Assembly: GCA_963575745.1 (NCBI GenBank)
Contig: CAUYUJ010015271.1
Span: 501,908 to 565,907, forward strand
Reading direction: 5' to 3'
Source: Prorocentrum cordatum
Lineage: Eukaryota > Sar > Dinophyceae > Prorocentrales > Prorocentraceae
DNA length: 64,000 bases
A model generated the notes under the pieces. It saw nothing but the letters and a program-made list of their open reading frames with translations. It made no database searches and was not told the DNA's origin. Positions 1-64,000 of this stretch are shown here, piece by piece. Position 1 is the first letter of the stretch, and every line of letters begins with the position of its first letter. The position numbers and the translations under genes were made by a program.

Positions 1-540
1 GGGCCTCTTGGGGGCTCTTTGGGGCCTCTTGGGTGCGTCAGGGAGGTCTCTTGGGGCCTCTTGGGGGCCTCTTGGGTCCTCCTGGGAGCTTCATCGGGCG
101 GGAGGCTGGGATTCTCAGTTCGTGGTCCCTCTCGTGGACTCTTCTTGGGGCCGTTTTGGAGTGGAGCTCTTTTGGGCCGTCTTGGAGTTCTCCGGGGCCG
201 TCTTGGGAGCCTCTTGGAGGCCTCTCTGGCCGTCTTGGGGTGATCCTGGGGGCCTCGTGGACGGGTTTGAACGCCGTGAAGGCTGCAATATTGAATCTTA
301 TTAAAATGTTCGTCTTCCAACTGGAGTTTGAAGATTTTGGCCTCTTGGGGGCTTCTTGGGAGGCTTCTTGGAGGCCTCTGGGGGGTCTTCGCGGCCTCTT
401 GGGCCGTTTTGGGCTCAGCTTGGGCGTCTTGGAGCGATCTTTCGGCGACTGTGGGCTCTCGTGGACCGTCTTGGGGGCTTCTTGGGAGGCGTCAAGCGTT
501 GTCTTGCAACTCAAGAGCGAGCCCAGGGAGCCCAGACCGC
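1..540. repeat. Degenerate 10-11-bp G-rich tandem array, copy A
   Basis: Head-to-tail variants of CTTGGGGGCCT. Successive CTTGG cores begin 10 or 11 bases apart, for example at 7, 17 and 28, then 50, 60, 71 and 81. A less regular stretch with an AT-richer interruption lies at about 270-335. All frames stay open because the unit lacks stop codons, so the Leu/Gly/Ser/Trp-rich translations are not genes. The same family recurs at 17130-18960, 32165-32320 and 45370-45960. Confidence 0.85.
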
Positions 541-559
541 CCCGGGTGAGTTCAGTCCG

Positions 560-690
560 GGGATTGGCGCGGCCGGGGGGGAGGTCAAATCTCCGGTTTT
601 GGGGTCCCTTGGGGGTGGGTATGAGGGGTAAACTATCTCACACGCCTAGAGACCCACAAGGGGTCGGCGGATTCTCTGTGCCGAATCCGT
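560..690. repeat. Block adjoining the G-rich array, shared with 18995-19105
   Basis: Shares spaced words with 18995-19105, including CTCACACGCC / TTCACACGCC and then a run close to AAGGGGTCGGCGGATT. Both blocks lie immediately downstream of a 10-11-bp G-rich array. The array therefore seems to be one part of a larger dispersed repeat that includes a non-array 3' segment. Function unknown. Confidence 0.5.
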
Positions 691-1512
691 CGGTCCGAAT
701 CCGGATCTCTGGTCGGCTCGCGGGGGGCCGCTGCGGTGCAGTTCAGCACCCATGCCTGCACAACAGCTCGAGCCGAATTAGCCGCACAGTCCACGCGGTG
801 ATATGAGGAACACATCTGGTTCGGGAGGGGCTTCCATTTCTGGGCCGTTCCTCAGACCAACGTAGGGGAGCTTGCTTATTGCCGAAGGTCGCTGTGGCCA
901 TAACAGCCCCTTCGTTCTTTACTTAAGGTTCTTTGCGACAAGACGATGACTGTAACTCCCAGCGCCTTTCCTGGAATCGCTCGTTCCCGCTCCCTCTCTC
1001 TTCCCGCCCGTTCTTCGCAGAAGTGATGAACCCACTCAAAGACTGGGAGCTGCTCAGTCTCAAGGGCAGCAAAGGTCATATCTGAAAATGCGATGGCATC
1101 CAGGGTTGACCAGCGACGCTTGCTCCCAGGCGTGCCGCGCATGCTGCCCCGGGACCGTGAAGATTGGGTCGGAGGCGCTCCACTAGGTGGTGGGGGAGAG
1201 AGCGGACAGACGACGACGACGACGACGACGACGACGCACAGACGCACAGACGCACAGACGCACAGACGCGCTCGGCGAGGTTCGAACCTCGGCCTGAAAG
1301 GAGGATGAGGACGAAAAAGAATATCAGGAGGAAAGAACGCGGATGGGAAGAAGGATGACGACAAGGAGGCGGCTGAAGAGGGCGATGAGTCAGAGGAGGA
1401 CCAAGGAGGCTCTTAGCATTACTCTTCATTGTTGTGCATTGTTTTACGCTGCTTTCGATTCCTTGTCATCGCGTTGCAATTCTTGACGGATGTTTTCATT
1501 CGGCCTTCAGTA
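691..1512. other. Non-coding stretch with small microsatellites
   Basis: No credible gene. It contains (GAC)n at 1208-1236 followed by an 8-bp tandem repeat ACGCACAG at about 1232-1268. Next comes a 16-bp perfect palindrome CGAGGTTCGAACCTCG near 1276, which resembles a tRNA T arm only superficially. Short open frames here are translations of the microsatellite. Confidence 0.6.
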
Positions 1513-1558
1513 TACCTTGAGACTCCAAGGTCGATCTATAGTGCGGGGTCGAACTATA
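1513..1558 (+). repeat. Left terminal inverted repeat
   Basis: Perfect 46-bp inverted match to 11102-11147. Inside it, GGTCGATCTATAGT and ACTATAGATCGACC (ending just beyond the TIR) form a 14-bp inverted repeat, so each end can itself form a hairpin. A partial CACTATAGTCCAACC copy follows at about 1586, giving subterminal repetition of the same word. Confidence 0.9.
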
Positions 1559-1793
1559 GATCGACCTGGCACTTTCCTTGGGTCGCACTATAGTCCAACC
1601 CATGATTTTTGGCCAGGTCGTACTTTTCTTCGCTCGCGCATTAATGGATCCCCTGAGTGAGGGGGCATGCGTCCCCTGAGCGAGGGGTATCGGCTGCATC
1701 ACATTGCGCGCATGTTACAACATCCCGCAGCTGCGAAGGCTCGAGGGCACATAGCGCTACTCTTGCTTGCGCGCACTGCGCGGGGGGTGGGCA

Positions 1794-3199
1794 ATGGTCA
1801 AGGGCAAGACGGAGGTGAAGATACGGGCTTCTTCTGTGACTGAGGAACAGTTGAAGCCGCTCGTGAAACAGCACATTGATCTCATCGAAAAATGCCAACT
1901 GCAAGGGGGCATAGATGACTTCATGAAGAACAACATGCCGTTTCTCTTGCCGCTTGCGCAGCTCACCACACGCGTCAAATGGAAGAACCTCCAGGATGTC
2001 GTGTTGAAGCAGAAGCCGAACATGCACCAGGAAGAGTGTAGGCGTTTCTGCCAGGAGGTGGCCAACGCTTTCAGCCATGTTTGCAACAAGTTCTACATCG
2101 CCAAGACGGGGGGGAAGCTGGAGGCGCGCGCAAAAATGCTTGGGGTGGCAATGGGGCTGCAGCCTGGCAGGGCAAGCCCAAGCACAGGAGAGAGCAAAAA
2201 ACGCGCCGACAGCAGCTCCGACATAGAGATGAACCCTCCAAAATCTTCCACGGCCGCCGCGTCGTCCAGCGCAGATGGGGGCAGCAGGCGCAATGTCATC
2301 AAGAACGCCTTCGGCATCAGCCCGCCTCCGAAACCGGCAGGGAAGAAACAGAAGGTTGCCACGTGGAGCCCGATGGTGGTGTTCTCGTCGCAGGAGGACG
2401 TCGAGCTCGCTGACCCGCCCGCCGCGGCCCCGAAGGAGGATCGGAGGGGGCGGGCAGGGTGGGAGGGGGAGGGGGGCAGTTTTGATTTTTCACGGCGTAA
2501 CCGAACCCCTTCGGGAGGGGAGCTCGGGAGGGGCAAGTGAGAGACCCGCCCCAGGATCCCCTGGCCACGTATTTCGATTTCAACTCCGAGCCGATGTGCA
2601 CGGTGATGAAGTTCGCAGACAGGGAGGAGCGGGGAACACTGACGAAAGGAGGCGATGGTTTCTTGGATGCCGTGTTTCCCGACGGCAGGACGGAGAAGAC
2701 GGAGCAGCCCAACGCCCTCCTGGCAGCAAGAGCGGCAGCCGCGCAGGCGAAGGCGAAAGCGTGCAAAAAAGGGAAGCCAGCAGGACATGTAGTGGCAAAG
2801 AAGCCTGCAATGAGAAAGCCCAGTGCAGCCGCCGCGAACACGGAGACGGACCAGGACGATGAGGGGGAGGAGGAAGAGCAGCTGGAACCCGATGAGCCCG
2901 TGGATGCTGCAGATGAGCCCTCGGTCGGCGCTGGGCCCCCCGCTGGCCACGCCGACCGCGGGTACAGCGTGATGCACTACAAGGGGGACCGCTCTATCGG
3001 GTTGAAGCGGACGCGCGGTGAGAAGAACCAGTTCGTGAGTTTCGGCGGGAAAAAGTACAAGGACACCTTGGACGAGGCCACGCTCAGGGAGATCGGCGCA
3101 GAGCCGAAGAAGGCCTTGGTCGACGGCGCCGTGGCTGACACCAAGGAAGCTGCTAAGGCGGAGGCTGGGCGCTTAGTGGCACAGCGCTTGGGCGACTAA
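1794..3199 (+). CDS. TIR-element gene 1, unknown function, two exons
   Basis: Exon 1 starts at ATG 1794 (MVKGKTEVKIRASS) and runs to about 2440-2460. Exon 2 starts at 2555 after a CCCCAG acceptor and ends at TAA 3199, giving roughly 430 residues. The N-terminal 120 residues look helical (EEQLKPLVKQHIDLIEKC). A Ser/Ala/Lys-rich linker follows, then an acidic stretch, then a C-terminal block with YKGDRSIGLKRTRGEKNQF and FGGKKYKDT. I have seen similar C-terminal blocks in unannotated dinoflagellate proteins but know no function for them. The roughly 100-bp intron carries a CCCCTTCGGGAGGGG palindrome; its donor is not obvious. A nuclear accessory protein of the element is a guess. Confidence 0.55.
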
Positions 3200-3956
3200 T
3201 CGCATCCATCCTCATCATCGCATCCATCCTCATCATCATCCTTACCGTCTTCATCGCCATTGCCATCGCCATGCCCGTTGGCAGAGCGCCCTCTCCAGTG
3301 CTAGACGACACCCCCTCATCGCAGGGGCGCCCCTCCGTGAGGGGACCGCGCGATGGATTGGCGAGTGATGGAACCCCTTAAGAGGGGGACCCCTTAAGAG
3401 GGGCTTCAGCACACTCGCGATAAGACAGGGCAACGGCCCCCTCCGAGAGGGGGCCCCTCGGGGGGGGGGATCAAAGGTGCGGCAGTCTGCTTACTCATTA
3501 TGTGTATGGCATTGCGTTTCCTCCTCGTTCCATCCCTCTCCCATTTGCGTTCATGTTCTTCATCCGCAACCGTTCGACAGAGCTGACACCCGGCGCGCTT
3601 GGGGGCCAGCCCCCCGCCCCGAGCTCGCGGCCATGCGGGCGCCCATCATGCGCCTCTCGGCGCCCCAGGCCGCGCGGAAGCAGAATGCAAGGGGGGAGTT
3701 GGGGCAGGATGAGGAGAAAAGTAAGAGCGACGGCCACTTGTTTGGCCATCTGGGCGATGAAAAATCAATCCAGCAGCCGAGTTTTAGACCCGCCTTTTTT
3801 TAAGCAAAAAAAGGGGGTCTAAAATTGGACGAATTCCTATGAAATTCCATTACATTCACCCCCCCGAAGGGCCTCCCACGAGGCCCCCAGATTTTAGCCT
3901 TTTGAGTCTGACTAAAAACTTTCGGCCGCAACCGTTCTGGACCCCAGGCTTCCGGC
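3200..3956. other. Intergenic region with palindromes and a strong hairpin
   Basis: Directly after gene 1 comes a CATCCTCATCATCG microsatellite (3200-3270), then three CCCCT..AGGGG palindromes. An imperfect hairpin at 3782-3824 pairs TTTTAGACCCGCC plus a T run with an A run plus GGGGGTCTAAAA across a 4-base loop. No gene is supported. Confidence 0.6.
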
Positions 3957-5756
3957 ATGATGATGTCGGGCGGCTGCGGCGGCGGGCTGCCTCCAGAAGG
4001 CGGTGGCGGCGGCAAGCGGCCTCACGAGGAGCTGGGGGTACAAGTGGTTAAGGCGCCCCTTCCTGAGGGGATCCGTTTACAGAGACCCCTGCCAGAGGGG
4101 ATTCATCGATAGAACCTCCCCTTCCTGAGGGGATTCATTCACAGAGACCCGTGACCCTTCCTGAAGGGATTGATTTACAGAGACACCCTGCAGGACGGGC
4201 ACGCGCCTGTCTGCGAGGCCGAGGACGACGACAGCGAGGCGGAGGAGGAATTCATGCTGGACTTCCAGGACCACAGGAAGCGGTACACCCGCTCGTCCCA
4301 CCGCTTGTGGCTTCGCAAGATGAACTGCAAGAAGTGTTGGCAGTGCGGCAAACACACCTTCTTCTCGGTGTGCGTTGGCAAGACGTGCCAGGAACACCAC
4401 GCGACCCAGTGGTTCCACGAGCACGGCGACCGCGACCGCAACGGGAGGAGGTGGAGGGGCGGCAAGAGCGAGGTCGCCAGAGCCAGGCAACGCAAGGGTG
4501 CAAGTGGTGGGGAGGGGGGAACCCTCAAACATTGAGGAATGAAGTTATGTCGGTTTGATGTTTTGATTTTCTCAATGTTTATCCTGGTCAGTTTTCTGCG
4601 CCTGCCAGGCACTGGCAGCGGAGGTGCGATACCAGGGAGGCGGTCTTGGTCGGCCTGCTGCAGGACCGCGCCCCCCCCCTCTGCCCCGCGCTGCCAAGAA
4701 GGGAGGGCCCCTGTTTGAGGGGATAAACGAGGGGGGACCGAATAAACGCAAGGAGAGGCCCCTCTCATGGGGGTGAGCTTACTTCGTTCCCCGACAGGAG
4801 CAGCAGAGCGAAACAGCAGCGCAGCCGCCGCCCCCGCAGGGGGGGCCAACGCCACCGATCGGCCCGCCACCCGCAGCACTGTTAGCAGCAGCAGCGGCTG
4901 GACCCCCCGCAGCAGCACCGCTAGCAGGAGCGCCGCCACCCGCAGCACCAGACCCGCCCGCAGCAGCAGCAGCAGCGGCAGCACCTGCCGAAGCAATGCA
5001 GGTTGACGCCTCCGACGACGGAGCCCGAGAGGGGGAGGAAGAAGAGGAGGATGAGGGCGAGGAGGAAGAGGGCATGGAGGAGGAAGCGGAGTCAGAGGAG
5101 CCTGATGAGCTGATGAGGCTAGAGGAAGAGCACGCAAGGCAGCATCGGAGGCTCTTGCGGGCATTGAATCGCACGGAGGCGGCACAGAGGCGCGTCGAAA
5201 GGCACAAAGAGCGCCTTCGGCAGGAGCAGGAGCGCAGGGCAGAGCAGGAGATCATCCGCCTGAGGCGGGCGCAACAACAGCAGAGGGGCGCCGCGCTGAG
5301 GCGGGAGGCAGAGGCCCGCCTGGAGCTGCAGAGGGCAGCAGAGGCCGCCGAAGCGCAGGCGAGGACGAGGCTGCTGGCTGCCGAAGCGGCCGCACGGAGG
5401 GCGGAAGAGGCGGCCAAGGCTGCCAAGGATGCGGAGGACGCAGCGCGGGCCAAGGAGGAAGCGGAGCAGAAACAGAAACGAGAGGCAGAGGAGCGGCAGG
5501 CGGCAGAGACGGCAGCGCCAGAAGCGGCAACACCAGAGCAGCCAGAGACGGGCGCAGCAACGGCGGACGCAGCCAGGGCGGACGCGGAGAACGCAGACAA
5601 CAAAAAGAAGGACCCCAAAGCAAAAAAAGGCCCCGCGCGGACCAGGCGGGGGGCAGACCCTCGAAAGGGGGGAGGGGCGACAAAGACAAGGACAAGGACA
5701 CTGAGAAGGACAAGGGCAATGGCAAGCGCCCGAAGGCGACCTCTAAGAGGGGCTAG
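3957..5756 (+). CDS. TIR-element gene 2: Cys-rich domain plus long coiled coil
   Basis: Predicted exons are 3957-4052 (MMMSGGCGGGLPPEGG), about 4194-4490 and 4798-5756. Intron 1 fits GC-AG at 4053-4193 in phase 0; intron 2 ends at CCGACAG before 4798, with an uncertain donor. Exon 2 has an acidic leader, then a compact Cys/His cluster (CKKCWQCGKHTFF, VCVGKTCQEHH) that could bind zinc. Exon 3 begins Pro/Ala-rich, turns strongly acidic at about 5030-5100, then forms a long Arg/Glu/Ala coiled coil (5110-5500). The frame must shift by one base near the A7 run at 5631 to reach the natural-looking Lys/Asp-rich end (DKDKDKDTEKDKGNGKRP) and TAG 5756. Without the shift the frame runs to 5904 through low-quality sequence. 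Function unknown; a DNA- or RNA-binding accessory protein is possible. Confidence 0.5.
4053..4193 (+). repeat. Intron built of 30-35-bp palindrome-bearing repeats
   Basis: The predicted GC-AG intron of gene 2 holds about four direct copies of a 30-35-bp unit. Each has CCCTTCCTGAGGGGATT or CCCCTGCCAGAGGGG followed by an AT-richer spacer and ACAGAGACCC. Repeated ACAG trinucleotides give several possible acceptors. This looks like local amplification of a palindromic intron element. Confidence 0.7.
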
Positions 5757-6084
5757 GACCGCTTCTCCATCCTCCTGGTCACTCTTCCTCCTGCTCCTGC
5801 TTGTCGCCCGCCCTCCTCCTTGTCCATCTCCCTCTTGCTTCTGCTCTTCCCCCTTGTCAATCTTCCTCCTGCACCCCCATCCGCCCCAGGGCGGCGCGCC
5901 CTGAGCCGCGGGGCGACCGCGTCGGCGACGGCGCCGACATCCATATACATTTGCGCGGCCTCTCGCGCCAGAATAGAGGCGGTACGGGTTAAGGGGACTT
6001 TGCTTGACTGCGGCCCCTGCATTGCAGGGGCGCGCGCGGCTGCCCCTGGCAGAGGGGGCGGACGATCGCGAAACCGATTATCTT
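5757..6084. other. 3' flank of gene 2
   Basis: Pyrimidine-rich CTCCTGCTC-type sequence followed by two CCCCT..AGGGG palindromes (about 6018 and 6041). No supported gene. Confidence 0.5.
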
Positions 6085-6268
6085 AAGGGGAAATTCTCTT
6101 TGGAGAATCCTCTTAAGAGAATTCTCTTAAGAGAATTCTCTTAAGAGAATTCTCCTAAGAGAATTCTCTTAAGAGAATTGTGTGGATGTCTCAGGTAAAA
6201 CCAACAATTCTCTTAAGAGAATTCTCTTAAGAGAATTCTCTTAAGAGAATTCTCTTAAGAGAATCTCT
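6085..6268. repeat. Self-complementary 14-bp tandem array, two blocks
   Basis: The unit TTAAGAGAATTCTC is repeated in two blocks (about 6085-6180 and 6206-6268), separated by about 25 unique bases. The unit contains the palindromes GAGAATTCTC and CTTAAG, so each strand can fold on itself at almost any register and the two blocks can pair with each other. A few units carry single changes (CCTAAG, TTTGGAG). Confidence 0.9.
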
Positions 6269-6378
6269 CTCAAGGTCGCTTGCAGTGCACCCCCCCTCGC
6301 TGCATGGGGGCCAGACGAGTCCCGCTGAGGGGCGAAACGCCCCTGGCTGAGGGTGGGGTGGGGGTGTGGGGGGTGGGG

Positions 6379-6643
<265 letters not shown>

Positions 6644-6649
6644 CGGGGC

Positions 6650-7260
6650 TGAACCGTATCTGACGGGCCCCCTAGGGGGGTTGGGGGGCGCGGTGTTCCT
6701 GATTGAGGGGAGCCCCTGAAACATCTTTGACGGGCCCCTTGCGGAGGGGGACCACCGTCCTTTACTGAGGGTGAGCCCCTTTAATGAGGGGGGGCAGTGT
6801 GAGCAGGGGCAGCAGGGGGGAGCAGTAGCATTGCATCATGGGTGAGTCGTTCGGGCCCCTGTGCTTGCCTGCCGCGCAAAGCAATCCAGAGAGGGGGGTG
6901 CCCCTTTTTGAGGGGACGCGCACCCCTTACTGAGGGGGAGGCCCTGGCACATCCCCTCCCCCTCCCCGCCTCGCCGCTGATGAGGTAGCACCCCTTCTCT
7001 TCGAGGGGGAGGAGGCGACCGCGTGGGTTGCGAGCCCCTTCGAGGGGAGAGAAACGAACCCCTGGCTGAGGGGACGGCTCGACGATACTGAACTGTACCA
7101 CCACGCACGCCACACCCACAGCACCACACCACACCCACACGCACCACTGAAGTGCGCGGGGAAGGCCCCCGACGATCTACTTGCCATTCGCAGGCGTTTC
7201 GGCTGCCGCAGGGCATTTCGATTTTGCTGCTGTATCCCAAATTTCAGGGGTCAGTCCCGC
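6650..7260. other. Intergenic region rich in palindromes
   Basis: At least five CCCCT..AGGGG-type hairpins occur between 6700 and 7075, followed by a CAC-rich stretch (7098-7145). No coding block is convincing until the frame leading into gene 3. Confidence 0.5.
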
Positions 7261-7333
7261 GGCAGCCATGCCCGCCCCAGGAGTAGTCCCTCCTCTGCTC
7301 CTGCTGGGCACTCTCCTCGCACCGTTGCGCAGC

Positions 7334-8608
7334 ATGGCACCGAAGAAGAAGATCGAGGGCCAGGGCGCACCAGCGGCGAAGAAGTCGAAGGCGGCCCCGA
7401 AGGGGCACGGGCTCGACAAGCAGGAGGCCGACAAGATGAGGGCGTGGCTCAAGTACCAGTCGGAGAAGAAGGACGGCAGCGGGAAACCTACGAGCACAGC
7501 AGAATCCGCCAGAGCAGCCCAGGCGCTTTGGAACGGGATGAAGGACCCAGCCGATCGGAAGCGTTTCTTGCAGACCTTCGCGAGTGACAAGGACAAGACA
7601 CTTGACTGGTTGGCCACCTTCGAAGAGAGATGCACGAATGAAGAGGTGCACGCGCGCTCTGCCAAGAAAGGGTACCGGAATGTATCGCAGGCACTGGCCC
7701 TCAAGAACCTCACCATCAAAGACTTTGCGAACATCCAGGAAGCCACTGCCTTCGCGCAGGAATGGTGGGAGGAGAACAGCGAAGAGCATGGCACCAAAGA
7801 AGAATTCCCCATCAAGGAAGATGTCAAGGACAGGCCTCTGTGGAAGGAGTGGTACTTCGTCGAGCGCAACATGGACGATGACCAGCTGGTGACGAAGGAC
7901 TCGCGCACCTTCAAGGGGACGTCCAACCTGAAGAACCTGAAGCAACTCGAAGCTGCAGGCATCAGGATGGCCGAGCTCCCGTCGTCCAGCGCTTCGGGGT
8001 CGGGTGGGGGCGGCGAGGTGAAGATCGAGAATCCGCACTGGCCAGAGATCGTGAGTAAGAAGGACGAGATCGCGCGCCGTCCTCGGCAGCCGCCCCCTGC
8101 CCTTCCATCTCTGGTGCTCTGCCAGGCCCCTCCCAGAGGGGGGCCCTCTCCCCCGCCACGCCCCCGCCGCCCCTCCTGGAGGGGATGGCGATAGAAACTG
8201 GTTCGTATCCGTTCTGTCGTGCGTTGTTTGCGTTGAAAAGCATGTCGGCGCATTGCTTGTTTATGATCCCTACCAAGGCAAATGCTGGTCAAGTATCAGA
8301 AGGAGCTGAAGTTCCTAAAGCACACGAAGAATCAGTTGCTCGCGAAGGCTGGGGATCAGGATCAGAAGGACCGTCAGAGCTTCCAGAACTGGGCCGATGA
8401 GTGCAAGAAGTGCGTGGACAATGCGGACCAGCACGAGACGGCGATGGAGGTTCTGATTGCGAAAATTGAGGGCGCTGATTCTGTCGGCAAGGACACGGAC
8501 ATGTACGATAAGCTGAAGAATGAGGTCCAGGCCGCCTACAACACACACGAGCACATGTTCGAGGGCATTCAGCTCTCGGTCAAGCGCTTCAAGAAGTTCC
8601 TCAATTGA
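7334..8608 (+). CDS. TIR-element gene 3, unknown helical protein, two exons
   Basis: The preferred start is ATG 7334 (MAPKKKIEGQGAPAAKKSK), giving a basic, nuclear-localisation-like N-terminus; an in-frame ATG at 7268 would add a hydrophobic leader. Exon 1 runs to about 8050, where GTGAGTAAG resembles a donor. Exon 2 resumes near 8278 after ACCAAG and ends at TGA 8608, for about 350 residues in total. Exon 1 is mixed helical with Trp-rich patches (AFAQEWWEENSEEH, PLWKEWYFVERN). Exon 2 is charged and helical (MLVKYQKELKFLKHTKNQ). The intron holds two CCCCT..AGGGG palindromes. No catalytic motif is visible and I do not recognise a named family. Confidence 0.55.
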
Positions 8609-8975
8609 GCTGCGGCCCTACATCTACATCTACATATCAGTATTTACATGCATATATGCAGTAGGGTTTGAGATGCTCTGCCTCGCCCGACGACACGCAT
8701 GCAGCGCTGCCTTTCCGACGCCCGTGGGAAAACGAGAACTTGCCGCTTCCCCTGCCAGGGGTGCCCCTTCGTGAGGGGCCGCATGTTTCTGGGTTTGCCA
8801 GTGAAGAAGCCCCCCTCATCGCAGGGGCGAGGGGGGAGGGGGGGGGCGGGGGGGAGGGGGGCTTGGTATCGTCAGGAGGGGAGTAGCAGGAGGGGAGGGG
8901 CATGAAAGGGACTGAAGGAGGGCGCGGAGGAGGGGCGCGGGAAAGGGCAAGGGCTCCTTGCCTCAGCCGCGCATG
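8609..8975. other. Gene 3 to gene 4 spacer
   Basis: Starts with CTACATCTACATCTACATA tandem hexamers, then two palindromes (about 8763 and 8815) and purine-rich GGGGAGG sequence (8825-8940). No gene is supported. Confidence 0.5.
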
Positions 8976-9000
8976 TCCGTAGCCACTGCATTGGCTCAAG
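8976..9000 (+). other. Spliced-leader relic upstream of gene 4
   Basis: Dinoflagellate nuclear mRNAs receive a 22-nt trans-spliced leader. Here TCCGTAGCCA and TTGGCTCAAG, the two 10-base ends of that leader, occur in the right order and strand. They are separated by CTGCA instead of TT, giving 25 bases with a small central expansion. The relic ends 39 bases before the predicted start of gene 4. Genomic leader relics are established marks of reverse-transcribed and reinserted mRNA, so gene 4 may have passed through an mRNA stage. Confidence 0.75.
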
Positions 9001-9039
9001 GCCGCCGCGCTCGCGCCTGTCTCCCGCGGGCCCCGCGGG

Positions 9040-10916
9040 ATGCTTTCCAGGCGGCGGTTGCCTTATGACAGGTTGGGCTTGCCGCCGGAGGGGCGGCTGA
9101 GAGCGAACGTGCAGGACCTGATAAGCAGCAACGTGGTCAGCGGGCAGCGCGGCGCTCAGCTGATCAATGACTGCGTCTCTGCATCTGCGACAGGTCTCTC
9201 CGACCTGCACACTGCGGAGTCAACGTCGGGCATGAAAAACGCTGCCAGGAAGTTCAGGCGGGATTTCTTCAGGAAAGGGTGGCCTCCGCTCTATCACTGC
9301 CAGGTGAGGGGCTGGGACCCCAAGTCTGAAACAGAACAACTGATGGACTTAGCGATGATGCTTCCTCACGAAATACTTCATCAACTTCATCATTTTGGCG
9401 AGCGGAGCGTGCTACTGGAGACGTCGAGTCTCGACGGCGTGTCTCTGCGCCACGTGCAAAGAGCCAGGGCGGAGAGTGGTTGCAACGACCTGGTGGCCCT
9501 GGGCGTGTGGCAGGACGGGGTCCCTTGCTTCTGGGACCGATCGATGAGCGCAGAGATCATCAGCCTCATGTTGCCAGGGGCTGCGGGGCGCTGGAAAAAC
9601 CTGCGGGCCCCAATCACAGCGTTCCTCAAAGAGCACGTGGGCCCCAACACATTTGATGATGTTTTTGCAGTGGTGCAGTGGAGCTTTGTTCACTTGGCTG
9701 CGAAGCGCTGGCCGACGGCACGGCGCGACGGCTCTCCCTTCGGCGCGCAGGACGCATGGAGGAAGCGCCGACAAGTGGCCGATGCAACCCTACCAATTGG
9801 CGGAGTGCTTTGCCAGATCAAAGGGGACTGGAAGATGATGAAGGAGGTGCTCAAGCTACCTGGCTGGCAAGATGACGAAGTATGCTTCCTGTGCAAGATC
9901 AAGAAGGACGAGGCCATGGGGGCGCAACACATCAGGGGAGGATGGAAATCCCCTCTGGGAGGGGGTGCGTCGTCGTCGTTTTGCGGCCCCTTCCAGGGGG
10001 GGTGGAGGAGGAGGAGGAGGGGTGGAGGAGGAGGGGGAGGAGGAGGAGGAGGAGGAGTGTTTTTGGCTACTCCCCGCAGGTGAAATCGCAGACTGGGAGA
10101 GACGCGCCGTGGAGAACGCACCGACGCACATGGCCAGAAGTCCTTGCGAAGATTATCGTTTCAGGCGAGCAGGTGTGCCCTCTCTTCCAAGTGCCGTATG
10201 CGAACGAAAAGTTGCTGAAGCTAGATTGGTTACACGTTGTTGATCTTGGAGTAGCGGCTGACTTCATAGGGGGCTTGATATGGCATCTTGTAACGCACAA
10301 AAAGGTGGCTGGAACTACCCAGAAAGGCCGCGTCTCCACACTACATGGTCATTTGATGGCGCTCTACGACAGGCAGCCGCCAGGTGAGAAGACCAGCCGC
10401 CTATCGAGACTGACGCGGGGCGTTGTGAAAGGAAAAAAAGCAACGACGGCTAAGATGAGGTGCGGCGCGGGGATGCTCAGGCACATGGTTCCATGGGCAT
10501 TGGAGATGGCGGAGGCTTTCCTTGATAGGAGGAATGGCGTCGACGAGCGGGCAGCTGTAGAATCGTCCATTCACGCAGGGATGAAAAGCTTATCTCGGTG
10601 TTACGAGGCACTCTCTGACAATCGCCCATTTGCTGTGGACATTCTTAGAGAGCATTCAAGTAAGTTTGCCACGCAGACGGCCGCTTTGCAAGACGCGCTT
10701 CCTGCCCATTTTAAAGTGAAGCCTAAACTGCACATGTTTTTGGAGCCGTGCATGGGCGGCGGTGAACCAGCGAAGCACTGGAACTATAGGGGTGGGGATT
10801 TCGGTGGATCTGTAGCTGCATTTGGCCGAAGGAGGGGCCAAAGGAGGTCCATGAGAGCGTTTTCAGTGGCATGCATCTCTAAGTTCTGCGGCCAGCCGAT
10901 TGTGCGCATGCTTTGA
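9040..10916 (+). CDS. TIR-element gene 4: probable DDE-type transposase
   Basis: Two exons: 9040-9921 and 10080-10916. The intron 9922-10079 fits GC-AG in phase 0 and carries palindromes and a GGA microsatellite; the product is about 572 residues. Exon 1 ends with GDWKMMKEVLKLPGW (Asp 263) followed by CFLC (Cys 282, Cys 285). Exon 2 carries LDWLHVVDLGVAADFIGG (first Asp 343) and later conserved-looking blocks (LPAHFKVKPKLHMFLEPC, HWNYRGGDFGGSVAAFG). Transposases of the CACTA/Plavaka/KDZ kind place a GD motif before a C-x2-C pair and a second Asp in a D-x-H/LH-type motif, so this layout fits. The third acidic residue is not certain. A spliced-leader relic precedes the start. The assignment rests on motif layout only. 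Confidence 0.6.
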
Positions 10917-11101
10917 AAAGAACGCTTCTGTGTGTATCGTTGTCATTCATTGCTGTCGGCTCAAATATATGTTGGACCCCTCCCAGTGGGGTGAGCGCGA
11001 GCATGGGTGCTGAAGCCCCGCTTGCCCCAAAACGGCGGGTCGAACTATTTTCGGCGCGCCCGAACTATAGATCGACCCGCAGAAAAGTATAACCCCCGCA
11101 T

Positions 11102-11147
11102 TATAGTTCGACCCCGCACTATAGATCGACCTTGGAGTCTCAAGGTA
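11102..11147 (-). repeat. Right terminal inverted repeat
   Basis: Reverse complement of 1513-1558 with no mismatch over 46 bp. A further subterminal copy of ACTATAGATCGACC lies just inside at about 11062-11077, and a partial CGAACTATTTT at about 11040. Transposase binding sites are often repeated subterminally in this way. Confidence 0.9.
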
Positions 11148-11169
11148 GGCTCAAGGCGTCATTCGGTGG

Positions 11170-11943
11170 GTGCCCTTGAAACCATTGGCCCCAGGGCTTT
11201 GGGCGACCCTTTCGAATGTTGCAAAGCGTGTGCGAACCTGTACATATATCGCAATCGCGATTGCCAATGCGGCCCGGAATGGCTGCGGCTCCGGCGCGAC
11301 CGCCTCCGAGGAGAGAAGCGTTCGCTTCTCGAGGCCGCCGACGCCGCCGCCAAGGCCGCCCGCCCGAGCCTCGAAGAGGCAGGCGGGGCAACGAGCGCGG
11401 CGGCCGCTGCCGGCAGAGGCGCGCGGGCCGGGGGCCGCAGCAGCGACTGCCGCGGCTGCTCCAGAAGGGGCAGGGGCAGCCGCGAGCTCGGCGGGAGAGC
11501 CCTTGGACACGCGGGCGGAGGCGGCTGCGGAGGCGGCGCCTTCGACTGGGGCGAGCTCCGCGAGCTCTTCGAGCTCCTCGGACTCCTCCGGGTCGGAGGT
11601 TGAGGAGGAGGCGGAGAAGGAAGAGGAGGAGGAGGAGGAGGAGGAGGAGGAGGAGGAGGAGGAGGAGGAGGAGGCCCCGCGCACGCCTCCGACCCCTTCT
11701 CTGGCAGCGCAGCAGCCAGCAGCGACGGCCGACGCCTCCACGCAGACGGAGAGGGAGCCGCTGCTTGACAAGGTGGCGGCCTTGGAGGCGGCCTTGCGCA
11801 CGGCGGCGGCGCTCCAGCTGCAGGCCGCGGCGGAGCTGCGCCAGCTCCAAGGTCTGGCGATCGCGGGGGCCGCAACGCGTCGTGTCGTCTTGGCAACGGG
11901 GTCTCATTGGTTCGTCGATTGCACAAGTCGCGCGCGAGGGTAG
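11170..11943 (+). CDS. Ala/Glu-rich coding-like block, partial
   Basis: An open frame with no internal ATG near its start, so probably an exon or fragment. In order it holds an Arg/Ala-rich segment, a Ser cluster (SSSSSSDSSGSE), about 24 consecutive Glu encoded by GAG (11601-11672), and a Pro/Thr patch. It ends in a short helical segment (EREPLLDKVAALEAALRT, LQAAAELRQLQ) that would form a coiled coil. It begins 23 bases outside the right TIR. No family recognised. The GAG run alone could keep the frame open, but the leucine-heptad tail argues for real coding. Confidence 0.35.
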   Translation: MPLKPLAPGLWATLSNVAKRVRTCTYIAIAIANAARNGCGSGATASEERSVRFSRPPTPPPRPPARASKRQAGQRARRPLPAEARGPGAAAATAAAAPEGAGAAASSAGEPLDTRAEAAAEAAPSTGASSASSSSSSDSSGSEVEEEAEKEEEEEEEEEEEEEEEEEEAPRTPPTPSLAAQQPAATADASTQTEREPLLDKVAALEAALRTAAALQLQAAAELRQLQGLAIAGAATRRVVLATGSHWFVDCTSRARG

Positions 11944-12379
11944 TCACCGTGGCGCCGACGGAAGACGTGCCGCTGGTGACAGATTTCAGCAGCGTTGAAA
12001 GCGTCCGCGCGCTGCGCCGCAGTCTCGGAGCATCTTGCGGGGCCTTTGCGCTGCAAGAGAATTTGAGGCGAACGTAGGCGCAGCAGCTGTAGCGCCGGCA
12101 CGATTGTCGAGGAAGCGAGTGCATGCAACGCGCGCCGAGGCTTGAGCAACGGCGCGAGAGCGCGGCGCTTCGCCCACGTGGCGACCACGCGAGAAACGCG
12201 ATTGCGGGGGGGCGCTGTTCTTTAGGCAGCGGCTACGCCGCGCGGTTCCCGCTGCCGCCCTGATTCCCCGCGGCCGACCACGGGGCGAGTCTTCGACAGC
12301 GTTTTCGGGCGAGGTCCACGGTTGTGTCCCGCGCGCATGCCCATTTCACGGGCGCGGGCGATCTTGTCCGCTCCGGAGA

Positions 12380-13204
12380 TTGCCGCCCCCCCCGCTTGCG
12401 CTCAGAGCCAGCGGGGCCTCCGCGCCAGGGCGGCGCGTCTGGAACGTCGCGCCCGGCGAACGCCTCGCCGACCAAGGCGCGCACCAGCGGCTGCTCGAGC
12501 GGAACGCGCGCGAGGCGGCGGCGCAGGAGCAGGACATCCAGAACCGGGCGCGCCAGGAGCAGCGGCGCGCTCTCGAGCTGGCACGGGGGCGAGGCGACTG
12601 CGACGCTCTTCGCAGATTGGGTGGAGGGCGCTTTCCTTTCCCACGAGGGTCGCAGAGAGCACTCATAGGCGTCTGCGCAGGGATGAGTCAGCTCCTTCTG
12701 CGCGGTCTCCAGGGGGGGCGTCCGCAGTCTTTCCACCAGGGGCGCGGCGCGCTCGACGCGGCCGTGGCCCACGCGGCGAAGCTGGCCGCTGCCGAGGCGA
12801 AGTCGCAGGTCACGGCGGCAGCCGCTGGGCAGACCGGAGAGGCCTGCGAGCGCCTCGCCGAGCACATTTCTGAAGGGAGGGGTGGAGGGTCACGCGTCCG
12901 CGGTCAGGGCCACGGCCGGAGCCCAGACAGATATGTTTCCGCCGATGGCGCTGAATGCGGACCCCCCCCCCCCCTCCCCACAGAATGCGTCTCGGCGGGT
13001 GCACCGCGCATCCAGGATGGGCGCTGGCGCGGCAGGGCGAAGGCGGCGCAGGACCGCGCCGACCACGCCGAGAAGACACTCGCGCTCGCTCTCTCGGTCG
13101 TCGGCAACGCCGTTGCCGGCGCCCGCGCGAGCGCGGCGCCGAGTGCCGCGGCGTCGAGTGCCGCGGCGCCGAGTGCCGCGGCGCCGAGCGCCCCGCAGGG
13201 CTGA
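12380..13204 (+). CDS. Ala-rich helical protein fragment
   Basis: Open frame of 274 codons ending at TGA 13204. Helical, charged stretches (ERLADQGAHQRLLERNAR, AAQEQDIQNRARQEQRRA, AAVAHAAKLAAAEAKSQV, GRAKAAQDRADHAEKTLA) are separated by Gly/Pro/Arg-rich segments that may be unspliced introns (about 12600-12700 and 12880-13010). The C-terminus is a 15-bp tandem repeat encoding Ala/Ser/Pro (13135-13200). With 11170-11943 it may form one multi-exon gene of unknown function. Confidence 0.35.
   Translation: MPPPPLALRASGASAPGRRVWNVAPGERLADQGAHQRLLERNAREAAAQEQDIQNRARQEQRRALELARGRGDCDALRRLGGGRFPFPRGSQRALIGVCAGMSQLLLRGLQGGRPQSFHQGRGALDAAVAHAAKLAAAEAKSQVTAAAAGQTGEACERLAEHISEGRGGGSRVRGQGHGRSPDRYVSADGAECGPPPPLPTECVSAGAPRIQDGRWRGRAKAAQDRADHAEKTLALALSVVGNAVAGARASAAPSAAASSAAAPSAAAPSAPQG
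13135..13200. repeat. 15-bp tandem repeat, about 4 copies
   Basis: CCGAGTGCCGCGGCG repeated with few changes, in frame within the preceding open frame (5 codons per unit). Confidence 0.8.
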
Positions 13205-13249
13205 GACTGCCAGGCCAAGCGCACCCGCCTTTTCTCTCCCGCAACTTGT

Positions 13250-13795
13250 AGTGGAACGTCCGTCGCCCCTCCGTGGCCCCTTCCTCGCCCTTCCGTGGTC
13301 TCTCCGTGGTCCCTTCTTGGTCCCCGCGTGGTCCCTTCGTGCACGGTCCCTGCGTTGTTCTCCTTGGTCCCTCGGTGGTTTCTTCGTGGTCTTTCCAGTG
13401 CCCCTTGTTGGTCCCTCCTCGGTCCTTTTTGGGTCTCTCCCAGTTTCCTCGCGGGTCCTCCGTGGTTCCTTCTGGGTCCCTCGGTGGTCTTTTCCTGCTC
13501 CCTTCTTGGGCATTCCCCTGTCCCTCCGCGGCCCCTCCGCGGTTCCTCCGTGGTTTCTCTGCGGCCTCTCCGTGGCCCCTCTGTGGTCCTTTCTTGGTCC
13601 GGCCGTGGTTTCCCTGCTGAGGCCCCTCCATTGTCCCTCCGTGGTCCCTCGGAGGCCCCTCGGTGGTCCTGTCCTGGTCCGCCCCTGGTTTCCTCGTGGT
13701 CCCTCCGTTGTCGTTCCCGGTCCCTCTGTAGCCCTTTGCGGCCTCTCTTTGGTCGTTTCGCGGTGTCTTCGTGGGCCCTCCGCGGTCCGCGGGGG
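13250..13795. repeat. Degenerate 11-bp array of the CGTGGTCCCTT type
   Basis: A second periodic family, unrelated in sequence to the CTTGGGG family. Successive GTGG/TTGG cores lie at 13295, 13306, 13317, 13328 and 13339, exactly 11 bases apart, and similar spacing continues less strictly to about 13790. All frames of both strands are open for long stretches for this reason. Confidence 0.8.
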
Positions 13796-13799
13796 GGGC

Positions 13800-14619
13800 T
13801 GGACGAGCACGCTGTGAGAGGAGGGCCCGCCTGCAGAGGGAGATGCCAGCGCAGGTCACCAATGGCGCCGCGCGGGGCAGTCTCCCCAACTGGAAGGTCG
13901 CGCCGCGGGCACGGGGCGAAAGGGGGGCCCTTCTTCAACCCCAGAGATCAAAGAGTACATCTCCAAATGGTGCTTGCACGGGAGGCTCGCGACGGTTTCG
14001 AGCGGGGCAGTCGGGGCGTTGCCGAGCGGGCGTCTGGGGCCACGCTGAAGCGTTCACTCGGGCCAAGGAATCTTCGGGGAGCCTGGCCTGGCTTTCAATG
14101 GCGGGGTCGCAGTGGCCCCCTGGTGATCTCTTGCCTCCGCCCACTGCGCTAAGTTTGTGCGCGCTGGACCGCGCAGGTGTTCTACGTGGACATGCGTGGG
14201 CCCCCGTGCGAAGGACGTGTCGGCCACGCGCCCATATGCCGATGCCGCTGTGATCACGCACTTCCTGGAGGCATGTGGCGCTCTCGCTCTGTGCGCGCCA
14301 TTCAACGCGCGGGGCCAGGCGGTCATCTTTCCGGACCAGGGGGTGCTGCAGGGACGTGCGCACATTCCAGTCCTTGATTTTGCTTGTGTCCACTATGACG
14401 TTGACGGATACTCGCACTACGACGCCGTGGACGTTGCTTCGACGAGCACGGACGCTCCGCGGCCGTGGGAAGCATCGAGCGCTTGCCAGGAGAAGTTCAG
14501 CGACCCGTTCTGTTTCGCTGACGTGGACGCGCTCTTCGGCGAGGGGGGCGCTGCGGTTTTCTGTCGTCGAGTTCTTCGCATTCTCGACGACCCTCGGGGG
14601 GTAGGGACCGCGCAGCTGC
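13800..14619. other. Region upstream of the Pif1-like block
   Basis: An open plus frame (about 14210-14700) reads ADAAVITHFLEACGAL.. and VLDFACVHYDVDGYSHYD. It is coding-like and could be an upstream part of the helicase-like gene in another frame, but I recognise no motif in it. Helicase motifs I-III (Walker A and B) are not visible anywhere here. Confidence 0.35.
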
Positions 14620-14628
14620 ATACTCGAG

Positions 14629-16665
14629 ATGCGTTGGACAGAGGGCTTGCCGCACTCGGCGACTCACCGCTACGCCCTGACCCAGTCGCACCGCTGCTCG
14701 GACCCGTGGTGGAGGAGCTTCCTCGCAGAAGCGCGCGCGGGGAGTCTGTCGGACAGGATGTACGATTTCGCCCACGGCTTCCCCACTGACGTGCCCGGGT
14801 CCTGGATGCCCGCAAGCCCCGGCAGCGCCGAGGCCTCGACGGGGCACCTCGGCTGCGGGAAAGCGAAGTGCCGCGCGCTCTGGTCAGCTCAGTGGCCGCG
14901 GATGTTCGGAGAGGGCCGGCCCTGGCAGGACATGCGAGCTCTTGGGTGCGCTGACTGCAGCGCGGAGCGCCGTCGGCGCTGCCGCGTCGCATCTCAGAGC
15001 GATGCCAGACAGCGGGAGGTGAGCACGGCGTTCGCCGACGCGCTGTTCGCGCGCCCGCACAACGCACCGAAGAGCAGAATTTTGACTCTGCGAGCGGCGA
15101 ATGCGGCAGCTAATGCTGCAGGGAAGCAGCTCCTCTGGGTGGTGGCGCGCGACGTCCCCCTCACTCGGGGCGACGCATGCAGGTCGAAGGAGTCCCTTGC
15201 CAACGCCAGGCAGAACTGGCTGATGTACCCGGAAAACAAGACTGGCGGAGTTCCGGGCGTGCTTCCGATCTTCGAAGGGATGCGCGCGCGCTTCGCGACC
15301 ACGGGGACTGCGGAGGCGGGGGCGTGCAAGCATTCCTGGGGGACAGTGACTGGCTGGGTTCTCCACCCCGACGACTCGAAGCTAGTGAAAGAGCAGAGGT
15401 CGGAGCCGGAGCTGGTCCTGCAGCACGTGCCCGATGCGATCGTGGTGAGAAGTCCAGGAAGCACGGCCCCCCGCTTCGGCAATCAGCCTGCTGGCGTCGC
15501 CCCGGTGAAGCTGAAAGAAGTGTCCTGGGATCGCAGTCCTGGCTTCAAGGCCATGGTGAAGCGCGCGGGTTCCCCGCTCGCCCCGCACTTCGCTGCCGCG
15601 GCCCACTGCGTCACGGGCCCCACTCTTCCGCAGGCCATCATCGACCTCCTGGACGCGCGGACGACGCCCCGTTCTTCCATGGTCCCCACTGGTGGCCATC
15701 AGCCGTGCCAGGAGAGCGGGCGACCTGATCATCGCCCAGGCTTTTTCCCCCGTGCTGTTCCGCCAGGGGCATCAGACGGGCCCGTGGCTCCTGCACTCCC
15801 TTACAGCTGGGGGGGTGACGACGGAACCAGCGAAAGCCGGTTGGGCAAAGGCAGAGAAGGAAGCGGCGTCCAGGTCATCGAAGAAGTTGGTGGGCGCCGC
15901 GTTCCAGCGCGCCGACTGCCACCAGCGAAAGAGACCGGGCAATTTCCCAGACAGCGGCATGAGAACGAGCGACCCCTTGGAGCACGCCGTGGCGGTGCTG
16001 AGCCAGGGCGCGTGGAGGAGGTGCGCCCTCTGCGTTCAGAAGCGGACCTCCGCTTCGGGCGCGCCTGCCGCGGCTGCAGCGCCATTCGCCGCGAAAGGCA
16101 GAGACGCGCTCGTCTACAATCGCTGCAAGGAGCCCAAACAATTGACAAATTTCCGACGCAGCGAGGTGGATTACTTGAAAGGCAGAGGGGCGCTGGACCT
16201 CGCCGTTTGCGTGGCGCGCACCCCGGAGAGGCAGCATTTCAACGCGTTGTCGGCGGCCCGCCCCTTCAAGCGTCGCATCTGCAAGCGGGGCGTGCCCGCG
16301 GAGCAGTGCGATGCAGCCTTTTTTAAGATGCACAAGGGCGTCAAAGACGCCGCGTGCGCAGCGTGTCTGGACGAAAATGGAAGCCCCATTTGCAAGGGAG
16401 GCTGCGGAGGGAACGCTTGACGTACAGCGCCGGTTTCTGGTGCGACTCGCGCAAATTTCCGCCGTGCACGACTTGTGGCTCGGCTCCGCGGCCGAAGACA
16501 GCCAAGTGCAGAGTCTGGGACATGAAGGAGTGGACCTGCGCTCCGTGCTGGGAGCAGGGGCCGCTGCATTGCGCGCGCTGTTTTGAGCGCATCCCGCGAG
16601 GCACAGTGCCATCCCGCAATCGCGGTAGCGCAGGCCTTCAGTGCCCCGCCTGCAAGAAGCCATAG
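14629..16665 (+). pseudogene. Pif1-type helicase C-terminal region, frameshifted
   Basis: Resembles the C-terminal half of Pif1-like helicases common in dinoflagellates. It has DPWWRSFLAEARAGSLSDR, a GSW.. segment with paired Cys, then GVPGVLPIFEGMRARF, GTVTGWVLHPDD, PAGVAPVKLKEVSW and LAPHFAAAAHCVTGPTL, the last being the usual TAHxxQGxT position. The next expected motif, VAISRARRAGDLIIAQAFSP, is in another frame: one extra G near 15688 separates them. A Cys/His-rich tail follows. A second frame change near 16400 leads to another Cys cluster (PPCTTCGSAPRPKTAKC, WTCAPCW, CARCFERIP) ending at 16665. No ATPase core is present, so this is a fragment or pseudogene. Confidence 0.65.
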
Positions 16666-17129
16666 TGCGCACTCGGGCGGCTGGCGTTTCTTGTCGCCCG
16701 CGACCTCTGGAATATCATGTGCTCCGTATCGCTCTGAACGCCTTTCTCGCCCTTTCCTGTGCCTCGCTTTGAATCGGCGAATTCGCGGTGTGCTGCGCCT
16801 GCGCTGTCCGCGGCATCCATGCGCCCCCGCTGCCGGGCCGATGTCCTTAACATGACGGAATGCGCGCGAGCCCCCGACGATCGTGCCCCCGAAAAGAGCA
16901 CGAGAATACGATGCGTGCAAGTTGGGCGTTGGCCTGTTTGCCCTGCTCGTGAGAGCACGCGCATCGAATGCGGTCGTTGCGGGGCGCACAGGAAGCTTAC
17001 AGGAGCCCTCTAGGAGGCTTCTTATAGCCTCGTCGGGGTACTTGGCTTTGCAGGCGTTTCGTGGAATTGCGTTCTCAAAGCATATTTTGAGAAACTCTTG
17101 TGCAGTCCGGAGGACGTACAGTCACGTCG
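16666..17129. other. Unassigned sequence
   Basis: Mixed-composition DNA between the helicase-like fragment and the G-rich array. I see no gene, repeat or RNA in it. Confidence 0.4.
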
Positions 17130-17955
17130 TCGCAGGGCCTCTTGGGATCCTGTTGGGGGCCCCCTGGGGACCTCTTGTGAGCTTCTTTGGGTTTCTTTTG
17201 GACTTTTTGGGGGCCTCTCCCCCCTCCCTCCTTTTCATAGTGCCTCTCCATCATCCCTTACAGCGCCGGCTCTAATAATGGGCGCCGCTGTGACCAACTT
17301 CCACATGGCTGGCGCTGCGCCGCAGTTCGCCCAGGGGGAACATAGTTTTGCGCTCCAGTCGTTGTGTGGCCTTTTGGGGGCTTCTTTGGGGCCTCTTGGA
17401 GGCTTCTCGGGGACTTCTTGGGGCTTCTTGGGGCTTCTTGGGGCCCCTTGGGGGCGTCTTGGAGGTCTCTTGGGGCCTCTTGGGGGCGTCTTGGGCCGTC
17501 TTGGGACGCTTTTTCGCCGTATCGCCCCTTCGGAGGCCATCTTGGAGGCCTCTCGCGGCCGCCTCGGGGCTCTCTTGGAGGCTCCTTGGGCCGTCTTGGG
17601 GGCCCCTTGGACTGTTTTGGGGGCCTCTTTTGGCCGTCTCGGGGCCCTTTTCGGCCGTTTTGGGGCCACCGTGGGGGCCTCTTGGGCCGTTTGTGTATCT
17701 TCTTGGAGGCTGCGTGGGCCGTCATGGTCCTCCGAGAGCCGAAAAAAGCGAGAACTTTAAAATCTTTGAAAAACCTATAGGACATCAGCAATTTTTGGAC
17801 TGTGGAGGCGCTCTTTGGTGTCCTCTTGGGGCCCTCTTGGACCGTCTTCGGGGCCTCATGGGCCCCCTTGGGACAATCTTGGGCCGTTTCGGAGCCGCCT
17901 TGGGGCCATCTTGGGCCATCTTGAGGCCCTCTTGGAGCCCCAAGAAGCCCAAGAG
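17130..17955. repeat. 10-11-bp G-rich array, copy B1
   Basis: The cleanest stretch of the family. CTTGG-like cores start at 17384, 17395, 17406, 17417, 17427, 17437, 17447, 17458, 17469, 17479, 17490 and 17500. That is 116 bp in 11 steps, or 10.55 bp per unit. A less periodic AT-rich gap lies near 17735-17800. Confidence 0.9.
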
Positions 17956-18189
17956 GCCGAATTTGCTGATTTTCGATCGGTTTTTGTATGTTTGGAACCC
18001 CGGAAGGGGGGGCGACCATCTTGGTATGGCGGTGTGGCGCGGCTCCCAGGGGGTTAGGGGGGGGGGGCATAATAATGTAACACAATACAACACGTGGCAA
18101 TTATGCAACACTTGGACACATTTGGTACGTTGCATTATGCATCCGCAGAAAACGCTGCCGCTCAGCACGTCGCTTCCGGACGTGGACTC
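17956..18189. other. Gap between the two halves of array B
   Basis: AT-richer DNA with a run of 12 G (18058-18069) and AATAATGTAACACAATACAA. No gene. Confidence 0.4.
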
Positions 18190-18960
18190 TTAGGCTTACG
18201 CCACACCGCCGACCCCTTGGGGGACTGTTGGTTGCTGCGTGTTGCTCCTGAGGGCCTCTTGGGCGAATGTTGGGGGCGTCTTGGAGCTTTTTTGATGATT
18301 ATCGAATGGCCTTCGGCACATCCCGCCACTGTGCCTGGGCTGCGGGTGCGAAGCCACTCGGATGGCAGATGGGGTCTCATGGGTGGCGTCTCGGGGGCGG
18401 TTGGGAGGCAGTTTTTTGAACCTCTTGGGTGCCTCCTGGTGGCCTTTTGGGAGCTTTTTTGGGGGCCTCTTGGAGCTCCCTGGGGGCCTGTCGGGGGCTT
18501 CTTGGGGCAACCAGGGAGCGTTTTGGGGTCGAACGATGACAATGTCCCTTCCAGTTCCCCCTCTGTGCCCCTTCTTGGGGCTGTCTTGGGGCCCCCTTGG
18601 GTAGTCTTGGTGGCTTCTGGAGCGGTCTTGGGGCCCTCTTGGGTCGTCTGGGAACCCGTCGTGGAGGCCTCTTGGGCCGCCTTGAGGCGATCTAGAAAGC
18701 TTCTTTGGCCGTCTTGGACGTTGTAAACGGACAAGAGGCGAACGTGCTAGAAATGCACGTCTTCCCAAGGGAGGGCGACGATCTTTGCTCTTTGAGGCAG
18801 ACGCCTTTGGGGGGCTTCTTAGGGCGTCTTGGGGGGCTTCTCGGGCCGTCTGGAGGCCAGCGTGAGCGTTTTGGATTGATCTGTCGGCGGCTCGTGGCCT
18901 TCTTGGACCGTCTGAAGGGCCTCTTGGAGCCCTCTTGGCTTGTTTTGGGGCCCTCTGTAT
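18190..18960. repeat. 10-11-bp G-rich array, copy B2
   Basis: Continuation of the CTTGGGGNC family, more diverged than B1, followed by the shared 3' block described at 560-690. Confidence 0.8.
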
Positions 18961-18969
18961 ACTACTAGG

Positions 18970-19436
18970 CGCATGCCAGCAGTCCAGGGGGGACCCCCCC
19001 CTCCAAATCGACCAGACTGGGCTCCCAGAGGAGGGGTTTCGGGAGGGGGAAGCATTTCACACGCCGATGAACCCCAAGGGATCGGCTGATTTTCCACATG
19101 TCAATCCAGCAACGTATATGTTCAGTTTCCTGGTACATTATTGGCAAGACTTGTGGACACCTGGTGCGGAATAGTCAAGACATGTAGATCGCAAAAAGCC
19201 GTTGTCACTAGCGTCCAGAAAGTGCATCTAATGTGACATCGGCCTGCCAGCTATTGTCCTACGGAAATATGTTATCCCCCGATGATCCTAGGAACCCACA
19301 GAAGCTCTGGGGCACCGGACGACCCTCAATGATCGACGAACAATGCGCCCAAGCATTTTACGCAGCATACTGTATTTTCTTGTGTGCCACGTGTAAGTAG
19401 TTGGCGGCGCGGCTCCCCCAGCCACGTCGCCCTGGG
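18970..19436. other. Shared 3' block of the G-rich repeat, then unassigned DNA
   Basis: 18995-19105 matches the block at 560-690 (TTCACACGCC, then CCCAAGGGATCGGCTGATT). The following 330 bp are AT-richer and contain nothing I can identify. Confidence 0.45.
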
Positions 19437-19630
19437 TGGAGGGTTTCTCCGAAGGGTTTAGGCGACCCGTCCTCCTCCTCCTCTCCTCCTCCTCCTCCTC
19501 CTCCTCCTCCTCCCTCCTCCTCCTCCTCCTCCTTCTCCTCCTCTTCCTCCATCTCCTCCTCCCCCTCCCCCTCCTCCGCCTCCTCCTCCTCGGGTCGCCT
19601 GCGGCCTCGGGGGAGACCGTGCACTGCGCC
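19437..19630. mobile_element. MITE-like element with a (CTC)n core, copy 1
   Basis: The left end GGGTTTCTCCGAAGGGTTTA plus GGCGACC and the right end GGTCGCCTGCGGCCTCGGGG plus GAGACC are imperfect inverted repeats of about 26 bp. They enclose about 120 bp of CTC/TCC microsatellite. The same ends flank a different, longer microsatellite at 50901-51306, which shows that ends plus microsatellite form one dispersed unit. Confidence 0.7.
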
Positions 19631-19744
19631 CCCAAGATGTCTGGACTGTAGCGCCAGCCCCTCCCTGGACAGGTGCGCGCGCCCGACTCCGCGGGGGGCG
19701 CGGCGGCCTTCGGCGGCACCTTCTGGAGGACGCACGACTTCAAC

Positions 19745-19909
19745 GAGGCCTCCTCCTCCTCTGCCTTCTCGGCCTCCTCCTCCTCCTCCTCCGCCTCTTT
19801 CTCCTCCTCCTCCTCCTCCTCCTCCTCCTCCTACTCCTCCACCTCTTTCTCCTTCTCCTCCTCCTCATCATCGTCATCATCATCATCAGCATCATCATCA
19901 CCATCATCA
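19745..19909. repeat. (CTC)n then (ATC)n microsatellite
   Basis: CTCCTC repeats pass into CATCATCAT repeats that run directly into the first spliced-leader relic. The Ser-rich translation is an artefact of the repeat. Confidence 0.85.
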
Positions 19910-19967
19910 TCCGTAGCCATTTCGCCCGGATGCGGTCGATCATCATCCGTAGCCATTTGGGCTCAAG
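19910..19967 (+). other. Tandem spliced-leader relics at the LINE-1 5' end
   Basis: 19946-19967 matches 21 of the 22 bases of the dinoflagellate spliced leader (TCCGTAGCCATTT, then GG and GCTCAAG; the change is one T to G in the central T run). A partial copy, TCCGTAGCCATTTCGCC, lies 36 bases upstream at 19910. Tandem relics are known in dinoflagellates as the product of repeated rounds of trans-splicing and reverse transcription. They sit just before the retrotransposon coding region. Confidence 0.85.
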
Positions 19968-20151
19968 ATGATGCGATCAGGGCAGATGTCTGGTCCCATG
20001 TGGCCGTCGCGTCATTTCTTGGATCAGATTCCAAATCTACCAAGCTTTCAGAGAGGGCCTTCGCGGCCACAGTTCTTTCATATCCATTTTTCCTCCCCAA
20101 CACCCGGCCCCAGTCGCCCGATTGGGAACCCAGCATCGGCTGGCTCGACCA

Positions 20152-21314
20152 ATGGCAGGACGTGGTGGCGGTGCTCGGGGAGCCGCGCGTGGCGGCGGCG
20201 GCAAAGGCGGCAGAGGCTGACGAGGAGGTAGCCAGCCGGGCGGAGCGGGGGGCAGCGGCAGCGGTGGAGGCAGCCAGCCCAAAGCCTGGGATTGTCCCAA
20301 GTGTGGTGCCAAGAGAAACTGGAGCACCAGGCACGTCTGCCGCAGCTGCGGATTTGATTGGTGGGGGCAAGGATCCGGCGCGAGCTCGTGGTGGAGTGGC
20401 ATGTCTCATCTGGACGCCAAGGAACGACACGAGCTCAACCAGTTGCGGCGGAAGGTCAAACATCTCGAAGGAGATTCTCTCGCAGCTTCAGGAAATGCTG
20501 GAGGCGCAGCAGCTGCAGCCCAGTCCGCCCCGAAGGACGAGAGGGTACGGCGCCTTGGGAAGCAACGGAATGAAATCAGAAAGCTCGAAGGAGCTGTTGG
20601 CACGGATGAAGGCAGGAGGCGCAGCAGCTGGAACACGAGCTCGCCGAGGAGAAGCCCACGTCCGCGCAGCCTGGCGAGCTCGAGCGCAAGCAGCGGAACC
20701 AGCAGAGCTCCTCGGAGGCGCTGGCCAAGAAGATCGAGGACACCACGCGGGAGATCACGGGCCTCGAACACGAGCAGAGCAAGGCTGCGGAGAAGGAGCT
20801 CCGGGCGCTCATCGACACCCTCTTGGCCAAGCACAGACGTGAGCGTGAAGGTTCACTCGGAGAAGGAGCGCCGGGGGTGGGCGCCACTGCAGCAGCACCT
20901 CGGCCCCCAACTGCCTTGCTCAGCGAGGGCGAACGCGTTAAAGCCTTCTTGGAAGCTTTGGACCAGGCTTCTGGTATGCTCAACACAGGGCACGCGCAGC
21001 AATGTGAACAACAAGTCTCCCAGCTTCGTCGACTGGCACACCGCGTGGCATCTGCAGGTGCGGCAGCAGAACGCGACAGCGGCGACGAAGAACTCGAGGA
21101 GGCTGACCTCAGCACCATCCTGGGCAGCATGGAGGAGGAGGTCGAGGTCCCCGCGGAGGAGGGCAGCGCGGCAGCAGGCGCTGGCAGCGGCAACGCAGGG
21201 GCTCGACGCGGGGGCCCAGCAGCCCAGGCAGCCCAGAGGCGCAGGCTGCGCGCGCAGAAGCTCCTCAAGAGCTTCGCCTTGGCGTGGCTCAAGCGGAAGG
21301 GGAAGCGTGGGTAG
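20152..21314 (+). pseudogene. LINE-1 ORF1: zinc finger and coiled coil
   Basis: Starts MAGRGGGARGAARGGGG and has an in-frame TGA at 20218. It continues Gly-rich to AWDCPKCGAKRNWSTRHVC plus RSC, a C-x2-C-x10-C-x2-C zinc ribbon like those opening dinoflagellate LINE proteins. A charged coiled coil follows (ERHELNQLRRKVKHLEGD, RLGKQRNEIRKLEG). A one-base shift near 20610 moves the coil to another frame (EDTTREITGLEHEQSKAAEK, KAFLEALDQASGM), ending in a basic tail and TAG 21314. The likely role is nucleic-acid binding in the retrotransposon particle. Confidence 0.65.
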
Positions 21315-21321
21315 CAAGCCC

Positions 21322-22380
21322 ATATTCACGGTGGCCAGCCTCAACGGCAGCGGTTGGGGCCCCTTTTACGACCATCCTCGGAGAGCAGCAGGGCCCGCAG
21401 CAGCAGGTGGTCGCCGACGCGCGCATGGGCGAGGCGATCTGCTTTCAGGAGCACCACCTCAACGGCTAAGGAGTTCCCGGGCAAGAGCAGTGGTGCAGGC
21501 AGGTCGGCTGGGGCGCGGTGCTGACCCCAGGCGTGAGTTCCATGGGGGCATCGCAGCCGCGCGCGGTGAGCGGCGGTACTGGGGTCGCACTTCGATGTGT
21601 CCGCGGTGCGCGCGGCCCAGGCGTTCAGGGTTGCAGGGGGGGCTGCCGCGCCTCTGACGGCAGGGCCACGGTGGCCCATGCCAATTGAGCGGTACCTAGT
21701 GGGTTTCTGCTGGGCTCCGTATACCTGGACAACGACGACGTCGGCGAGACCAGCCAGTCTGTGCTGCAGGAAGTCGGCCCCCCCCCCAAGCGCACGGGGA
21801 AACCGTGGGTCGTCGCCGGCGACTGGAACGTGGGGCCCGAGCGTTTCTGTCAACGTGCGGGGCGCTGGCTGGGCAAAGTTGGCGGGCGCGTTGTCGGCGC
21901 CGGCGCGGGCGCCTGCCAGCGCTTCCCGACCGAGGAGCCTTCGGAGCTCGACTGGTCCATCGCGAGCCCCGATCTGTTCGACCGAGTTCTAGCCTGCAAG
22001 CGCCTGGGCATGACCGCGCGGGGGTGCGCCAACCCTTGCCGCCCACGCATGGCAGCGCAGCTCAGCCTTACATGCTACGGCGACATGGGCCAGTCGTTCA
22101 GGGTCAAGTGGCCGATGGTTTTCCACAAGGCCCGCCCTTGCGGGCCCACGCTGGAGAAGCGCTGGGACCACAGCTCTGTTCGGGCCCAGATCGACATGAG
22201 CGGAACCCTGCAGGACATGGGGGAGGCATGCCAGGGGCTCTGCAAGGGCGTAGAGGAGGAGCTCGCGCGGGCTTTACTTGATCGGCCCCGACGACGCCGA
22301 CTTCTATCGGAGAGGGGGGGGGGGGGGGGCGCCGCAGTTCGCTTTCGCCCCTCAGGCGAAGGCGCGCCCCATCAAGGGCC
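21322..22380 (+). pseudogene. LINE-1 endonuclease domain (EEP type)
   Basis: Opens IFTVASLNGSGWGPF, shifts frame at the T4 run near 21365, then reads GEAICFQEHHLNG, which carries the expected catalytic Glu. After a degraded stretch it continues with LVLLGSVYLDNDDVGE, PWVVAGDWNVGPERF (the GDxN metal-binding motif, intact) and ELDWSIASPDLFDR. These are landmarks of endonuclease/exonuclease/phosphatase domains that nick target DNA for LINE insertion. The final His motif is not obvious. At least two frameshifts disable it. Confidence 0.65.
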
Positions 22381-22409
22381 CCTAGGCCAGCGTCAAGGGG
22401 AAGAAGCTC

Positions 22410-24172
22410 GTGCGCCTGAGCGACAACTTCGCCCAGGCAGGGCTTCCCACAGGCGGCGCTGGGGCCGGCGGCGGGGGGCAGGCGTCTGAGGGGCGCCCCC
22501 GGCTGGGCCCCGAGCGACGCGAGGCCGAGCACATGCAGGCCAGGGCCATCAAGCGCTGCAAGCGCGCGTTGGGGCGTCGAGCGCGCGGCTGGGTCGCCAA
22601 CCCGATCGACCCCAACTACTGCGAAGACGAGGCCGAGTGGATGGAGATGTGCGTGCCCTACATATTCCGCATGCTAGGCTCGCCGACGCACGTCGCTACG
22701 GGCCTGGCGCAGGATTTCGAGAACCGCACGCGCACCGCGAGAGAGGTCTGCTCTTCGGCGTGGCGGCGCGGGGGTCCTGGCAGGCGAGAACTGGCTCGCA
22801 CCCTTCGGCAGCCCGGCCACCTACATCCCGAAGATGGGGAGGGGGAGTACCACCGAACGGTCGACAACTACTTGAAATCGAAACGGCGGTTGGAGGAGCG
22901 CGGCGACTACAGCGGGCTCCCCCTGGCGCCCCCATCACCTTCGATGTTTCGACCCGGCTTCCTACGGATTGGGGGCCGCACTTGGGTGGCGGTCGTATGA
23001 GTGGCGACCTTCGGCCGACGCCGCAGCCCCACCTGAGTGGTGACCTACGTCGGGCGCCACAGCCCCCAGTCCTGTGCGCCGCTCTCGAGCGAGCGGCAGC
23101 CGTCGGCGACTGGGGCGCCATCGAGGCGGGCGTGCAAGGGGTTCGGAGGACCCTCCAGTACCTCGCTCAAGGCGGGCCCCCGCACTTGCACGCCCCCGAC
23201 CCTGAGCTCGACAAGGCAGAGTGGATGGAGCTGTGCGCACACTACGCGCTCGCACGCACCAACCAGTACGAGGGCGATGGCACCGCCGACGTGAACGCCG
23301 CGGAGGCCCCCAGCGGCGCAGACGCGAAGGCGGCAAAGGGAGCAGCATTTGCTGATGGGGGTCAGCTCGATCCCAGCCGGCCACCTCCAGGCTCCTTTGC
23401 CGCGCTGGCGGCAGCAGGTGGGGGATGCCCAGCGGCCACCGGCACGGGGCAGGCAGCATCGGTTTCGTCGGCTTCGACGGCGGCCCCCGCAGCCAGCGGC
23501 GGCACTGGCAACGACGGCGCGGCCGGCACCTGCACGGGGCAGTCTTTCATGGACCGCGCAGCGGCACGCTGGGACAGGGCTGCGGAGCTGCGCGAGGAGA
23601 GCTGGTCAGGCGCGCAGCCTTTGAGGGGCGAGTGCCACCGCAGCATGGCCGCCCTTGAATCCAGCTCCCCTGGCGCGTGGGCTATCGCGGACGTCGAGCA
23701 CTAGAGCTACATACAGGCCGCCAAGCACTTCATGCGCTACCACGGCGACCTCCCGTCGGATTCCAGCGACGACGGGGGCGACGACAGCTACGGCGGCGGC
23801 AGCGCAGACGGCCGAGAAGCACGCGCAAGCGCATCAGCACCGATGCCCCCGACCATGGAGGGCCTCCCGCTGGGGGCGCATTGGGCGGCGCGCGTTTCCC
23901 CGGCCGCCGATTGCCCCGACCCGTTGCCCCTGGCCGAATGGGCTGCCGAGGCCAGGGCTGAGGCAGAGGCGGAGGGCGCCGCCTTTGCCGCCACCCGCGG
24001 TCAGGGGTGCAAGGAGTGGATCCGCACTTCCATGGCAGCAGGCGCAGGGGGCCTACACGCCTATCGGCGAGGACCGCGCGGCTGGGCACCTGATGACGAG
24101 CTGCGCGGAGCTCCAGCGCACGGCCCCGACCGAGTGAAGATCGCGGCGCAGCAGTGGACCTCCGAGGCCTAG
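22410..24172 (+). pseudogene. LINE-1 linker between endonuclease and RT
   Basis: Three overlapping open frames carry coding-like, Ala/Gly/Pro-rich sequence. Two similar blocks (DEAEWMEMCVPYIFRMLG near 22629 and DKAEWMELCAHYALARTN near 23211) suggest an internal duplication. Tryptophan-spaced segments near 23880-24170 (GAHWAARVSPAADCPDP, KEWIRTSMAAGAGG) occupy the usual pre-RT position. No separate enzyme activity is visible. Confidence 0.5.
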
Positions 24173-24373
24173 CGGGTTTAGCAGGAAAGCGATCGCTTTC
24201 GCCCGCGGCGACTGCCCACCGAAGCAGAGGCACTACCCAGGCCATCGGCCGATCGGGCGCGCCAGGCTGCCAAGACGTTCAGGCGCAGCACTGGGGTTGG
24301 CAGCGATCGCCGAAACCCCAGGAAGGCAGCGGACCTCAGCGACGCCCTGCTGGAGGCCATCATCGATTTCGGG

Positions 24374-25820
24374 ATGCGGTGCGAGGAGCTGGGCGGCTGG
24401 CCCGACGTCATCACCGACTCTCTCGTGGTGATGTTCCCCAGGCCTCAAGGGGGCTTTCGGCCCATCGGCCTGCTGGGCTGGCTCTCACGCCTTTGGAGTC
24501 GCGTCCGCCAGCCAGACGCGCGGCGCTGGGGCTCCCAAATTGACCCAGGCGTCGCGGGCACAGTCTGGGGCGGCCGCGGGCGCGCGGCCGAAGAGGCCGT
24601 CTGGTGGCGAGCGCTCCGAGCCGAGGCATCGCAGGCACGGGGCGAGGGAGCTGCAGCATCACTCATCGACCTGTGGAAGGCTTACGAGCTAGTCGACCTG
24701 GCGATCACCCAGGACCGCAGCATCATGGCGGGCTACCCGAGAGGGCTGCTGGGTATGGCGCTGGCCTTGCGCGGTGGCGCGCGGCGTTTCATGCTCGACG
24801 GCAGCGCCTCTGACCCCTACCTGCTCGACGCGGGCCTCCTTGCTGGTTGCTCGCGCGCAGGACGGCTCCTCAAGTGCGGCCTGCTCGGGCTGGCCGGTGT
24901 GCCCGCGCGCCTATGGCGGGTGCTGGAGCTTCGCGTCACCCTCGCCATCATGTTCGACGACTGCTGCGTTGGTTGCCACGGCCCCGTGGCGCAGATCGCG
25001 GCGCACGTCGCCCAGGCGACCAAGGCCGTGATGGCGCAGCTGGTGGCGCCGGGCTGCAAGGTGTCAGAGTCGAACAGCGATCTGCTCGCGAGCTCGCCAG
25101 AGCTGGTTTCACTGGTGGACAAGCAGATGGGAGGCAATGCCTTTCCCATCGCGGACTCGGTCGAGAACCTGGGAGTGGACTACTGCCTAGATGGCCAGGC
25201 CTTCGTGGTGCTCGAGGTGCGCACCAAGGCAGTAGCGCAGCTGCAGAGGCTTCGCGCAATCCGCCTCCAGGGGACACCAGCATCAACGCGGGCCGCCAAC
25301 ACTGGGCTCAGGACTGCCACCCGACGCGGCCTAAGCGTGGTGGGATGGCCATCGCCGCAGCTCACCAAGTGGCGGAGGCAGGCCAATGCCGTTCATCACG
25401 GCAGAGGGCCTGGCAAGAGCCTCAGCCTCTTTTTCCTCCCCGGCAAGCGCCTGGCCAGCGACCCGCTCGTCGATCACGCGACGCTGCCCATCGTGGCGTG
25501 GGCCAAGGCGGCGCAGTTCAACTCGGACCGCGCGGACTTGCGAGCACTTGGGAGCGCGTTCGCAGGGGCCTTGGCAAGGAGGGCTGCGGAGGGGCCTGAG
25601 GCGCTGGCAGGCAGGGGCCCTGCAGCGGCCTGCGCGCTGGCATGCCATTTCTTGGGATGGGAGGCTCTGCGACCAGGCTTTTTCTTCAGCGACCTGAAGC
25701 AGCCCATCGACCTGAAGGCCTTGGGCGCTTCGACCCTCTCCAAGCACTTTGGCGCCAGCCATGGGCGGCTGCTGCGGAGAGACGCGGGCAGGCATCCTGG
25801 CCTGGGGCGCTTGGCCGCAG
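24374..25820 (+). pseudogene. LINE-1 reverse transcriptase
   Basis: Contains LVVMFPRPQGGFRPIGLLGW (fingers motif), SLIDLWKAYELVDLAI (motif A with Asp), GLLAGCSRAGRLLKCGLLG (the position of motif B) and LAIMFDDCCVGCHG (motif C, the paired Asp of the active site). SVENLGVDY follows at the thumb side. All three catalytic Asp are present and the frame is open over more than 480 codons, including upstream sequence without an ATG. Reverse transcription at a nicked target is the expected role. The frame leaves the coding register at the G15 run 25820-25835. Confidence 0.85.
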
Positions 25821-26777
25821 GGGGGGGGGGGGGGGCTGTCCAGCATCGGGCGCGCCCTGCACCGCGAGCGGATGAACCAGCAAGCGGCCAGGCATATGAG
25901 TTCGGCCAAGAACGCGCTGGTCGGCTGCCTCTGGCCAGTGGCACGCCGTTTCGAAGAGGAGCGGCCGTTGGCGTCGTCGCCCTGGTGCCCGCGCGGGTGC
26001 AATGCGCACGGCGCGGTGCGCCACCTGGCGCGGCAGTGCCCCGCCACCGCGCTCGGCCGCGCAGAGTGGGATACCAATGACGACGCAGACGAGAGGAGGC
26101 CGCCCGACGACATCCACTTCGGGACCCTCGTCGACATGGCCAGCGCAGAGGCCGCGGAGGACCCGTTGTGGTCGAGGGCTCTGGCACCAGAGCATAGGCG
26201 CTCACTCCCTCTGCCCACGGCGGAGCGCCCGGCACGCAAGGAAGGGCGCGCCGACCTTGTGGGCCAACCATTTGCTGGCGACCTCTTCACCGACGGCAGC
26301 GTTCTGGACCCCAGCCTGGTCTTCGCAAGAGGTGGATGGGCCGCCGCTGTCATGAGTCGCGACGAGGAGGCCCTCAGCATCTTCGGCCCGCTACCGTGGC
26401 CATGCCCACAGGAGCCGGGGGCCGCGGAGCTTGCTGCGGCCATCGAAGGGGTGCAGAATTGCTTCCCGCCAGCCAGGATCCACACCGACTGCCAGCTGCT
26501 CGTGGACGGCTTCGCAGCGGGCAATGCGCGGTGCCCCCAGTGGCAGAGACCCTACCGTGAGCTTTGGGTCCGCTTGTGGCGAGCGCTCGAGGACATCGGC
26601 GTCGACGACGTCACGGTCCACATGGCGAAGGCCCACGCGACGCTGGCGGACGCGCAGGCCGGGCGCATCACCGACTGGCAGCGCAGGGGCAACCACAGTG
26701 CGGACGCTCGCAGGGCGCGGAGATGCATCCCACGGACGAGGTGGTTCGCGCGCGCAGCCTGCGCCAGGACCGCCTAG
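25821..26777 (+). pseudogene. LINE-1 RNase H domain
   Basis: In the frame after the G15 run: GRALHRERMNQQAARH, a CxxxC segment (WCPRGCNAHGAVRHLARQC), then RNase H. It has FTDGSVLDPSLVFARGGWA (first Asp), PGAAELAAAIEGVQ (Glu), RIHTDCQLLVDGFAAG (second Asp) and MAKAHAT..GNHSAD (last Asp). All four catalytic acids are present. It would remove the RNA strand after reverse transcription. The frame is lost just after GNHSAD near 26705, where the natural continuation moves to another frame. Confidence 0.8.
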
Positions 26778-27550
26778 TCAGGAAGGTCTTCCGCTGGCTG
26801 GGCGCCGCCATGCAGGGGGGCGACGCGGAGCTGCTGACCGCCGCGGACGGCCACGATGGGCCAGGCATGGCGGCGGTGCGGTGCGACTGGCAGGGATGCA
26901 AGCTGCGCTGGAGGAGCCACTGCAGTTTTCGCGACTGCCCGCGAAGGACGTGCGGCAGACATGGTACATGGCTCGAGGTCGGCAGCGACGCGCTCTTGGC
27001 TTGCCAGGAGTGCGCGGGTAGGGGCGAGGCGATCTCGGGCTCGTGGATTTCGGGTTCGGAGGGGGCCTCGGGCTCGGTCGCCGCGGCCGCGGCCCTCCTC
27101 TCAGCGAGCGCGGCCCTGCTCTCCAGCCAGGCCAGCGGCTCGCAGAGCGCAGCAGCAGCAGATGACAGTGTTCAGCGTGGCGGTGAAGGTGGTGGGGCCT
27201 CGCCTGGCAGCGGCAGCGCGGCGGCGGCAGCTTGCGAGGAACGGGTGGCGGCACCTGCTGCGCAGCCGCCGCCCATGCCCCCACCCGCGCATCCACCGTG
27301 GCGTGGGCTCGATCCGCACGACTCCCACGAGTTGTGGCGAGCAGGCAGTCACCCCTTCTGCGTCAAGTGCGGCTACTTGACGCAGAGTGTCAGGATGTCG
27401 TGCTTGGCGAAGGTGCGTCCGAGGGCGCGCCAGAGCGACAGGAAGAAGGCGGTGCTCGGCCGCCTCAAGCGTGGGCTGCAGCCAGCAAGGCAGGGTAGCA
27501 TCGGTGACCCTGAGCCGCTGCGCCGCCTGCGCAGGCGCGTGGACGGCTAG
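26706..27550 (+). pseudogene. LINE-1 C-terminal Cys-rich region
   Basis: Begins GAEMHPTDEVVRARSLRQD, continues VRCDWQGCKLRWRSHCSF and RDCPRRTCGRHG, then a long Ser/Ala/Gly-rich linker. It ends HPFCVKCGYLTQSVRMSCLA and RLKRGLQP before TAG 27550. The final C-x2-C..C motif followed by a basic RLxxGxxP tail is the usual end of dinoflagellate LINE proteins of this kind. Confidence 0.65.
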
Positions 27551-27579
27551 CCTCTCGCGCCAGTTCGGGCCTGAGACAT

Positions 27580-27935
27580 GTGCGTAGGTCCGCACGCGCA
27601 CGGGATCGGGCCCGATACCGTCGGCAATGCAACAGGTCCTTCCGTGGCCAGGTGCCAGGTGGACAGTTGCGCTGTTGTCAGGCAGGTCGCTTGCCGCCGC
27701 CCTAGGCTGGCCCCCCGCCGCGTGCGTGGCCTCTGCTCGGTGCGCGCGCGCAGCGGCGTGCTGTTTGCAGCGGGAACTGAACCAAGTGTGTAGGCCCGCC
27801 CACACACGGGATCGAGCTCCGACACTTCGCAGCATGGCTCGTGCTCGGGGCTGCCGTTCAGCAGCCGCGGCTGCCTGTGCAGCAAGCTTCAGCGGAGGCG
27901 GACCCAGGTGCGTAGGTCCGCCCGCGCACGGGATC
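27580..27935. repeat. Three imperfect copies of a 27-bp motif
   Basis: TGCGTAGGTCCGCACGCGCA plus CGGGATC occurs at 27581, in variant form at 27786 and again at 27909, all in the same orientation and 125-205 bp apart. The second copy reads GTGTAGGCCCGCCCACACAC. Its inner GTGCG..CGCAC pairing can form a hairpin. The position just after the LINE-1 stop suggests 3'-end elements recognised by its own RT, or partial tandem 3' ends. Confidence 0.6.
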
Positions 27936-28066
27936 TGCTCCGCCCATTAGCAATGCAACCAGTCCTGTGTGGGGCCTTGAGCCGATGGACGCGTTGCTCT
28001 GCTGATGGGTCTCATCTGTGCTGCGCTCGCCTTCTTTTTAGCGGCGCGCTCCGTGCCCTAGCTCTG

Positions 28067-28414
28067 TCATTTACCCCCCCCTCCCTGTCGTTCGTCCTGT
28101 TTGGCGGTGCTGGTGCTGCGCAGCCAGCCCTGGAACTCGGGCCGTGGGGTTCCGCCAGACGGGCGATACTTAGCTCTGCCCTTGGCCGACCGCTTGGCGG
28201 CGCCAGTGTCTCGCAGCCAGCCCTGGAACACGCGCCTTGGGGCTCTGCCAGTCGGGAGGTGGCGTGAATTTCTTCTTCTGGGGAGGGAGGGGCTCGGCAC
28301 GGAGGACCTGGGTTTGCCGGGCCGCTTCGACCGTTGCCATGTCCCCCCCCCCCCCCCCCGCCTTATTGTCTCTGCGTGGCGAGGTCGGCTGCCCTGTCGA
28401 AACGATGCCATCAA
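28067..28414 (-). CDS. Coding-like exon with a 31-residue tandem repeat
   Basis: On the minus strand two units, PTGRAPRRVFQGWLRDTG and PSGGTPRPEFQGWLRSTS, are spaced exactly 93 bp (31 codons) apart. Differences between the units are mostly conservative and keep the frame, so a real protein repeat is plausible. The FQGWLR core is basic and aromatic, like a small DNA-binding repeat, but I cannot assign it to a family. The frame ends at 28067; the 5' part is disturbed by a C run at 28343-28360. Confidence 0.35.
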   Translation of the reverse strand: MMASFRQGSRPRHAETIRRGGGGGTWQRSKRPGKPRSSVPSPSLPRRRNSRHLPTGRAPRRVFQGWLRDTGAAKRSAKGRAKYRPSGGTPRPEFQGWLRSTSTAKQDERQGGGGK

Positions 28415-28757
28415 CGTGGCGGTGCAACTTATTCTTGAGCACTTGACCGCATCAGCAGATGCGCTGCCATTAGAGACATATATAATCCACGGGGTGCCGC
28501 CTGGATTGTTTGAGTTCGTGGACAGAACATTGGGCGAACCCTATAACAGAATCCTCATTCATAGGCGATGCGGACGAATGCTTCTGGCTGTCCGCGAGGT
28601 TATACTCTTGATCATGGCAGAGGGACTCCCGATTGTTTGTCCAGGAAATGAAGCACGGAGAAGCTCGACTGATACAGGCATTGCTTGTGATCCAATACTG
28701 ACCGACGCATATGCGTTGGATTGCCGGATCAGGTCCACGATTAATTCGTTGACCTGA
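28410..28757 (+). CDS. Unidentified low-GC coding-like segment
   Basis: About 115 codons open to TGA 28757, reading INVAVQLILEHLTASADALP, IIHGVPPGLFEFVDRT and LLAVREVILLIMAEGLPIVC. Base composition is clearly more AT-rich than the DNA on either side, and the amino-acid make-up looks like a folded protein. No ATG lies near the 5' end in this frame, so it would be an internal or terminal exon, or a fragment of a mobile element. No family recognised. Confidence 0.35.
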   Translation: MNVAVQLILEHLTASADALPLETYIIHGVPPGLFEFVDRTLGEPYNRILIHRRCGRMLLAVREVILLIMAEGLPIVCPGNEARRSSTDTGIACDPILTDAYALDCRIRSTINSLT

Positions 28758-28950
28758 TTCCCGCGTGGATCGACGGTTTAGGCGATGAAGTTCGGGACTC
28801 TGTCAGACAATGCTACACGCATATACAGTTTGCCGTAAAGTGCATGCAAACATCTGAACACATTTTCCCAATGCCAGAAGTCGGTTGACCATTCGCCGTT
28901 ATGGGTATTTGGTCGCAGACAATGCCATCGGTCTCATTAGTTATGTATAG

Positions 28951-29964
28951 AACCTGAAGGGGGAGATCGGCACGGCCGATCCTCCTCCGGCAGCCCCTGT
29001 TGACCCAGCCGCACCGAGTGCTGCTGCTCACCCCTCTACAGGCCTTGTCACCCCTCCGGCTGACGTCAATGTCCCGAGTGGCTCTGCCGCTTCGGAGTGG
29101 AGAGGCCCACGGATTGCTCGAACGCCCTCGAGGCCTAGGACTGGTTGGACTGAGCGGCAGGCCTCCAGGCCTGCTCCATGCAACCCAGTGCCCGCCGGCT
29201 CAGCCGCGTCAAGACGCGACCCCGAACGTGGTCGGAGGTCGCAGACGGCTCCTAGCAGGTTGCACGATCGGGATCGGTCCTTTGCATGGGCCGATGAGCC
29301 CGTTGACGATGTAGGCGGCCGCGCGAGCGATGGCGGCTGGGACCCGCTGCTGGATCATCCCGGCACGGACGCCAAAGGCAACGTCCACGGGCACTTTGTC
29401 CACGTGGATCGTCATCAAAGAACTATTCACAGTTACAACATATGGTACTGGTTCAGCGCGAGCGAGTCCAATGCTCATTTCAACACCGATCACGAAGAAG
29501 CATCATGGGGCGAAAGATGGACCAGTGGGAGAGCTTGGACAATGTCTGGAGACATCCCCGCTGGAGACTTCAGTTCTGATGAGCATGCCCGCGATGCACT
29601 GCGGAATGCCTCTGCAACCTTGCCCGCGCCACTGCCGCCCCACCTACGCCGAAGGCGAGGCCGGCCGACAAGGGCAAGGGCGCAGACAAGTCCGACAGCT
29701 GGAACACCGGCACAGGATCGATGGAACTGGTGGACCAGCGATGATTGGAATGATTATCCGAGCTGGGGCGAAGATTGGCGGAGATGTCTGTGTGCAAGAA
29801 GGACCAGTACGACTTCGTCGGCATTGGTCCCAAGTCCAACGCGACGCGGGTGCACCAGGAGTGAAACAACTTTGTTGTATGGGCTGGCATTAGATATAAG
29901 CTATGGTTGGGCTCGTCGGGTTGTTTCGGTCTTTTGCCCCTCGGCAACCGCAGTTGAGCCGTAA
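28951..29964 (+). CDS. Unidentified open frame, possibly polyprotein fragment
   Basis: Open for 338 codons after a TAG at 28948-28950; the first in-frame ATG-like start is near 29188. The N-terminal half is Pro/Ala/Arg-rich (PVDPAAPSAAAHPSTGLV). The middle is acidic and aromatic (RSFAWADEPVDDVGG, HVDRHQRTIHSYNIWYWF, DRWNWWTSDDWNDYPSWG). No catalytic motif or known domain is visible. A linker of a retroelement polyprotein is possible. Codon-level evidence is weak. Confidence 0.3.
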   Translation, partial: NLKGEIGTADPPPAAPVDPAAPSAAAHPSTGLVTPPADVNVPSGSAASEWRGPRIARTPSRPRTGWTERQASRPAPCNPVPAGSAASRRDPERGRRSQTAPSRLHDRDRSFAWADEPVDDVGGRASDGGWDPLLDHPGTDAKGNVHGHFVHVDRHQRTIHSYNIWYWFSASESNAHFNTDHEEASWGERWTSGRAWTMSGDIPAGDFSSDEHARDALRNASATLPAPLPPHLRRRRGRPTRARAQTSPTAGTPAQDRWNWWTSDDWNDYPSWGEDWRRCLCARRTSTTSSALVPSPTRRGCTRSETTLLYGLALDISYGWARRVVSVFCPSATAVEP

Positions 29965-31115
29965 GCTGTTTTTGCGGTTGGCTCTTGTGGCTGTGCATAT
30001 GTACAGGCCGGGTGGGTGGGGGGTCGGAGCGACTCTACACGCCCCGCCGCGGGGGGAGTCAATGCACTCCTTTCCGCGCCACCATCCCGCTGCCCCTAGC
30101 TCCCTTCGCTTTGCACTGTTTGACTGTTCTGTTACTGTGGCTCCAGCTGTTTGGCTCTAGTGAAACAGAAAAGGAGCGAGCCTGCGGTCGCGCGCGCGCG
30201 TGTCGGCCGGCGGACGGGCCCCCTTCTTTCAGAGTTACCCTATTGCTAGCTTGACGGCGCACTCCTTCCTCGCCATGGCTTCAGCGGGGCCCCCTGAACA
30301 TGAGGCACCATTGGAACACATTGCAGGGATTATGGATGTCGTTTCTGATGCCCGAAGGGACCACCCAGGGCCCAACAGGGGCACGAAGGGTGCACGTCCC
30401 CCTATTGCAATCGTTTCCCATACATGGATGCCCGATGTCCGCAAAAGTTATCAAGCGGGCAGATCCGTTCGGGCCCCAGGGTCGGACGACGAACTCTATG
30501 AATGTCCACTGCCCCCTAGCCAGGCCATTCCTGGGCCCAGGAGCTGCGTTTACGCCCTCCTGGCCGAGCAAGGAGGGTGTGCCGTATACGCCGCTACTGG
30601 CTTCAGGATTGGTCCAGCCAGGGAGCAGCGGGCCTGTGTAGATTTCGTCGCCCTATAGGGCCCACGGGCGAATTCGCTTGGCGTGGAAGTCCTGCGACGC
30701 CGCCCCACCAGACAGGCGCCAGCATACGCGCATGGGAGCTTGAGGTACCACCTCTTCTCGGCGGCTCAATGGTGGGGACATGAGGGATGGGGCCCAACAG
30801 ATGAGGGATGAAGCCCTGAGGGATGGGCCCTGCGGGATGTCAGAGGAGGAAACGGCACCCATACCGCTACCCTTCCCCCGTTACCCGCTTTTTTTAGCCT
30901 CCTGGGGGGCCCTCGTCGCCACCGCTGGATTCGCCGTTGAATTCTGGTCAGAACGCCCTTCTGGAGAGGTGTGGGGAGTAGCGGTACACGCCGGTCGTTG
31001 GTTGGAAGTGGGTTTTTCTGGACTCCCTTATCGCAATCTGCTTCAAACGCCTTCCTACTTCAAGAGCCGATGTGCGTTTGCCATGTTTTGCTGCTTTCAG
31101 GGAGGGCCTGAGCTA
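29965..31115 (+). other. Mostly unassigned, with one short open frame
   Basis: An open frame from ATG 30275 to TAG 30658 (MASAGPPEHEAPLEHIAG, 127 codons) has no recognised domain and may be chance. A GAGGGATGGGGCCC-like motif is repeated about four times at 30781-30840. Nothing else is supported. Confidence 0.3.
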
Positions 31116-31313
31116 GGGGAGCAAATAGTTTCATAAACATAACAAAAATCGCAGGTCCGCGCGGATTTTTCGGATCGGCACTCGATCCCCCTCCCTGGGG
31201 GGCGGAGCGCGCCAAGGGCGGCGCCGAAGGCACCGCTGGGGGGCCCCAGTGCCGATCCGAGGAATCCGCGCGGACCTCCGAGTTTTCATGTTTATGCCAT
31301 TCTTTGCTCTCCT
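31116..31313. mobile_element. Foldback MITE of about 200 bp
   Basis: Arms of about 65-70 bp face each other. Inner parts GTCCGCGCGGATTTTTCGG.. (31155 onward) and ..CCGAGGAATCCGCGCGGAC (to about 31275) pair with two mismatches over 30 bp. The match extends outward through AAACAT../..ATGTTTATG to GGAGCAAAT../..CTTTGCTC. The centre, about 65 bp, is GC-rich. No coding capacity; a non-autonomous hairpin transposon is the simplest reading. Confidence 0.75.
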
Positions 31314-31545
31314 ATATGAACCCGATCTACCTGATCCGCCTTCCTACTCCATGTCTTCGCCTTCCTCTTCCGACCGCTGGGTATCCGTCGGTACCCTTTG
31401 GCTTCCCCAGCAGCACCGCCGGTCGAGAGCGTCCACAGCTGCACTCGCGCGGGCCCGGCCCGCCGTCGCCGGCCGTCCGGGCCCCGCCGCCTGGCGGGCA
31501 GTGGCGCGCTCTTGACGCTGCCCTGAGGGGTGGGTCCCCACTGTC
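31314..31545. other. Unassigned sequence
   Basis: Short Arg/Ser/Pro-rich open frames on both strands, none convincing. Confidence 0.3.
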
Positions 31546-31869
31546 AAGTCGGGCCTGTCCCTCCACAGGAGGAATATTTCGGAGGTCGATGCTCATGCCA
31601 CCCTGACGCGTCGATTAGTGAATTGGCCGTTTTCGGTTCGCGAGAGGGCGTCGCGGCCGTCATTTTTGCGGGTTCAGGCCCGTCGATTTTGGTCCCAGGC
31701 CGTTTTCACTAAAGAGTGGTTTGCTAAAGGGAGGCTTGTCCACCGCCGCGTATTCAAAAATAGTCCAACAATAGTCTGGGGACGATTGTTTTCCAATGTT
31801 GTTGAGCATTGTTCTGGCCATGTCTACTTTTCGTGAAAATTGCCGCCTGGATGAGGACCTGCCCGACCC
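31546..31869. mobile_element. GTCGGGC MITE, composite copy A
   Basis: Starts AAGTCGGGCCTGTCCCTCCA plus CAGGAGGAATATT and ends GGACCTGCCCGACC, with the family's inner motif ATAGTCTGGGGACGAT near 31772. An unrelated 170-bp stretch and a second partial 5' end (GGCTTGTCCACCGCCGCGTA, about 31733) suggest one copy inserted into another. Confidence 0.65.
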
Positions 31870-31971
31870 AACCCATACGACGAGAGCCTCGGACAGAGCC
31901 TCATCCCTCAGGCCACGAGCTGGCAATTGGTACCCACGCCTGTGCAACCCTTACGTTTCTCGGGGTGGGGG

Positions 31972-31973
<2 letters not shown>

Positions 31974-32022
<49 letters not shown>

Positions 32023-32040
32023 TGTGTGTGCGCGTGTGTT
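31974..32040. repeat. (GT)n microsatellite
   Basis: About 65 bp of TG repeats with one TT interruption and a CGCG near the end. Confidence 0.95.
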
Positions 32041-32164
32041 GTCGGAGGGGGGGTCCCGCTCGAACGGGAGCCCCCTCGGGGTCCGACAACCCTCACCCGT
32101 ACTTATATGGCCTTCATCGCTTAGCTCTTCTCTGGTCCTCCTCCCTATGGGTTTGAGACTGTGT

Positions 32165-32320
32165 GGTTCCATCATCATCAGGAGCCTTTCGGGGTCTCTC
32201 GGCGGGCCTCTCGGGAGCCCCGCGAAGGTCTCTCGAAGGCTCCCTGGGTGTCTCTCTTGGGGGCTTCGTGGGGACCCCTTCGGGGCCTGCTGGCGGCCTC
32301 GGTAGCCATCCTGGAGCGGG
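32165..32320. repeat. Short G-rich 10-11-bp array
   Basis: Diverged CTCGGGGTCT / CTCTTGGGGGC units, the same family as 1-540 and 17130-18960. Confidence 0.6.
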
Positions 32321-32810
32321 GGGTCCAGATCTCAGTCATATAGTGTTCCCCGTTTGGGGTGATTCATGAGGCCCTTTTGGCGGCATATTGGGCCCCAGCC
32401 CAAACATCTGGCGCTCAATGTTTTGTTTGATGCGTGGACTCCCGAGGTCTGGACCATTTCCCTGGGCCAGGTTTTCGTCCTGCGCCGTGTTTTGACAGTC
32501 CCGAGGCCCCACGAGAGCCCTTGGAGGCCGAAAACGGCCCAAAACCAGTAGCTCCAATGTGTGTCGGAGCCTCGGATCTTTGTCATGTGGTTCCAAAAAG
32601 TACCCCAGTGAAAGGGATTCGTGAGACGGGCGAAGCCGATTGCTCAAGTCCACCAGGCTTCGCCCGCAAGGCCGTCGCGAGACGCTCAGTCTCCAATGCA
32701 ACGACGCGGTCTCGGAAGTCCCCTTCGCCGGCGTCTCATTAGGAAGCGCGTCACTTTGGGAGCGTATGCTGCTCTTGCATCATCGGTCAGCCACGCGCAG
32801 GGCGGTAGGG
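32321..32810. other. Unassigned sequence
   Basis: No gene or repeat that I can support. Short frames on both strands lack motifs. Confidence 0.35.
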
Positions 32811-32968
32811 TTAAGTCGGGCCTGTCCCTGTACGGGAGGAATATTCGAAAATTGTCAAAAGATAGTCTGGGAACGATGTTTTGATATGTTTTGACTATTT
32901 GGGAGTATTTTCGGGGTATGTTTAATTTTTCATCCAAAATCCGCTTGTAGGGGGACATGCCCGACCTA
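32811..32968. mobile_element. GTCGGGC MITE, copy B
   Basis: 158 bp from TTAAGTCGGGCCTGTCCC to GGGGACATGCCCGACCTAG. The ends are imperfect inverted repeats of about 27 bp; the interior is AT-rich (ATTCGAAAATTGTCAAAAGA, GATATGTTTTGACTATTTGG). It is the cleanest full-length copy in the window. Flanks are GGTAGGG on the left and GGTAGGGGG on the right, a possible 7-bp target duplication. Confidence 0.75.
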
Positions 32969-33570
32969 GTGGTAGGGGGAGGGAGAAGGCCTCTTAGGAG
33001 CACCCCTGCTTCTCAGTGGGCGCGGGCCTTGTCGACAGATGCAAGGCCGACGCCTTCTAAGAGGCAGCCTTCCTCGCATGAGACTCCCCCCCTCCCCCTG
33101 CCCCCTCGTGCGCGACGCCGACCAAGACCCCCGACGTCATGATTCAGGATGGAAAGACACACACACACAGACACAATGAATCGTCGACTTCCCGGAAAAA
33201 TATGGGAAACTACGGGAAGTTGGGGGGAAGACGAAAACCCAGAAAATCTAAGAAAATATAGGGGATCCTGTTTTTTGTGTCTATTTATTTGTGTGTCCCA
33301 GGGCCCCTTCACTGATTTGTTCATGACGTCGACCCACAGAGGTCTCGACCCATTCCCCGCGACCAGTTTTTCATACCGAGTCGTTTCTTGGCGGCCCTGA
33401 GGCCCGGCAGGGGCCCCCCAGGGGCCGAAGACAGCGAAACACCTCCCGTCGTGATTTTCTCATGACTCAAAGGAGTCCGGGACTGGGTTGGTGGGATGGC
33501 GGGGGATGGGGTGTGGACAGAGATCGGTTTCAACGATACTGACATTCTGGCGATCGCAACCATGGATTAC
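32969..33570. other. Unassigned sequence
   Basis: Contains a short CA repeat (33156-33172) and AT-rich DNA. No gene supported. Confidence 0.35.
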
Positions 33571-33738
33571 GGGGGCGTGGATTAGCGACGGGTCCCGTTT
33601 CCATAGGGAAATCGCGGATTTCCGCCGCCGAGCGAGGCGGCACCAGCCGCATTTTGGGGAGGGCACCTCCCCCAATCCATGGACTTGGCGACCGCGCGCC
33701 AAATCCACGGATCGCTAATCCATGTTTGCGCGCCCCCG
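33571..33738. mobile_element. Possible 168-bp MITE
   Basis: GGGGGCGTGGATTAGCGA at the left faces TCGCTAATCCATGTTTGCGC plus GCCCCC at the right: 11 bp (TGGATTAGCGA) pair exactly and GGGGGCG pairs with CGCCCCC after an 8-base bulge. An internal copy of ATGGATT-like words adds symmetry. The evidence is the inverted ends only. Confidence 0.45.
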
Positions 33739-34396
33739 AGACGCGGGCTCTGCGCGGAGCGCGAAACGCGAATAAATTGATGCTCTCGCGACACCTCCAG
33801 GGCAGAAGGAAGAGGAGGAGGAGGAGGAGGAGGAAGAGGAACAGGAGGAGGAGGAGGGTGGGGAGGGGGAGGTGGAGGCAGCCCGAACTCGAGGGGGTCT
33901 GGGGAATCGGGGCCCCACCTTTGCACCGCCCGTCCTCTGGAGCCGCCTCTTCGGGGACTGGAAGATCGCGGCGGGCCTCGCCGAACGGGCGCCGTGCGCG
34001 GCCTTCCTCGACGGCGAAGCCGGGACCCCCCCCTGGAGCGCTGCGCCGGTGGTGCCGCGCGGAGGACCCGCCCCCCCGCCCAGTCGTGGGCCAAATATAT
34101 ACATGGATGCGTGTGTATGTGTATATATATATGTGTATATATATATATATATGTATATGGTCGGTCCCCCCCACCCAGCGACCCCCCAGAGCGCCCAAAG
34201 CACGAATCCACATAATCGTTTCGTTAAAGCACTTCGTTTTTTTCACAACTCACCTTTGGCCTGCCATCCAGGCTGACGAACTCATCCGCTCTGCCCATCC
34301 GTCACGGGCACCGTGCGCGCAAACATATCGGTTTTGGCCGAGGCCACGAAGCGCTGTGTATTACAGGTTTTTCTGGTTTTTCTGGTCTGGGAATCA
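33739..34396. other. Microsatellites and left approach to the foldback
   Basis: (GGA)n at about 33807-33872; an AT/GT microsatellite with (TA)n at about 34098-34160. A half copy of the hairpin unit (GGGAATCAACGAAACATTGT context) precedes 34397. No gene supported. Confidence 0.5.
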
Positions 34397-34547
34397 ACGA
34401 AACATTGTGTATTACATATTTTTCTTGTTTTTCTGGTTTCTGGAGCTGGAATGCTCGCCGCGGCCTCACCCCACCGCACCCCCCCATTTGTTTGTCGGCA
34501 CATGAAAACCAGAAAAACAAAACAACCTGTCATACACAGCGTTTCGT
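34397..34547. repeat. 150-bp hairpin unit, copy 1
   Basis: Begins ACGAAACATTGTGTATTACA and ends TGTCATACACAGCGTTTCGT, so its ends are imperfect inverted repeats of about 35-40 bp including TTTTTCTGG../..CCAGAAAAA. The middle carries GGAATGCTCGCCGCGG. The second copy lies at 37014-37167, between the two satellite arms. Confidence 0.8.
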
Positions 34548-34600
34548 GGCCTCCGAGCAAGAAAACACTGTGTATGATCTTTTCCCAACCATCCTGTGGT

Positions 34601-36970
34601 GTTGGGTCCTCGTTTTGAAGAGACGGTGCCCCGCGTCTCCTTCCTCCTCTCCTCCTCCGCCTCCTCTCCTCTCCTCTCCTCCTCTCCTCCCCTCCTCTCC
34701 TCCTCTCCTCTTCACCCACCCAGTACACCGTTTCGTGGCTCCATAGGGAGCTCCACCGAAGGCCCCAGTGCCCGCGCCCGCATGCGTCACCCACACCCAT
34801 TTCGGCACACCCCTCACACGTTTCGTGGCTCCATAGGAGCTCCACCGAAGGCCCCAGTGCCCGCGCCCGCATGCGTCACCCACACCCATTTCGGCACACC
34901 CCTCACACGTTCGTGGCTCCATAGGGAGCTCCACCGAAGGCCCCAGTGCCCGCGCCCGCATGCGTCACCCACACCCATTTCGGCACACCCCTCACACGTT
35001 TCGTGGCTCCATAGGGAGCTCCACCGAAGGCCCCAGTGCCCGCGCCCGGGAGCTCCACCGAAGGCACACCCCTCACACGTTTCGTGGCCCGGGAGCTCCA
35101 CCGAAGGCCCCAGTGCCCGCGCCCGCATGCGTCACCCACACCCATTTCGGCACACCCCTCACACGTTTCGTGGCTCCATAGGGAGCTCCACCGAAGGCCC
35201 CAGTGCCCGCGCCCGCATGCGTCACCCACACCCATTTCGGCACACCCCTCACACGTTTCGTGGCTCCATAGGGAGCTCCACCGAAGGCCCCAGTGCCCGC
35301 GCCCGCATGCGTCACCCACACCCATTTCGGCACACCCCTCACACGTTTCGTGGCTCCATCCCCAGTGCAGCGTCCCCACGTTTCGGCACCCCTCACACGT
35401 TATAGGGAGCTCCACCGAAGCCCCCAGTGCCCGCGCCGCATGCGTCACCCACACCCATTTCGGCACACCCCTCACACGTTCGTGGCTCCATAGGGAGCTC
35501 CACCGAAGGCCCCAGTGCCGGCGCCCGCATGCGTCAGCCACACCCAATTCGGCACACCCCTCACACGTTTCGTGGCTCCGGAGCTCCACCGAAGCCCCAG
35601 TGCCCGCGCCCGCATGCGTCACCCACACCATTTCGGCACACCCCTCACACGTTTCGTGGCTCCATAGGGAGCTCCACCGAAGGCCCCAGTGCCCGCGCCC
35701 GCATGCGTCGCCCACACCCATTTCGGCACACCCCTCACACGTTTCGTGGCTCCATAGGGAGCTCCACCGAAGGCCCCAGTGCCCGCGCCCGCATGCGTCA
35801 CCCACACCCATTTCGGCACACCCCTCACACGATTCGTGGCTCCATAGGGAGCTCCACCGAAGGCCCCAGTGCCCGCGCCCGCATGCGTCACCCACACCCA
35901 TTTCGGCACACCCCTCAAACGCTTCGTGGCTCCATAGGGAGCTCCACCGAAGGCCCCAGTGCCCGCGCCCGCATGCGTCACCCACACCCATTTCGGCACC
36001 ACCCCTCACACGTTTCGTGGCACCATAGGGACCCTCCACGAAGGCCCCAGCCCCGCGCCCGCATGCGTCACCACACCCATTTCGGCACACCCCTCACACG
36101 TTCGTGGCTCCATAGGGAGCTCCACCGAAGGCCCCAGTGCCCGCGCCCGCATGCGTCACCCACACCCATGGCACACCCCTCACACGTTTCGTGGCTCCAT
36201 AGGGAGCTCCGCCGAAGGCCCCAGTGCCCGCGCCCGCATGCGTCACCCACACCCATTTCGGCACACCCCTCACACGTTTCGTGGCTCCATAGGGAGCTCC
36301 ACCGAAGGCCCCAGTGCCCGCGCCCGCATGCGTCACCCACACCCATTTCGGCACACCCCTCACACGTTTCGTGGCCCCATAGGGAGCTCCACCGAAGGCC
36401 CCAGTGCCCGCGCCCGCATGCGTCAGCCACACCCATTTCGGCACACCCCTCAAACGTTTCGTGGTCCCATACGGAGCTCCACCGAAGGCCCCAGTGCCCG
36501 CGCCCGCATGCGTCAACCACACCCATATCGGCACACCCGTCACACGTTTCGTGGCCCCATAGGGAGCTCCACCGAAGGCCCCAGTGCCCGCGCCCGCATG
36601 CGTCAGCCACACCCATTTCGGCACACCCCTCAAACGTTTCGCGGTCCCATAGGGAGCTCCACCGAAGGCCCCAGTGCCCGCGCCCGCATGCGTCAGCCAC
36701 ACCCATTTCGTCAACTCCCTCACACGTTTCGTGGCTCCATAGGGAGCTCCACCGAAGGCCCCAGTGCTGCCGCCCGCCTGCGTCAGCACGCCCATCCCCT
36801 TCACACGTTTCTTGGCCCTGTAGGGAGCTCCACCGAAGGCCCCAGTGCTGCCGCCCGCCTGCGTCCTGCACGCCCATCCCCTTCACACGTTTCTTGGCCC
36901 TGTAGGGAGCCCCACCGAAATTGGTAGTGTCAACTGCGGTATTCACACCTGCACATGGTTGGGTCCTTCG
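34601..36970 (-). mobile_element. Satellite-bearing element E1 (left arm of foldback)
   Basis: Minus-strand copy of a modular element. Its outer end is GTTGGGTCCTCGTTTTGAAG (34601), followed by a CTCCTC microsatellite, TTCACCCACCCAG, about 25 tandem 90-bp units (34730-36915), and the other end GGTTGGGTCCTTCG (36957-36970). The 90-bp unit contains TTTCGTGGCTCCATAGGGAG, CTCCACCGAAGGCCCCAGTG, CGCATGCGTCACCC and TTCGGCACACCCCTCACACG. Several units are truncated (for example near 35050 and 35380). Because 90 is a multiple of 3 and the unit lacks stops, several frames stay open; I do not regard them as genes. Confidence 0.85.
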
Positions 36971-37013
36971 TCAGGCTAATTGTTTGTTTTTATGTTTTCT
37001 GGTGTGGGAATCA

Positions 37014-37167
37014 ACGAAACACTGTGTATGACAGGTTTTTTTGGTTTTCTGGTTTCTGGAGCTGGAATGCTCGCCGCGGCTTCACCCCGCCGCCCCCCCC
37101 CCCCCCCTGTTTGTCGGCACCTGAAAACCAGAAAAACCAGAAACACCTGTCATACACACCGTTTCGT
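37014..37167. repeat. 150-bp hairpin unit, copy 2, at the foldback centre
   Basis: ACGAAACACTGTGTATGACA plus GGTTTTTTTGG at the left pairs with CCAGAAACACCTG plus TCATACACACCGTTTCGT at the right. A run of C (37095-37110) lies in the loop. It separates the two inverted satellite arms. Confidence 0.8.
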
Positions 37168-37188
37168 CGATCCCAAGACCAGAAAATT

Positions 37189-39394
37189 ATCCTGGCGAAG
37201 GACCCAACCATATGCAATTGTGAACTCTGCAATTGTGAATATCTTCTCGGTGGAGCCCCCTACGGGGCCACGAAACGTACGAGGGGTGTGCCGAAATGGG
37301 TATGCGGGACGCATGCGGGCACACCCACTGGGGCCTTCGGTAGAGCTCTCTATGAGCCCAAGAAACGTGTGAGGGGCGTGCCGAAATTAGTGCGCGGGAC
37401 GCATGCGGGCACACCCACTGGGACCTTCGGCGGAGCTCCCTGTGGGGCCACGGAACGCGTGAGGGGCGTGCCGAAATGGGCGTGGCTGACGCATGCGGGC
37501 GCGGGCACTGGGGCCTTCGGCGGAGCTCCCTATGGGGCCACGAAACGTGTGAGGGGTGTGCCGAAATGGGTGTGGCTGGCGCTTGCGGGCGCGGGCACTG
37601 GGGCCCTCGGTGGAGCTCCCTATGGAGCCACGAAACGTGTGAGGGGTGTGCCGAAATGGGTGTGGGTGGCGCATGCGGGCGCGGGCACTGGGGCCTTCGG
37701 TGGAGCTCCCTATGGAGCCACGAAGCGTGTGGGGGTGTGCCGAAATGGGTGTGGGTGACGCATGCGGGCGCGGGCACTGGGGCCTTCGGTGGAGCTCCCT
37801 ATGGGGCCACGAAACGTGTGAGAGGTGTGCCGAAATGGGTGTGGGTGACGCATGTGGGCGCGGACGCTGGGGTCTTCGGCGGAGCTCCCTATGTGACCGC
37901 GAAACGTTTGAGGGGTGTGCCGAAATGGGTGTGGCTGACGCATGCGGGCGCGGGCACTTGGGCCTTCGGTGGGGCTCCGTATGCAGCCACGAAGCGTGTG
38001 AGGGGTGTGCCGAAATGGGCGTGGGTGACGCATGCGGGCGCTGGCACTGGGGCCTTCGGCGGAGCTCCCTATGGGGCCACGGAACGTGTGAGGGGTGTGC
38101 CGAAATGGGTGTGGGTGACGCATGCGGGCGCGGGCACTGGGGCCTTCGGTGGAGCTCCCTATGGAGCCACGAAACGTGTGAGGGGTGTGCCGAAATGGGT
38201 GTGGGTGACGCATGCGGGCGCGGGCACTGGGGCCTTCGGTGGAGCTCCCTATGGAGCCACGAAACGTGTGAGGGGTGTGCCGAAATGGGTGTGGGTGACG
38301 CATGCGGGCGCGGGCATTGTGCATTCGGCGGAGCTCTCTCTGAGCCACGAAACCGATGCGCGGCGCGGGCACTGGGGCCTTCGGTGGAGCTCCCTATGGA
38401 GCCACGAAACGTGTGAGGGGTGTGCCGAAATGGGTGTGGGTGACGCATGCGGGCGCGGGCACTGGGGCCTTCGGTGGAGCTCCCTATGGAGCCACGAAAC
38501 GTGTGAGGGGTGTGCCGAAATGGGTGTGGGTGACGCATGCGGGCGCGGGCACTGGGGCCTTCGGTGGAGCTCCCTATGGAGCCACGAAACGTGTGAGGGG
38601 TGTGCCGAAATGGGTGTGGGTGACGCATGCGGGCGCGGGCACTGGGGCCTTCGGTGGAGCTCCCTATGGAGCCACGAAACGTGTGAGGGGTGTGCCGAAA
38701 TGGGTGTGGGTGGCGCATGCGGCCGCGGGCACTGGGGCCTTCGGTGGAGCTCCCTATGGAGCCACGAAACGTGTGAGGGGTGTGCCGAAATGGGTGTGGG
38801 GACGCATGCGGGCGCGGGCACTGGGGCCTTCGGTGGAGCTCCCTATGGAGCCACGAAACGTGTGAGGGGTGTGCCGAAATGGGTGTGGGTGACGCATGCG
38901 GGCGCGGGCACTGGGGCCTTCGGTGGAGCTCCCTATGGAGCCACGAAACGTGTGAGGGGTGTGCCGAAATGGGTGTGGGTGACGCATGCGGGCGCGGGCA
39001 CTGGGGCCTTCGGTGGAGCTCCCTATGGAGCCACGAAACGTGTGATGTGAGGGGTGTGCCGAAATGAGTGTGGGTGACGCATGCGGGCGCGGGCACTGGG
39101 GCCTTCGGTGGAGCTCCCTATGGAGCCACGAAGCGTGTGAGGGGTGTGCCGAATTGGGCGTGGGTGACGCATGCGGGCGCGGGTACTGGGGCCTTCGGTG
39201 GAGCTCCTATGGCGTTGCGAAACGCTGTACTGGGTGGGTGAAACGCAGGGAAGAGAGGGGATGATGATGATGACGATGATGATGATGATGGTGATGATGA
39301 TGATGATGGCAGGAGGGAGGGGGCAGCGGGAGGAGGAGGAGGAGGAGGAGGAGTGAACGCGGGGCGCTGTCTCTTCAAAACGAGGACCCAACAC
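37189..39394 (+). mobile_element. Satellite-bearing element E2 (right arm of foldback)
   Basis: Plus-strand copy: starts ATCCTGGCGAAGGACCCAAC (about 37189-37208) and ATATGCAATTGTGAA, then about 23 tandem 90-bp units (37233-39220). It continues CTGTACTGGGTGGGTGAAAC, a GATGATGAT microsatellite (39258-39310) and a GGA one (39330-39353), and ends CTTCAAAACGAGGACCCAAC (39375-39394). The central units (38390-39030) are nearly identical and the outer ones diverged, the usual sign of recent unequal exchange. With E1 it forms an inverted duplication of nearly 5 kb. Confidence 0.85.
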
Positions 39395-39560
39395 CGCAGG
39401 ATGGTTGGGAAAATAACCACAACAAACTTGTCATACACAGCGTTTCGCGGCTTCGCATGAAGAAGGAGCTGTGTATGACAGGTTGTTCAAGTTATCTCAT
39501 TTGGGAATCAACGAAACGCCGCGCACGGTCCTCGGAGCAAGGAAGCGCTGCGTGGCAGGC
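39395..39560. repeat. Partial hairpin unit right of the foldback
   Basis: CTTGTCATACACAGCGTTTC, AGCTGTGTATGACAGGTTGT and GGGAATCAACGAAACG repeat the end motifs of the 150-bp hairpin unit. This mirrors the sequence left of E1 at about 34340-34400, so the symmetry extends past the arms. Confidence 0.65.
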
Positions 39561-39599
39561 GTTGTTCTGTACTCTTCGGGGACTACAGCGCTCGCCGCT

Positions 39600-40850
39600 G
39601 ACTGGCATTGCTCCTTGAGGAAGGCCTCCTCCAGCATCTTCCCTGTTGCCAGCCGCAAATCCTCGCCCCTGTGCCAGTACAACCACTGGTAGGAGCGGAC
39701 CTTGTTGGTCAGCATCTTGGTGTTCACTGTCTTCTTAGCCCCTAAGTGTTACCGCAGCGCCCCAGATGCGGTCGATGATTTGGGTGCCAGCTTTAACCCA
39801 AACGAGCTTGGTCTTGTTGGGCTTGCTGTCATCTGGAACATCGTGGTGGGTGATATTGGTGAACTTAGGCTTGATCCACATCCACTTACCCTTGACCATG
39901 ACGCGCCTCTTGGCGTGGACAACCCAATCATGCTTGACCCCTTCGAGCTTCAACTTATAACTCGTGGCCCCGTCCGCGTGCAGTATGATGTTACGATTGT
40001 GGACCCATTTGTAGGCCAGAGGCTTCCAATCGCGCTTGCGGATCGGGCCTGGGCCTGGCGCCCGCCTCTTTGTCTTCGCTGGGCCCAGCTTGAACAAGAC
40101 GAGGGATTTCTGGTCGCCGCGCTGAACCACGCCGCCCCATTGTTCCCAGATGACAGGCTTGTCAGTCGCAGCGTCTGTGTTGGGGTCTTCTCCTTTGGCG
40201 ATGTCCACTTCGTCGGCTTCTACGTCCGCCCAGGGCAAGCCGGCGCCGAACTTGATGTTCTTCTCGTGCTGGACCACGCTCTTGGCGCGCACCGCGTGCA
40301 AGGACTCGTAGATGCTCTCCGTGAACTTATGATTCTTCTGCAAGAGAACACGCGCAATTGAGCAGAAGAGCACAGAAGCTTGATCTGCCAAGCTCACGTG
40401 CGACTGCCCCGTACCGCACTTGAAAATTGAATGGAAAGCGTGCGGGAGCACGCGGCGCTTGCACTTCTTGCTGTTGCAGCGGTAGGCCCACCCTCCATTC
40501 GAATCGGCGTAGTGCTTCAGAGGGCCAAGAGTACCTTCCCCGCAATAGGGGCACGTGACGCCCTTCCAATCAGGGAGGATCTTGTCGCGCGTCAGCTTGT
40601 CGATGATGGTCTTCGCGGGCATGTCCGCGAAATCCTTGAGGGACCTCGCCCACGTGGCCTGCGCATGGCGAATCTTCTTGGTCGGGGCCCCGTGGCGCGC
40701 GCACGGCACGTTCTTGGGCGCGCCGAGCTTGTCGGCAGCCGCTGGCTTCTTCAAGACGGAGGGCGCCGCCGCTGGCCTCCTGGCGGCAACCTGAGATTGC
40801 GCGGCAGCGCGGGCCTTGCCCCTCTTGGCAGCAGGCAGCGCCTTGCCCAT
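39600..40850 (-). pseudogene. Merlin/ISXO2-like DDE transposase, C-terminal frameshift
   Basis: Main frame from ATG 40850 (MGKALPAAKRGKARAAAQ) to TAA 39735, 371 residues. A basic Ala/Lys-rich N-terminus is followed by a zinc motif with CPYC (100-103) and CNSKKC (125-130), then the catalytic core. The core shows VEADEVDIAK (Asp 213), WEQWGGVVQRGD, APGPGPIRKRDW, NIILHADGATSYK (Asp 293), KHDWVVHAKRRV and KAGTQIIDRIW (Asp 360 where Merlin proteins usually have Glu). The natural continuation KKTVNTKMLTNKVRSYQWLY plus WHRGEDLRLATGK lies one frame away (39737 to about 39600), so one base appears gained near 39735. This family moves by cut-and-paste in the nucleus. An upstream in-frame extension to 41042 is also open. 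Confidence 0.8.
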
Positions 40851-41136
40851 CGCAACCAGCTCGCCGCTCGCGCGGGCCGCGCGACGCGTTCGGCAGCTGA
40901 ACCGCGAACCTCTCGAGCCGAAATCGCTGCGGACATGGTCAGCGGGCCTTGACACATGTGGAAGCCAAAGCAACGGGATGATAAGACGACCGCTGGACTG
41001 AGAACAAGTTGCGCGAGCAAACATTCCCGCGGCTAGATGCATATCACCTCACAAACAATGGAATGTTCATAATGCGCATGCGCGTGATATCATGCCCCTA
41101 TCGATGCCCCCCCCCCCCCCCCCCCCCATCGCAAGT

Positions 41137-41440
41137 TCACGAGCTCGACGCGGCGCCGCTTGCCGCGCCATCCGAGAACTGCGAGATCAAGCCGTCAAGC
41201 TTGGCCTTCTCTTGCTCCCGAAACTTCTTGGCGTCCACGCGGGCCTTCTTCGGCGACGCAGAGCACAGATTGATGACCCCGCCGCCGCCGCTCAACTTGC
41301 GCTTCCACACGCCTGGCTCCGCCTTCACTGGCTTGGTCGGGGGGGTGGCTGGCGTCGCCTCTGGCGCGGCCGTTCTCTTTTGGTCACGGCCCAACGTGTT
41401 CTCTTTTGGTTGTGACGTAACGTGCGCTGGTTATCCCAGA
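41137..41440 (-). CDS. Short coding-like exon, unknown
   Basis: Minus-strand frame ending at 41137 and containing KRTAAPEATPATPPTKPVKA, GVWKRKLSGGGGVINLCSAS and PKKARVDAKKFREQEKAKL. It has no ATG and would need a spliced start. Composition (Lys/Ala/Pro, nuclear-signal-like PKKAR) resembles the accessory proteins in the TIR element. It lies 300 bp upstream of the Merlin-like gene on the same strand, so it could be an accessory exon. Confidence 0.35.
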
Positions 41441-41544
41441 GCGCGCGCCATTGTCTGGCACAGCGCCCGCGCAAAGGCGAGCGACTCTTGCGATGCCGTC
41501 GTCGTCGCTAGCTACAGTCTACAATCTACATTTAGCTAAGTAGG

Positions 41545-41745
41545 CACGCGTGAGATGGGGGGGGTCTTATTCAATATCCCCCATCCACGCCCACTGCTGT
41601 GGGCGCGGCGACGACATGCGACGCTGTCTCGTTTATCATCGCACGTCACCCAACCGCGTTCCAAACCAACGGGCCAACGCGACCCTTCTTTGTCGTGAGA
41701 TGGGGGGATCTTAAATAAGATCCCCCTCGTTGGCCACTGCTGCGG
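41545..41745. repeat. Two direct copies of a hairpin-bearing motif, 146 bp apart
   Basis: GTGAGATGGGGGG occurs at about 41550 and 41696. The second is followed by a near-perfect hairpin GGGGATCTTA-AA-TAAGATCCCC; the first has GGTCTTATTCAATATCCCCC. Each is followed by CCACTGCTGTGGG or CCACTGCTGCGGCC. They could be the two ends of a small element, or a duplicated terminator-like hairpin beside the transposase gene. Confidence 0.6.
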
Positions 41746-42582
41746 CCACGGTGGTAAAGTTCGGTTTGATTTCGCTTGGCATTGACGCAATGCCGACGCA
41801 CATGACAACAGGTGGACTATAATGCGTCAGCATTTGCTTTGGTTAGCGGGGCCGCGAGAACGCGTGCCCACCTCGCTGTGCGCCCATGCAACCATTGCGC
41901 TCCAGGGTGCAGCTTCTTTCTCGAGGTATTGCACGGGGTTGGCTGAATGCAGGTTTGCATGGACGGATGTGGGGGAGATGGGCGGTGGTGGCAGAACGGA
42001 TTTCTGCAACCATGCCACTGCATGTTGTTCCCACTCACCCGCTAGGTAACTCTATCGAGCTCTGCCGCTTCCCCGTGCCACGAAACTGCACCGAGACATA
42101 CAACACATGTGCTGGCTATTTGGGCTGTTAGGCAACTGGGTCAGTGGGGAGTGCTAGGGCGTATGTAGGTGCATGTTGGCTCGGAGCTAGACCATTCCGC
42201 TCCAATCGAACATCGACATTCGGGAGGAAGGTCCTTGGGGGTCCCCAAGCTAGCCAACCTGGAACCCCGAACTCCCTAAGGGCGCCAAGCACTGAGCAGC
42301 ATTCGGTGTCCAAGGTCTGGCAACAAACCTGCAGCTCAGGAGGCACGTGAGGGCCCGAAGGATGTGGGGTTCCTTCATGGATCTTGGCTCAGGACACCGC
42401 CGCTGTGGCTGCCCCGCGCCGAGCCAGTCTGCCAAATCTCCCTCTGTCAGGCAGGCCTAGAATCGGGATAAGTCGCCCCAGAGCCTTCAGCAACGCTCTC
42501 CGAGCGTTTCGGGGCGCTCTGGAACGGATGCGGGGCCCCCCCCGGCACATTCTCCAGGACCGCCAAATCTCAGAGACCCCGG
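41746..42582. other. Unassigned sequence
   Basis: Short frames on both strands without motifs. No repeat recognised. Confidence 0.35.
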
Positions 42583-42738
42583 GTTGGTCCGGGCGTGACC
42601 CTCTACAGGAGGAAGATTCAAAGATAGTAGAAAATAGCCTGGGGACGATCTTCCTACCATTGTTAATGATTTTCTGATCTTTTTTGGATTCTTTTCCTTC
42701 TTCCAGAAATCGGCCTGTACGGGGACATGTCCGACCTA
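42583..42738. mobile_element. GTCGGGC MITE, copy C
   Basis: GTTGGTCCGGGCGTGACCCT plus CTACAGGAGGAAGATTC at the left, CCTGTACGGGGACATGTCCG plus ACC at the right, and ATAGCCTGGGGACGAT inside. More diverged than copy B but of the same length. Confidence 0.65.
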
Positions 42739-42982
42739 AGGTTTTTCCTGGTCCGAGGTTGTCCCTGCCCAGGCCTCGTCTCGCCGCTCCGCCAAGCCTC
42801 CTCCCCCTCCGGCCCGCGGCCCGCCCCCCGGGAGGAGGCCCACGACAGCCGGAGCTCCAGTGGGCGGTGTGGAGCCCTGCGGAGTGCCGCTTCGTGGTTC
42901 AGGCCGTGTCCGTGCGAGCCTCGCCGAGCGTCGAGAAAAGACTGACATCGGTGCGCCTCCCACGCCAGGGGCAACGTTAGGG
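42739..42982. other. GC-rich spacer between MITEs C and D
   Basis: Pro/Arg-rich frames on both strands; no supported gene. Confidence 0.3.
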
Positions 42983-43118
42983 TTATGTCGGGCCCGTCCC
43001 TCTACAGGGGGAATATTCAGAAATAGTCAAAAAATATTATGGGGACTATTTTCTAGTTTTTTGTTGACCATTTGGGGGTATTTTTACGCATTTTTTCCTT
43101 ACCTAGGCTCTGCCTAGA
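42983..43118. mobile_element. GTCGGGC MITE, copy D, 3' end lost
   Basis: Begins TTATGTCGGGCCCGTCCCTC plus TACAGGGGGAATATTC, with AATAGTCAAAAAATATTATG inside; the 3' inverted end is not recognisable. The left flank is AACGTTAGGG, the same word that follows copy E. Confidence 0.6.
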
Positions 43119-43216
43119 GGGTTTTTACTCGCTGGGCTTAAAGGGGCCGGGCAGTGTTCCTCGCCCCAGGCGGTTCCCCCAGTATCCGCCCCGCGGTTCC
43201 CCCAGTTGCGCCCCCT
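43119..43216. repeat. GCGGTTCCCCCAG small repeat
   Basis: About three copies of a 25-bp unit, CGGTTCCCCCAGTNNCGCCC, immediately before the pentanucleotide satellite. Confidence 0.6.
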
Positions 43217-43878
43217 GGGTTCACCCAGCTTAGCTAAGCTAAGCTATGCTAAGCTAAGCTTAGCTTAACTTAGCTTAGCTTAGCTTAGCTTATCTCATCT
43301 TAGCTTTGCTTAGCATAGCTTAGCATAGCTTTGCCTAGCCTAGCTTGGCTTAGCTTAGCTTATCTCATATTAGCTTAGCTTAGCTTGGCTTAGCTTGGCT
43401 TAGCTTAGCTTAGCTTAGCCGAGCCTAGCCTAGCCTAGCCTAGCTAAGCTTAGCTTAGCTTAGCCTAGCGCAGCCCAGCGCAGCATAGCGCAGCGCAGCA
43501 TTAACACAACATAGCATAGCATAGCATAGCCAAGCGTAGCATAGCATAGCATAGCATAGCTCAGCATATCATAGCATATCATACCATAGCATAGCATAGC
43601 GCAGCATAGCATAGCATAGCATAGCGTAGCATAGCATTGCTTAGCATAGCACAGCGCAGCATAGCATAGCACATCATAGTATAGCATAGCATAGCGCAGC
43701 ATAACATTTGATATTATAGCATAGCATAGCGCAGCACATCATATCATAGCATAGCATAGCGCAGCATAGCCTAGCATAGCATAGCGCAGCATAGCATAGC
43801 ATAGCATAGCATAGCGCAGCATAGCATAGCACAGCACAGCACAGCATTGCATAGCATAGCATAGCGCAGCACAGCATT
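43217..43878. repeat. 5-bp satellite that changes from TTAGC to CATAG units
   Basis: The first 250 bp are AGCTTAGCTT-type repeats (unit TTAGC, with runs of CCTAG near 43425). From about 43475 the unit becomes ATAGC, with frequent GCGCAGC interruptions roughly every 25-40 bp, and continues to 43878. The unit length stays 5 throughout. The Met/Leu/Cys/Tyr/Ala translation on the minus strand is an artefact of the repeat. Confidence 0.95.
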
Positions 43879-43936
43879 CACTATTGCTGCTGCTAATGTT
43901 GCTTTCCTAGAGGCTCCAACTCCTAGGTAGGGTCGT

Positions 43937-43996
43937 ACTGGGATAATTTTTGTCGTCGAAGATCCTCCTGTTGTAGGGGGACGCGCCCGACTTAAC
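43937..43996. mobile_element. GTCGGGC MITE, 3' half (copy E)
   Basis: TTTTTGTCGTCGAAGATCCT plus CCTGTTGTAGGGGGACGCGC plus CCGACTTAACG matches the right end of the family; the left half is missing or replaced by the pentanucleotide satellite. Confidence 0.6.
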
Positions 43997-45369
43997 GTTA
44001 GGGGGGATAGGCTCAGGGGGGAGGCATCGACCCCAAGTCGCCAATGCTTCTCGCCGGTGTGTGGTCGGCAGCCCGCCGCGCCCAGGGACGTGCGGAGTCG
44101 TTGTCGCGGGCCCATCGCTTGCGTATCGGCGACGTCTCGCCGATTCCATGTCGAGGTTTTTGTTCCCCCACAAGCCAGTCCAGTCGATCACTGCCCCTGA
44201 CCACGTCCTCACCTTTCGCAGCGCCGAGGTCTGCGATCTGCGGTCGGGATCTCATGGTTGGCGTGTCGCTCCCTGGCCCACCACGCTTCGGCGCGACACG
44301 CTATCTAGGTCTCGGCTCCCAGGCGTCAACGTCCCGAGCCGTTCTCAGTCTCCCGCCCCGCGGAGAGGGGCGACACGCTACGTATCCGATTGCACGGCAT
44401 ATCGTTTCACCGGGGCCGCCGCGGTGACAAGCTTAGCAAAAGTTCCTGACCGTAATTATTGGTGCCTCCAACTTGTGGTCCTCTTCTTCCTTGTCCATAT
44501 ATTCCTCTTGCCTTCTCGCTCTCATTGGCGTTGGTGATATCTTGCTCCGTCAATGTTGCTTGCGTCTGGCAGCGTCTGAATGGTCATTACAGTAGGCTCA
44601 CCTAACAAACAAATTGCCTGGCAGGAGGTGCCCCATGGAAGTGTCTCGTCCTCCGATGGGCCCAGAGACCCATGGGGCGTCTTCCGAAGCTCCGAATCCA
44701 CGAACGATGTTCACCTTGATATATTGTGGCAAGTCTTCTTATTGCGTGCACGCTGTATCCCTCTTTTTTCTTATCTTCCTAAGTATCCTCATGCTCCTCC
44801 TCTTCCTGCGTTGGATAAACATACTCATCATCAACACTTGCTTTGCGAGCCGTTGCTACACAATGAAGAATCTCGGGTCAAGCGCAGAACAAGGAGCTTT
44901 ATGCGTAGACGAATTAGGCCTCGTCCGCAGGGGTGGGTCTGCCGCCGCGAGTTTGAATCGTAGGCCTTTGGAGTGATAGCGTTATGCACTGACAGAACTG
45001 CGTTCAGTCAAAACGCACCTGAGCGCAACTGCTGATAAATGCGCGTTGGCTTTGCCTCTGCTCCCACCGCGTAATACTGCTGAGACACCTCGCCTCAGTC
45101 ATGGATTCACAAGGATGGTGCTCAGAGGGGTAGCTTTCCGCCATATTATTCAATCGCTTCGCTCACTCCGCTGGCCCATTTCGCATCACTGTGGCTGCGA
45201 GGTGGTGTGCTCGTGCCCGGGGGGAACGGTAGGGCAGGCAGGACGGTCTTCGAGGAGATTCTTGGAGATGTGACTCGCACTCTGTCAAAGAGAGCCTGTC
45301 GACTGCCCCAGAGGGCGCCAAGATGGTTCAAGAGAGCTCCAGCAGAGTTTCGAGACGTACCTGGGTTGT
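43997..45369. other. Unassigned sequence
   Basis: Open frames of 75-160 codons occur (for example plus 44061-44537 and 44580-44963) but none shows a recognised motif, and frame shadows are equally long. A hydrophobic run (FFLIFLSILMLLLFLRWI, about 44760-44815) could be a membrane segment if expressed. I make no gene call. Confidence 0.3.
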
Positions 45370-45960
45370 GGGTCAAAGTCCTCATGGATGCTTCTTGGGG
45401 CCTCTTCGGAGGGAGCCTCTGGGGAGCAGTTTCGAGGCCTCGTGGGAGTCTTATGGGGGCTTCTTGGCGGCCTCTTGGGGCTTCCTGGGCGCCTGTTGGG
45501 AGTCTTGGGAGCCTCTTGTGTGCCTCTTGGGGGTCTCTTGTGGCCTCGGCCTCTTGGTTGGTCTCTTGGGGGGCTCTGTGGGCATCCTGGGCGCCTCTTT
45601 GGGCCGAGAGCTCGACATGTCTGTTCGGGCTCCCCCTCTGGGCCCCTTCTTGGGGCCATCCTGGGGCCGTCTTGGAGGCCTCTTGGACCGTCGTAGGGCC
45701 ATATTGGGCCATTTGGGGACCCTCTAAGCCGTCTTGGAGCGATCTTGGGGCCTTTTGGGCCGTCCAGGGTGGTCGGCAGCTCGAAAAGGCTGTACTGCCA
45801 GAATCGTCCGAAAACCTTGGCAAAATCAATGACTTTTGTGTCTTCGCGGCCTCTCGAAGTCCTCTTGGAACCCTCCTGGAGCGTCTTGGGCGCTTCTTGG
45901 GCCGTCTTGGGACCAACTTGGGCCATCTTGGAACGCTATTGGCCTGAGGCCGCGGGGCGT
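45370..45960. repeat. 10-11-bp G-rich array, copy C
   Basis: Same family as 1-540 and 17130-18960. Cores at 45463, 45474, 45484, 45495, 45504, 45515, 45526 and 45537: 74 bp in 7 steps, or 10.6 bp per unit. Confidence 0.85.
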
Positions 45961-46228
45961 GCCACCCTTTTGGCGCCTCATTGGAGCTCTCGGGGGGCCC
46001 CCAAGGCCGCGCGCGGGAGTTCCGGCATCTCTGACCCGACCTTGCCGGGACTTGCCAGGACCTCACTGGTACACTTTTCGGCCGGAGACCCCCAGTGGCC
46101 GCCATGCGCGCGCGAACTACAGAAGCATTCTTAAGCTCTTACCAGAGATTTGAGCACGCCTCTGGCCCGTTGGGCCGGTGAATTTCAATCGAGCGATCCC
46201 TGGGATCAAATTTTCATAATTAGCCTGA

Positions 46229-47155
46229 CGAAGGACCCAACCATATGCAGCTGCGAGTGCCGCATTGTGGTTACCGCTTTCGGTGGAGCTCCCAATGGGG
46301 CCACGAAGCGTGCGAGGGGTGCGCCGAAATCGGTGGAGCGGACGCATGCGGACCCTGCCACTGGAGCCTTCGGTGGAGCTCCGTATGGGGCCACGAAGCG
46401 CTGTCCTGAGTGGCGTTGACGCATGCGGACCCTGCCACTGGAGCCTTCGGTGGAGCTCCGTATGGGGCCACGAAGCACTGTCCTTGGTGGCGGTGACGCA
46501 TGCGGACCCTGCCACTGGAGCCTTCGGTGGAGCCCCGTATGGGGTCACGAAACGCTGTCCTGGGTGGCGGTGACGCATGCGGACCCTGCCACTGGAGCCT
46601 TCCGTGGAGCCCCGTATGGGGCCACGAAGCGCTGCCCTGGGTGGCGGTGACGCATGCGGGCCCTGCCGCTGGAGCCTTTGGTGGAGCTCCGTATGGGGCC
46701 ACGAAGCGCTGTCCTGGGTGACGGTGACGCATGCGGACCCTACCACTGGAGCCTTCGGTGGAGCTCCCTATGGGGCCACGAAGCGCTGTCCTGTGGCGGT
46801 GACGCATGCGGACCCTGCCACTGGAGCCTTCGGTGGAGCTCCCTATGGGGCCACGAAGCGCTGTCCTGGGTGGCGGTGACGCATGCGGACCCTACCACTG
46901 GAGCCTTCGGTGGAGCTCCCTATGGGGCCACGAAGCGCTGTCCTGTGGCGGTGACGCATGCGGACCCTGCCACTGGAGCCTTCGGTGGAGCTCCCTATGG
47001 GGCCACGAAACGCTGTCCTGGGTGGGTGAAACGCAGGGAGGTGACGAGGCGGTTGGAAGGAGGAGGGGGAGGAGGAGGAGGAGGAGGAGGAGGAGGAGGA
47101 GAGGAGAGGAGGGGGAGACGTGGGGACCGTTTCTTCAAAACGAGGACCCAACACC
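46229..47155 (+). mobile_element. Satellite-bearing element E3 (77-bp units)
   Basis: Left end CGAAGGACCCAACCATATGC (46229), then about nine tandem units of 77 bp (for example GACGCATGCGG at 46418, 46495 and 46572), with some 72-bp variants. These are followed by CTGGGTGGGTGAAACGCAGG, a GGAGGA microsatellite (47058-47105) and the right end TTCAAAACGAGGACCCAACA (47135-47154). Compared with the 90-bp unit of E1/E2 it lacks the GTGAGGGGTGTGCCG segment. Since 77 is not a multiple of 3, the unit is not under coding constraint. Confidence 0.85.
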
Positions 47156-47995
47156 ACAGGATTGTTGGGGCGGAAACAAAACAGCATCGCGAAAAATCAC
47201 GACGACTCCTAGACGCAATCGTTCTGATCTTTTGCTGCATTTCTCGGGCCGCAACGACCTGTGATGGTTCCGAGGCCCGACGCCCGCATCCCAGAGGTCT
47301 CGCACCCAGCCATTTTTGGGTGGCGCGAATCCGCCTAGATCAGATCCACGCCTGCCACTGGCCGTCCCCGAACTCCGGATCCGCCGTGCTTTGGTTAATT
47401 TCCCGACTCGAGCCCGTGCCGGACATGCACAGAAAACAATGCGAAAAAGTAGGGCGGCATGTTTTGTTGCATCTTCCCCCTCATCAAAATAAGGCGGAGA
47501 TGGCCGCAGAGGTATTGCGGAAAAACAGCGACGGCACAGCTGGGCGGAAATCTACACCAACAGTAGGGTGTCAGGGCAAAGCAGGGCGCTTGAACAGTAG
47601 GGTGGCATTTTCCACCCTATTTCCGAAATCCCCCAACGTTTGGCGGATCAGAGGTCGTATGACGCCATGGCGCTACGTTGACGCTGTGCTGCAATGGTGG
47701 CGCTGCCGTGCAACGGCGACGGCCTGTGACGTCCGTATCAAGACGACCCCGATATCTCGACATGCGTCCAGAAACAAGTCAATGCCAACGGTATTCACTC
47801 GACGACTGCACGCGCGAAACGACCGCCCAGAGCCCGGCGGAGCAGAGATCGGGGCCGCCCTCGCTGCGGCCTCTGGTCGGCACGCCTGCGCGCCGGGCTC
47901 CGGAGCCCGAGGACCCGCCGCGTGCGCTCCCCACTGGGGGGCGGCCCCCGACGGCGGGGGGACCACATGGTTTTCTGGTGAGTCGGTGGGGCTCT
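47156..47995. other. Unassigned sequence
   Basis: An open plus frame continues through this stretch from the E3 array but shows no motif. The word AGTAGGG(T/C)GG(C/T) recurs at about 47449, 47561 and 47595. No gene supported. Confidence 0.35.
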
Positions 47996-48212
47996 CCTCC
48001 TCCTCCTCCTCCTCCTCCTCCTCCTCCTCCTCCTCCTCCTCCTCCCCTTCCTCCTCCTCCTCCTCCTCCTCCTCCTCCTCCTCCTCCTCCTCCTCCTCCT
48101 CTCTCCCTCCTCCTCCTCCTCCTCCCTCCCTCCTCCTCCTCCTCCTCCTCCTCCTCTCCTCCCCCCCCCCCTCCTCCTCCGCCTCCTCCTCCTCCGCCTC
48201 CTTTTTTGCTGG
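47996..48212. repeat. (CTC)n microsatellite
   Basis: About 210 bp of CTC/TCC repeats with CTCTCCC and a C10 interruption. Confidence 0.95.
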
Positions 48213-49380
48213 AGGCATGCTGCAAGCGACGCTAAAGAGATGAACACAGTACAATTAGAAAAACACCCGTCCCACTCTCCGGCCATCAGGTCTGACGGCT
48301 GGAGCGTTGCTTCTTGGGTGTTTCAGCCCGGACTTCTGCGCGAGCCTCCTTTCTCGGGAATCCAGTGCATCCAGCGCGTCAGTTTCTTCCTGCGACATGG
48401 GGTGACAATTGTCAAGACACCAGTCTCTGCACCGGGTCGGTCCTTCGGTCCTCCGCCTCCTCCTCCTCCTCCTCCTCCTCCTCCTCCTCCTCCTCCTGAG
48501 TCGGTGGGGCCTCGGGGCTCTCAGGCGTTTCGGCGGCTCCTGGCGCTCCTCTTGCCTCGGGGTGCGTTCTGGCAGTTACGCCTCGCGGGGAGCTCGGGGG
48601 CTGCAAATCGGGGGGTGATGACCAGGGGGGGGGGATATCATGGCGGGGGCCATGATATTTCCCCAGATTTCATGGCGCCCCTGCTTATTTCATTACGTCC
48701 CTGGCCCCCCCGCTGGGACGCGCACACATGCCGCCGGTCATGATTTGCACCCCCCCCTCTTGGATACCCCCCTCTTGGCCGCTCCCGAAGAGCGTTTCGG
48801 GCTCTGCCCGCACGGTCCCGAGCGGCAGCAGGAGGCCCGAGATGTGGATGGGGGGGCCACGAGCACTCGGAGGGGGGCCGGCGTGGTAGGTCCAGGGATT
48901 CGGGGTGACCGCATCGTTGTGGGAGTTGGGTGGTTCTCAGCGGATTCTTCTGGCGATTCAGGCCTCCAAGGTCCGAAGGCGTGCAATGACGGGCCGTGCG
49001 GTGAGGTCGTTGGGGTTTCCGAGGTCGCCAGGTGATTCGCCACTGCACCATTCTGGGACCCCAAATCTTCCGCCTTGACCCCAATCGATTGTGAGACAAG
49101 TCGAACCGAGAGTTGCGACGATTCGGCGGATGTTCGAATGCTACAGCTTTCGCGGCACAAGGCCGCTCTCCATGAACGCTTGAATGGAAATTGGTTGCGG
49201 TCGCATACTTATGTTGCTACCCGCATGCTGCTGCTCACGTGCCAGACTCGATTAACACGCTCATGCAAAGAAACAGGCCCCAAGCCTCCCTACCTTTGCA
49301 CCCCTCCCCCTCCCTCTCCGCCGTCGTCACAGAGGTCCCGACCTTGTACCATGGTGCAGTTTTTCGCCCTGGCTCTAGAA
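48213..49380. other. Unassigned, with a (CTC)n and a small hairpin
   Basis: (CTC)n at about 48458-48497. A perfect 10-bp-stem hairpin, ATATCATGGC-GGGG-GCCATGATAT, lies at 48635-48658. Open frames lack motifs. Confidence 0.5.
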
Positions 49381-49540
49381 TTAAGTCGGGCCCGTCCCTC
49401 TACAGGAGGAATATTCAAAAATAGTGAAAAATAGTCTGGCGACTTTTTTATAGTATTTCCTGACCATTGTGGACTATTGTTTGGGTATTTCTTAATTCTC
49501 GTCGAAAATCCCCCTGCAGGGGGACACGCAAGTCTAGTAC
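49381..49540. mobile_element. GTCGGGC MITE, copy F
   Basis: Runs from TTAAGTCGGGCCCGTCCCTC plus TACAGGAGGAATATTC to ATCCCCCTGCAGGGGGACAC plus GCAAGTCTAG, with ATAGTCTGGCGAC inside. About 158 bp, as in copy B. Confidence 0.75.
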
Positions 49541-49690
49541 TGATTGCCCCGGAGCTCGAGAACGGGCCCCGCAGAGGCTGAAGTCGAGGAGAAAACAGCG
49601 GGCAGTCGTGTCGTCGGAGGTCTGGGCGCCCGCCTCCCCCGTTCCCTCCGCTTCCCCACCGTTGCCGCCGCGGAGCATGCTGCCAGACCG

Positions 49691-49985
49691 AGGAGGAGGA
49701 GGAGGAGGAGGAGGAGGAGGAGGAGGAGGAGGAGGAGGAGGAGGAGGAGGAGGAGGAGGAGAGGAGGAGGAGGAGGAGGAGGAGGAGGAGGAGGAGGAGG
49801 AGGAGGAGGAGGAGGAGGAGGAGGAGGAGGAGGAGGAGGGGAGGAGGAGGAGGAGGAGGAGGAGGAGGAGGAGGAGAGGGAGGAGGAGAGGGAGGAGGGG
49901 GAGGAGGAGTGAGGAGGAGGAGGAGGAGGAGGAGGAGGAGGAGGAGGAGGAGGAGGAGGAGGAGGAGGAGGAGGAGGGGGGAGGG
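49691..49985. repeat. (GGA)n microsatellite, about 295 bp
   Basis: Nearly pure GAGGAG with a few GAGAGGGAG breaks around 49870-49915. The Glu/Gly/Arg translations are artefacts. Confidence 0.95.
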
Positions 49986-50780
49986 GATGAGAACCCTCAT
50001 GCGAAAAAACAGCCCCCCCCTGCGTCAGGCCCTCCAGTGATGGAGCCTCTAGCGTCCCCGGACAGAAACGGCGAGTTCTGTGCCAGAGGGGCCAGTTTCG
50101 GCTGTTCTTGTGGCCGTCCATCGGTGAGATCGGCAGTCTGGCTGGCAAGCGTCTCCTCCAACCAGGCATTGTTTAGCACTGGGGCCGTTCACTGACTGTT
50201 TTCCCCCAGGACTGTTCACAATGTCTGCCCCCCAAGTGCTTAGCATATGCGCCTATCGTGCGTCAGGCTGGGCCATCATGCTGTTCGTTGCCATCCTCCC
50301 TCTCCAACAAAAACAGCCTGGCCGACAACCGTTTCCTAATTGTCTCCTCCGGTCGCACATCATGAGAGCCTTGTGTACCCTCGTAATCCCGTCTTCAGAG
50401 TGCACTAGCGTCAAGCAGCGTCTGGTATTCGACGAGATTGGGACGATTTAGCGTGCATCGGTTAGCGTCGATTTAGCGTCGACTAACCAATGGAACGCAT
50501 TAACAACCCCCTTGTGTTACCGCTAGCACCCAAACGTAATTAACTGTGGAGGGGGGACTTCGCCGAAATGACCACCCCCTGATGCGTCAGTGCGGTGGAG
50601 GCGTTTGTTCAGGAATGCGCCCAGGATGCCCCTGACCCTGGAGGACTCCTTATCTAATGAGGGCGGCGGTAATATCCACGGCCGATCCACGATTGGAGTT
50701 CCACTGGCTTCCAGACCCTGGATTCCTTATCCAAGGGTTCCTTATCCGATGCCCACGCCGTGCACCAAGTTAAATAATCG
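49986..50780. other. Unassigned sequence
   Basis: A short frame 50221-50451 (MSAPQVLSICAYRASGWAIM) has no recognised domain. GATTTAGCGT is repeated near 50445-50475. No gene supported. Confidence 0.35.
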
Positions 50781-50963
50781 TGGGGGGGGGGCGGGGGGGG
50801 GGGGGGGCGGGATCGTGGCCCCGGGAGTGCCCGAGCACCGCTATTTCCCACGGATCGTGGCCCTGGGAGCGCGGGCGCCGTGCAATTTGCAAGGATCGTG
50901 TCCTGGAGGGTTTCTCCGAAGAGCTTAGGCGACTCCTCCTCCTCCTCCTCCTCCTCCTCCTCG

Positions 50964-51025
<62 letters not shown>

Positions 51026-51056
51026 GTCATCGTCATCATCATCGTCATCGTTATCG

Positions 51057-51093
<37 letters not shown>

Positions 51094-52400
51094 TCATCAT
51101 CATCATCTCATCATCATCATCATATCATCATCATCAGCATCATCATCATCATCATCATCATCCATCTCCTCCTCTCCTCCTCCTCCTCCATCTCCTCCTC
51201 CCCCTCCTCCTCCTCCTCCTCCTCCTCCTCCTCCTCCTCCTCCTCCTCCTCATCCCCCTCCTCCCCCTTGTTTGGTCGCCTACGGCCCGGGGGGAAACCG
51301 TGCACGTGTCCTGGGAGCGCGGGCGCAGCGCAATTGACAAGGGATCCTTCGGCAACTTGCAGGAGTCCGAAGGAATCCTTCCCATAAGCCCTTCAGGATT
51401 CACCATGGGCTCCGCCGGGAACTTCGGGAGCCCTCCCGAATCTGGAAGGGGCACGCGAGAGGCCTTTTGGACATCCGAAGGAACCCTCCAGTACCCTTAC
51501 AAATCCTGCAGGAGTTTGCAGCAAACCTCCTCTTCCTCCTGCTCCTCCTCCCCAGAGACGCCTGGAAGCGTCTCAGCGAAGGAATCCTCAGGGCTCCTTC
51601 GGGAACCCACAGACATCTTTTGGAATATCGGGCAATCTGTTGGTGCCCCACGAAACCAAGCGGAGCTTTCGCGGCCGCGGACACACTAAAATGCACGATG
51701 GACCATGGCCCCTGAAGCGCGGACTCAGCGTAATGTACCAGGTATCCTGGCCATGGGAGCGCGGGCGCAGCGTAATAAACGGGAGCGTGGCTTTGGGAGT
51801 GCCCAGGCATTTTTATGTTCAATGGACCGTGGCCTTGAAAGAGCGGGCGCCGTGCAGTTGCAAGGGTCAAGCCCTAGGGATCAGTCAGCAACCTGCAGGA
51901 ATCCGAAGGAATCATTCCAGGACTCCTTCAGGAATCAGTATTGATTCCTCCAGGATTCCTTCATTCAGGACTCCTTCATTCCGAAACCCGCCAGAATTCG
52001 GCAGGGCCCACAGAAAACATGGAGGAAAGTTTGAGGAACCTTCAGGGATCGGCACGAAGCCTACCAGGAATCGGCAGCACACTTGCAGGAATCCTCAGGG
52101 ACCCTTCGGGAGACCCACAAGACTTCCCAGGAATCGGTTCGAGTCTTGGGGAATCGTGCGGGGCCCGGCGGATCTCTCGCGGCAGCGGGCATGATGTAGT
52201 GCACTGCGGATCCTGCCCCTGGGGGCGCGAAAGCCGCGCACCTTGCGAGGAATCCTAGCCATGGGAGCGCGGGCGCAGCGCAATTTGCCAGGGAGCGTGG
52301 CCCTGGGAGTGCGCAGGCACCGCTGTTACCCATGGATCGTGGCCTTGGGAGCGCGGGCGCAGTGCAGTTTGCAAGGATCGTGTCTTGGGAGCGCGGATGC
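50781..52400. repeat. Dispersed GTGGCCCTGGGAGCGCGGGC modules
   Basis: Copies of ATCGTGGCCCTGGGAGCGCG followed by GGCGCAGTGCAATTTGCAAG occur at about 50813, 50855, 51309, 51698, 51740, 51788, 52195, 52260 and 52335. The length is 40-65 bp with truncations, alternating with the GGAATCC array and flanking the microsatellite MITE. Confidence 0.75.
50901..51306. mobile_element. MITE-like element with a microsatellite core, copy 2
   Basis: The left end TGGAGGGTTTCTCCGAAGAG plus CTTAGGCGAC and the right end GGTCGCCTACGGCCCGGGGG plus GAAACCGTGCAC match copy 1 at 19437-19630. The core here is about 330 bp of CTC, then ATC/ATG, then CTC repeats. The ends are imperfect inverted repeats, so the unit is a carrier of microsatellite DNA. 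Confidence 0.7.
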
Positions 52401-52650
52401 AGCGCAACTTACGAAGGATCCTTCGGCAACCCGCAGGAATCCGCATGAATTCTTTCGGGAACCCTTTCAGGAATGACTCCCCCAGGAAGTTCAGACATCT
52501 TCCAGATTCTTGGGGGGCACAGGATGTCTTAAGGAAACTTTGAGGAGCCCTCAGGAATTCTCACGAATCCTCCCAGGAGTCGGCAGCAGACCTGCAGAAA
52601 TCATCGGAAGTTCTTCGGGAGACCCACAGGAACCGGTGGGAATATTGAAG
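51350..52650. repeat. Degenerate 11-bp array of the CTTCAGGAATC type
   Basis: Consecutive 11-mers include TTCCAGGACTC (51915), CTTCAGGAATC (51926), AGTATTGATTC (51937) and CTCCAGGATTC (51948). Also CGCAGGAATCC, GCATGAATTCT, TTCGGGAACCC and TTTCAGGAATG run in succession from about 52433. This is the third periodic family, broken into blocks by the GTGGCCCTGGG modules. Confidence 0.75.
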
Positions 52651-52689
52651 AATATGTTGAACCTGAGCGCGCGCAATGCAAACGCAAAC

Positions 52690-53470
52690 GAGGGGTGGCC
52701 ATCTCAATAATGTTTTAAGCCAGCTGTGGAAACCAGATGTTTCGCTCAGATTCCGGGGGCCTCGACGTGGAAGAAGGCATCGTGGCGCGGCGCAGTTTTC
52801 TCATTGCCCGCGCGCTCGCGACCCTGCGCGCGCTCTTGCGCGCACAATCTAAAGACGAATGAAGACATGCCATCTCAACGTCGAGAACGACATGGTGACA
52901 ACCAATATTTTCATTCGTATTCTGGGGGACCAAACGTGCGATCCTGCATCGTGGCACTGGGCATGTTCCCCACTGCCCGCGCGCGCGCTCGCGCTTGCCC
53001 TCGCGCGTGCAACGCAAGGACAAAGCAAGAGCGCCTATTTCAATTGCGAAAACTCAATGGTGGACACCCAGCGTTCCGCTCATTGTCTGAGGGCCTCGAC
53101 GTGGAACGCCACGATCTGGCGCTGCACTTGTTTTTTAAGCAAGCGCGAAGGAAGCCCCGTGGCACAGAGGAGGAGGAGGGGGAGGGGAGGGGAAGGGAGG
53201 GGGGGTGAAACAAGGAGCAGCAGCTCAGCCCAGAGCTGCACGTTCTCTCCAGTGCCCGCGCGCGCGCGCGCTCGCGCGCGGTCGCTCTCGCTCGCGCAAT
53301 GCAAGAACAAGTCAAGCATGGCTGTCTTAACTTCGAAAGCTGAAGTGTGAAAGCCAAGTGTCTCACTCGTGCCCTGAGGGCCCGAACGCGCCGCGCTTCG
53401 CTGCGACGCTGCGCAATTTCACAATTGCCCCCGCGCGCACGCGCGCGCTTTCGCCTTTCAGTTCCTGAGG
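52690..53470. repeat. Left arm of foldback II, 150-290-bp spaced units
   Basis: About four diverged units, each with AAGATGGCC- or ATCTCAA-like words and CCTCGACGTGGAA, then GCATCGTGGCGCGGCGCA and a GCGCGCGCTCGCG-rich tail. Starts lie near 52690, 52866, 53030 and 53322. The right arm at 54550-55300 carries the same words reversed and complemented. Confidence 0.7.
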
Positions 53471-53479
53471 TTAGAGAGA

Positions 53480-54545
53480 GCGTGATCCACCGCCGCTTTA
53501 CTGTGGAAGATTCCCCCCCCTCTTCCTCCGGAACCCGGGGGTCCCCCCCCCCTTCCTCCGAAAATCCCCCCCCCTGCTGGACCCCCCCCCTCCTCCCCGG
53601 GCCAAACACCCCCCCCTCCCCTAACCCCGCCCCCTCCCCCTCGAAAGCCGGGGGGGGGGTCACTACCGGTTCGAGGCCCCCCCCCCCCGCCCTCGAAAAC
53701 CGGAGGGGGGGTCACTACCGGCTTGAACCCCTCCCCACCCCCCACCCCTCACCGCCAGCAAACGATTCCCGGTCCCTACCACGGTCCGCGCCACATCCCC
53801 CACTGTTGTTCCCAGCACCATTGTCCTCACCACCACTGTCCCCACTGGTTCCACCACCGTCCCTAGTGTCCCCACCAGTGCCCCCACCACTGTCGCACTG
53901 TCCCCACTGTCCCCACCAATGTTCCCACAACGGTTCCACTCTCCCCACTTTCTCCACGGGCCCAACCACTGCCCGACTATCCCCACTGTCCCCACTGTCC
54001 CACTGACTCCTCCGCTGTCCCACTGAGCTGTCCCACTGTTCCCCCCACTGTTTCAACCACTGTCCCCACTGTACCTGTGTCCCAGTGTCCCACCGCCGTC
54101 CTCGCCACCGCCTTCACTACTGTCCCCATCCACTGTCCCACTGTTTCCACCGCGTTCCCATTGTCCCACACCACTGTCCCCACTACCACCGTCCCCACCA
54201 TTGTCCCCGCTGTTCCCACCATTGTCCTCACCACTGTCCCCACCACTACCGTCCCCACCACTGTCCCACTGTCGCGCTGTCCCTTCACCACTGTCCCCAC
54301 CACCACCGTCCCCACCACTGTCCGCACCCCCCCCCCGGTTTTCGAGGGGGGGGGGGCGGTGGTTCGAACCGGTAGTGACCCTCCCCGGTTTTGGTGGGGG
54401 GGGGTCGAACCGGTAGTGACCCCCCCCTTTTCATGATGGTCTGGAAGAGGGGGGGGAGGGGTTCGAACCGGTAGTGACCCCCGCCGGTTTTCCGGAGGGG
54501 GGGCTTCAACCGGTAGTGACCCCCCCCCGGTTTTCCGCCAGCAGC
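53480..54545. repeat. Centre of foldback II: GGTAGTGACC hairpins and a CCACTGTCC microsatellite
   Basis: Left part: two copies of GGGTCACTACCGG (53656 and 53714) beside C runs. Right part: four copies of the reverse, ACCGGTAGTGACCC (about 54368, 54410, 54467, 54510). Between them lies about 570 bp of degenerate CCACTGTCCCCAC repeats with a unit of about 12 bp (53750-54320). No gene. Confidence 0.8.
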
Positions 54546-54549
54546 GGTA

Positions 54550-55300
54550 GAACACGCTCTTCCCAAGGTTAAGATGGCAGTTTTGCGTGCAGTTTGGGAT
54601 TGCGCGCGCGAGAGCGAGCGCGAGCGCGCGCGCGGGCGGGCAATAGCAAACCGATCAGAGCCACATTGCATGGCTCCACGCTGGGGCCCTCAGAACGCGC
54701 GTGAAACATCGGTGTTTGTTTCGCCATGTCGTCTTATACATGTTAAGATGCGCAGTCTCTGTATTTGTTTTGCAGTGCGCGCGAGAGCGCGAGCGCGAGC
54801 GCGCGCGCGGGCAAAACGGAACACGCGCAGCGTCGTGAAACATCGCACCGCGTTGAGTCCCTCAGAATCGGAGTCAAGCGATTTGTTCTCACCATTCAGC
54901 TTTCGAAGGTAATGTAGCTATTCTGAATGTGGTTTTGATTTGCGCGCGCGAGAACGAGCGCGCGCGAGAACGAGCGCGCGCGCGAGCGATGGGGGAACTG
55001 CGCAGCGCCACGACGCACCATTCCACGCCGAGGCCATCGGAGCACTAGCGGCGCATGTTTTCACCATTCACTTTCCGAAGGCAAGATGGCCATCAGTTTG
55101 TTGCCGTGTATTTCGCGCGCGGGAGCGCGCGCGCAAGACGCGCGGAAAGCGCTCGGTGCCGCAGCAAGATGGTCAACGCTGAGGCCGTCCGAAGACGCGC
55201 GAAATATCAGGTTGCCATCAGTCGCTGCGCGAGGCCGAGGTGGCCATTCTGTTGCGTTTAGGCATGGCGCTCGCGAGATCGCGCGAATGGCGTCGCAGCG
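54550..55300. repeat. Right arm of foldback II
   Basis: Reverse-complement versions of the left-arm words: GCGCAGCGCCACGACGCACC, TTCCACGCCGAGGCC and GCAAGATGGCCATC, with GCGCGCGCGAGAGCGAGCG tracts. The (GC)-alternating tracts could adopt Z-DNA. Diverged but clearly paired with 52690-53470. Confidence 0.7.
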
Positions 55301-56230
55301 CAACGTTCCTCGTTGAGGCTCTCGCGATTCTGACAAGGGCCCGCCCTCCATCTGCGAAGCTCTCCCAAACGTTCGCAACGAATGCGCGCGGCGCTATGGC
55401 GAGAACCGCGCGCTGATGAGGGCCCGACCTCCATCCGCGACGCCCTCGCATGAGTTCAGAGCGAATGTGCGCGGCGCTATGGCGAGAATCACCCATTGGA
55501 AAGGGCCCGCCCCCCAACCGCAACGCCCTCGCAACTTTACGAGATGAGCACAGGTGCGCCCGCGAGAGTCACTTCCTGAAGCGGGCCCGCTTTCCACTCG
55601 CGAAGACCGAGCCAAATCTTCGACGACTGCGCGCGGCGCTGGGGCGAGGGCCACGCTGTGAAACGAGCCTGCCCCCCGTCCGCAAAACCTGCCCAAACTT
55701 GCAAGGCGAGCGCGCGCGGCGCTGCGGCGAGAGACGCATTGTTCACAGGGCCCGCCGTCCATCCGCCGGGCGCCCGCCAACGTTCGCAGCGACTGCGCGC
55801 GTCGCTAAGGCGAGAACCGCATTCGGGCAAAGACCCGCCCCCCCTGCGCGATGCCCCAGCGGCCGCGCTCGACGAAAGCGCGCGGCGCGGATGCGAAAAC
55901 TTCAATTTGAAAAGGGCCCGCCTTCCACCCGTGAAATTCTTCCAAACTTTCGAGACGGATGTGATCGGCATTGCGGCGAGAGGTTCCATTCGAACTAGAG
56001 CCGCCCTCCATTTGCGAACCCCCTGCAAGTTTTCAAAACGAACGCGCGCGGCGCCAGGGCGAGAGGCGCATGTTCAAAACGGCCTGCCCTCTATTATTGA
56101 AGCTCCGTCAAACTTTCAAGGCGAATGCGCGCGGCGCTGGGGCGAGAACCAGCATGGAAAAGGGCCCGTCCTCCATGCGCGAAGCTCTATCAATCATTCT
56201 GGGCGAACGTGCGCGGCGCTGAGGCGACTG
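55300..56230. repeat. 82-bp tandem satellite, about 11 units
   Basis: The unit holds GCGCGGCGCTGGGGCGAGA, then AAAGGGCCCGCCCTCCAT and CGCGAAGC.. AACTTTC. GCGGCGCT cores lie at 55388, 55471, 55633, 55716, about 55798, about 55882, 56048, 56132 and 56213, with steps of 81-84 bp or twice that. Open frames across it (up to 280 codons) vary in frame with unit-length changes and are not genes. Confidence 0.85.
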
Positions 56231-56257
56231 GCATTTTTCCCAAACCTTATTTTGGTG

Positions 56258-57075
56258 TTGGGTCCTCGTTTTGAAGAGACGGTGCCCCGCGTGCTCCTCC
56301 TTCCTTCCTCCGCCTCCTCCTCCTCCCCCCCCTTGCTTTTGCTCTTCGCGTATCTCTGTTTCGGCGCGCCCCTCGCACGCTTCGTGGCCCCGTGGGGGCT
56401 TCCACCGAACGTCCCAATGGCGCAGCCCGCATGGCGCCGCCGCCCCAGTGTGGCACTCCTCGCACGTTTCGTGGCCCCATGTGGGAGCCCATCTAAGTAA
56501 GGCCGCCCCATTTCGGCACACCCTTCGCACGTTTCGTGGCTCCATCAGGAGCTCCATCCAAGGTCCCAGTGGCGCAGCCCGCATGGCGCCGCCGCCCCAT
56601 TTCGGCACGCCCCCCACGTGTTTCGCGGTTCCGTAGGGGGCCCCACCTCAGGTCCCAGTGGTGCAGCCCGCATGGCGCCGCCGCCCCACCTTGGCACAGC
56701 CCCCGCGCGTTTCGTGGCCCCATAGGGGCCCCCATCTAGGGCCCCTGGGGCGCAGCCCGCATGGCGCCGCCGCCCCATTTGGGCACGCCCCTCGCGCGTT
56801 TCGTGGCCCCGCAGAATGCTCAACCCAAGGTGTCAGCGGCGCCGCCCCATTATGGCACGCCCCTCACACGTGTCGCGGCCCCATAAAGGGGGCCCCATCT
56901 AGGGCCCCAGTGGCGCAGCCCGCGCGGCAGCGCCATCTCATTTTGGCGCACCCCTCGCACGTTGTGGCCCCATAGGGAGCTCCATCTAAGGTCCCGGTGG
57001 CGCAGCCCGCATGGCGGTGCCGCCCCATTTTCGAACACCCCTCACACGTTTCGTGGCCCCTCACACGTTTTGGAG
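56258..57075 (-). mobile_element. Satellite-bearing element E4 (diverged, minus orientation)
   Basis: Starts GTTGGGTCCTCGTTTTGAAG (about 56258), AGACGGTGCCCCGCGTG and a CTCC microsatellite, exactly as E1. Eight or nine diverged units follow (TTTCGTGGCCCCATAGGGG, CAGCCCGCATGGCGCCGCCG). The other end is not present; instead the array runs into a Pif1-like exon near 57075. Confidence 0.75.
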
Positions 57076-57429
57076 ACCTCCTTTCGGTCTCGTGGACTCT
57101 CGCCCTGGGCCGTCGGCTGTCCAGCGCGCTGCCCCCTCGGCCGACGTCGCCCGGGCGCGATCCTGGACTGCGGCCGTCACGAGGTGGGGAACGGCGAGAA
57201 AGGGGGCGACGACTGGTGGCTAGAGCTCTGCGCGCTGCTCTCGCGCGCCACGCGCCACGAGGATCTCGTGCTCACGCGGGCGCCGCGCATCGAGTTCTTC
57301 CCGGCAGGGCCGCCGGAGGGATTGCAGAAGCAGTTGCAGCAGTTTGCTACGCGCGCGAAGCGGCACAGGAGGGAGGCGACGGCCTTCGCCAGTGAGCTGG
57401 GCTTCACCGAGTGCATCCGCGAGGCTTGA
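57076..57429 (+). pseudogene. Pif1-like helicase terminal exon, copy 1
   Basis: The frame ends at TGA 57429 and reads GDDWWLELCALLSRATRHED, LVLTRAPRIEFFPAGPPEGL and QKQLQQFATRAKRHRREATA, ending LGFTECIREA. LSRAT..LVLTRAP matches helicase motif VI and its downstream strand in Pif1-type proteins. The GPP..L..F..R tail followed by LGF is a C-terminus I associate with dinoflagellate Pif1-like proteins. Only this last exon is present, with satellite on both sides, so it is a fragment carried within repeats. Confidence 0.55.
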
Positions 57430-57925
57430 CTTGAAAAGCGACCCGCCCGAGCCTCGCCGTCTCTCGGCGGTCCGATTGTTTGGCTTCGCGCCGCGGGCAA
57501 TCCGCGCGCGTCGCTAGAACCCTTTCGGGGCGACCGGCGTGCGTCGCGGGGGCTCCGCGCGGGGGCGCGCCCGCGGCCTCGGACATGGGCGCGCGCGGGC
57601 AAAGAGGGGGAATAATAACGGGGAGGAAGCGGGCGCGATCTTCGGGAGGAGCGCGCCGACATGGGCGTCGACGTTGCTGCGCGTAGATTGATTCGCACGC
57701 AGACTCATCCATAATGAAAAGATCACTCGCGCTCTGTCCCTCGCACGCAGACCTATCGTCTTCGCTCGCGCCGCGCGCCTCGCCGCGCATTTCGGCGCGC
57801 CCGTCGCGCGGTTCGTGGTCCCATAGGGAGCGCTGGCAAAGATGAGACTCAGAATTGCGGCATTCACAACCGCGCATGGTCGGGCCCTTCGCAGGGATAA
57901 TTTCACAAGAAGAACACGCCCGTTA
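57430..57925. repeat. Segment duplicated at 59000-59650
   Basis: GCGACCCGCCCGAGCCTCGC, GGACATGGGCGCGCGCGGGC, AAGCGGGCGCGATCTTCGGG, TTTCGGCGCGCCCGTCGCGC and GCGCATGGTCGGGCCCTTCG occur here and in the same order at about 59010, 59320, 59370, 59530 and 59615. The copies differ mainly by about 100 extra bases in the second (59105-59230). The block ends with a satellite-element terminus (CATGGTCGGGCCCTTCGC). Confidence 0.8.
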
Positions 57926-58378
57926 TCCGCGAAGCACTTGCAGTCTTCAAACACCGAGTGCTCGCGGCGCTGAGGCGACAGTGGCATTTTGCATTGAAAC
58001 GGACCCACTTCCATCAGTGAAGTTGTTTCAAAGTTTCGACGCGAACGTGGGCAGCGCTCATGTGATAACCGCATTTCGAAACGCGGCCCGCCCTCCATCC
58101 GCAAAGACCCAACACAGCTTTCAAGGCGAATGCGCGCGGCGCTGGGGCGAGAGCCACATTTTGAAAACAAAGAAAAAGACCCGCCCCCCATGTGCGAAGC
58201 CCCTGCGAACTTACAAGACGAACGCGCGCGACGGCAAAGCGAGCGCGCCTCGAAGATGGGGGCCGCCCTCCATCATCGAAGCTCTTGCACGCGTTTGGAA
58301 CGAAAGCGCGCGGCGCTAGAGCGAGGGTTATATTTGAAAAGGGCCCGCCTCCCATCCGCCCGAATGTGTTCAAACTTC
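57926..58378. repeat. 82-bp satellite, second block
   Basis: Five or six further units of the 55300-56230 satellite (for example GCGCGGCGCTGGGGCGAGAG near 58134), ending at the next satellite-element block. Confidence 0.75.
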
Positions 58379-58640
58379 TGGCGCGCCCCTCACGCGTTTC
58401 GCGGCTCCGCATGGAGCTCCATCCAAGGTCCCAGTGGCGCAGCCCGCATGGCGCCGACGACCTGAACCAGCACGCCCCCCACGCGCTTCGTGGCCCCATA
58501 GGGGGCTCCACCTCAGGTCCCAGTGGCGCAGCCCGCATGGCGCCGCCGCCCCCATTTTTGCACACCCATCACACGTTTCGAGGCCCCGTAAGGAGCTCCA
58601 TCTAGGGTCCCAGCGGCGCAGCCCGCATAGCGCCGCCGCC
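58379..58640. repeat. Diverged E-type satellite units
   Basis: Three units with TTTCGCGGCTCCGCATGGAG, CCCAGTGGCGCAGCCCGCAT and GGCGCCGCC, as in E4. They join directly to the inverted Pif1-like exon piece. Confidence 0.7.
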
Positions 58641-58998
58641 CCATCTGGGCGAGCTCCAGCCACCAGTCGTCGCCCTCTTTCTCGCCGTTCCCCACCTCGT
58701 GGCGGCCGCAGTCCAGGATCGCGCCTGGGCGACGTCGGCCGAGGGAGCAGCGCGCCAGACAGCCGACGGCACAGGGCGAGAGTCCACGAGACCGAAAGAA
58801 CGTCTCCAAAACGTGTGAGGGGCCACGAAACGCGTGAGGGGTGTGCCAAAATGGGGCGGCGGCGCCATGCGGGCTGCGCCACTGGGACCTTGGATGGAGC
58901 CCCCTATGGGGCCACAGCGCGCGCGAGGGGTGCGGCAGGAGGGAGGCGACGGCCCTGGCCACGGAGCTGGGCTTCACCGAGTGCATCCGCGAGGCTTG
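58641..58998. pseudogene. Pif1-like exon copy 2, split by inversion
   Basis: 58655-58820 is the reverse complement of the 5' half of copy 1 (CTCCAGCCACCAGTCGTCGC through GGCGAGAGTCCACGAGACCG). 58929-58998 carries the 3' end in plus orientation (REATALATELGFTECIREA, TGA 58998). Between them lies a satellite unit (58825-58925) and the middle of the exon, including LSRAT, is missing. The exon was therefore broken and half-inverted at satellite sequence. Confidence 0.75.
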
Positions 58999-59680
58999 AC
59001 TTGAAAAGCGACCCGCCCGAGCCTCGCCGTCTCTCGGCGGTCTGATTGTTTGGCTTCGCGCCGCTGGCAATCCGCGCGCTTCGCTGGGGCCCTCTCGGGG
59101 CGACCAGCGCGCGCCCCGGGAATTTCGCGCTGCGCTCCGCCCCGAGCCGCGTTCGCCCCCGTCGTCTCTCTGCCCGGCGGCCGCAGCCCTGCCCGCTATC
59201 AACCGGCCAGTTAGCTTTCTCTGCTCCGCGCAGCGGACGACCCGCGCGCGTCGCCGGGACCCCGTCGGGGCGACAGGCGCGCGTCGCGGGGGCTCCGCGC
59301 GGCGACGCGCCCGCGGCCTCGGACATGGGCGCGCGCGGGCAAAGAAGGAGAAACACAACGGGAAGGAAGCGGGCGCGATCTTCGGGAGGAGCGCGCCGGC
59401 ATGGGCGTCGACGTTTATGCGCATAGATTGATTCGCGCGCAGACTCATCCACAATCAGATTTGATTTGCTCGCTCTCAGGGTCTCGCACACAGACCTATC
59501 GTCTTCGCTCGCGCCGCGCGCCTCGCCGCGCATTTCGGCGCGCCCGTCGCGCGGTTCGTGGTCCCATAGGGAGCGCTGGCAAAGATGATTCAGAATTGCG
59601 GCATTCACGACTGCGCATGGTTGGGCCCTTCGCCATGATATTTTCGCAAGAAAAAACCACCATCCGCGAAGCACTTGCAG
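58999..59680. repeat. Second copy of the 57430-57925 segment
   Basis: Direct duplicate of 57430-57925 with an insertion at about 59105-59230. It ends TTGGGCCCTTCGCCATGATA, a satellite-element terminus. Confidence 0.8.
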
Positions 59681-59689
59681 TCTTTAAAT

Positions 59690-59935
59690 TATCCTGGCGA
59701 AGGACCCAACCATATGAAGTTGTGGGTGCCGCAATTGTGAATATCTTCTTCGGCGACGCTCCCTACGGGGCCACGAAGCGCTGCGCTGGGCGGGGTGGGG
59801 GGGGGGGAACGCGCGCGGGCGGTGGCACTGGGGCCGTCGGCGAAGCTCCCTATGAGGCCACGAAGCGCCGCGCTGGGTGGGTGAAAAAACCAAATGATAC
59901 CGCAGAAAAACCCAATCATATATTTTTTTTAGGGC
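59690..59935 (+). mobile_element. Satellite-bearing element, minimal copy (E7)
   Basis: ATCCTGGCGAAGGACCCAAC, CATATGAAGTTGTGGGTGCC and AATTGTGAATATCTTCTTCG, then about one and a half units (GGGGCCACGAAGCGCTGCGC) and CTGGGTGGGTGAAAAAACC. The right terminus is absent. This shows the element without array amplification. Confidence 0.75.
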
Positions 59936-60118
59936 TGTAGGGCTGTAGGGCCATATGGGCAATAGGGCTATTTGGCTATAGGGTAATAGAGCTACAGGAC
60001 CATAGGGCCATATGGGGCTATAGGGTATAGGGATACTAGGGCTATGGAGCTATAGGGCTATACGGCTTTAGGGCTATTGAGCAGTAGGGCTATAGGGCTA
60101 TAGAGCTATAGAGCTCTC
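59935..60118. repeat. Degenerate CTATAGGG 8-10-bp satellite
   Basis: About 20 diverged copies of GGGCTATA / TATAGGGC. The AGGG core resembles a degenerate telomere-like word but the canonical TTTAGGG is not repeated in tandem. Confidence 0.85.
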
Positions 60119-60302
60119 AAGCCGTCTCGGCGCAAACCGTCTCGGCTCAAGTGAGCCCCGGGCCGGCTTTGCTGGTCTCTGTCGCCGCCTCCCCCGTGGG
60201 CCGGGGCGCCAGGCCGCGCGCTCACCGCTCCTGTCCAGAGGTTGGCCGCGGCGGAGTCAGCTCGGGCTACCATGCGCACCGTGTTATTTCCCCACCATAA
60301 GG

Positions 60303-60758
60303 ATGGCGCTGCCTGCCGATCTCAGCGCCCTCCTTGCCGAGTTCATTGAGCAGGACATCCGTCTGCATCAGCAATTGGTTTCAGCGGCCGCGAACGCGGG
60401 CGACAACCAGATCCACGCCCGCGAGGAGATTGTGAACTGGAACCTTCTCGGCCAGCTCCTGCGGGCCATGGCCCACGACACATCATCGGCAGACCCCTGG
60501 AAGCGGGTGGGCATCGCCCAATTCGAGGGCGACATCCCAACGACAGAGTTGTTCGACCAGCGGGTGACATTTGGGAACTTGATGCCCACGTTGTCCCACA
60601 ACCCCGAATGGACGGAGGAGGACAAGGTAAGGGCCCAGACGTTCGCGCAGCAGCTCGAGGAGGCGCGGGAACAGTGCTCCGCAGACCTCCCTCGGTTTCT
60701 CAGGGAGCGGCGCATGGGTGCGGAAGGAGGCCCCGATCCCGCGATGGCAGGAGCCTAG
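60303..60758 (+). CDS. LINE-2 ORF1, first block
   Basis: ATG 60303, 151 codons (MALPADLSALLAEFIEQDIR, NWNLLGQLLRAMAHD, VTFGNLMPTLSHNPEWTEED, ARTF-like helices to LPRFLRERRMG). Predominantly helical and charged, with no zinc motif. The start context follows about 180 bp of leader after the CTATAGGG satellite. Probably the opening of a Gag-like nucleic-acid-binding protein; the next block continues in another frame from about 60718. Confidence 0.5.
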   Translation: MALPADLSALLAEFIEQDIRLHQQLVSAAANAGDNQIHAREEIVNWNLLGQLLRAMAHDTSSADPWKRVGIAQFEGDIPTTELFDQRVTFGNLMPTLSHNPEWTEEDKVRAQTFAQQLEEAREQCSADLPRFLRERRMGAEGGPDPAMAGA

Positions 60759-61440
60759 TCCACAGTTGTTCTCTTTCCTATCGAATCAGGCGTGCCCCAC
60801 TTCCCGCCGTCTTGCGCTCCACCTCTCCAACCTCCAGGGGGCCAATCTCGCCGGGGCCGCCGGCGCGCTCCCAGTCGAGGAGCGCCGGAAGGCTTACCAG
60901 ATGCAGTGCAAAAGCCCGGACACAGCAAAGGAGTGGTTGGAGACGATCGGGGAGTCGGACTTGGTTATGCGGGCGCCTTCGGACAACCACGTCTTCCAGA
61001 GCCTCATGGCCACGCTCACCAAGCATATCTTGAAGCAGGAGCGCCCACCCAGCATCGCATTCCTCGTTCCGTTTGTGCCACTTCCTGGCTGCGACGCCCC
61101 CGAGTTGACCCTCGACCTGTGGAGCCGCCCGATCTTTGCGCAGAAGTACAACAACATGATCACCCGGACCGAATTTCTTCGGCAACCCACCCGTTGCGTC
61201 TTCCTTGGGGCGGTCGCCCCTCTCTAACACGTGAAGAGCATTGCGGCGGTTACAATCTCAGGCTCAGGCCCCGGCACGCCCATGCAGACGCTGAACTGGC
61301 AACCCACGTTGGCCACCCACGAGCCCGGTCACATCATCTGCGTGGACTGCGCATACTCCGAGGAAGTTCTAACGCACAGGGCGCTTATGATGGCGTCGAT
61401 GCGGGGGCTCACGCACTGGGGGGGGCCCTCTCCGGAGCCC
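60718..61440 (+). pseudogene. LINE-2 Gag-like second block
   Basis: Frame 60718 to TAA 61227 reads ALHLSNLQGANLAGAAGALP, EERRKAYQMQCKSPDTAKEW and PSIAFLVPFVPLPGCDAPEL. It continues after the stop with SIAAVTISGSGPGTPMQTLN and HIICVDCAYSEEVLTHRALM. The TAA sits inside coding-like sequence, so it is probably a degradative stop. No recognised domain. Confidence 0.45.
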
Positions 61441-61474
61441 AGGCTCGACAGCCAAGGGCCGTCGATTGCTTTTC

Positions 61475-62245
61475 ATGGGGATCTTCAACGTGGGGGCGGT
61501 GACGGCGCTGGACGTGCGTTTGTTCATCAACCACCTCAAGCAGCAGGGCAACCTTTCGGGGGTTCTGATTGGAACGAGGTCGCGATTCAAGGACTCTGCG
61601 GGGATGCTGATCGACATGGGCCACGCGCGCGCCGTCTCCCAGCTGTCGCATATGACGGACGAGGTCGCCCTGGTGAGCCGCCGCCTCGCGATCATGAAGA
61701 GCAGCCGCACGGCTAAGGACTGGGGGCGTGAAATCACCGAGCAGGTGGGGAAGTTCCCGACGGAGGCCATCGAGGGCATTCGCTTCCGAGGTGCTCGCAA
61801 TGGTGGCCGGGCATGGGTGAAGCCAGCGATTCTCGACGCGCAGCTTCGCGCCGCCAGGGCCTGGGAGGCCGCTGTCGATATGCCTCGCCACCAGAAGGAG
61901 CACCTGACGCGATCTGTCACTATCAAGGTGGCGGGTTTCAGCTCCAATCGATCGGGCGTTTCGCTTGGGATCCTCATGGAACAGGTTGCCAGGCTTGCGG
62001 GGGTGACGCTGGAACGTCGCTCGGCGGACCAACCCCTTTTGGACAAAGAGTGGGATCTGCAGATTGCGACGAACGGCGTCTGGAATGGCTCCATCCTGAT
62101 CCAAATGCCTGACCTCACAGCCGCCGCTGCTCTCCGAGATTCGGCCCAGGGGTCCGGGTTCGAGGTCGACGGTTTGCGACGCGCCCTGGAGGCGGAGATC
62201 TACCTTGCGCCGCTGGGCCCCCCGTCGGCGCTGAGGACTCAATGA
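61475..62245 (+). CDS. LINE-2 third block, Gag-like
   Basis: 256 codons from ATG 61475 (MGIFNVGAVTALDVRLFINH) to TGA 62245. Well-behaved coding sequence with EEQV-like helices (RREIT-type: GREITEQVGKFPTEAIEGIR), ARAWEAAVDMPRHQKEHLTR and LAGVTLERRSADQPLLDKEW. The final third (DLQIATNGVWNGSILIQMPD) has the alternating pattern of a small alpha/beta RNA-binding fold. No catalytic residues; family not named. Confidence 0.5.
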   Translation: MGIFNVGAVTALDVRLFINHLKQQGNLSGVLIGTRSRFKDSAGMLIDMGHARAVSQLSHMTDEVALVSRRLAIMKSSRTAKDWGREITEQVGKFPTEAIEGIRFRGARNGGRAWVKPAILDAQLRAARAWEAAVDMPRHQKEHLTRSVTIKVAGFSSNRSGVSLGILMEQVARLAGVTLERRSADQPLLDKEWDLQIATNGVWNGSILIQMPDLTAAAALRDSAQGSGFEVDGLRRALEAEIYLAPLGPPSALRTQ

Positions 62246-62418
62246 CTAGGGGTACCAAGACACATTAATTCAGAGGGGATGCCATCTCATGGAGATGACC
62301 TGCATATGGGGGATCTTCCGTATTCAGCGAAGCGTCGTCGCATTTCTTCCTCCGATTCCTGCTCCCTTTCTCGCAGCACGAACACAATACCGCATCCGAC
62401 GTAATTGACGGTGCCGAT

Positions 62419-63271
62419 TTGCCTTTTTATATTCTGCCGAACGCGGAGGCCAGCTTGCAGTTTTGCAAAGATCCGCCTGGTTGCACTTGGAAAGGGCAGG
62501 CGCTGTTCGCCAAGAAGTGTTATCGGCCCCATCCCAAAATGAGACAGGCCTTACGACTAGCACGACGACACGACTTTCTGATGTTACAGGAGACCCACAG
62601 CAACATCGGCAGAGCGGAAGCCTTGAAACTGCCGGCTGACATGACAGCTTTTTGAAGCGATGGTACGTCGCATCAAGCGGGAGTTGGGCTAATGGCAAAG
62701 CATTCGTTCCTCGCGAACTTCAACCCTGTGGTGCCGCAAGATATGGGCGGAGGTCGCGCCTGGCAGGATCGCGCTGCTACACCTCCGGGGCCCCGCCGGC
62801 GCCTTGGACTTGGTGACGGTATACTTGCCCACAGGTACACGAGCCATCTCGGAACGCATTGCAATGCTGCAACGCCTCGGCTTGCACCTGCAGGACCGCC
62901 AGAAGGTGCCCGCGATCATCGCGGGCGTCTTCAACTACGTCGTTGCCGAACGGCACTGCGTCAACAAGGACGCCGGAGCTTTCAGGGGGGACGGGGACCT
63001 GCTCGACGAGTCGGCTTTCCAGGAGAAGCCTGCTATGCAGCATGGCCTCCAAGACATGTATCAGGCGCATTTTACTTGTGACTCCTCTCAGGCGAGGCCC
63101 CGGATCGACAGGATCTACACCAACATGCACTTGGTCGACCAGCTCCACCGGCACTGCTCCAGCGCGGCGTTGCAATGGTGCGAAAATCTATCCTGCCATC
63201 GTCACCTCGCCTTTTCGCGGCGGCGATCGGCGCGCCGCAGCGGCTCTACCATCCCGCTCCCGACAGCCCCC
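62419..63271 (+). pseudogene. LINE-2 endonuclease domain (EEP type), disabled
   Basis: Block 1, from about 62419: WKGQALFAKKCYRPHPKMRQ, ALRLARRHDFLMLQETHSNI (catalytic Glu present) and LPADMTAF, then TGA 62653 where Trp is expected. The frame continues SDGTSHQAGVGLMAKHSFLA. A one-base shift near 62740 leads to block 2: GRIALLHLRGPAGALDLVTV, YLPTGTRAISERIAMLQRLG, VPAIIAGVFNYVVAERHC and RPRIDRIYTNMHLVDQ. The metal-binding GDFN motif reads GVFN (codon GTC at 62926). One nonsense codon, one frameshift and one active-site change together make it inactive. Confidence 0.75.
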
Positions 63272-64000
63272 ATGGATGACCCAGACTGGCTTCCCAGAGC
63301 CCGGCGGGAGTATGCCGCCCTCCTCGCTGCGGACCAGCGCGCTATGCAGCCGCTGGGACGGCTGCTACTTATGAAGGAGGCTATGCGGCAGGTTACCACG
63401 ACGATGAACGCGATGTCGCAGGCGGCCGCGGCGGTAACTACAGAGGACAAGTTGGGCTGGGCCATGTCCTTTTTACGGGCAGCTGACGAAGTGAATCTAC
63501 CTAGGACGTCGGCGCGTGCCCAGGCACATGCACTTTTGGCCGCGCTCGCTGACGCGGGCAATCCGACCCTCCGCACGTCCAGCGATACGCGGGTCCTTCG
63601 CGAGCACATCGTCGAGCTCGCCCGCCAGGACATCACTGACGACCTCGCGGCACTGCAAGCGGACACTTCCACCGAATACCAGCACCACAAGGCCCGGCCT
63701 AAGGAAAACATTCTCGTGAAGCTTCGCCGACTTCTGCCAGGGACATGTACCGGGCTCAACGCGATGGCCGATGAAGACGGCGCGTCGACTGCAGATCCAG
63801 CCGAGATCGCGGGGATTATGCGCAAACATTGGGCCGAGGTATTCTCCAGGAAGACCATCGACAGGACCCTGTTGTCCAGTTGGTTGGAGGATACTTTCAG
63901 GAGGGGTGAGCGGGGTCGGGTGGCCAGCGGGCTCAGAGACACCAGCTCTCCGAGTTGCCAGGTCCGCCGCAGGGGCGTACATCGAGCCATGAAGCTTTCT
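63272..64000 (+). CDS. LINE-2 pre-RT region, partial
   Basis: Open without a stop from 62702 (last upstream stop 62690) to the window end, so it is continuous with endonuclease block 2. Reads MDDPDWLPRARREYAALLAA, EVNLPRTSARAQAHALLAAL, HKARPKENILVKLRRLLPGT, IAGIMRKHWAEVFSRKTIDR and LLSSWLEDTFRRGE. A KLxRLLPG motif followed by an Ile-Ala-x-Ile-x-x-x-His-Trp-x-x-Val-Phe motif is the usual approach to the RT fingers in LINE proteins. Confidence 0.65.
   Translation, partial: MDDPDWLPRARREYAALLAADQRAMQPLGRLLLMKEAMRQVTTTMNAMSQAAAAVTTEDKLGWAMSFLRAADEVNLPRTSARAQAHALLAALADAGNPTLRTSSDTRVLREHIVELARQDITDDLAALQADTSTEYQHHKARPKENILVKLRRLLPGTCTGLNAMADEDGASTADPAEIAGIMRKHWAEVFSRKTIDRTLLSSWLEDTFRRGERGRVASGLRDTSSPSCQVRRRGVHRAMKLS

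Follow-up and report, generated by a model that had tools for sequence, protein, structure and literature searches.

The stretch at positions 1515-11145 of a 64,000-nt window of the Prorocentrum cordatum genome (the window being the whole stretch of DNA that was analysed) raises the question of what kind of unit holds four genes between matching inverted ends. We found it to be one copy of a transposon (features are listed in Table 1), which across its copies is a multicopy unit with fixed ends, a 2-bp target duplication, joint conservation of the four genes and hairpins with constrained stems. Very likely this is a DNA transposon of the cut-and-paste type, in which gene 4 would encode a RAG1/Transib-like DDE transposase and genes 1-3 inherited helpers. 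Positions 1513-1558 and 11102-11147 match base for base over 46 bp in inverted orientation, as the initial annotation had it, but we reject that the repeats include the outer TA: other copies have CA, GA or AA there, so TA is the target duplication and the repeats proper are 44 bp long. With up to three mismatches allowed, a 22-base core of the repeat occurs twice in the window and never in 100 shuffles. Simple repeats are abundant in the element.

Table 1. Features of the transposon copy, in window coordinates
Feature	Position	Strand	Remarks
Target duplication TA, left copy (2 bp)	1513..1514	.	Equals 11146-11147; CA, GA, AA in other copies
Terminal inverted repeat, left (44 bp)	1515..1558	+	Boundary common to fetched copies
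Subterminal repeats GGTCGANCTATA, left	1529..1592	.	At 1529, 1547, 1555 (minus strand), 1581; overlap inverted repeat
28 hairpins CCCCT-N(3-8)-AGGGG	1650..9999	+	Non-coding parts; first at 1650, last starts at 9987
Gene 1 exon 1	1794..2438	+	Basic/acidic protein, ~429 aa overall; relatives P0020, P0021; family B
Gene 1 exon 2	2555..3199	+	Putative intron 2439-2554 (GA-AG), hairpin at 2506; family B
Gene 2 exon, cysteine motif C-x2-C-x11-C-x4-C	4194..4499	+	67% identical in family B
Gene 2 acidic coiled-coil exon, basic tail	4798..5756	+	Open frame; putative intron 4500-4797 (GC-AG)
Palindromic CTCTTAAGAG array, gene 2-gene 3 spacer	6092..6274	.	Array also in family B
Gene 3 exon 1	7268..8085	+	Relatives P0008-P0019; family B
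Gene 3 exon 2, coiled coil	8278..8608	+	Putative intron 8086-8277 (GC-AG); family B 64%
Gene 4 exon 1	9040..9912	+	Two invariant aspartates and C(2)C; relatives P0001-P0007; model of P0002
Gene 4 exon 2	10080..10916	+	Putative intron 9913-10079 (GC-AG); WxYRDEDFGG in relatives, WNYRGGDFGG in window copy
Subterminal repeats GGTCGANCTATA, right	11038..11131	.	At 11038, 11066, 11102, 11120
Terminal inverted repeat, right (44 bp)	11102..11145	-	Inverted match to left end
Target duplication TA, right copy (2 bp)	11146..11147	.	Matches left copy

The 4.13 Gb host assembly contains at least 40 left ends (including that of the window copy). All 20 copies that were fetched carry the element body (95.6-98.2% identity), which shows that this is no dispersed short repeat, and 17 of them have both ends, 8.9-9.5 kb apart, where paired ends 5-15 kb apart had been anticipated. 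The 44-bp repeats are perfect in 13 of these 17 copies, and a matching 2-bp duplication was found in 14 of the 17 as well as in the window copy (the flanks are unmatched in L012, L016 and L022). Shared inverted repeats and a constant 2-bp target duplication are the features of TIR (cut-and-paste type) DNA transposons; copies with fixed ends and such duplications bear out the earlier claim of a mobile DNA transposon, and this pattern suggests that it moves by cut-and-paste. An A precedes the left end in 20/20 fetched copies, which is partly ascertainment, because the fetched set took none of the four full left-end matches (out of 40) that lack it. Each exon except the first of gene 2 is intact in 11 to 18 of the 19 copies that were aligned, and pN/pS within these copies (family A) is 0.72-1.6, which gives no indication that selection acts on recent copies.

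The flanks of these copies also bear on a very improbable alternative, namely a duplicated host gene cluster whose inverted repeats are incidental. A segmental duplication would fit the left flanks shared within two pairs of copies (L014/L028 and L012/L021) and contig C13477, where three gene-3 matches lie ~14 kb apart. However, the remaining fetched left flanks differ, with similarity stopping at the same base, the 2-bp duplications recur in 14/17 copies, and in a diverged relative of the element (family B) removal of its 2-bp duplication, AG, restores an interrupted reading frame. For most fetched copies, the unrelated flanks refute a host segmental duplication.

The initial annotation of four same-strand, spliced genes is backed by protein relatives (genes 1, 3 and 4) and by the gene order of family B, with splice sites and introns predicted from sequence. 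Gene 2 is the least certain model of the four: additional upstream exons at about 3950-4040 are uncertain, and so is the reading frame near the end of its coiled-coil exon, which aligns with family B at the DNA level only and has no tblastn match there. No Pfam match was found for the products of genes 1 and 3. In family B all four genes recur in unchanged order (57-82% protein identity; 57-70% for the extra genes 1-3), so that genes 1-4 do occur together elsewhere, as had been proposed; the family carries its own 44-bp repeats and shares the termini CCTTGAG..CTCAAGG with family A. Between the two families dN/dS is below 1 for all four genes, and the coiled-coil exon of gene 2 is the least conserved (dN/dS of 0.67). 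In the comparisons of exon intactness, pN/pS, dN/dS and hairpin stems, gene 3 exon 1 was taken to end at 8071 (relatives: 8085). Gene content and order thus support the view that the four genes travel together as one unit, and genes 1-3 may be element-encoded helpers that would have been passed on with the transposase since before the split of families A and B.

Six deeper loci were compared with the element, C14688 and C15325 among them being near-copies that belong to a single family; they support the gene set in part. Gene-3-like frames score above 20 shuffles at 4/6 loci. The first half of gene 1 has sense-strand support at 2/6 (at a third locus, C15391, it is narrowly above shuffles on the antisense strand), and its second half has support at 0/6. 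At C14688, C15325 and C1847 the cysteine pattern of gene 2 lies on the sense strand, but it also occurs in antisense, mostly low-complexity, frames; it is found in none of three window controls, and a profile search with the cysteine exon gave no matches. The deeper loci are almost devoid of hairpins, with 3 in nine stretches. Viral contigs (where the end-pattern search gave 0 matches), prokaryote genome contigs and phage records yielded no confirmed relatives.

Gene 4 and its relatives have no Pfam match; sequence searches of Pfam, NCBIfam and PDB returned chance-level rows only, and by sequence profile gene 4 could be tied neither to RAG1 nor to any transposase in PDB. The predicted fold of P0002, a 39%-identical relative, is RAG1/Transib-like (model pTM 0.66), and places the two invariant aspartates in suitable strands, while the region of the presumed catalytic glutamate (506-532) is poorly modelled (pLDDT <50), WxYRDE being conserved in the relatives. 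The comparison with RAG1 gave no match at the level of single residues. The C(2)C after the second aspartate (C280 and C283 in P0002 numbering) is invariant in 7/7 relatives, whose alignment, inspected by eye, has one conserved H ahead of the glutamate motif and no HxxxH. From the model we infer a DDE transposase as the product of gene 4, with an RNase H fold like that of RAG1/Transib and presumed catalytic activity. Such a transposase would bind the 44-bp ends along with the subterminal repeats, excise the element and integrate it through cuts staggered by 2 bp. The presumed catalytic glutamate is gone from the window copy and present in 17/17 sister copies reaching that place. The recent movement first proposed fits the identity among copies, but the window copy itself probably lacks catalytic activity of its own and an active transposase product, and would depend on a sister copy's transposase for any movement.

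The RAG1-like RNase H fold (in the relative's model) and the C(2)C are features of the CMCT clade (CACTA, Mirage, Chapaev, Transib, Plavaka, ESTA, RAG1); the clade's H(3-4)H between the second D and the E was not seen in the alignment of relatives. The fold resembles that of Transib and RAG1, although gene 4 has no sequence-level match to them; Transib/RAG target duplications are 5 bp long as compared to 2 bp here, three further genes are present here, and no RAG2-like gene was recognised in the element. It is improbable that this is an ordinary CACTA/EnSpm element which has captured pieces of host genes and carries the extra genes as passengers. The element shares with CACTA/EnSpm its inverted ends with adjoining subterminal repeats, its several genes and the C(2)C after the second aspartate, and its 2-bp duplications fall within the 2-5 bp given for the clade at large (according to PMC12730594). 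In contrast, its ends are CCTTGAG..CTCAAGG and not CACTA, its duplication is 2 bp and not 3, and no Tnp2 or other Pfam match was found; CACTA proper was dropped, as the termini are not CAC..GTG. The extra genes also have a dN/dS <1 and share 57-70% protein identity with their family B counterparts, and gene-3-like frames recur at the deeper loci; such persistence is not expected of passengers, which makes passenger status unlikely.

Plavaka and ESTA resemble the element in their 2-bp duplications (2 bp in PlavakaA and TA in ESTA, as given in PMC12730594), and the ESTA transposase was discovered via its likeness to RAG1. Plavaka was nevertheless dropped because the termini here are neither TGT..ACA (PlavakaA) nor CATCA..TGATG (PlavakaB). 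No TET/JBP gene was recognised in the element. With different termini and no Pfam match, the CACTA/Plavaka-type membership suggested at first is not established. The initial annotation would have counted an element with two such accessory genes as new, but several genes alone are not, since giant EnSpm elements with several accessory genes are described for red and brown algae (PMC12477816); those carry variable cargo, whereas the element here has a conserved gene set and dispersed hairpins. The element would be a distant multi-gene branch of the fold group that gave rise to the antibody-gene recombinase, in a host lineage (dinoflagellates) whose mobile elements are thinly catalogued. Its movement is open to testing, as the host alga can be cultured and holds many near-identical copies.

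What is new in the element is a strand-oriented dispersed hairpin (CCCCTNNNNGAGGGG and variants; the 15-nt form is CCCCUNNNNGAGGGG) whose stems are kept between families while the loops diverge, a concrete unexplained signal that could reveal how the transposon controls its transcripts or escapes silencing. None was found in the element's exons or in the 54 kb of surrounding window. We tentatively propose, as the least certain step, that the hairpins are target sites of an element-encoded helper protein on nascent RNA or DNA, which would sustain expression of the element or processing of its long transcript. The fuller picture is more doubtful still: an undescribed RAG1-fold lineage with a four-gene layout, whose own protein would read CCCCUNNNNGAGGGG in transcript introns and spacers as an RNA mark that secures expression or processing and helps to avoid silencing. 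The VANDAL/VANC anti-silencing system of Arabidopsis likewise combines accessory genes with a short motif repeated in non-coding parts (PMC5735166); here, however, the motif is a palindromic hairpin with a fixed orientation to the genes, the transposase is unrelated, and the motif-binding protein is putative.

The hairpins may instead be a by-product of composition or mutation, either slippage at G/C tracts or a tiny selfish repeat, with no function for the element, a reading that we take seriously but would not call probable. Their restriction to non-coding parts and the element's richness in simple repeats agree with it, and 13/28 hairpins have no aligned partner in family B, so hairpins turn over. 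Yet identity between families is 88.7% in the hairpin stems, while other CCCC/GGGG tracts have 64.3% and positions 1-4 of the loops 51.7%, and stem columns are less variable within family A (4.6% vs 10.6%). Five-base loops nearly always end in G (18/18 and 13/14), which gives the hairpins a fixed orientation.

With a 121-base query spanning the left end of the element, we identified at least 40 full left-end matches (99–100% identity, window included) and one partial match (41 rows) in the 4.13-Gb assembly of 21,875 contigs; the count is a lower bound because 40 of 284 candidates were scored. We fetched 20 of the other 39 left ends, and the element body was found in all 20 copies, at 95.6–98.2% identity over the aligned stretches. 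The initial annotation had proposed a search for further end pairs 5–15 kb apart, and 17 of the 20 fetched copies have both ends, spaced 8.9–9.5 kb. In the remaining three, runs of N interrupt L015 and L026, and the L009 match ends at window position 10034. The element is a genuine four-gene transposon family that has recently multiplied (family A, i.e., the window copy and its near-identical copies). Gene 2 lacks about 0.5 kb in L015 and L022, and the GT/G repeat of the window copy (233 bp of GT with a run of G after it) is largely absent in most fetched copies. A second copy beside the first in L024 and possible tandem copies on C13477 are listed in the table.

Whether genes 1–4 co-occur elsewhere was one of the proposed checks, and all four recur together in a second full family. 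A genome search with P0002 (a protein relative of the gene-4 transposase) gave at least 108 matches at the 78 loci scored out of 5,431 candidates; 64 of these loci belong to family A, and the remaining 14 are diverged. One of the diverged loci is family B, which keeps all four genes in unchanged order between terminal repeats of 44 bp (89% complementary). Protein identity to the window is 57–70% for gene 1, 67% for gene 2, 64–70% for gene 3 and 79–82% for gene 4; the gene-2 coiled-coil exon has no tblastn match in family B and aligns at the DNA level only (57%). Between the two families (Nei-Gojobori), dN/dS is 0.44, 0.38 and 0.18 for genes 1, 3 and 4, and 0.44 and 0.67 for gene-2 exons, with dS of 0.55–0.85. 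Among the matches listed, a gene-3 match lies 0.9–1.3 kb upstream on the same strand at 51 of 64 family-A gene-4 loci, and a gene-3 or gene-4 match lies at the expected distance from 31 of 40 left ends; of the other nine, the four that were fetched (L012, L022, L024, L026) all carry the body. Of four placeable introns, those of genes 2, 3 and 4 fit GC-AG and that of gene 1 fits GA-AG; 51.4% GC splice donors are reported for Prorocentrum cordatum CCMP1329 (PMC10666404).

The ends had been described as perfect 46-bp inverted repeats. The 46 bases do match in inverted orientation, and the repeat proper is 44 bp, the outer 2 bp being target duplication. Two identical bases flank 14 of the 17 copies with both ends (CA in eight, GA in five, AA in one; unmatched in L012, L016 and L022), and TA flanks the window copy on each side; when the left flank of one copy is paired with the right flank of another, the bases agree in 93 of 272 pairings. 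L014 and L028 have a flank in common, and L012 and L021 a left flank. Family B sits inside a reverse-transcriptase-like frame (read from translation), and when its flanks are joined minus one AG the interrupted frame reads through again. The restored frame and the flank matches thus set the duplication at 2 bp and leave an inverted repeat of 44 bp, which is perfect in 13 of the 17 copies. A 22-base core of the ends matches twice within the window, whereas 100 shuffles gave no match. The 12-base motif GGTCGANCTATA has eight matches in the window (at most one mismatch), all within the element and close to both ends; CACTA-like elements typically combine inverted ends with subterminal repeats.

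A new conserved signal is the hairpin CCCCT-N(3–8)-AGGGG, found 28 times within the element and 0 times in the rest of the window (Markov expectation: 0.2–1.7 and 1.4–2.0, respectively), and 22–31 times per fetched copy. Exons account for 56% of the element, yet none of the 28 starts within them; hairpins occur in nine of the ten non-coding segments, the exception being the 3' trailer with just a near match at 10977. The last base of five-base loops is G in 18/18 cases in the window element and 13/14 in family B, which gives the motif the same orientation as the genes. Stems are 88.7% identical between families A and B (239 columns), as compared to 51.7% for loop positions 1–4, 61.8% for other non-coding columns and 64.3% for other CCCC/GGGG tracts; at the aligned place, family B has a hairpin for 15 of the 28 and none for 13. 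Among family-A copies, 4.6% of stem, 5.0% of loop and 10.6% of other non-coding columns vary, and this similar stem and loop variation means that within-family data cannot separate stem from loop. The fixed orientation favours action at the RNA level, though a palindrome would also suit a DNA-binding dimer. Phage boxB RNA is of similar size. VANC targets in VANDAL elements are likewise spread through non-coding parts (PMC5735166).

The six deeper loci examined have a gene 4 about 31–45% identical to the window protein or P0002 (C14688 and C15325 are near-copies). Four (C15391, C1847, C15325, C5855) score above 20 shuffles for the gene-3 profile, C14688 and C18177 do so for the first-half gene-1 profile on the sense strand, and a gene-2-like cysteine pattern is found on the sense strand at three. 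This partial recurrence suggests, short of proof, that the gene set is old. For the gene-4 transposase, a RAG1/CMCT fold is predicted (CMCT: CACTA, Mirage, Chapaev, Transib, Plavaka, ESTA and RAG1), and the element is not assignable here to a named family. In red and brown algae, giant EnSpm elements are known to carry accessory genes (PMC12477816); titles and abstract openings, covering few subscription journals, gave no recognisable description of this element. Other repeats in the window are listed below.

Coordinates of the element, its relatives and neighbouring repeats
Feature	Sequence	Position	Remark
Inverted ends	window	1513-1558, 11102-11147	including outer 2 bp
GT/G repeat	window	6381-6648	
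Family B	C15248 (L030)	850-9838	
Second copy	L024 (reverse-complemented)	9481-10000	same orientation; starts ~30 bases past first copy's right end
Gene-3 matches	C13477	121806-150701	three, one strand, ~14 kb spacing; possible tandem copies
77-90-bp unit arrays (CGTTTCGTGGCTCCATAGGGAGCTCC...)	window	34729-39212, 46341-47025, 56439-57060, 58384-58644	two large blocks (34.7-36.9 kb, 37.2-39.2 kb) mutually inverted
Degenerate 11-bp GGCCTCTTGGG arrays	window	1-400, 17368-18851, 45436-45931	
Long array, 5-base unit (AGCTT/TAGCA)	window	43227-43877	regularity ~80%
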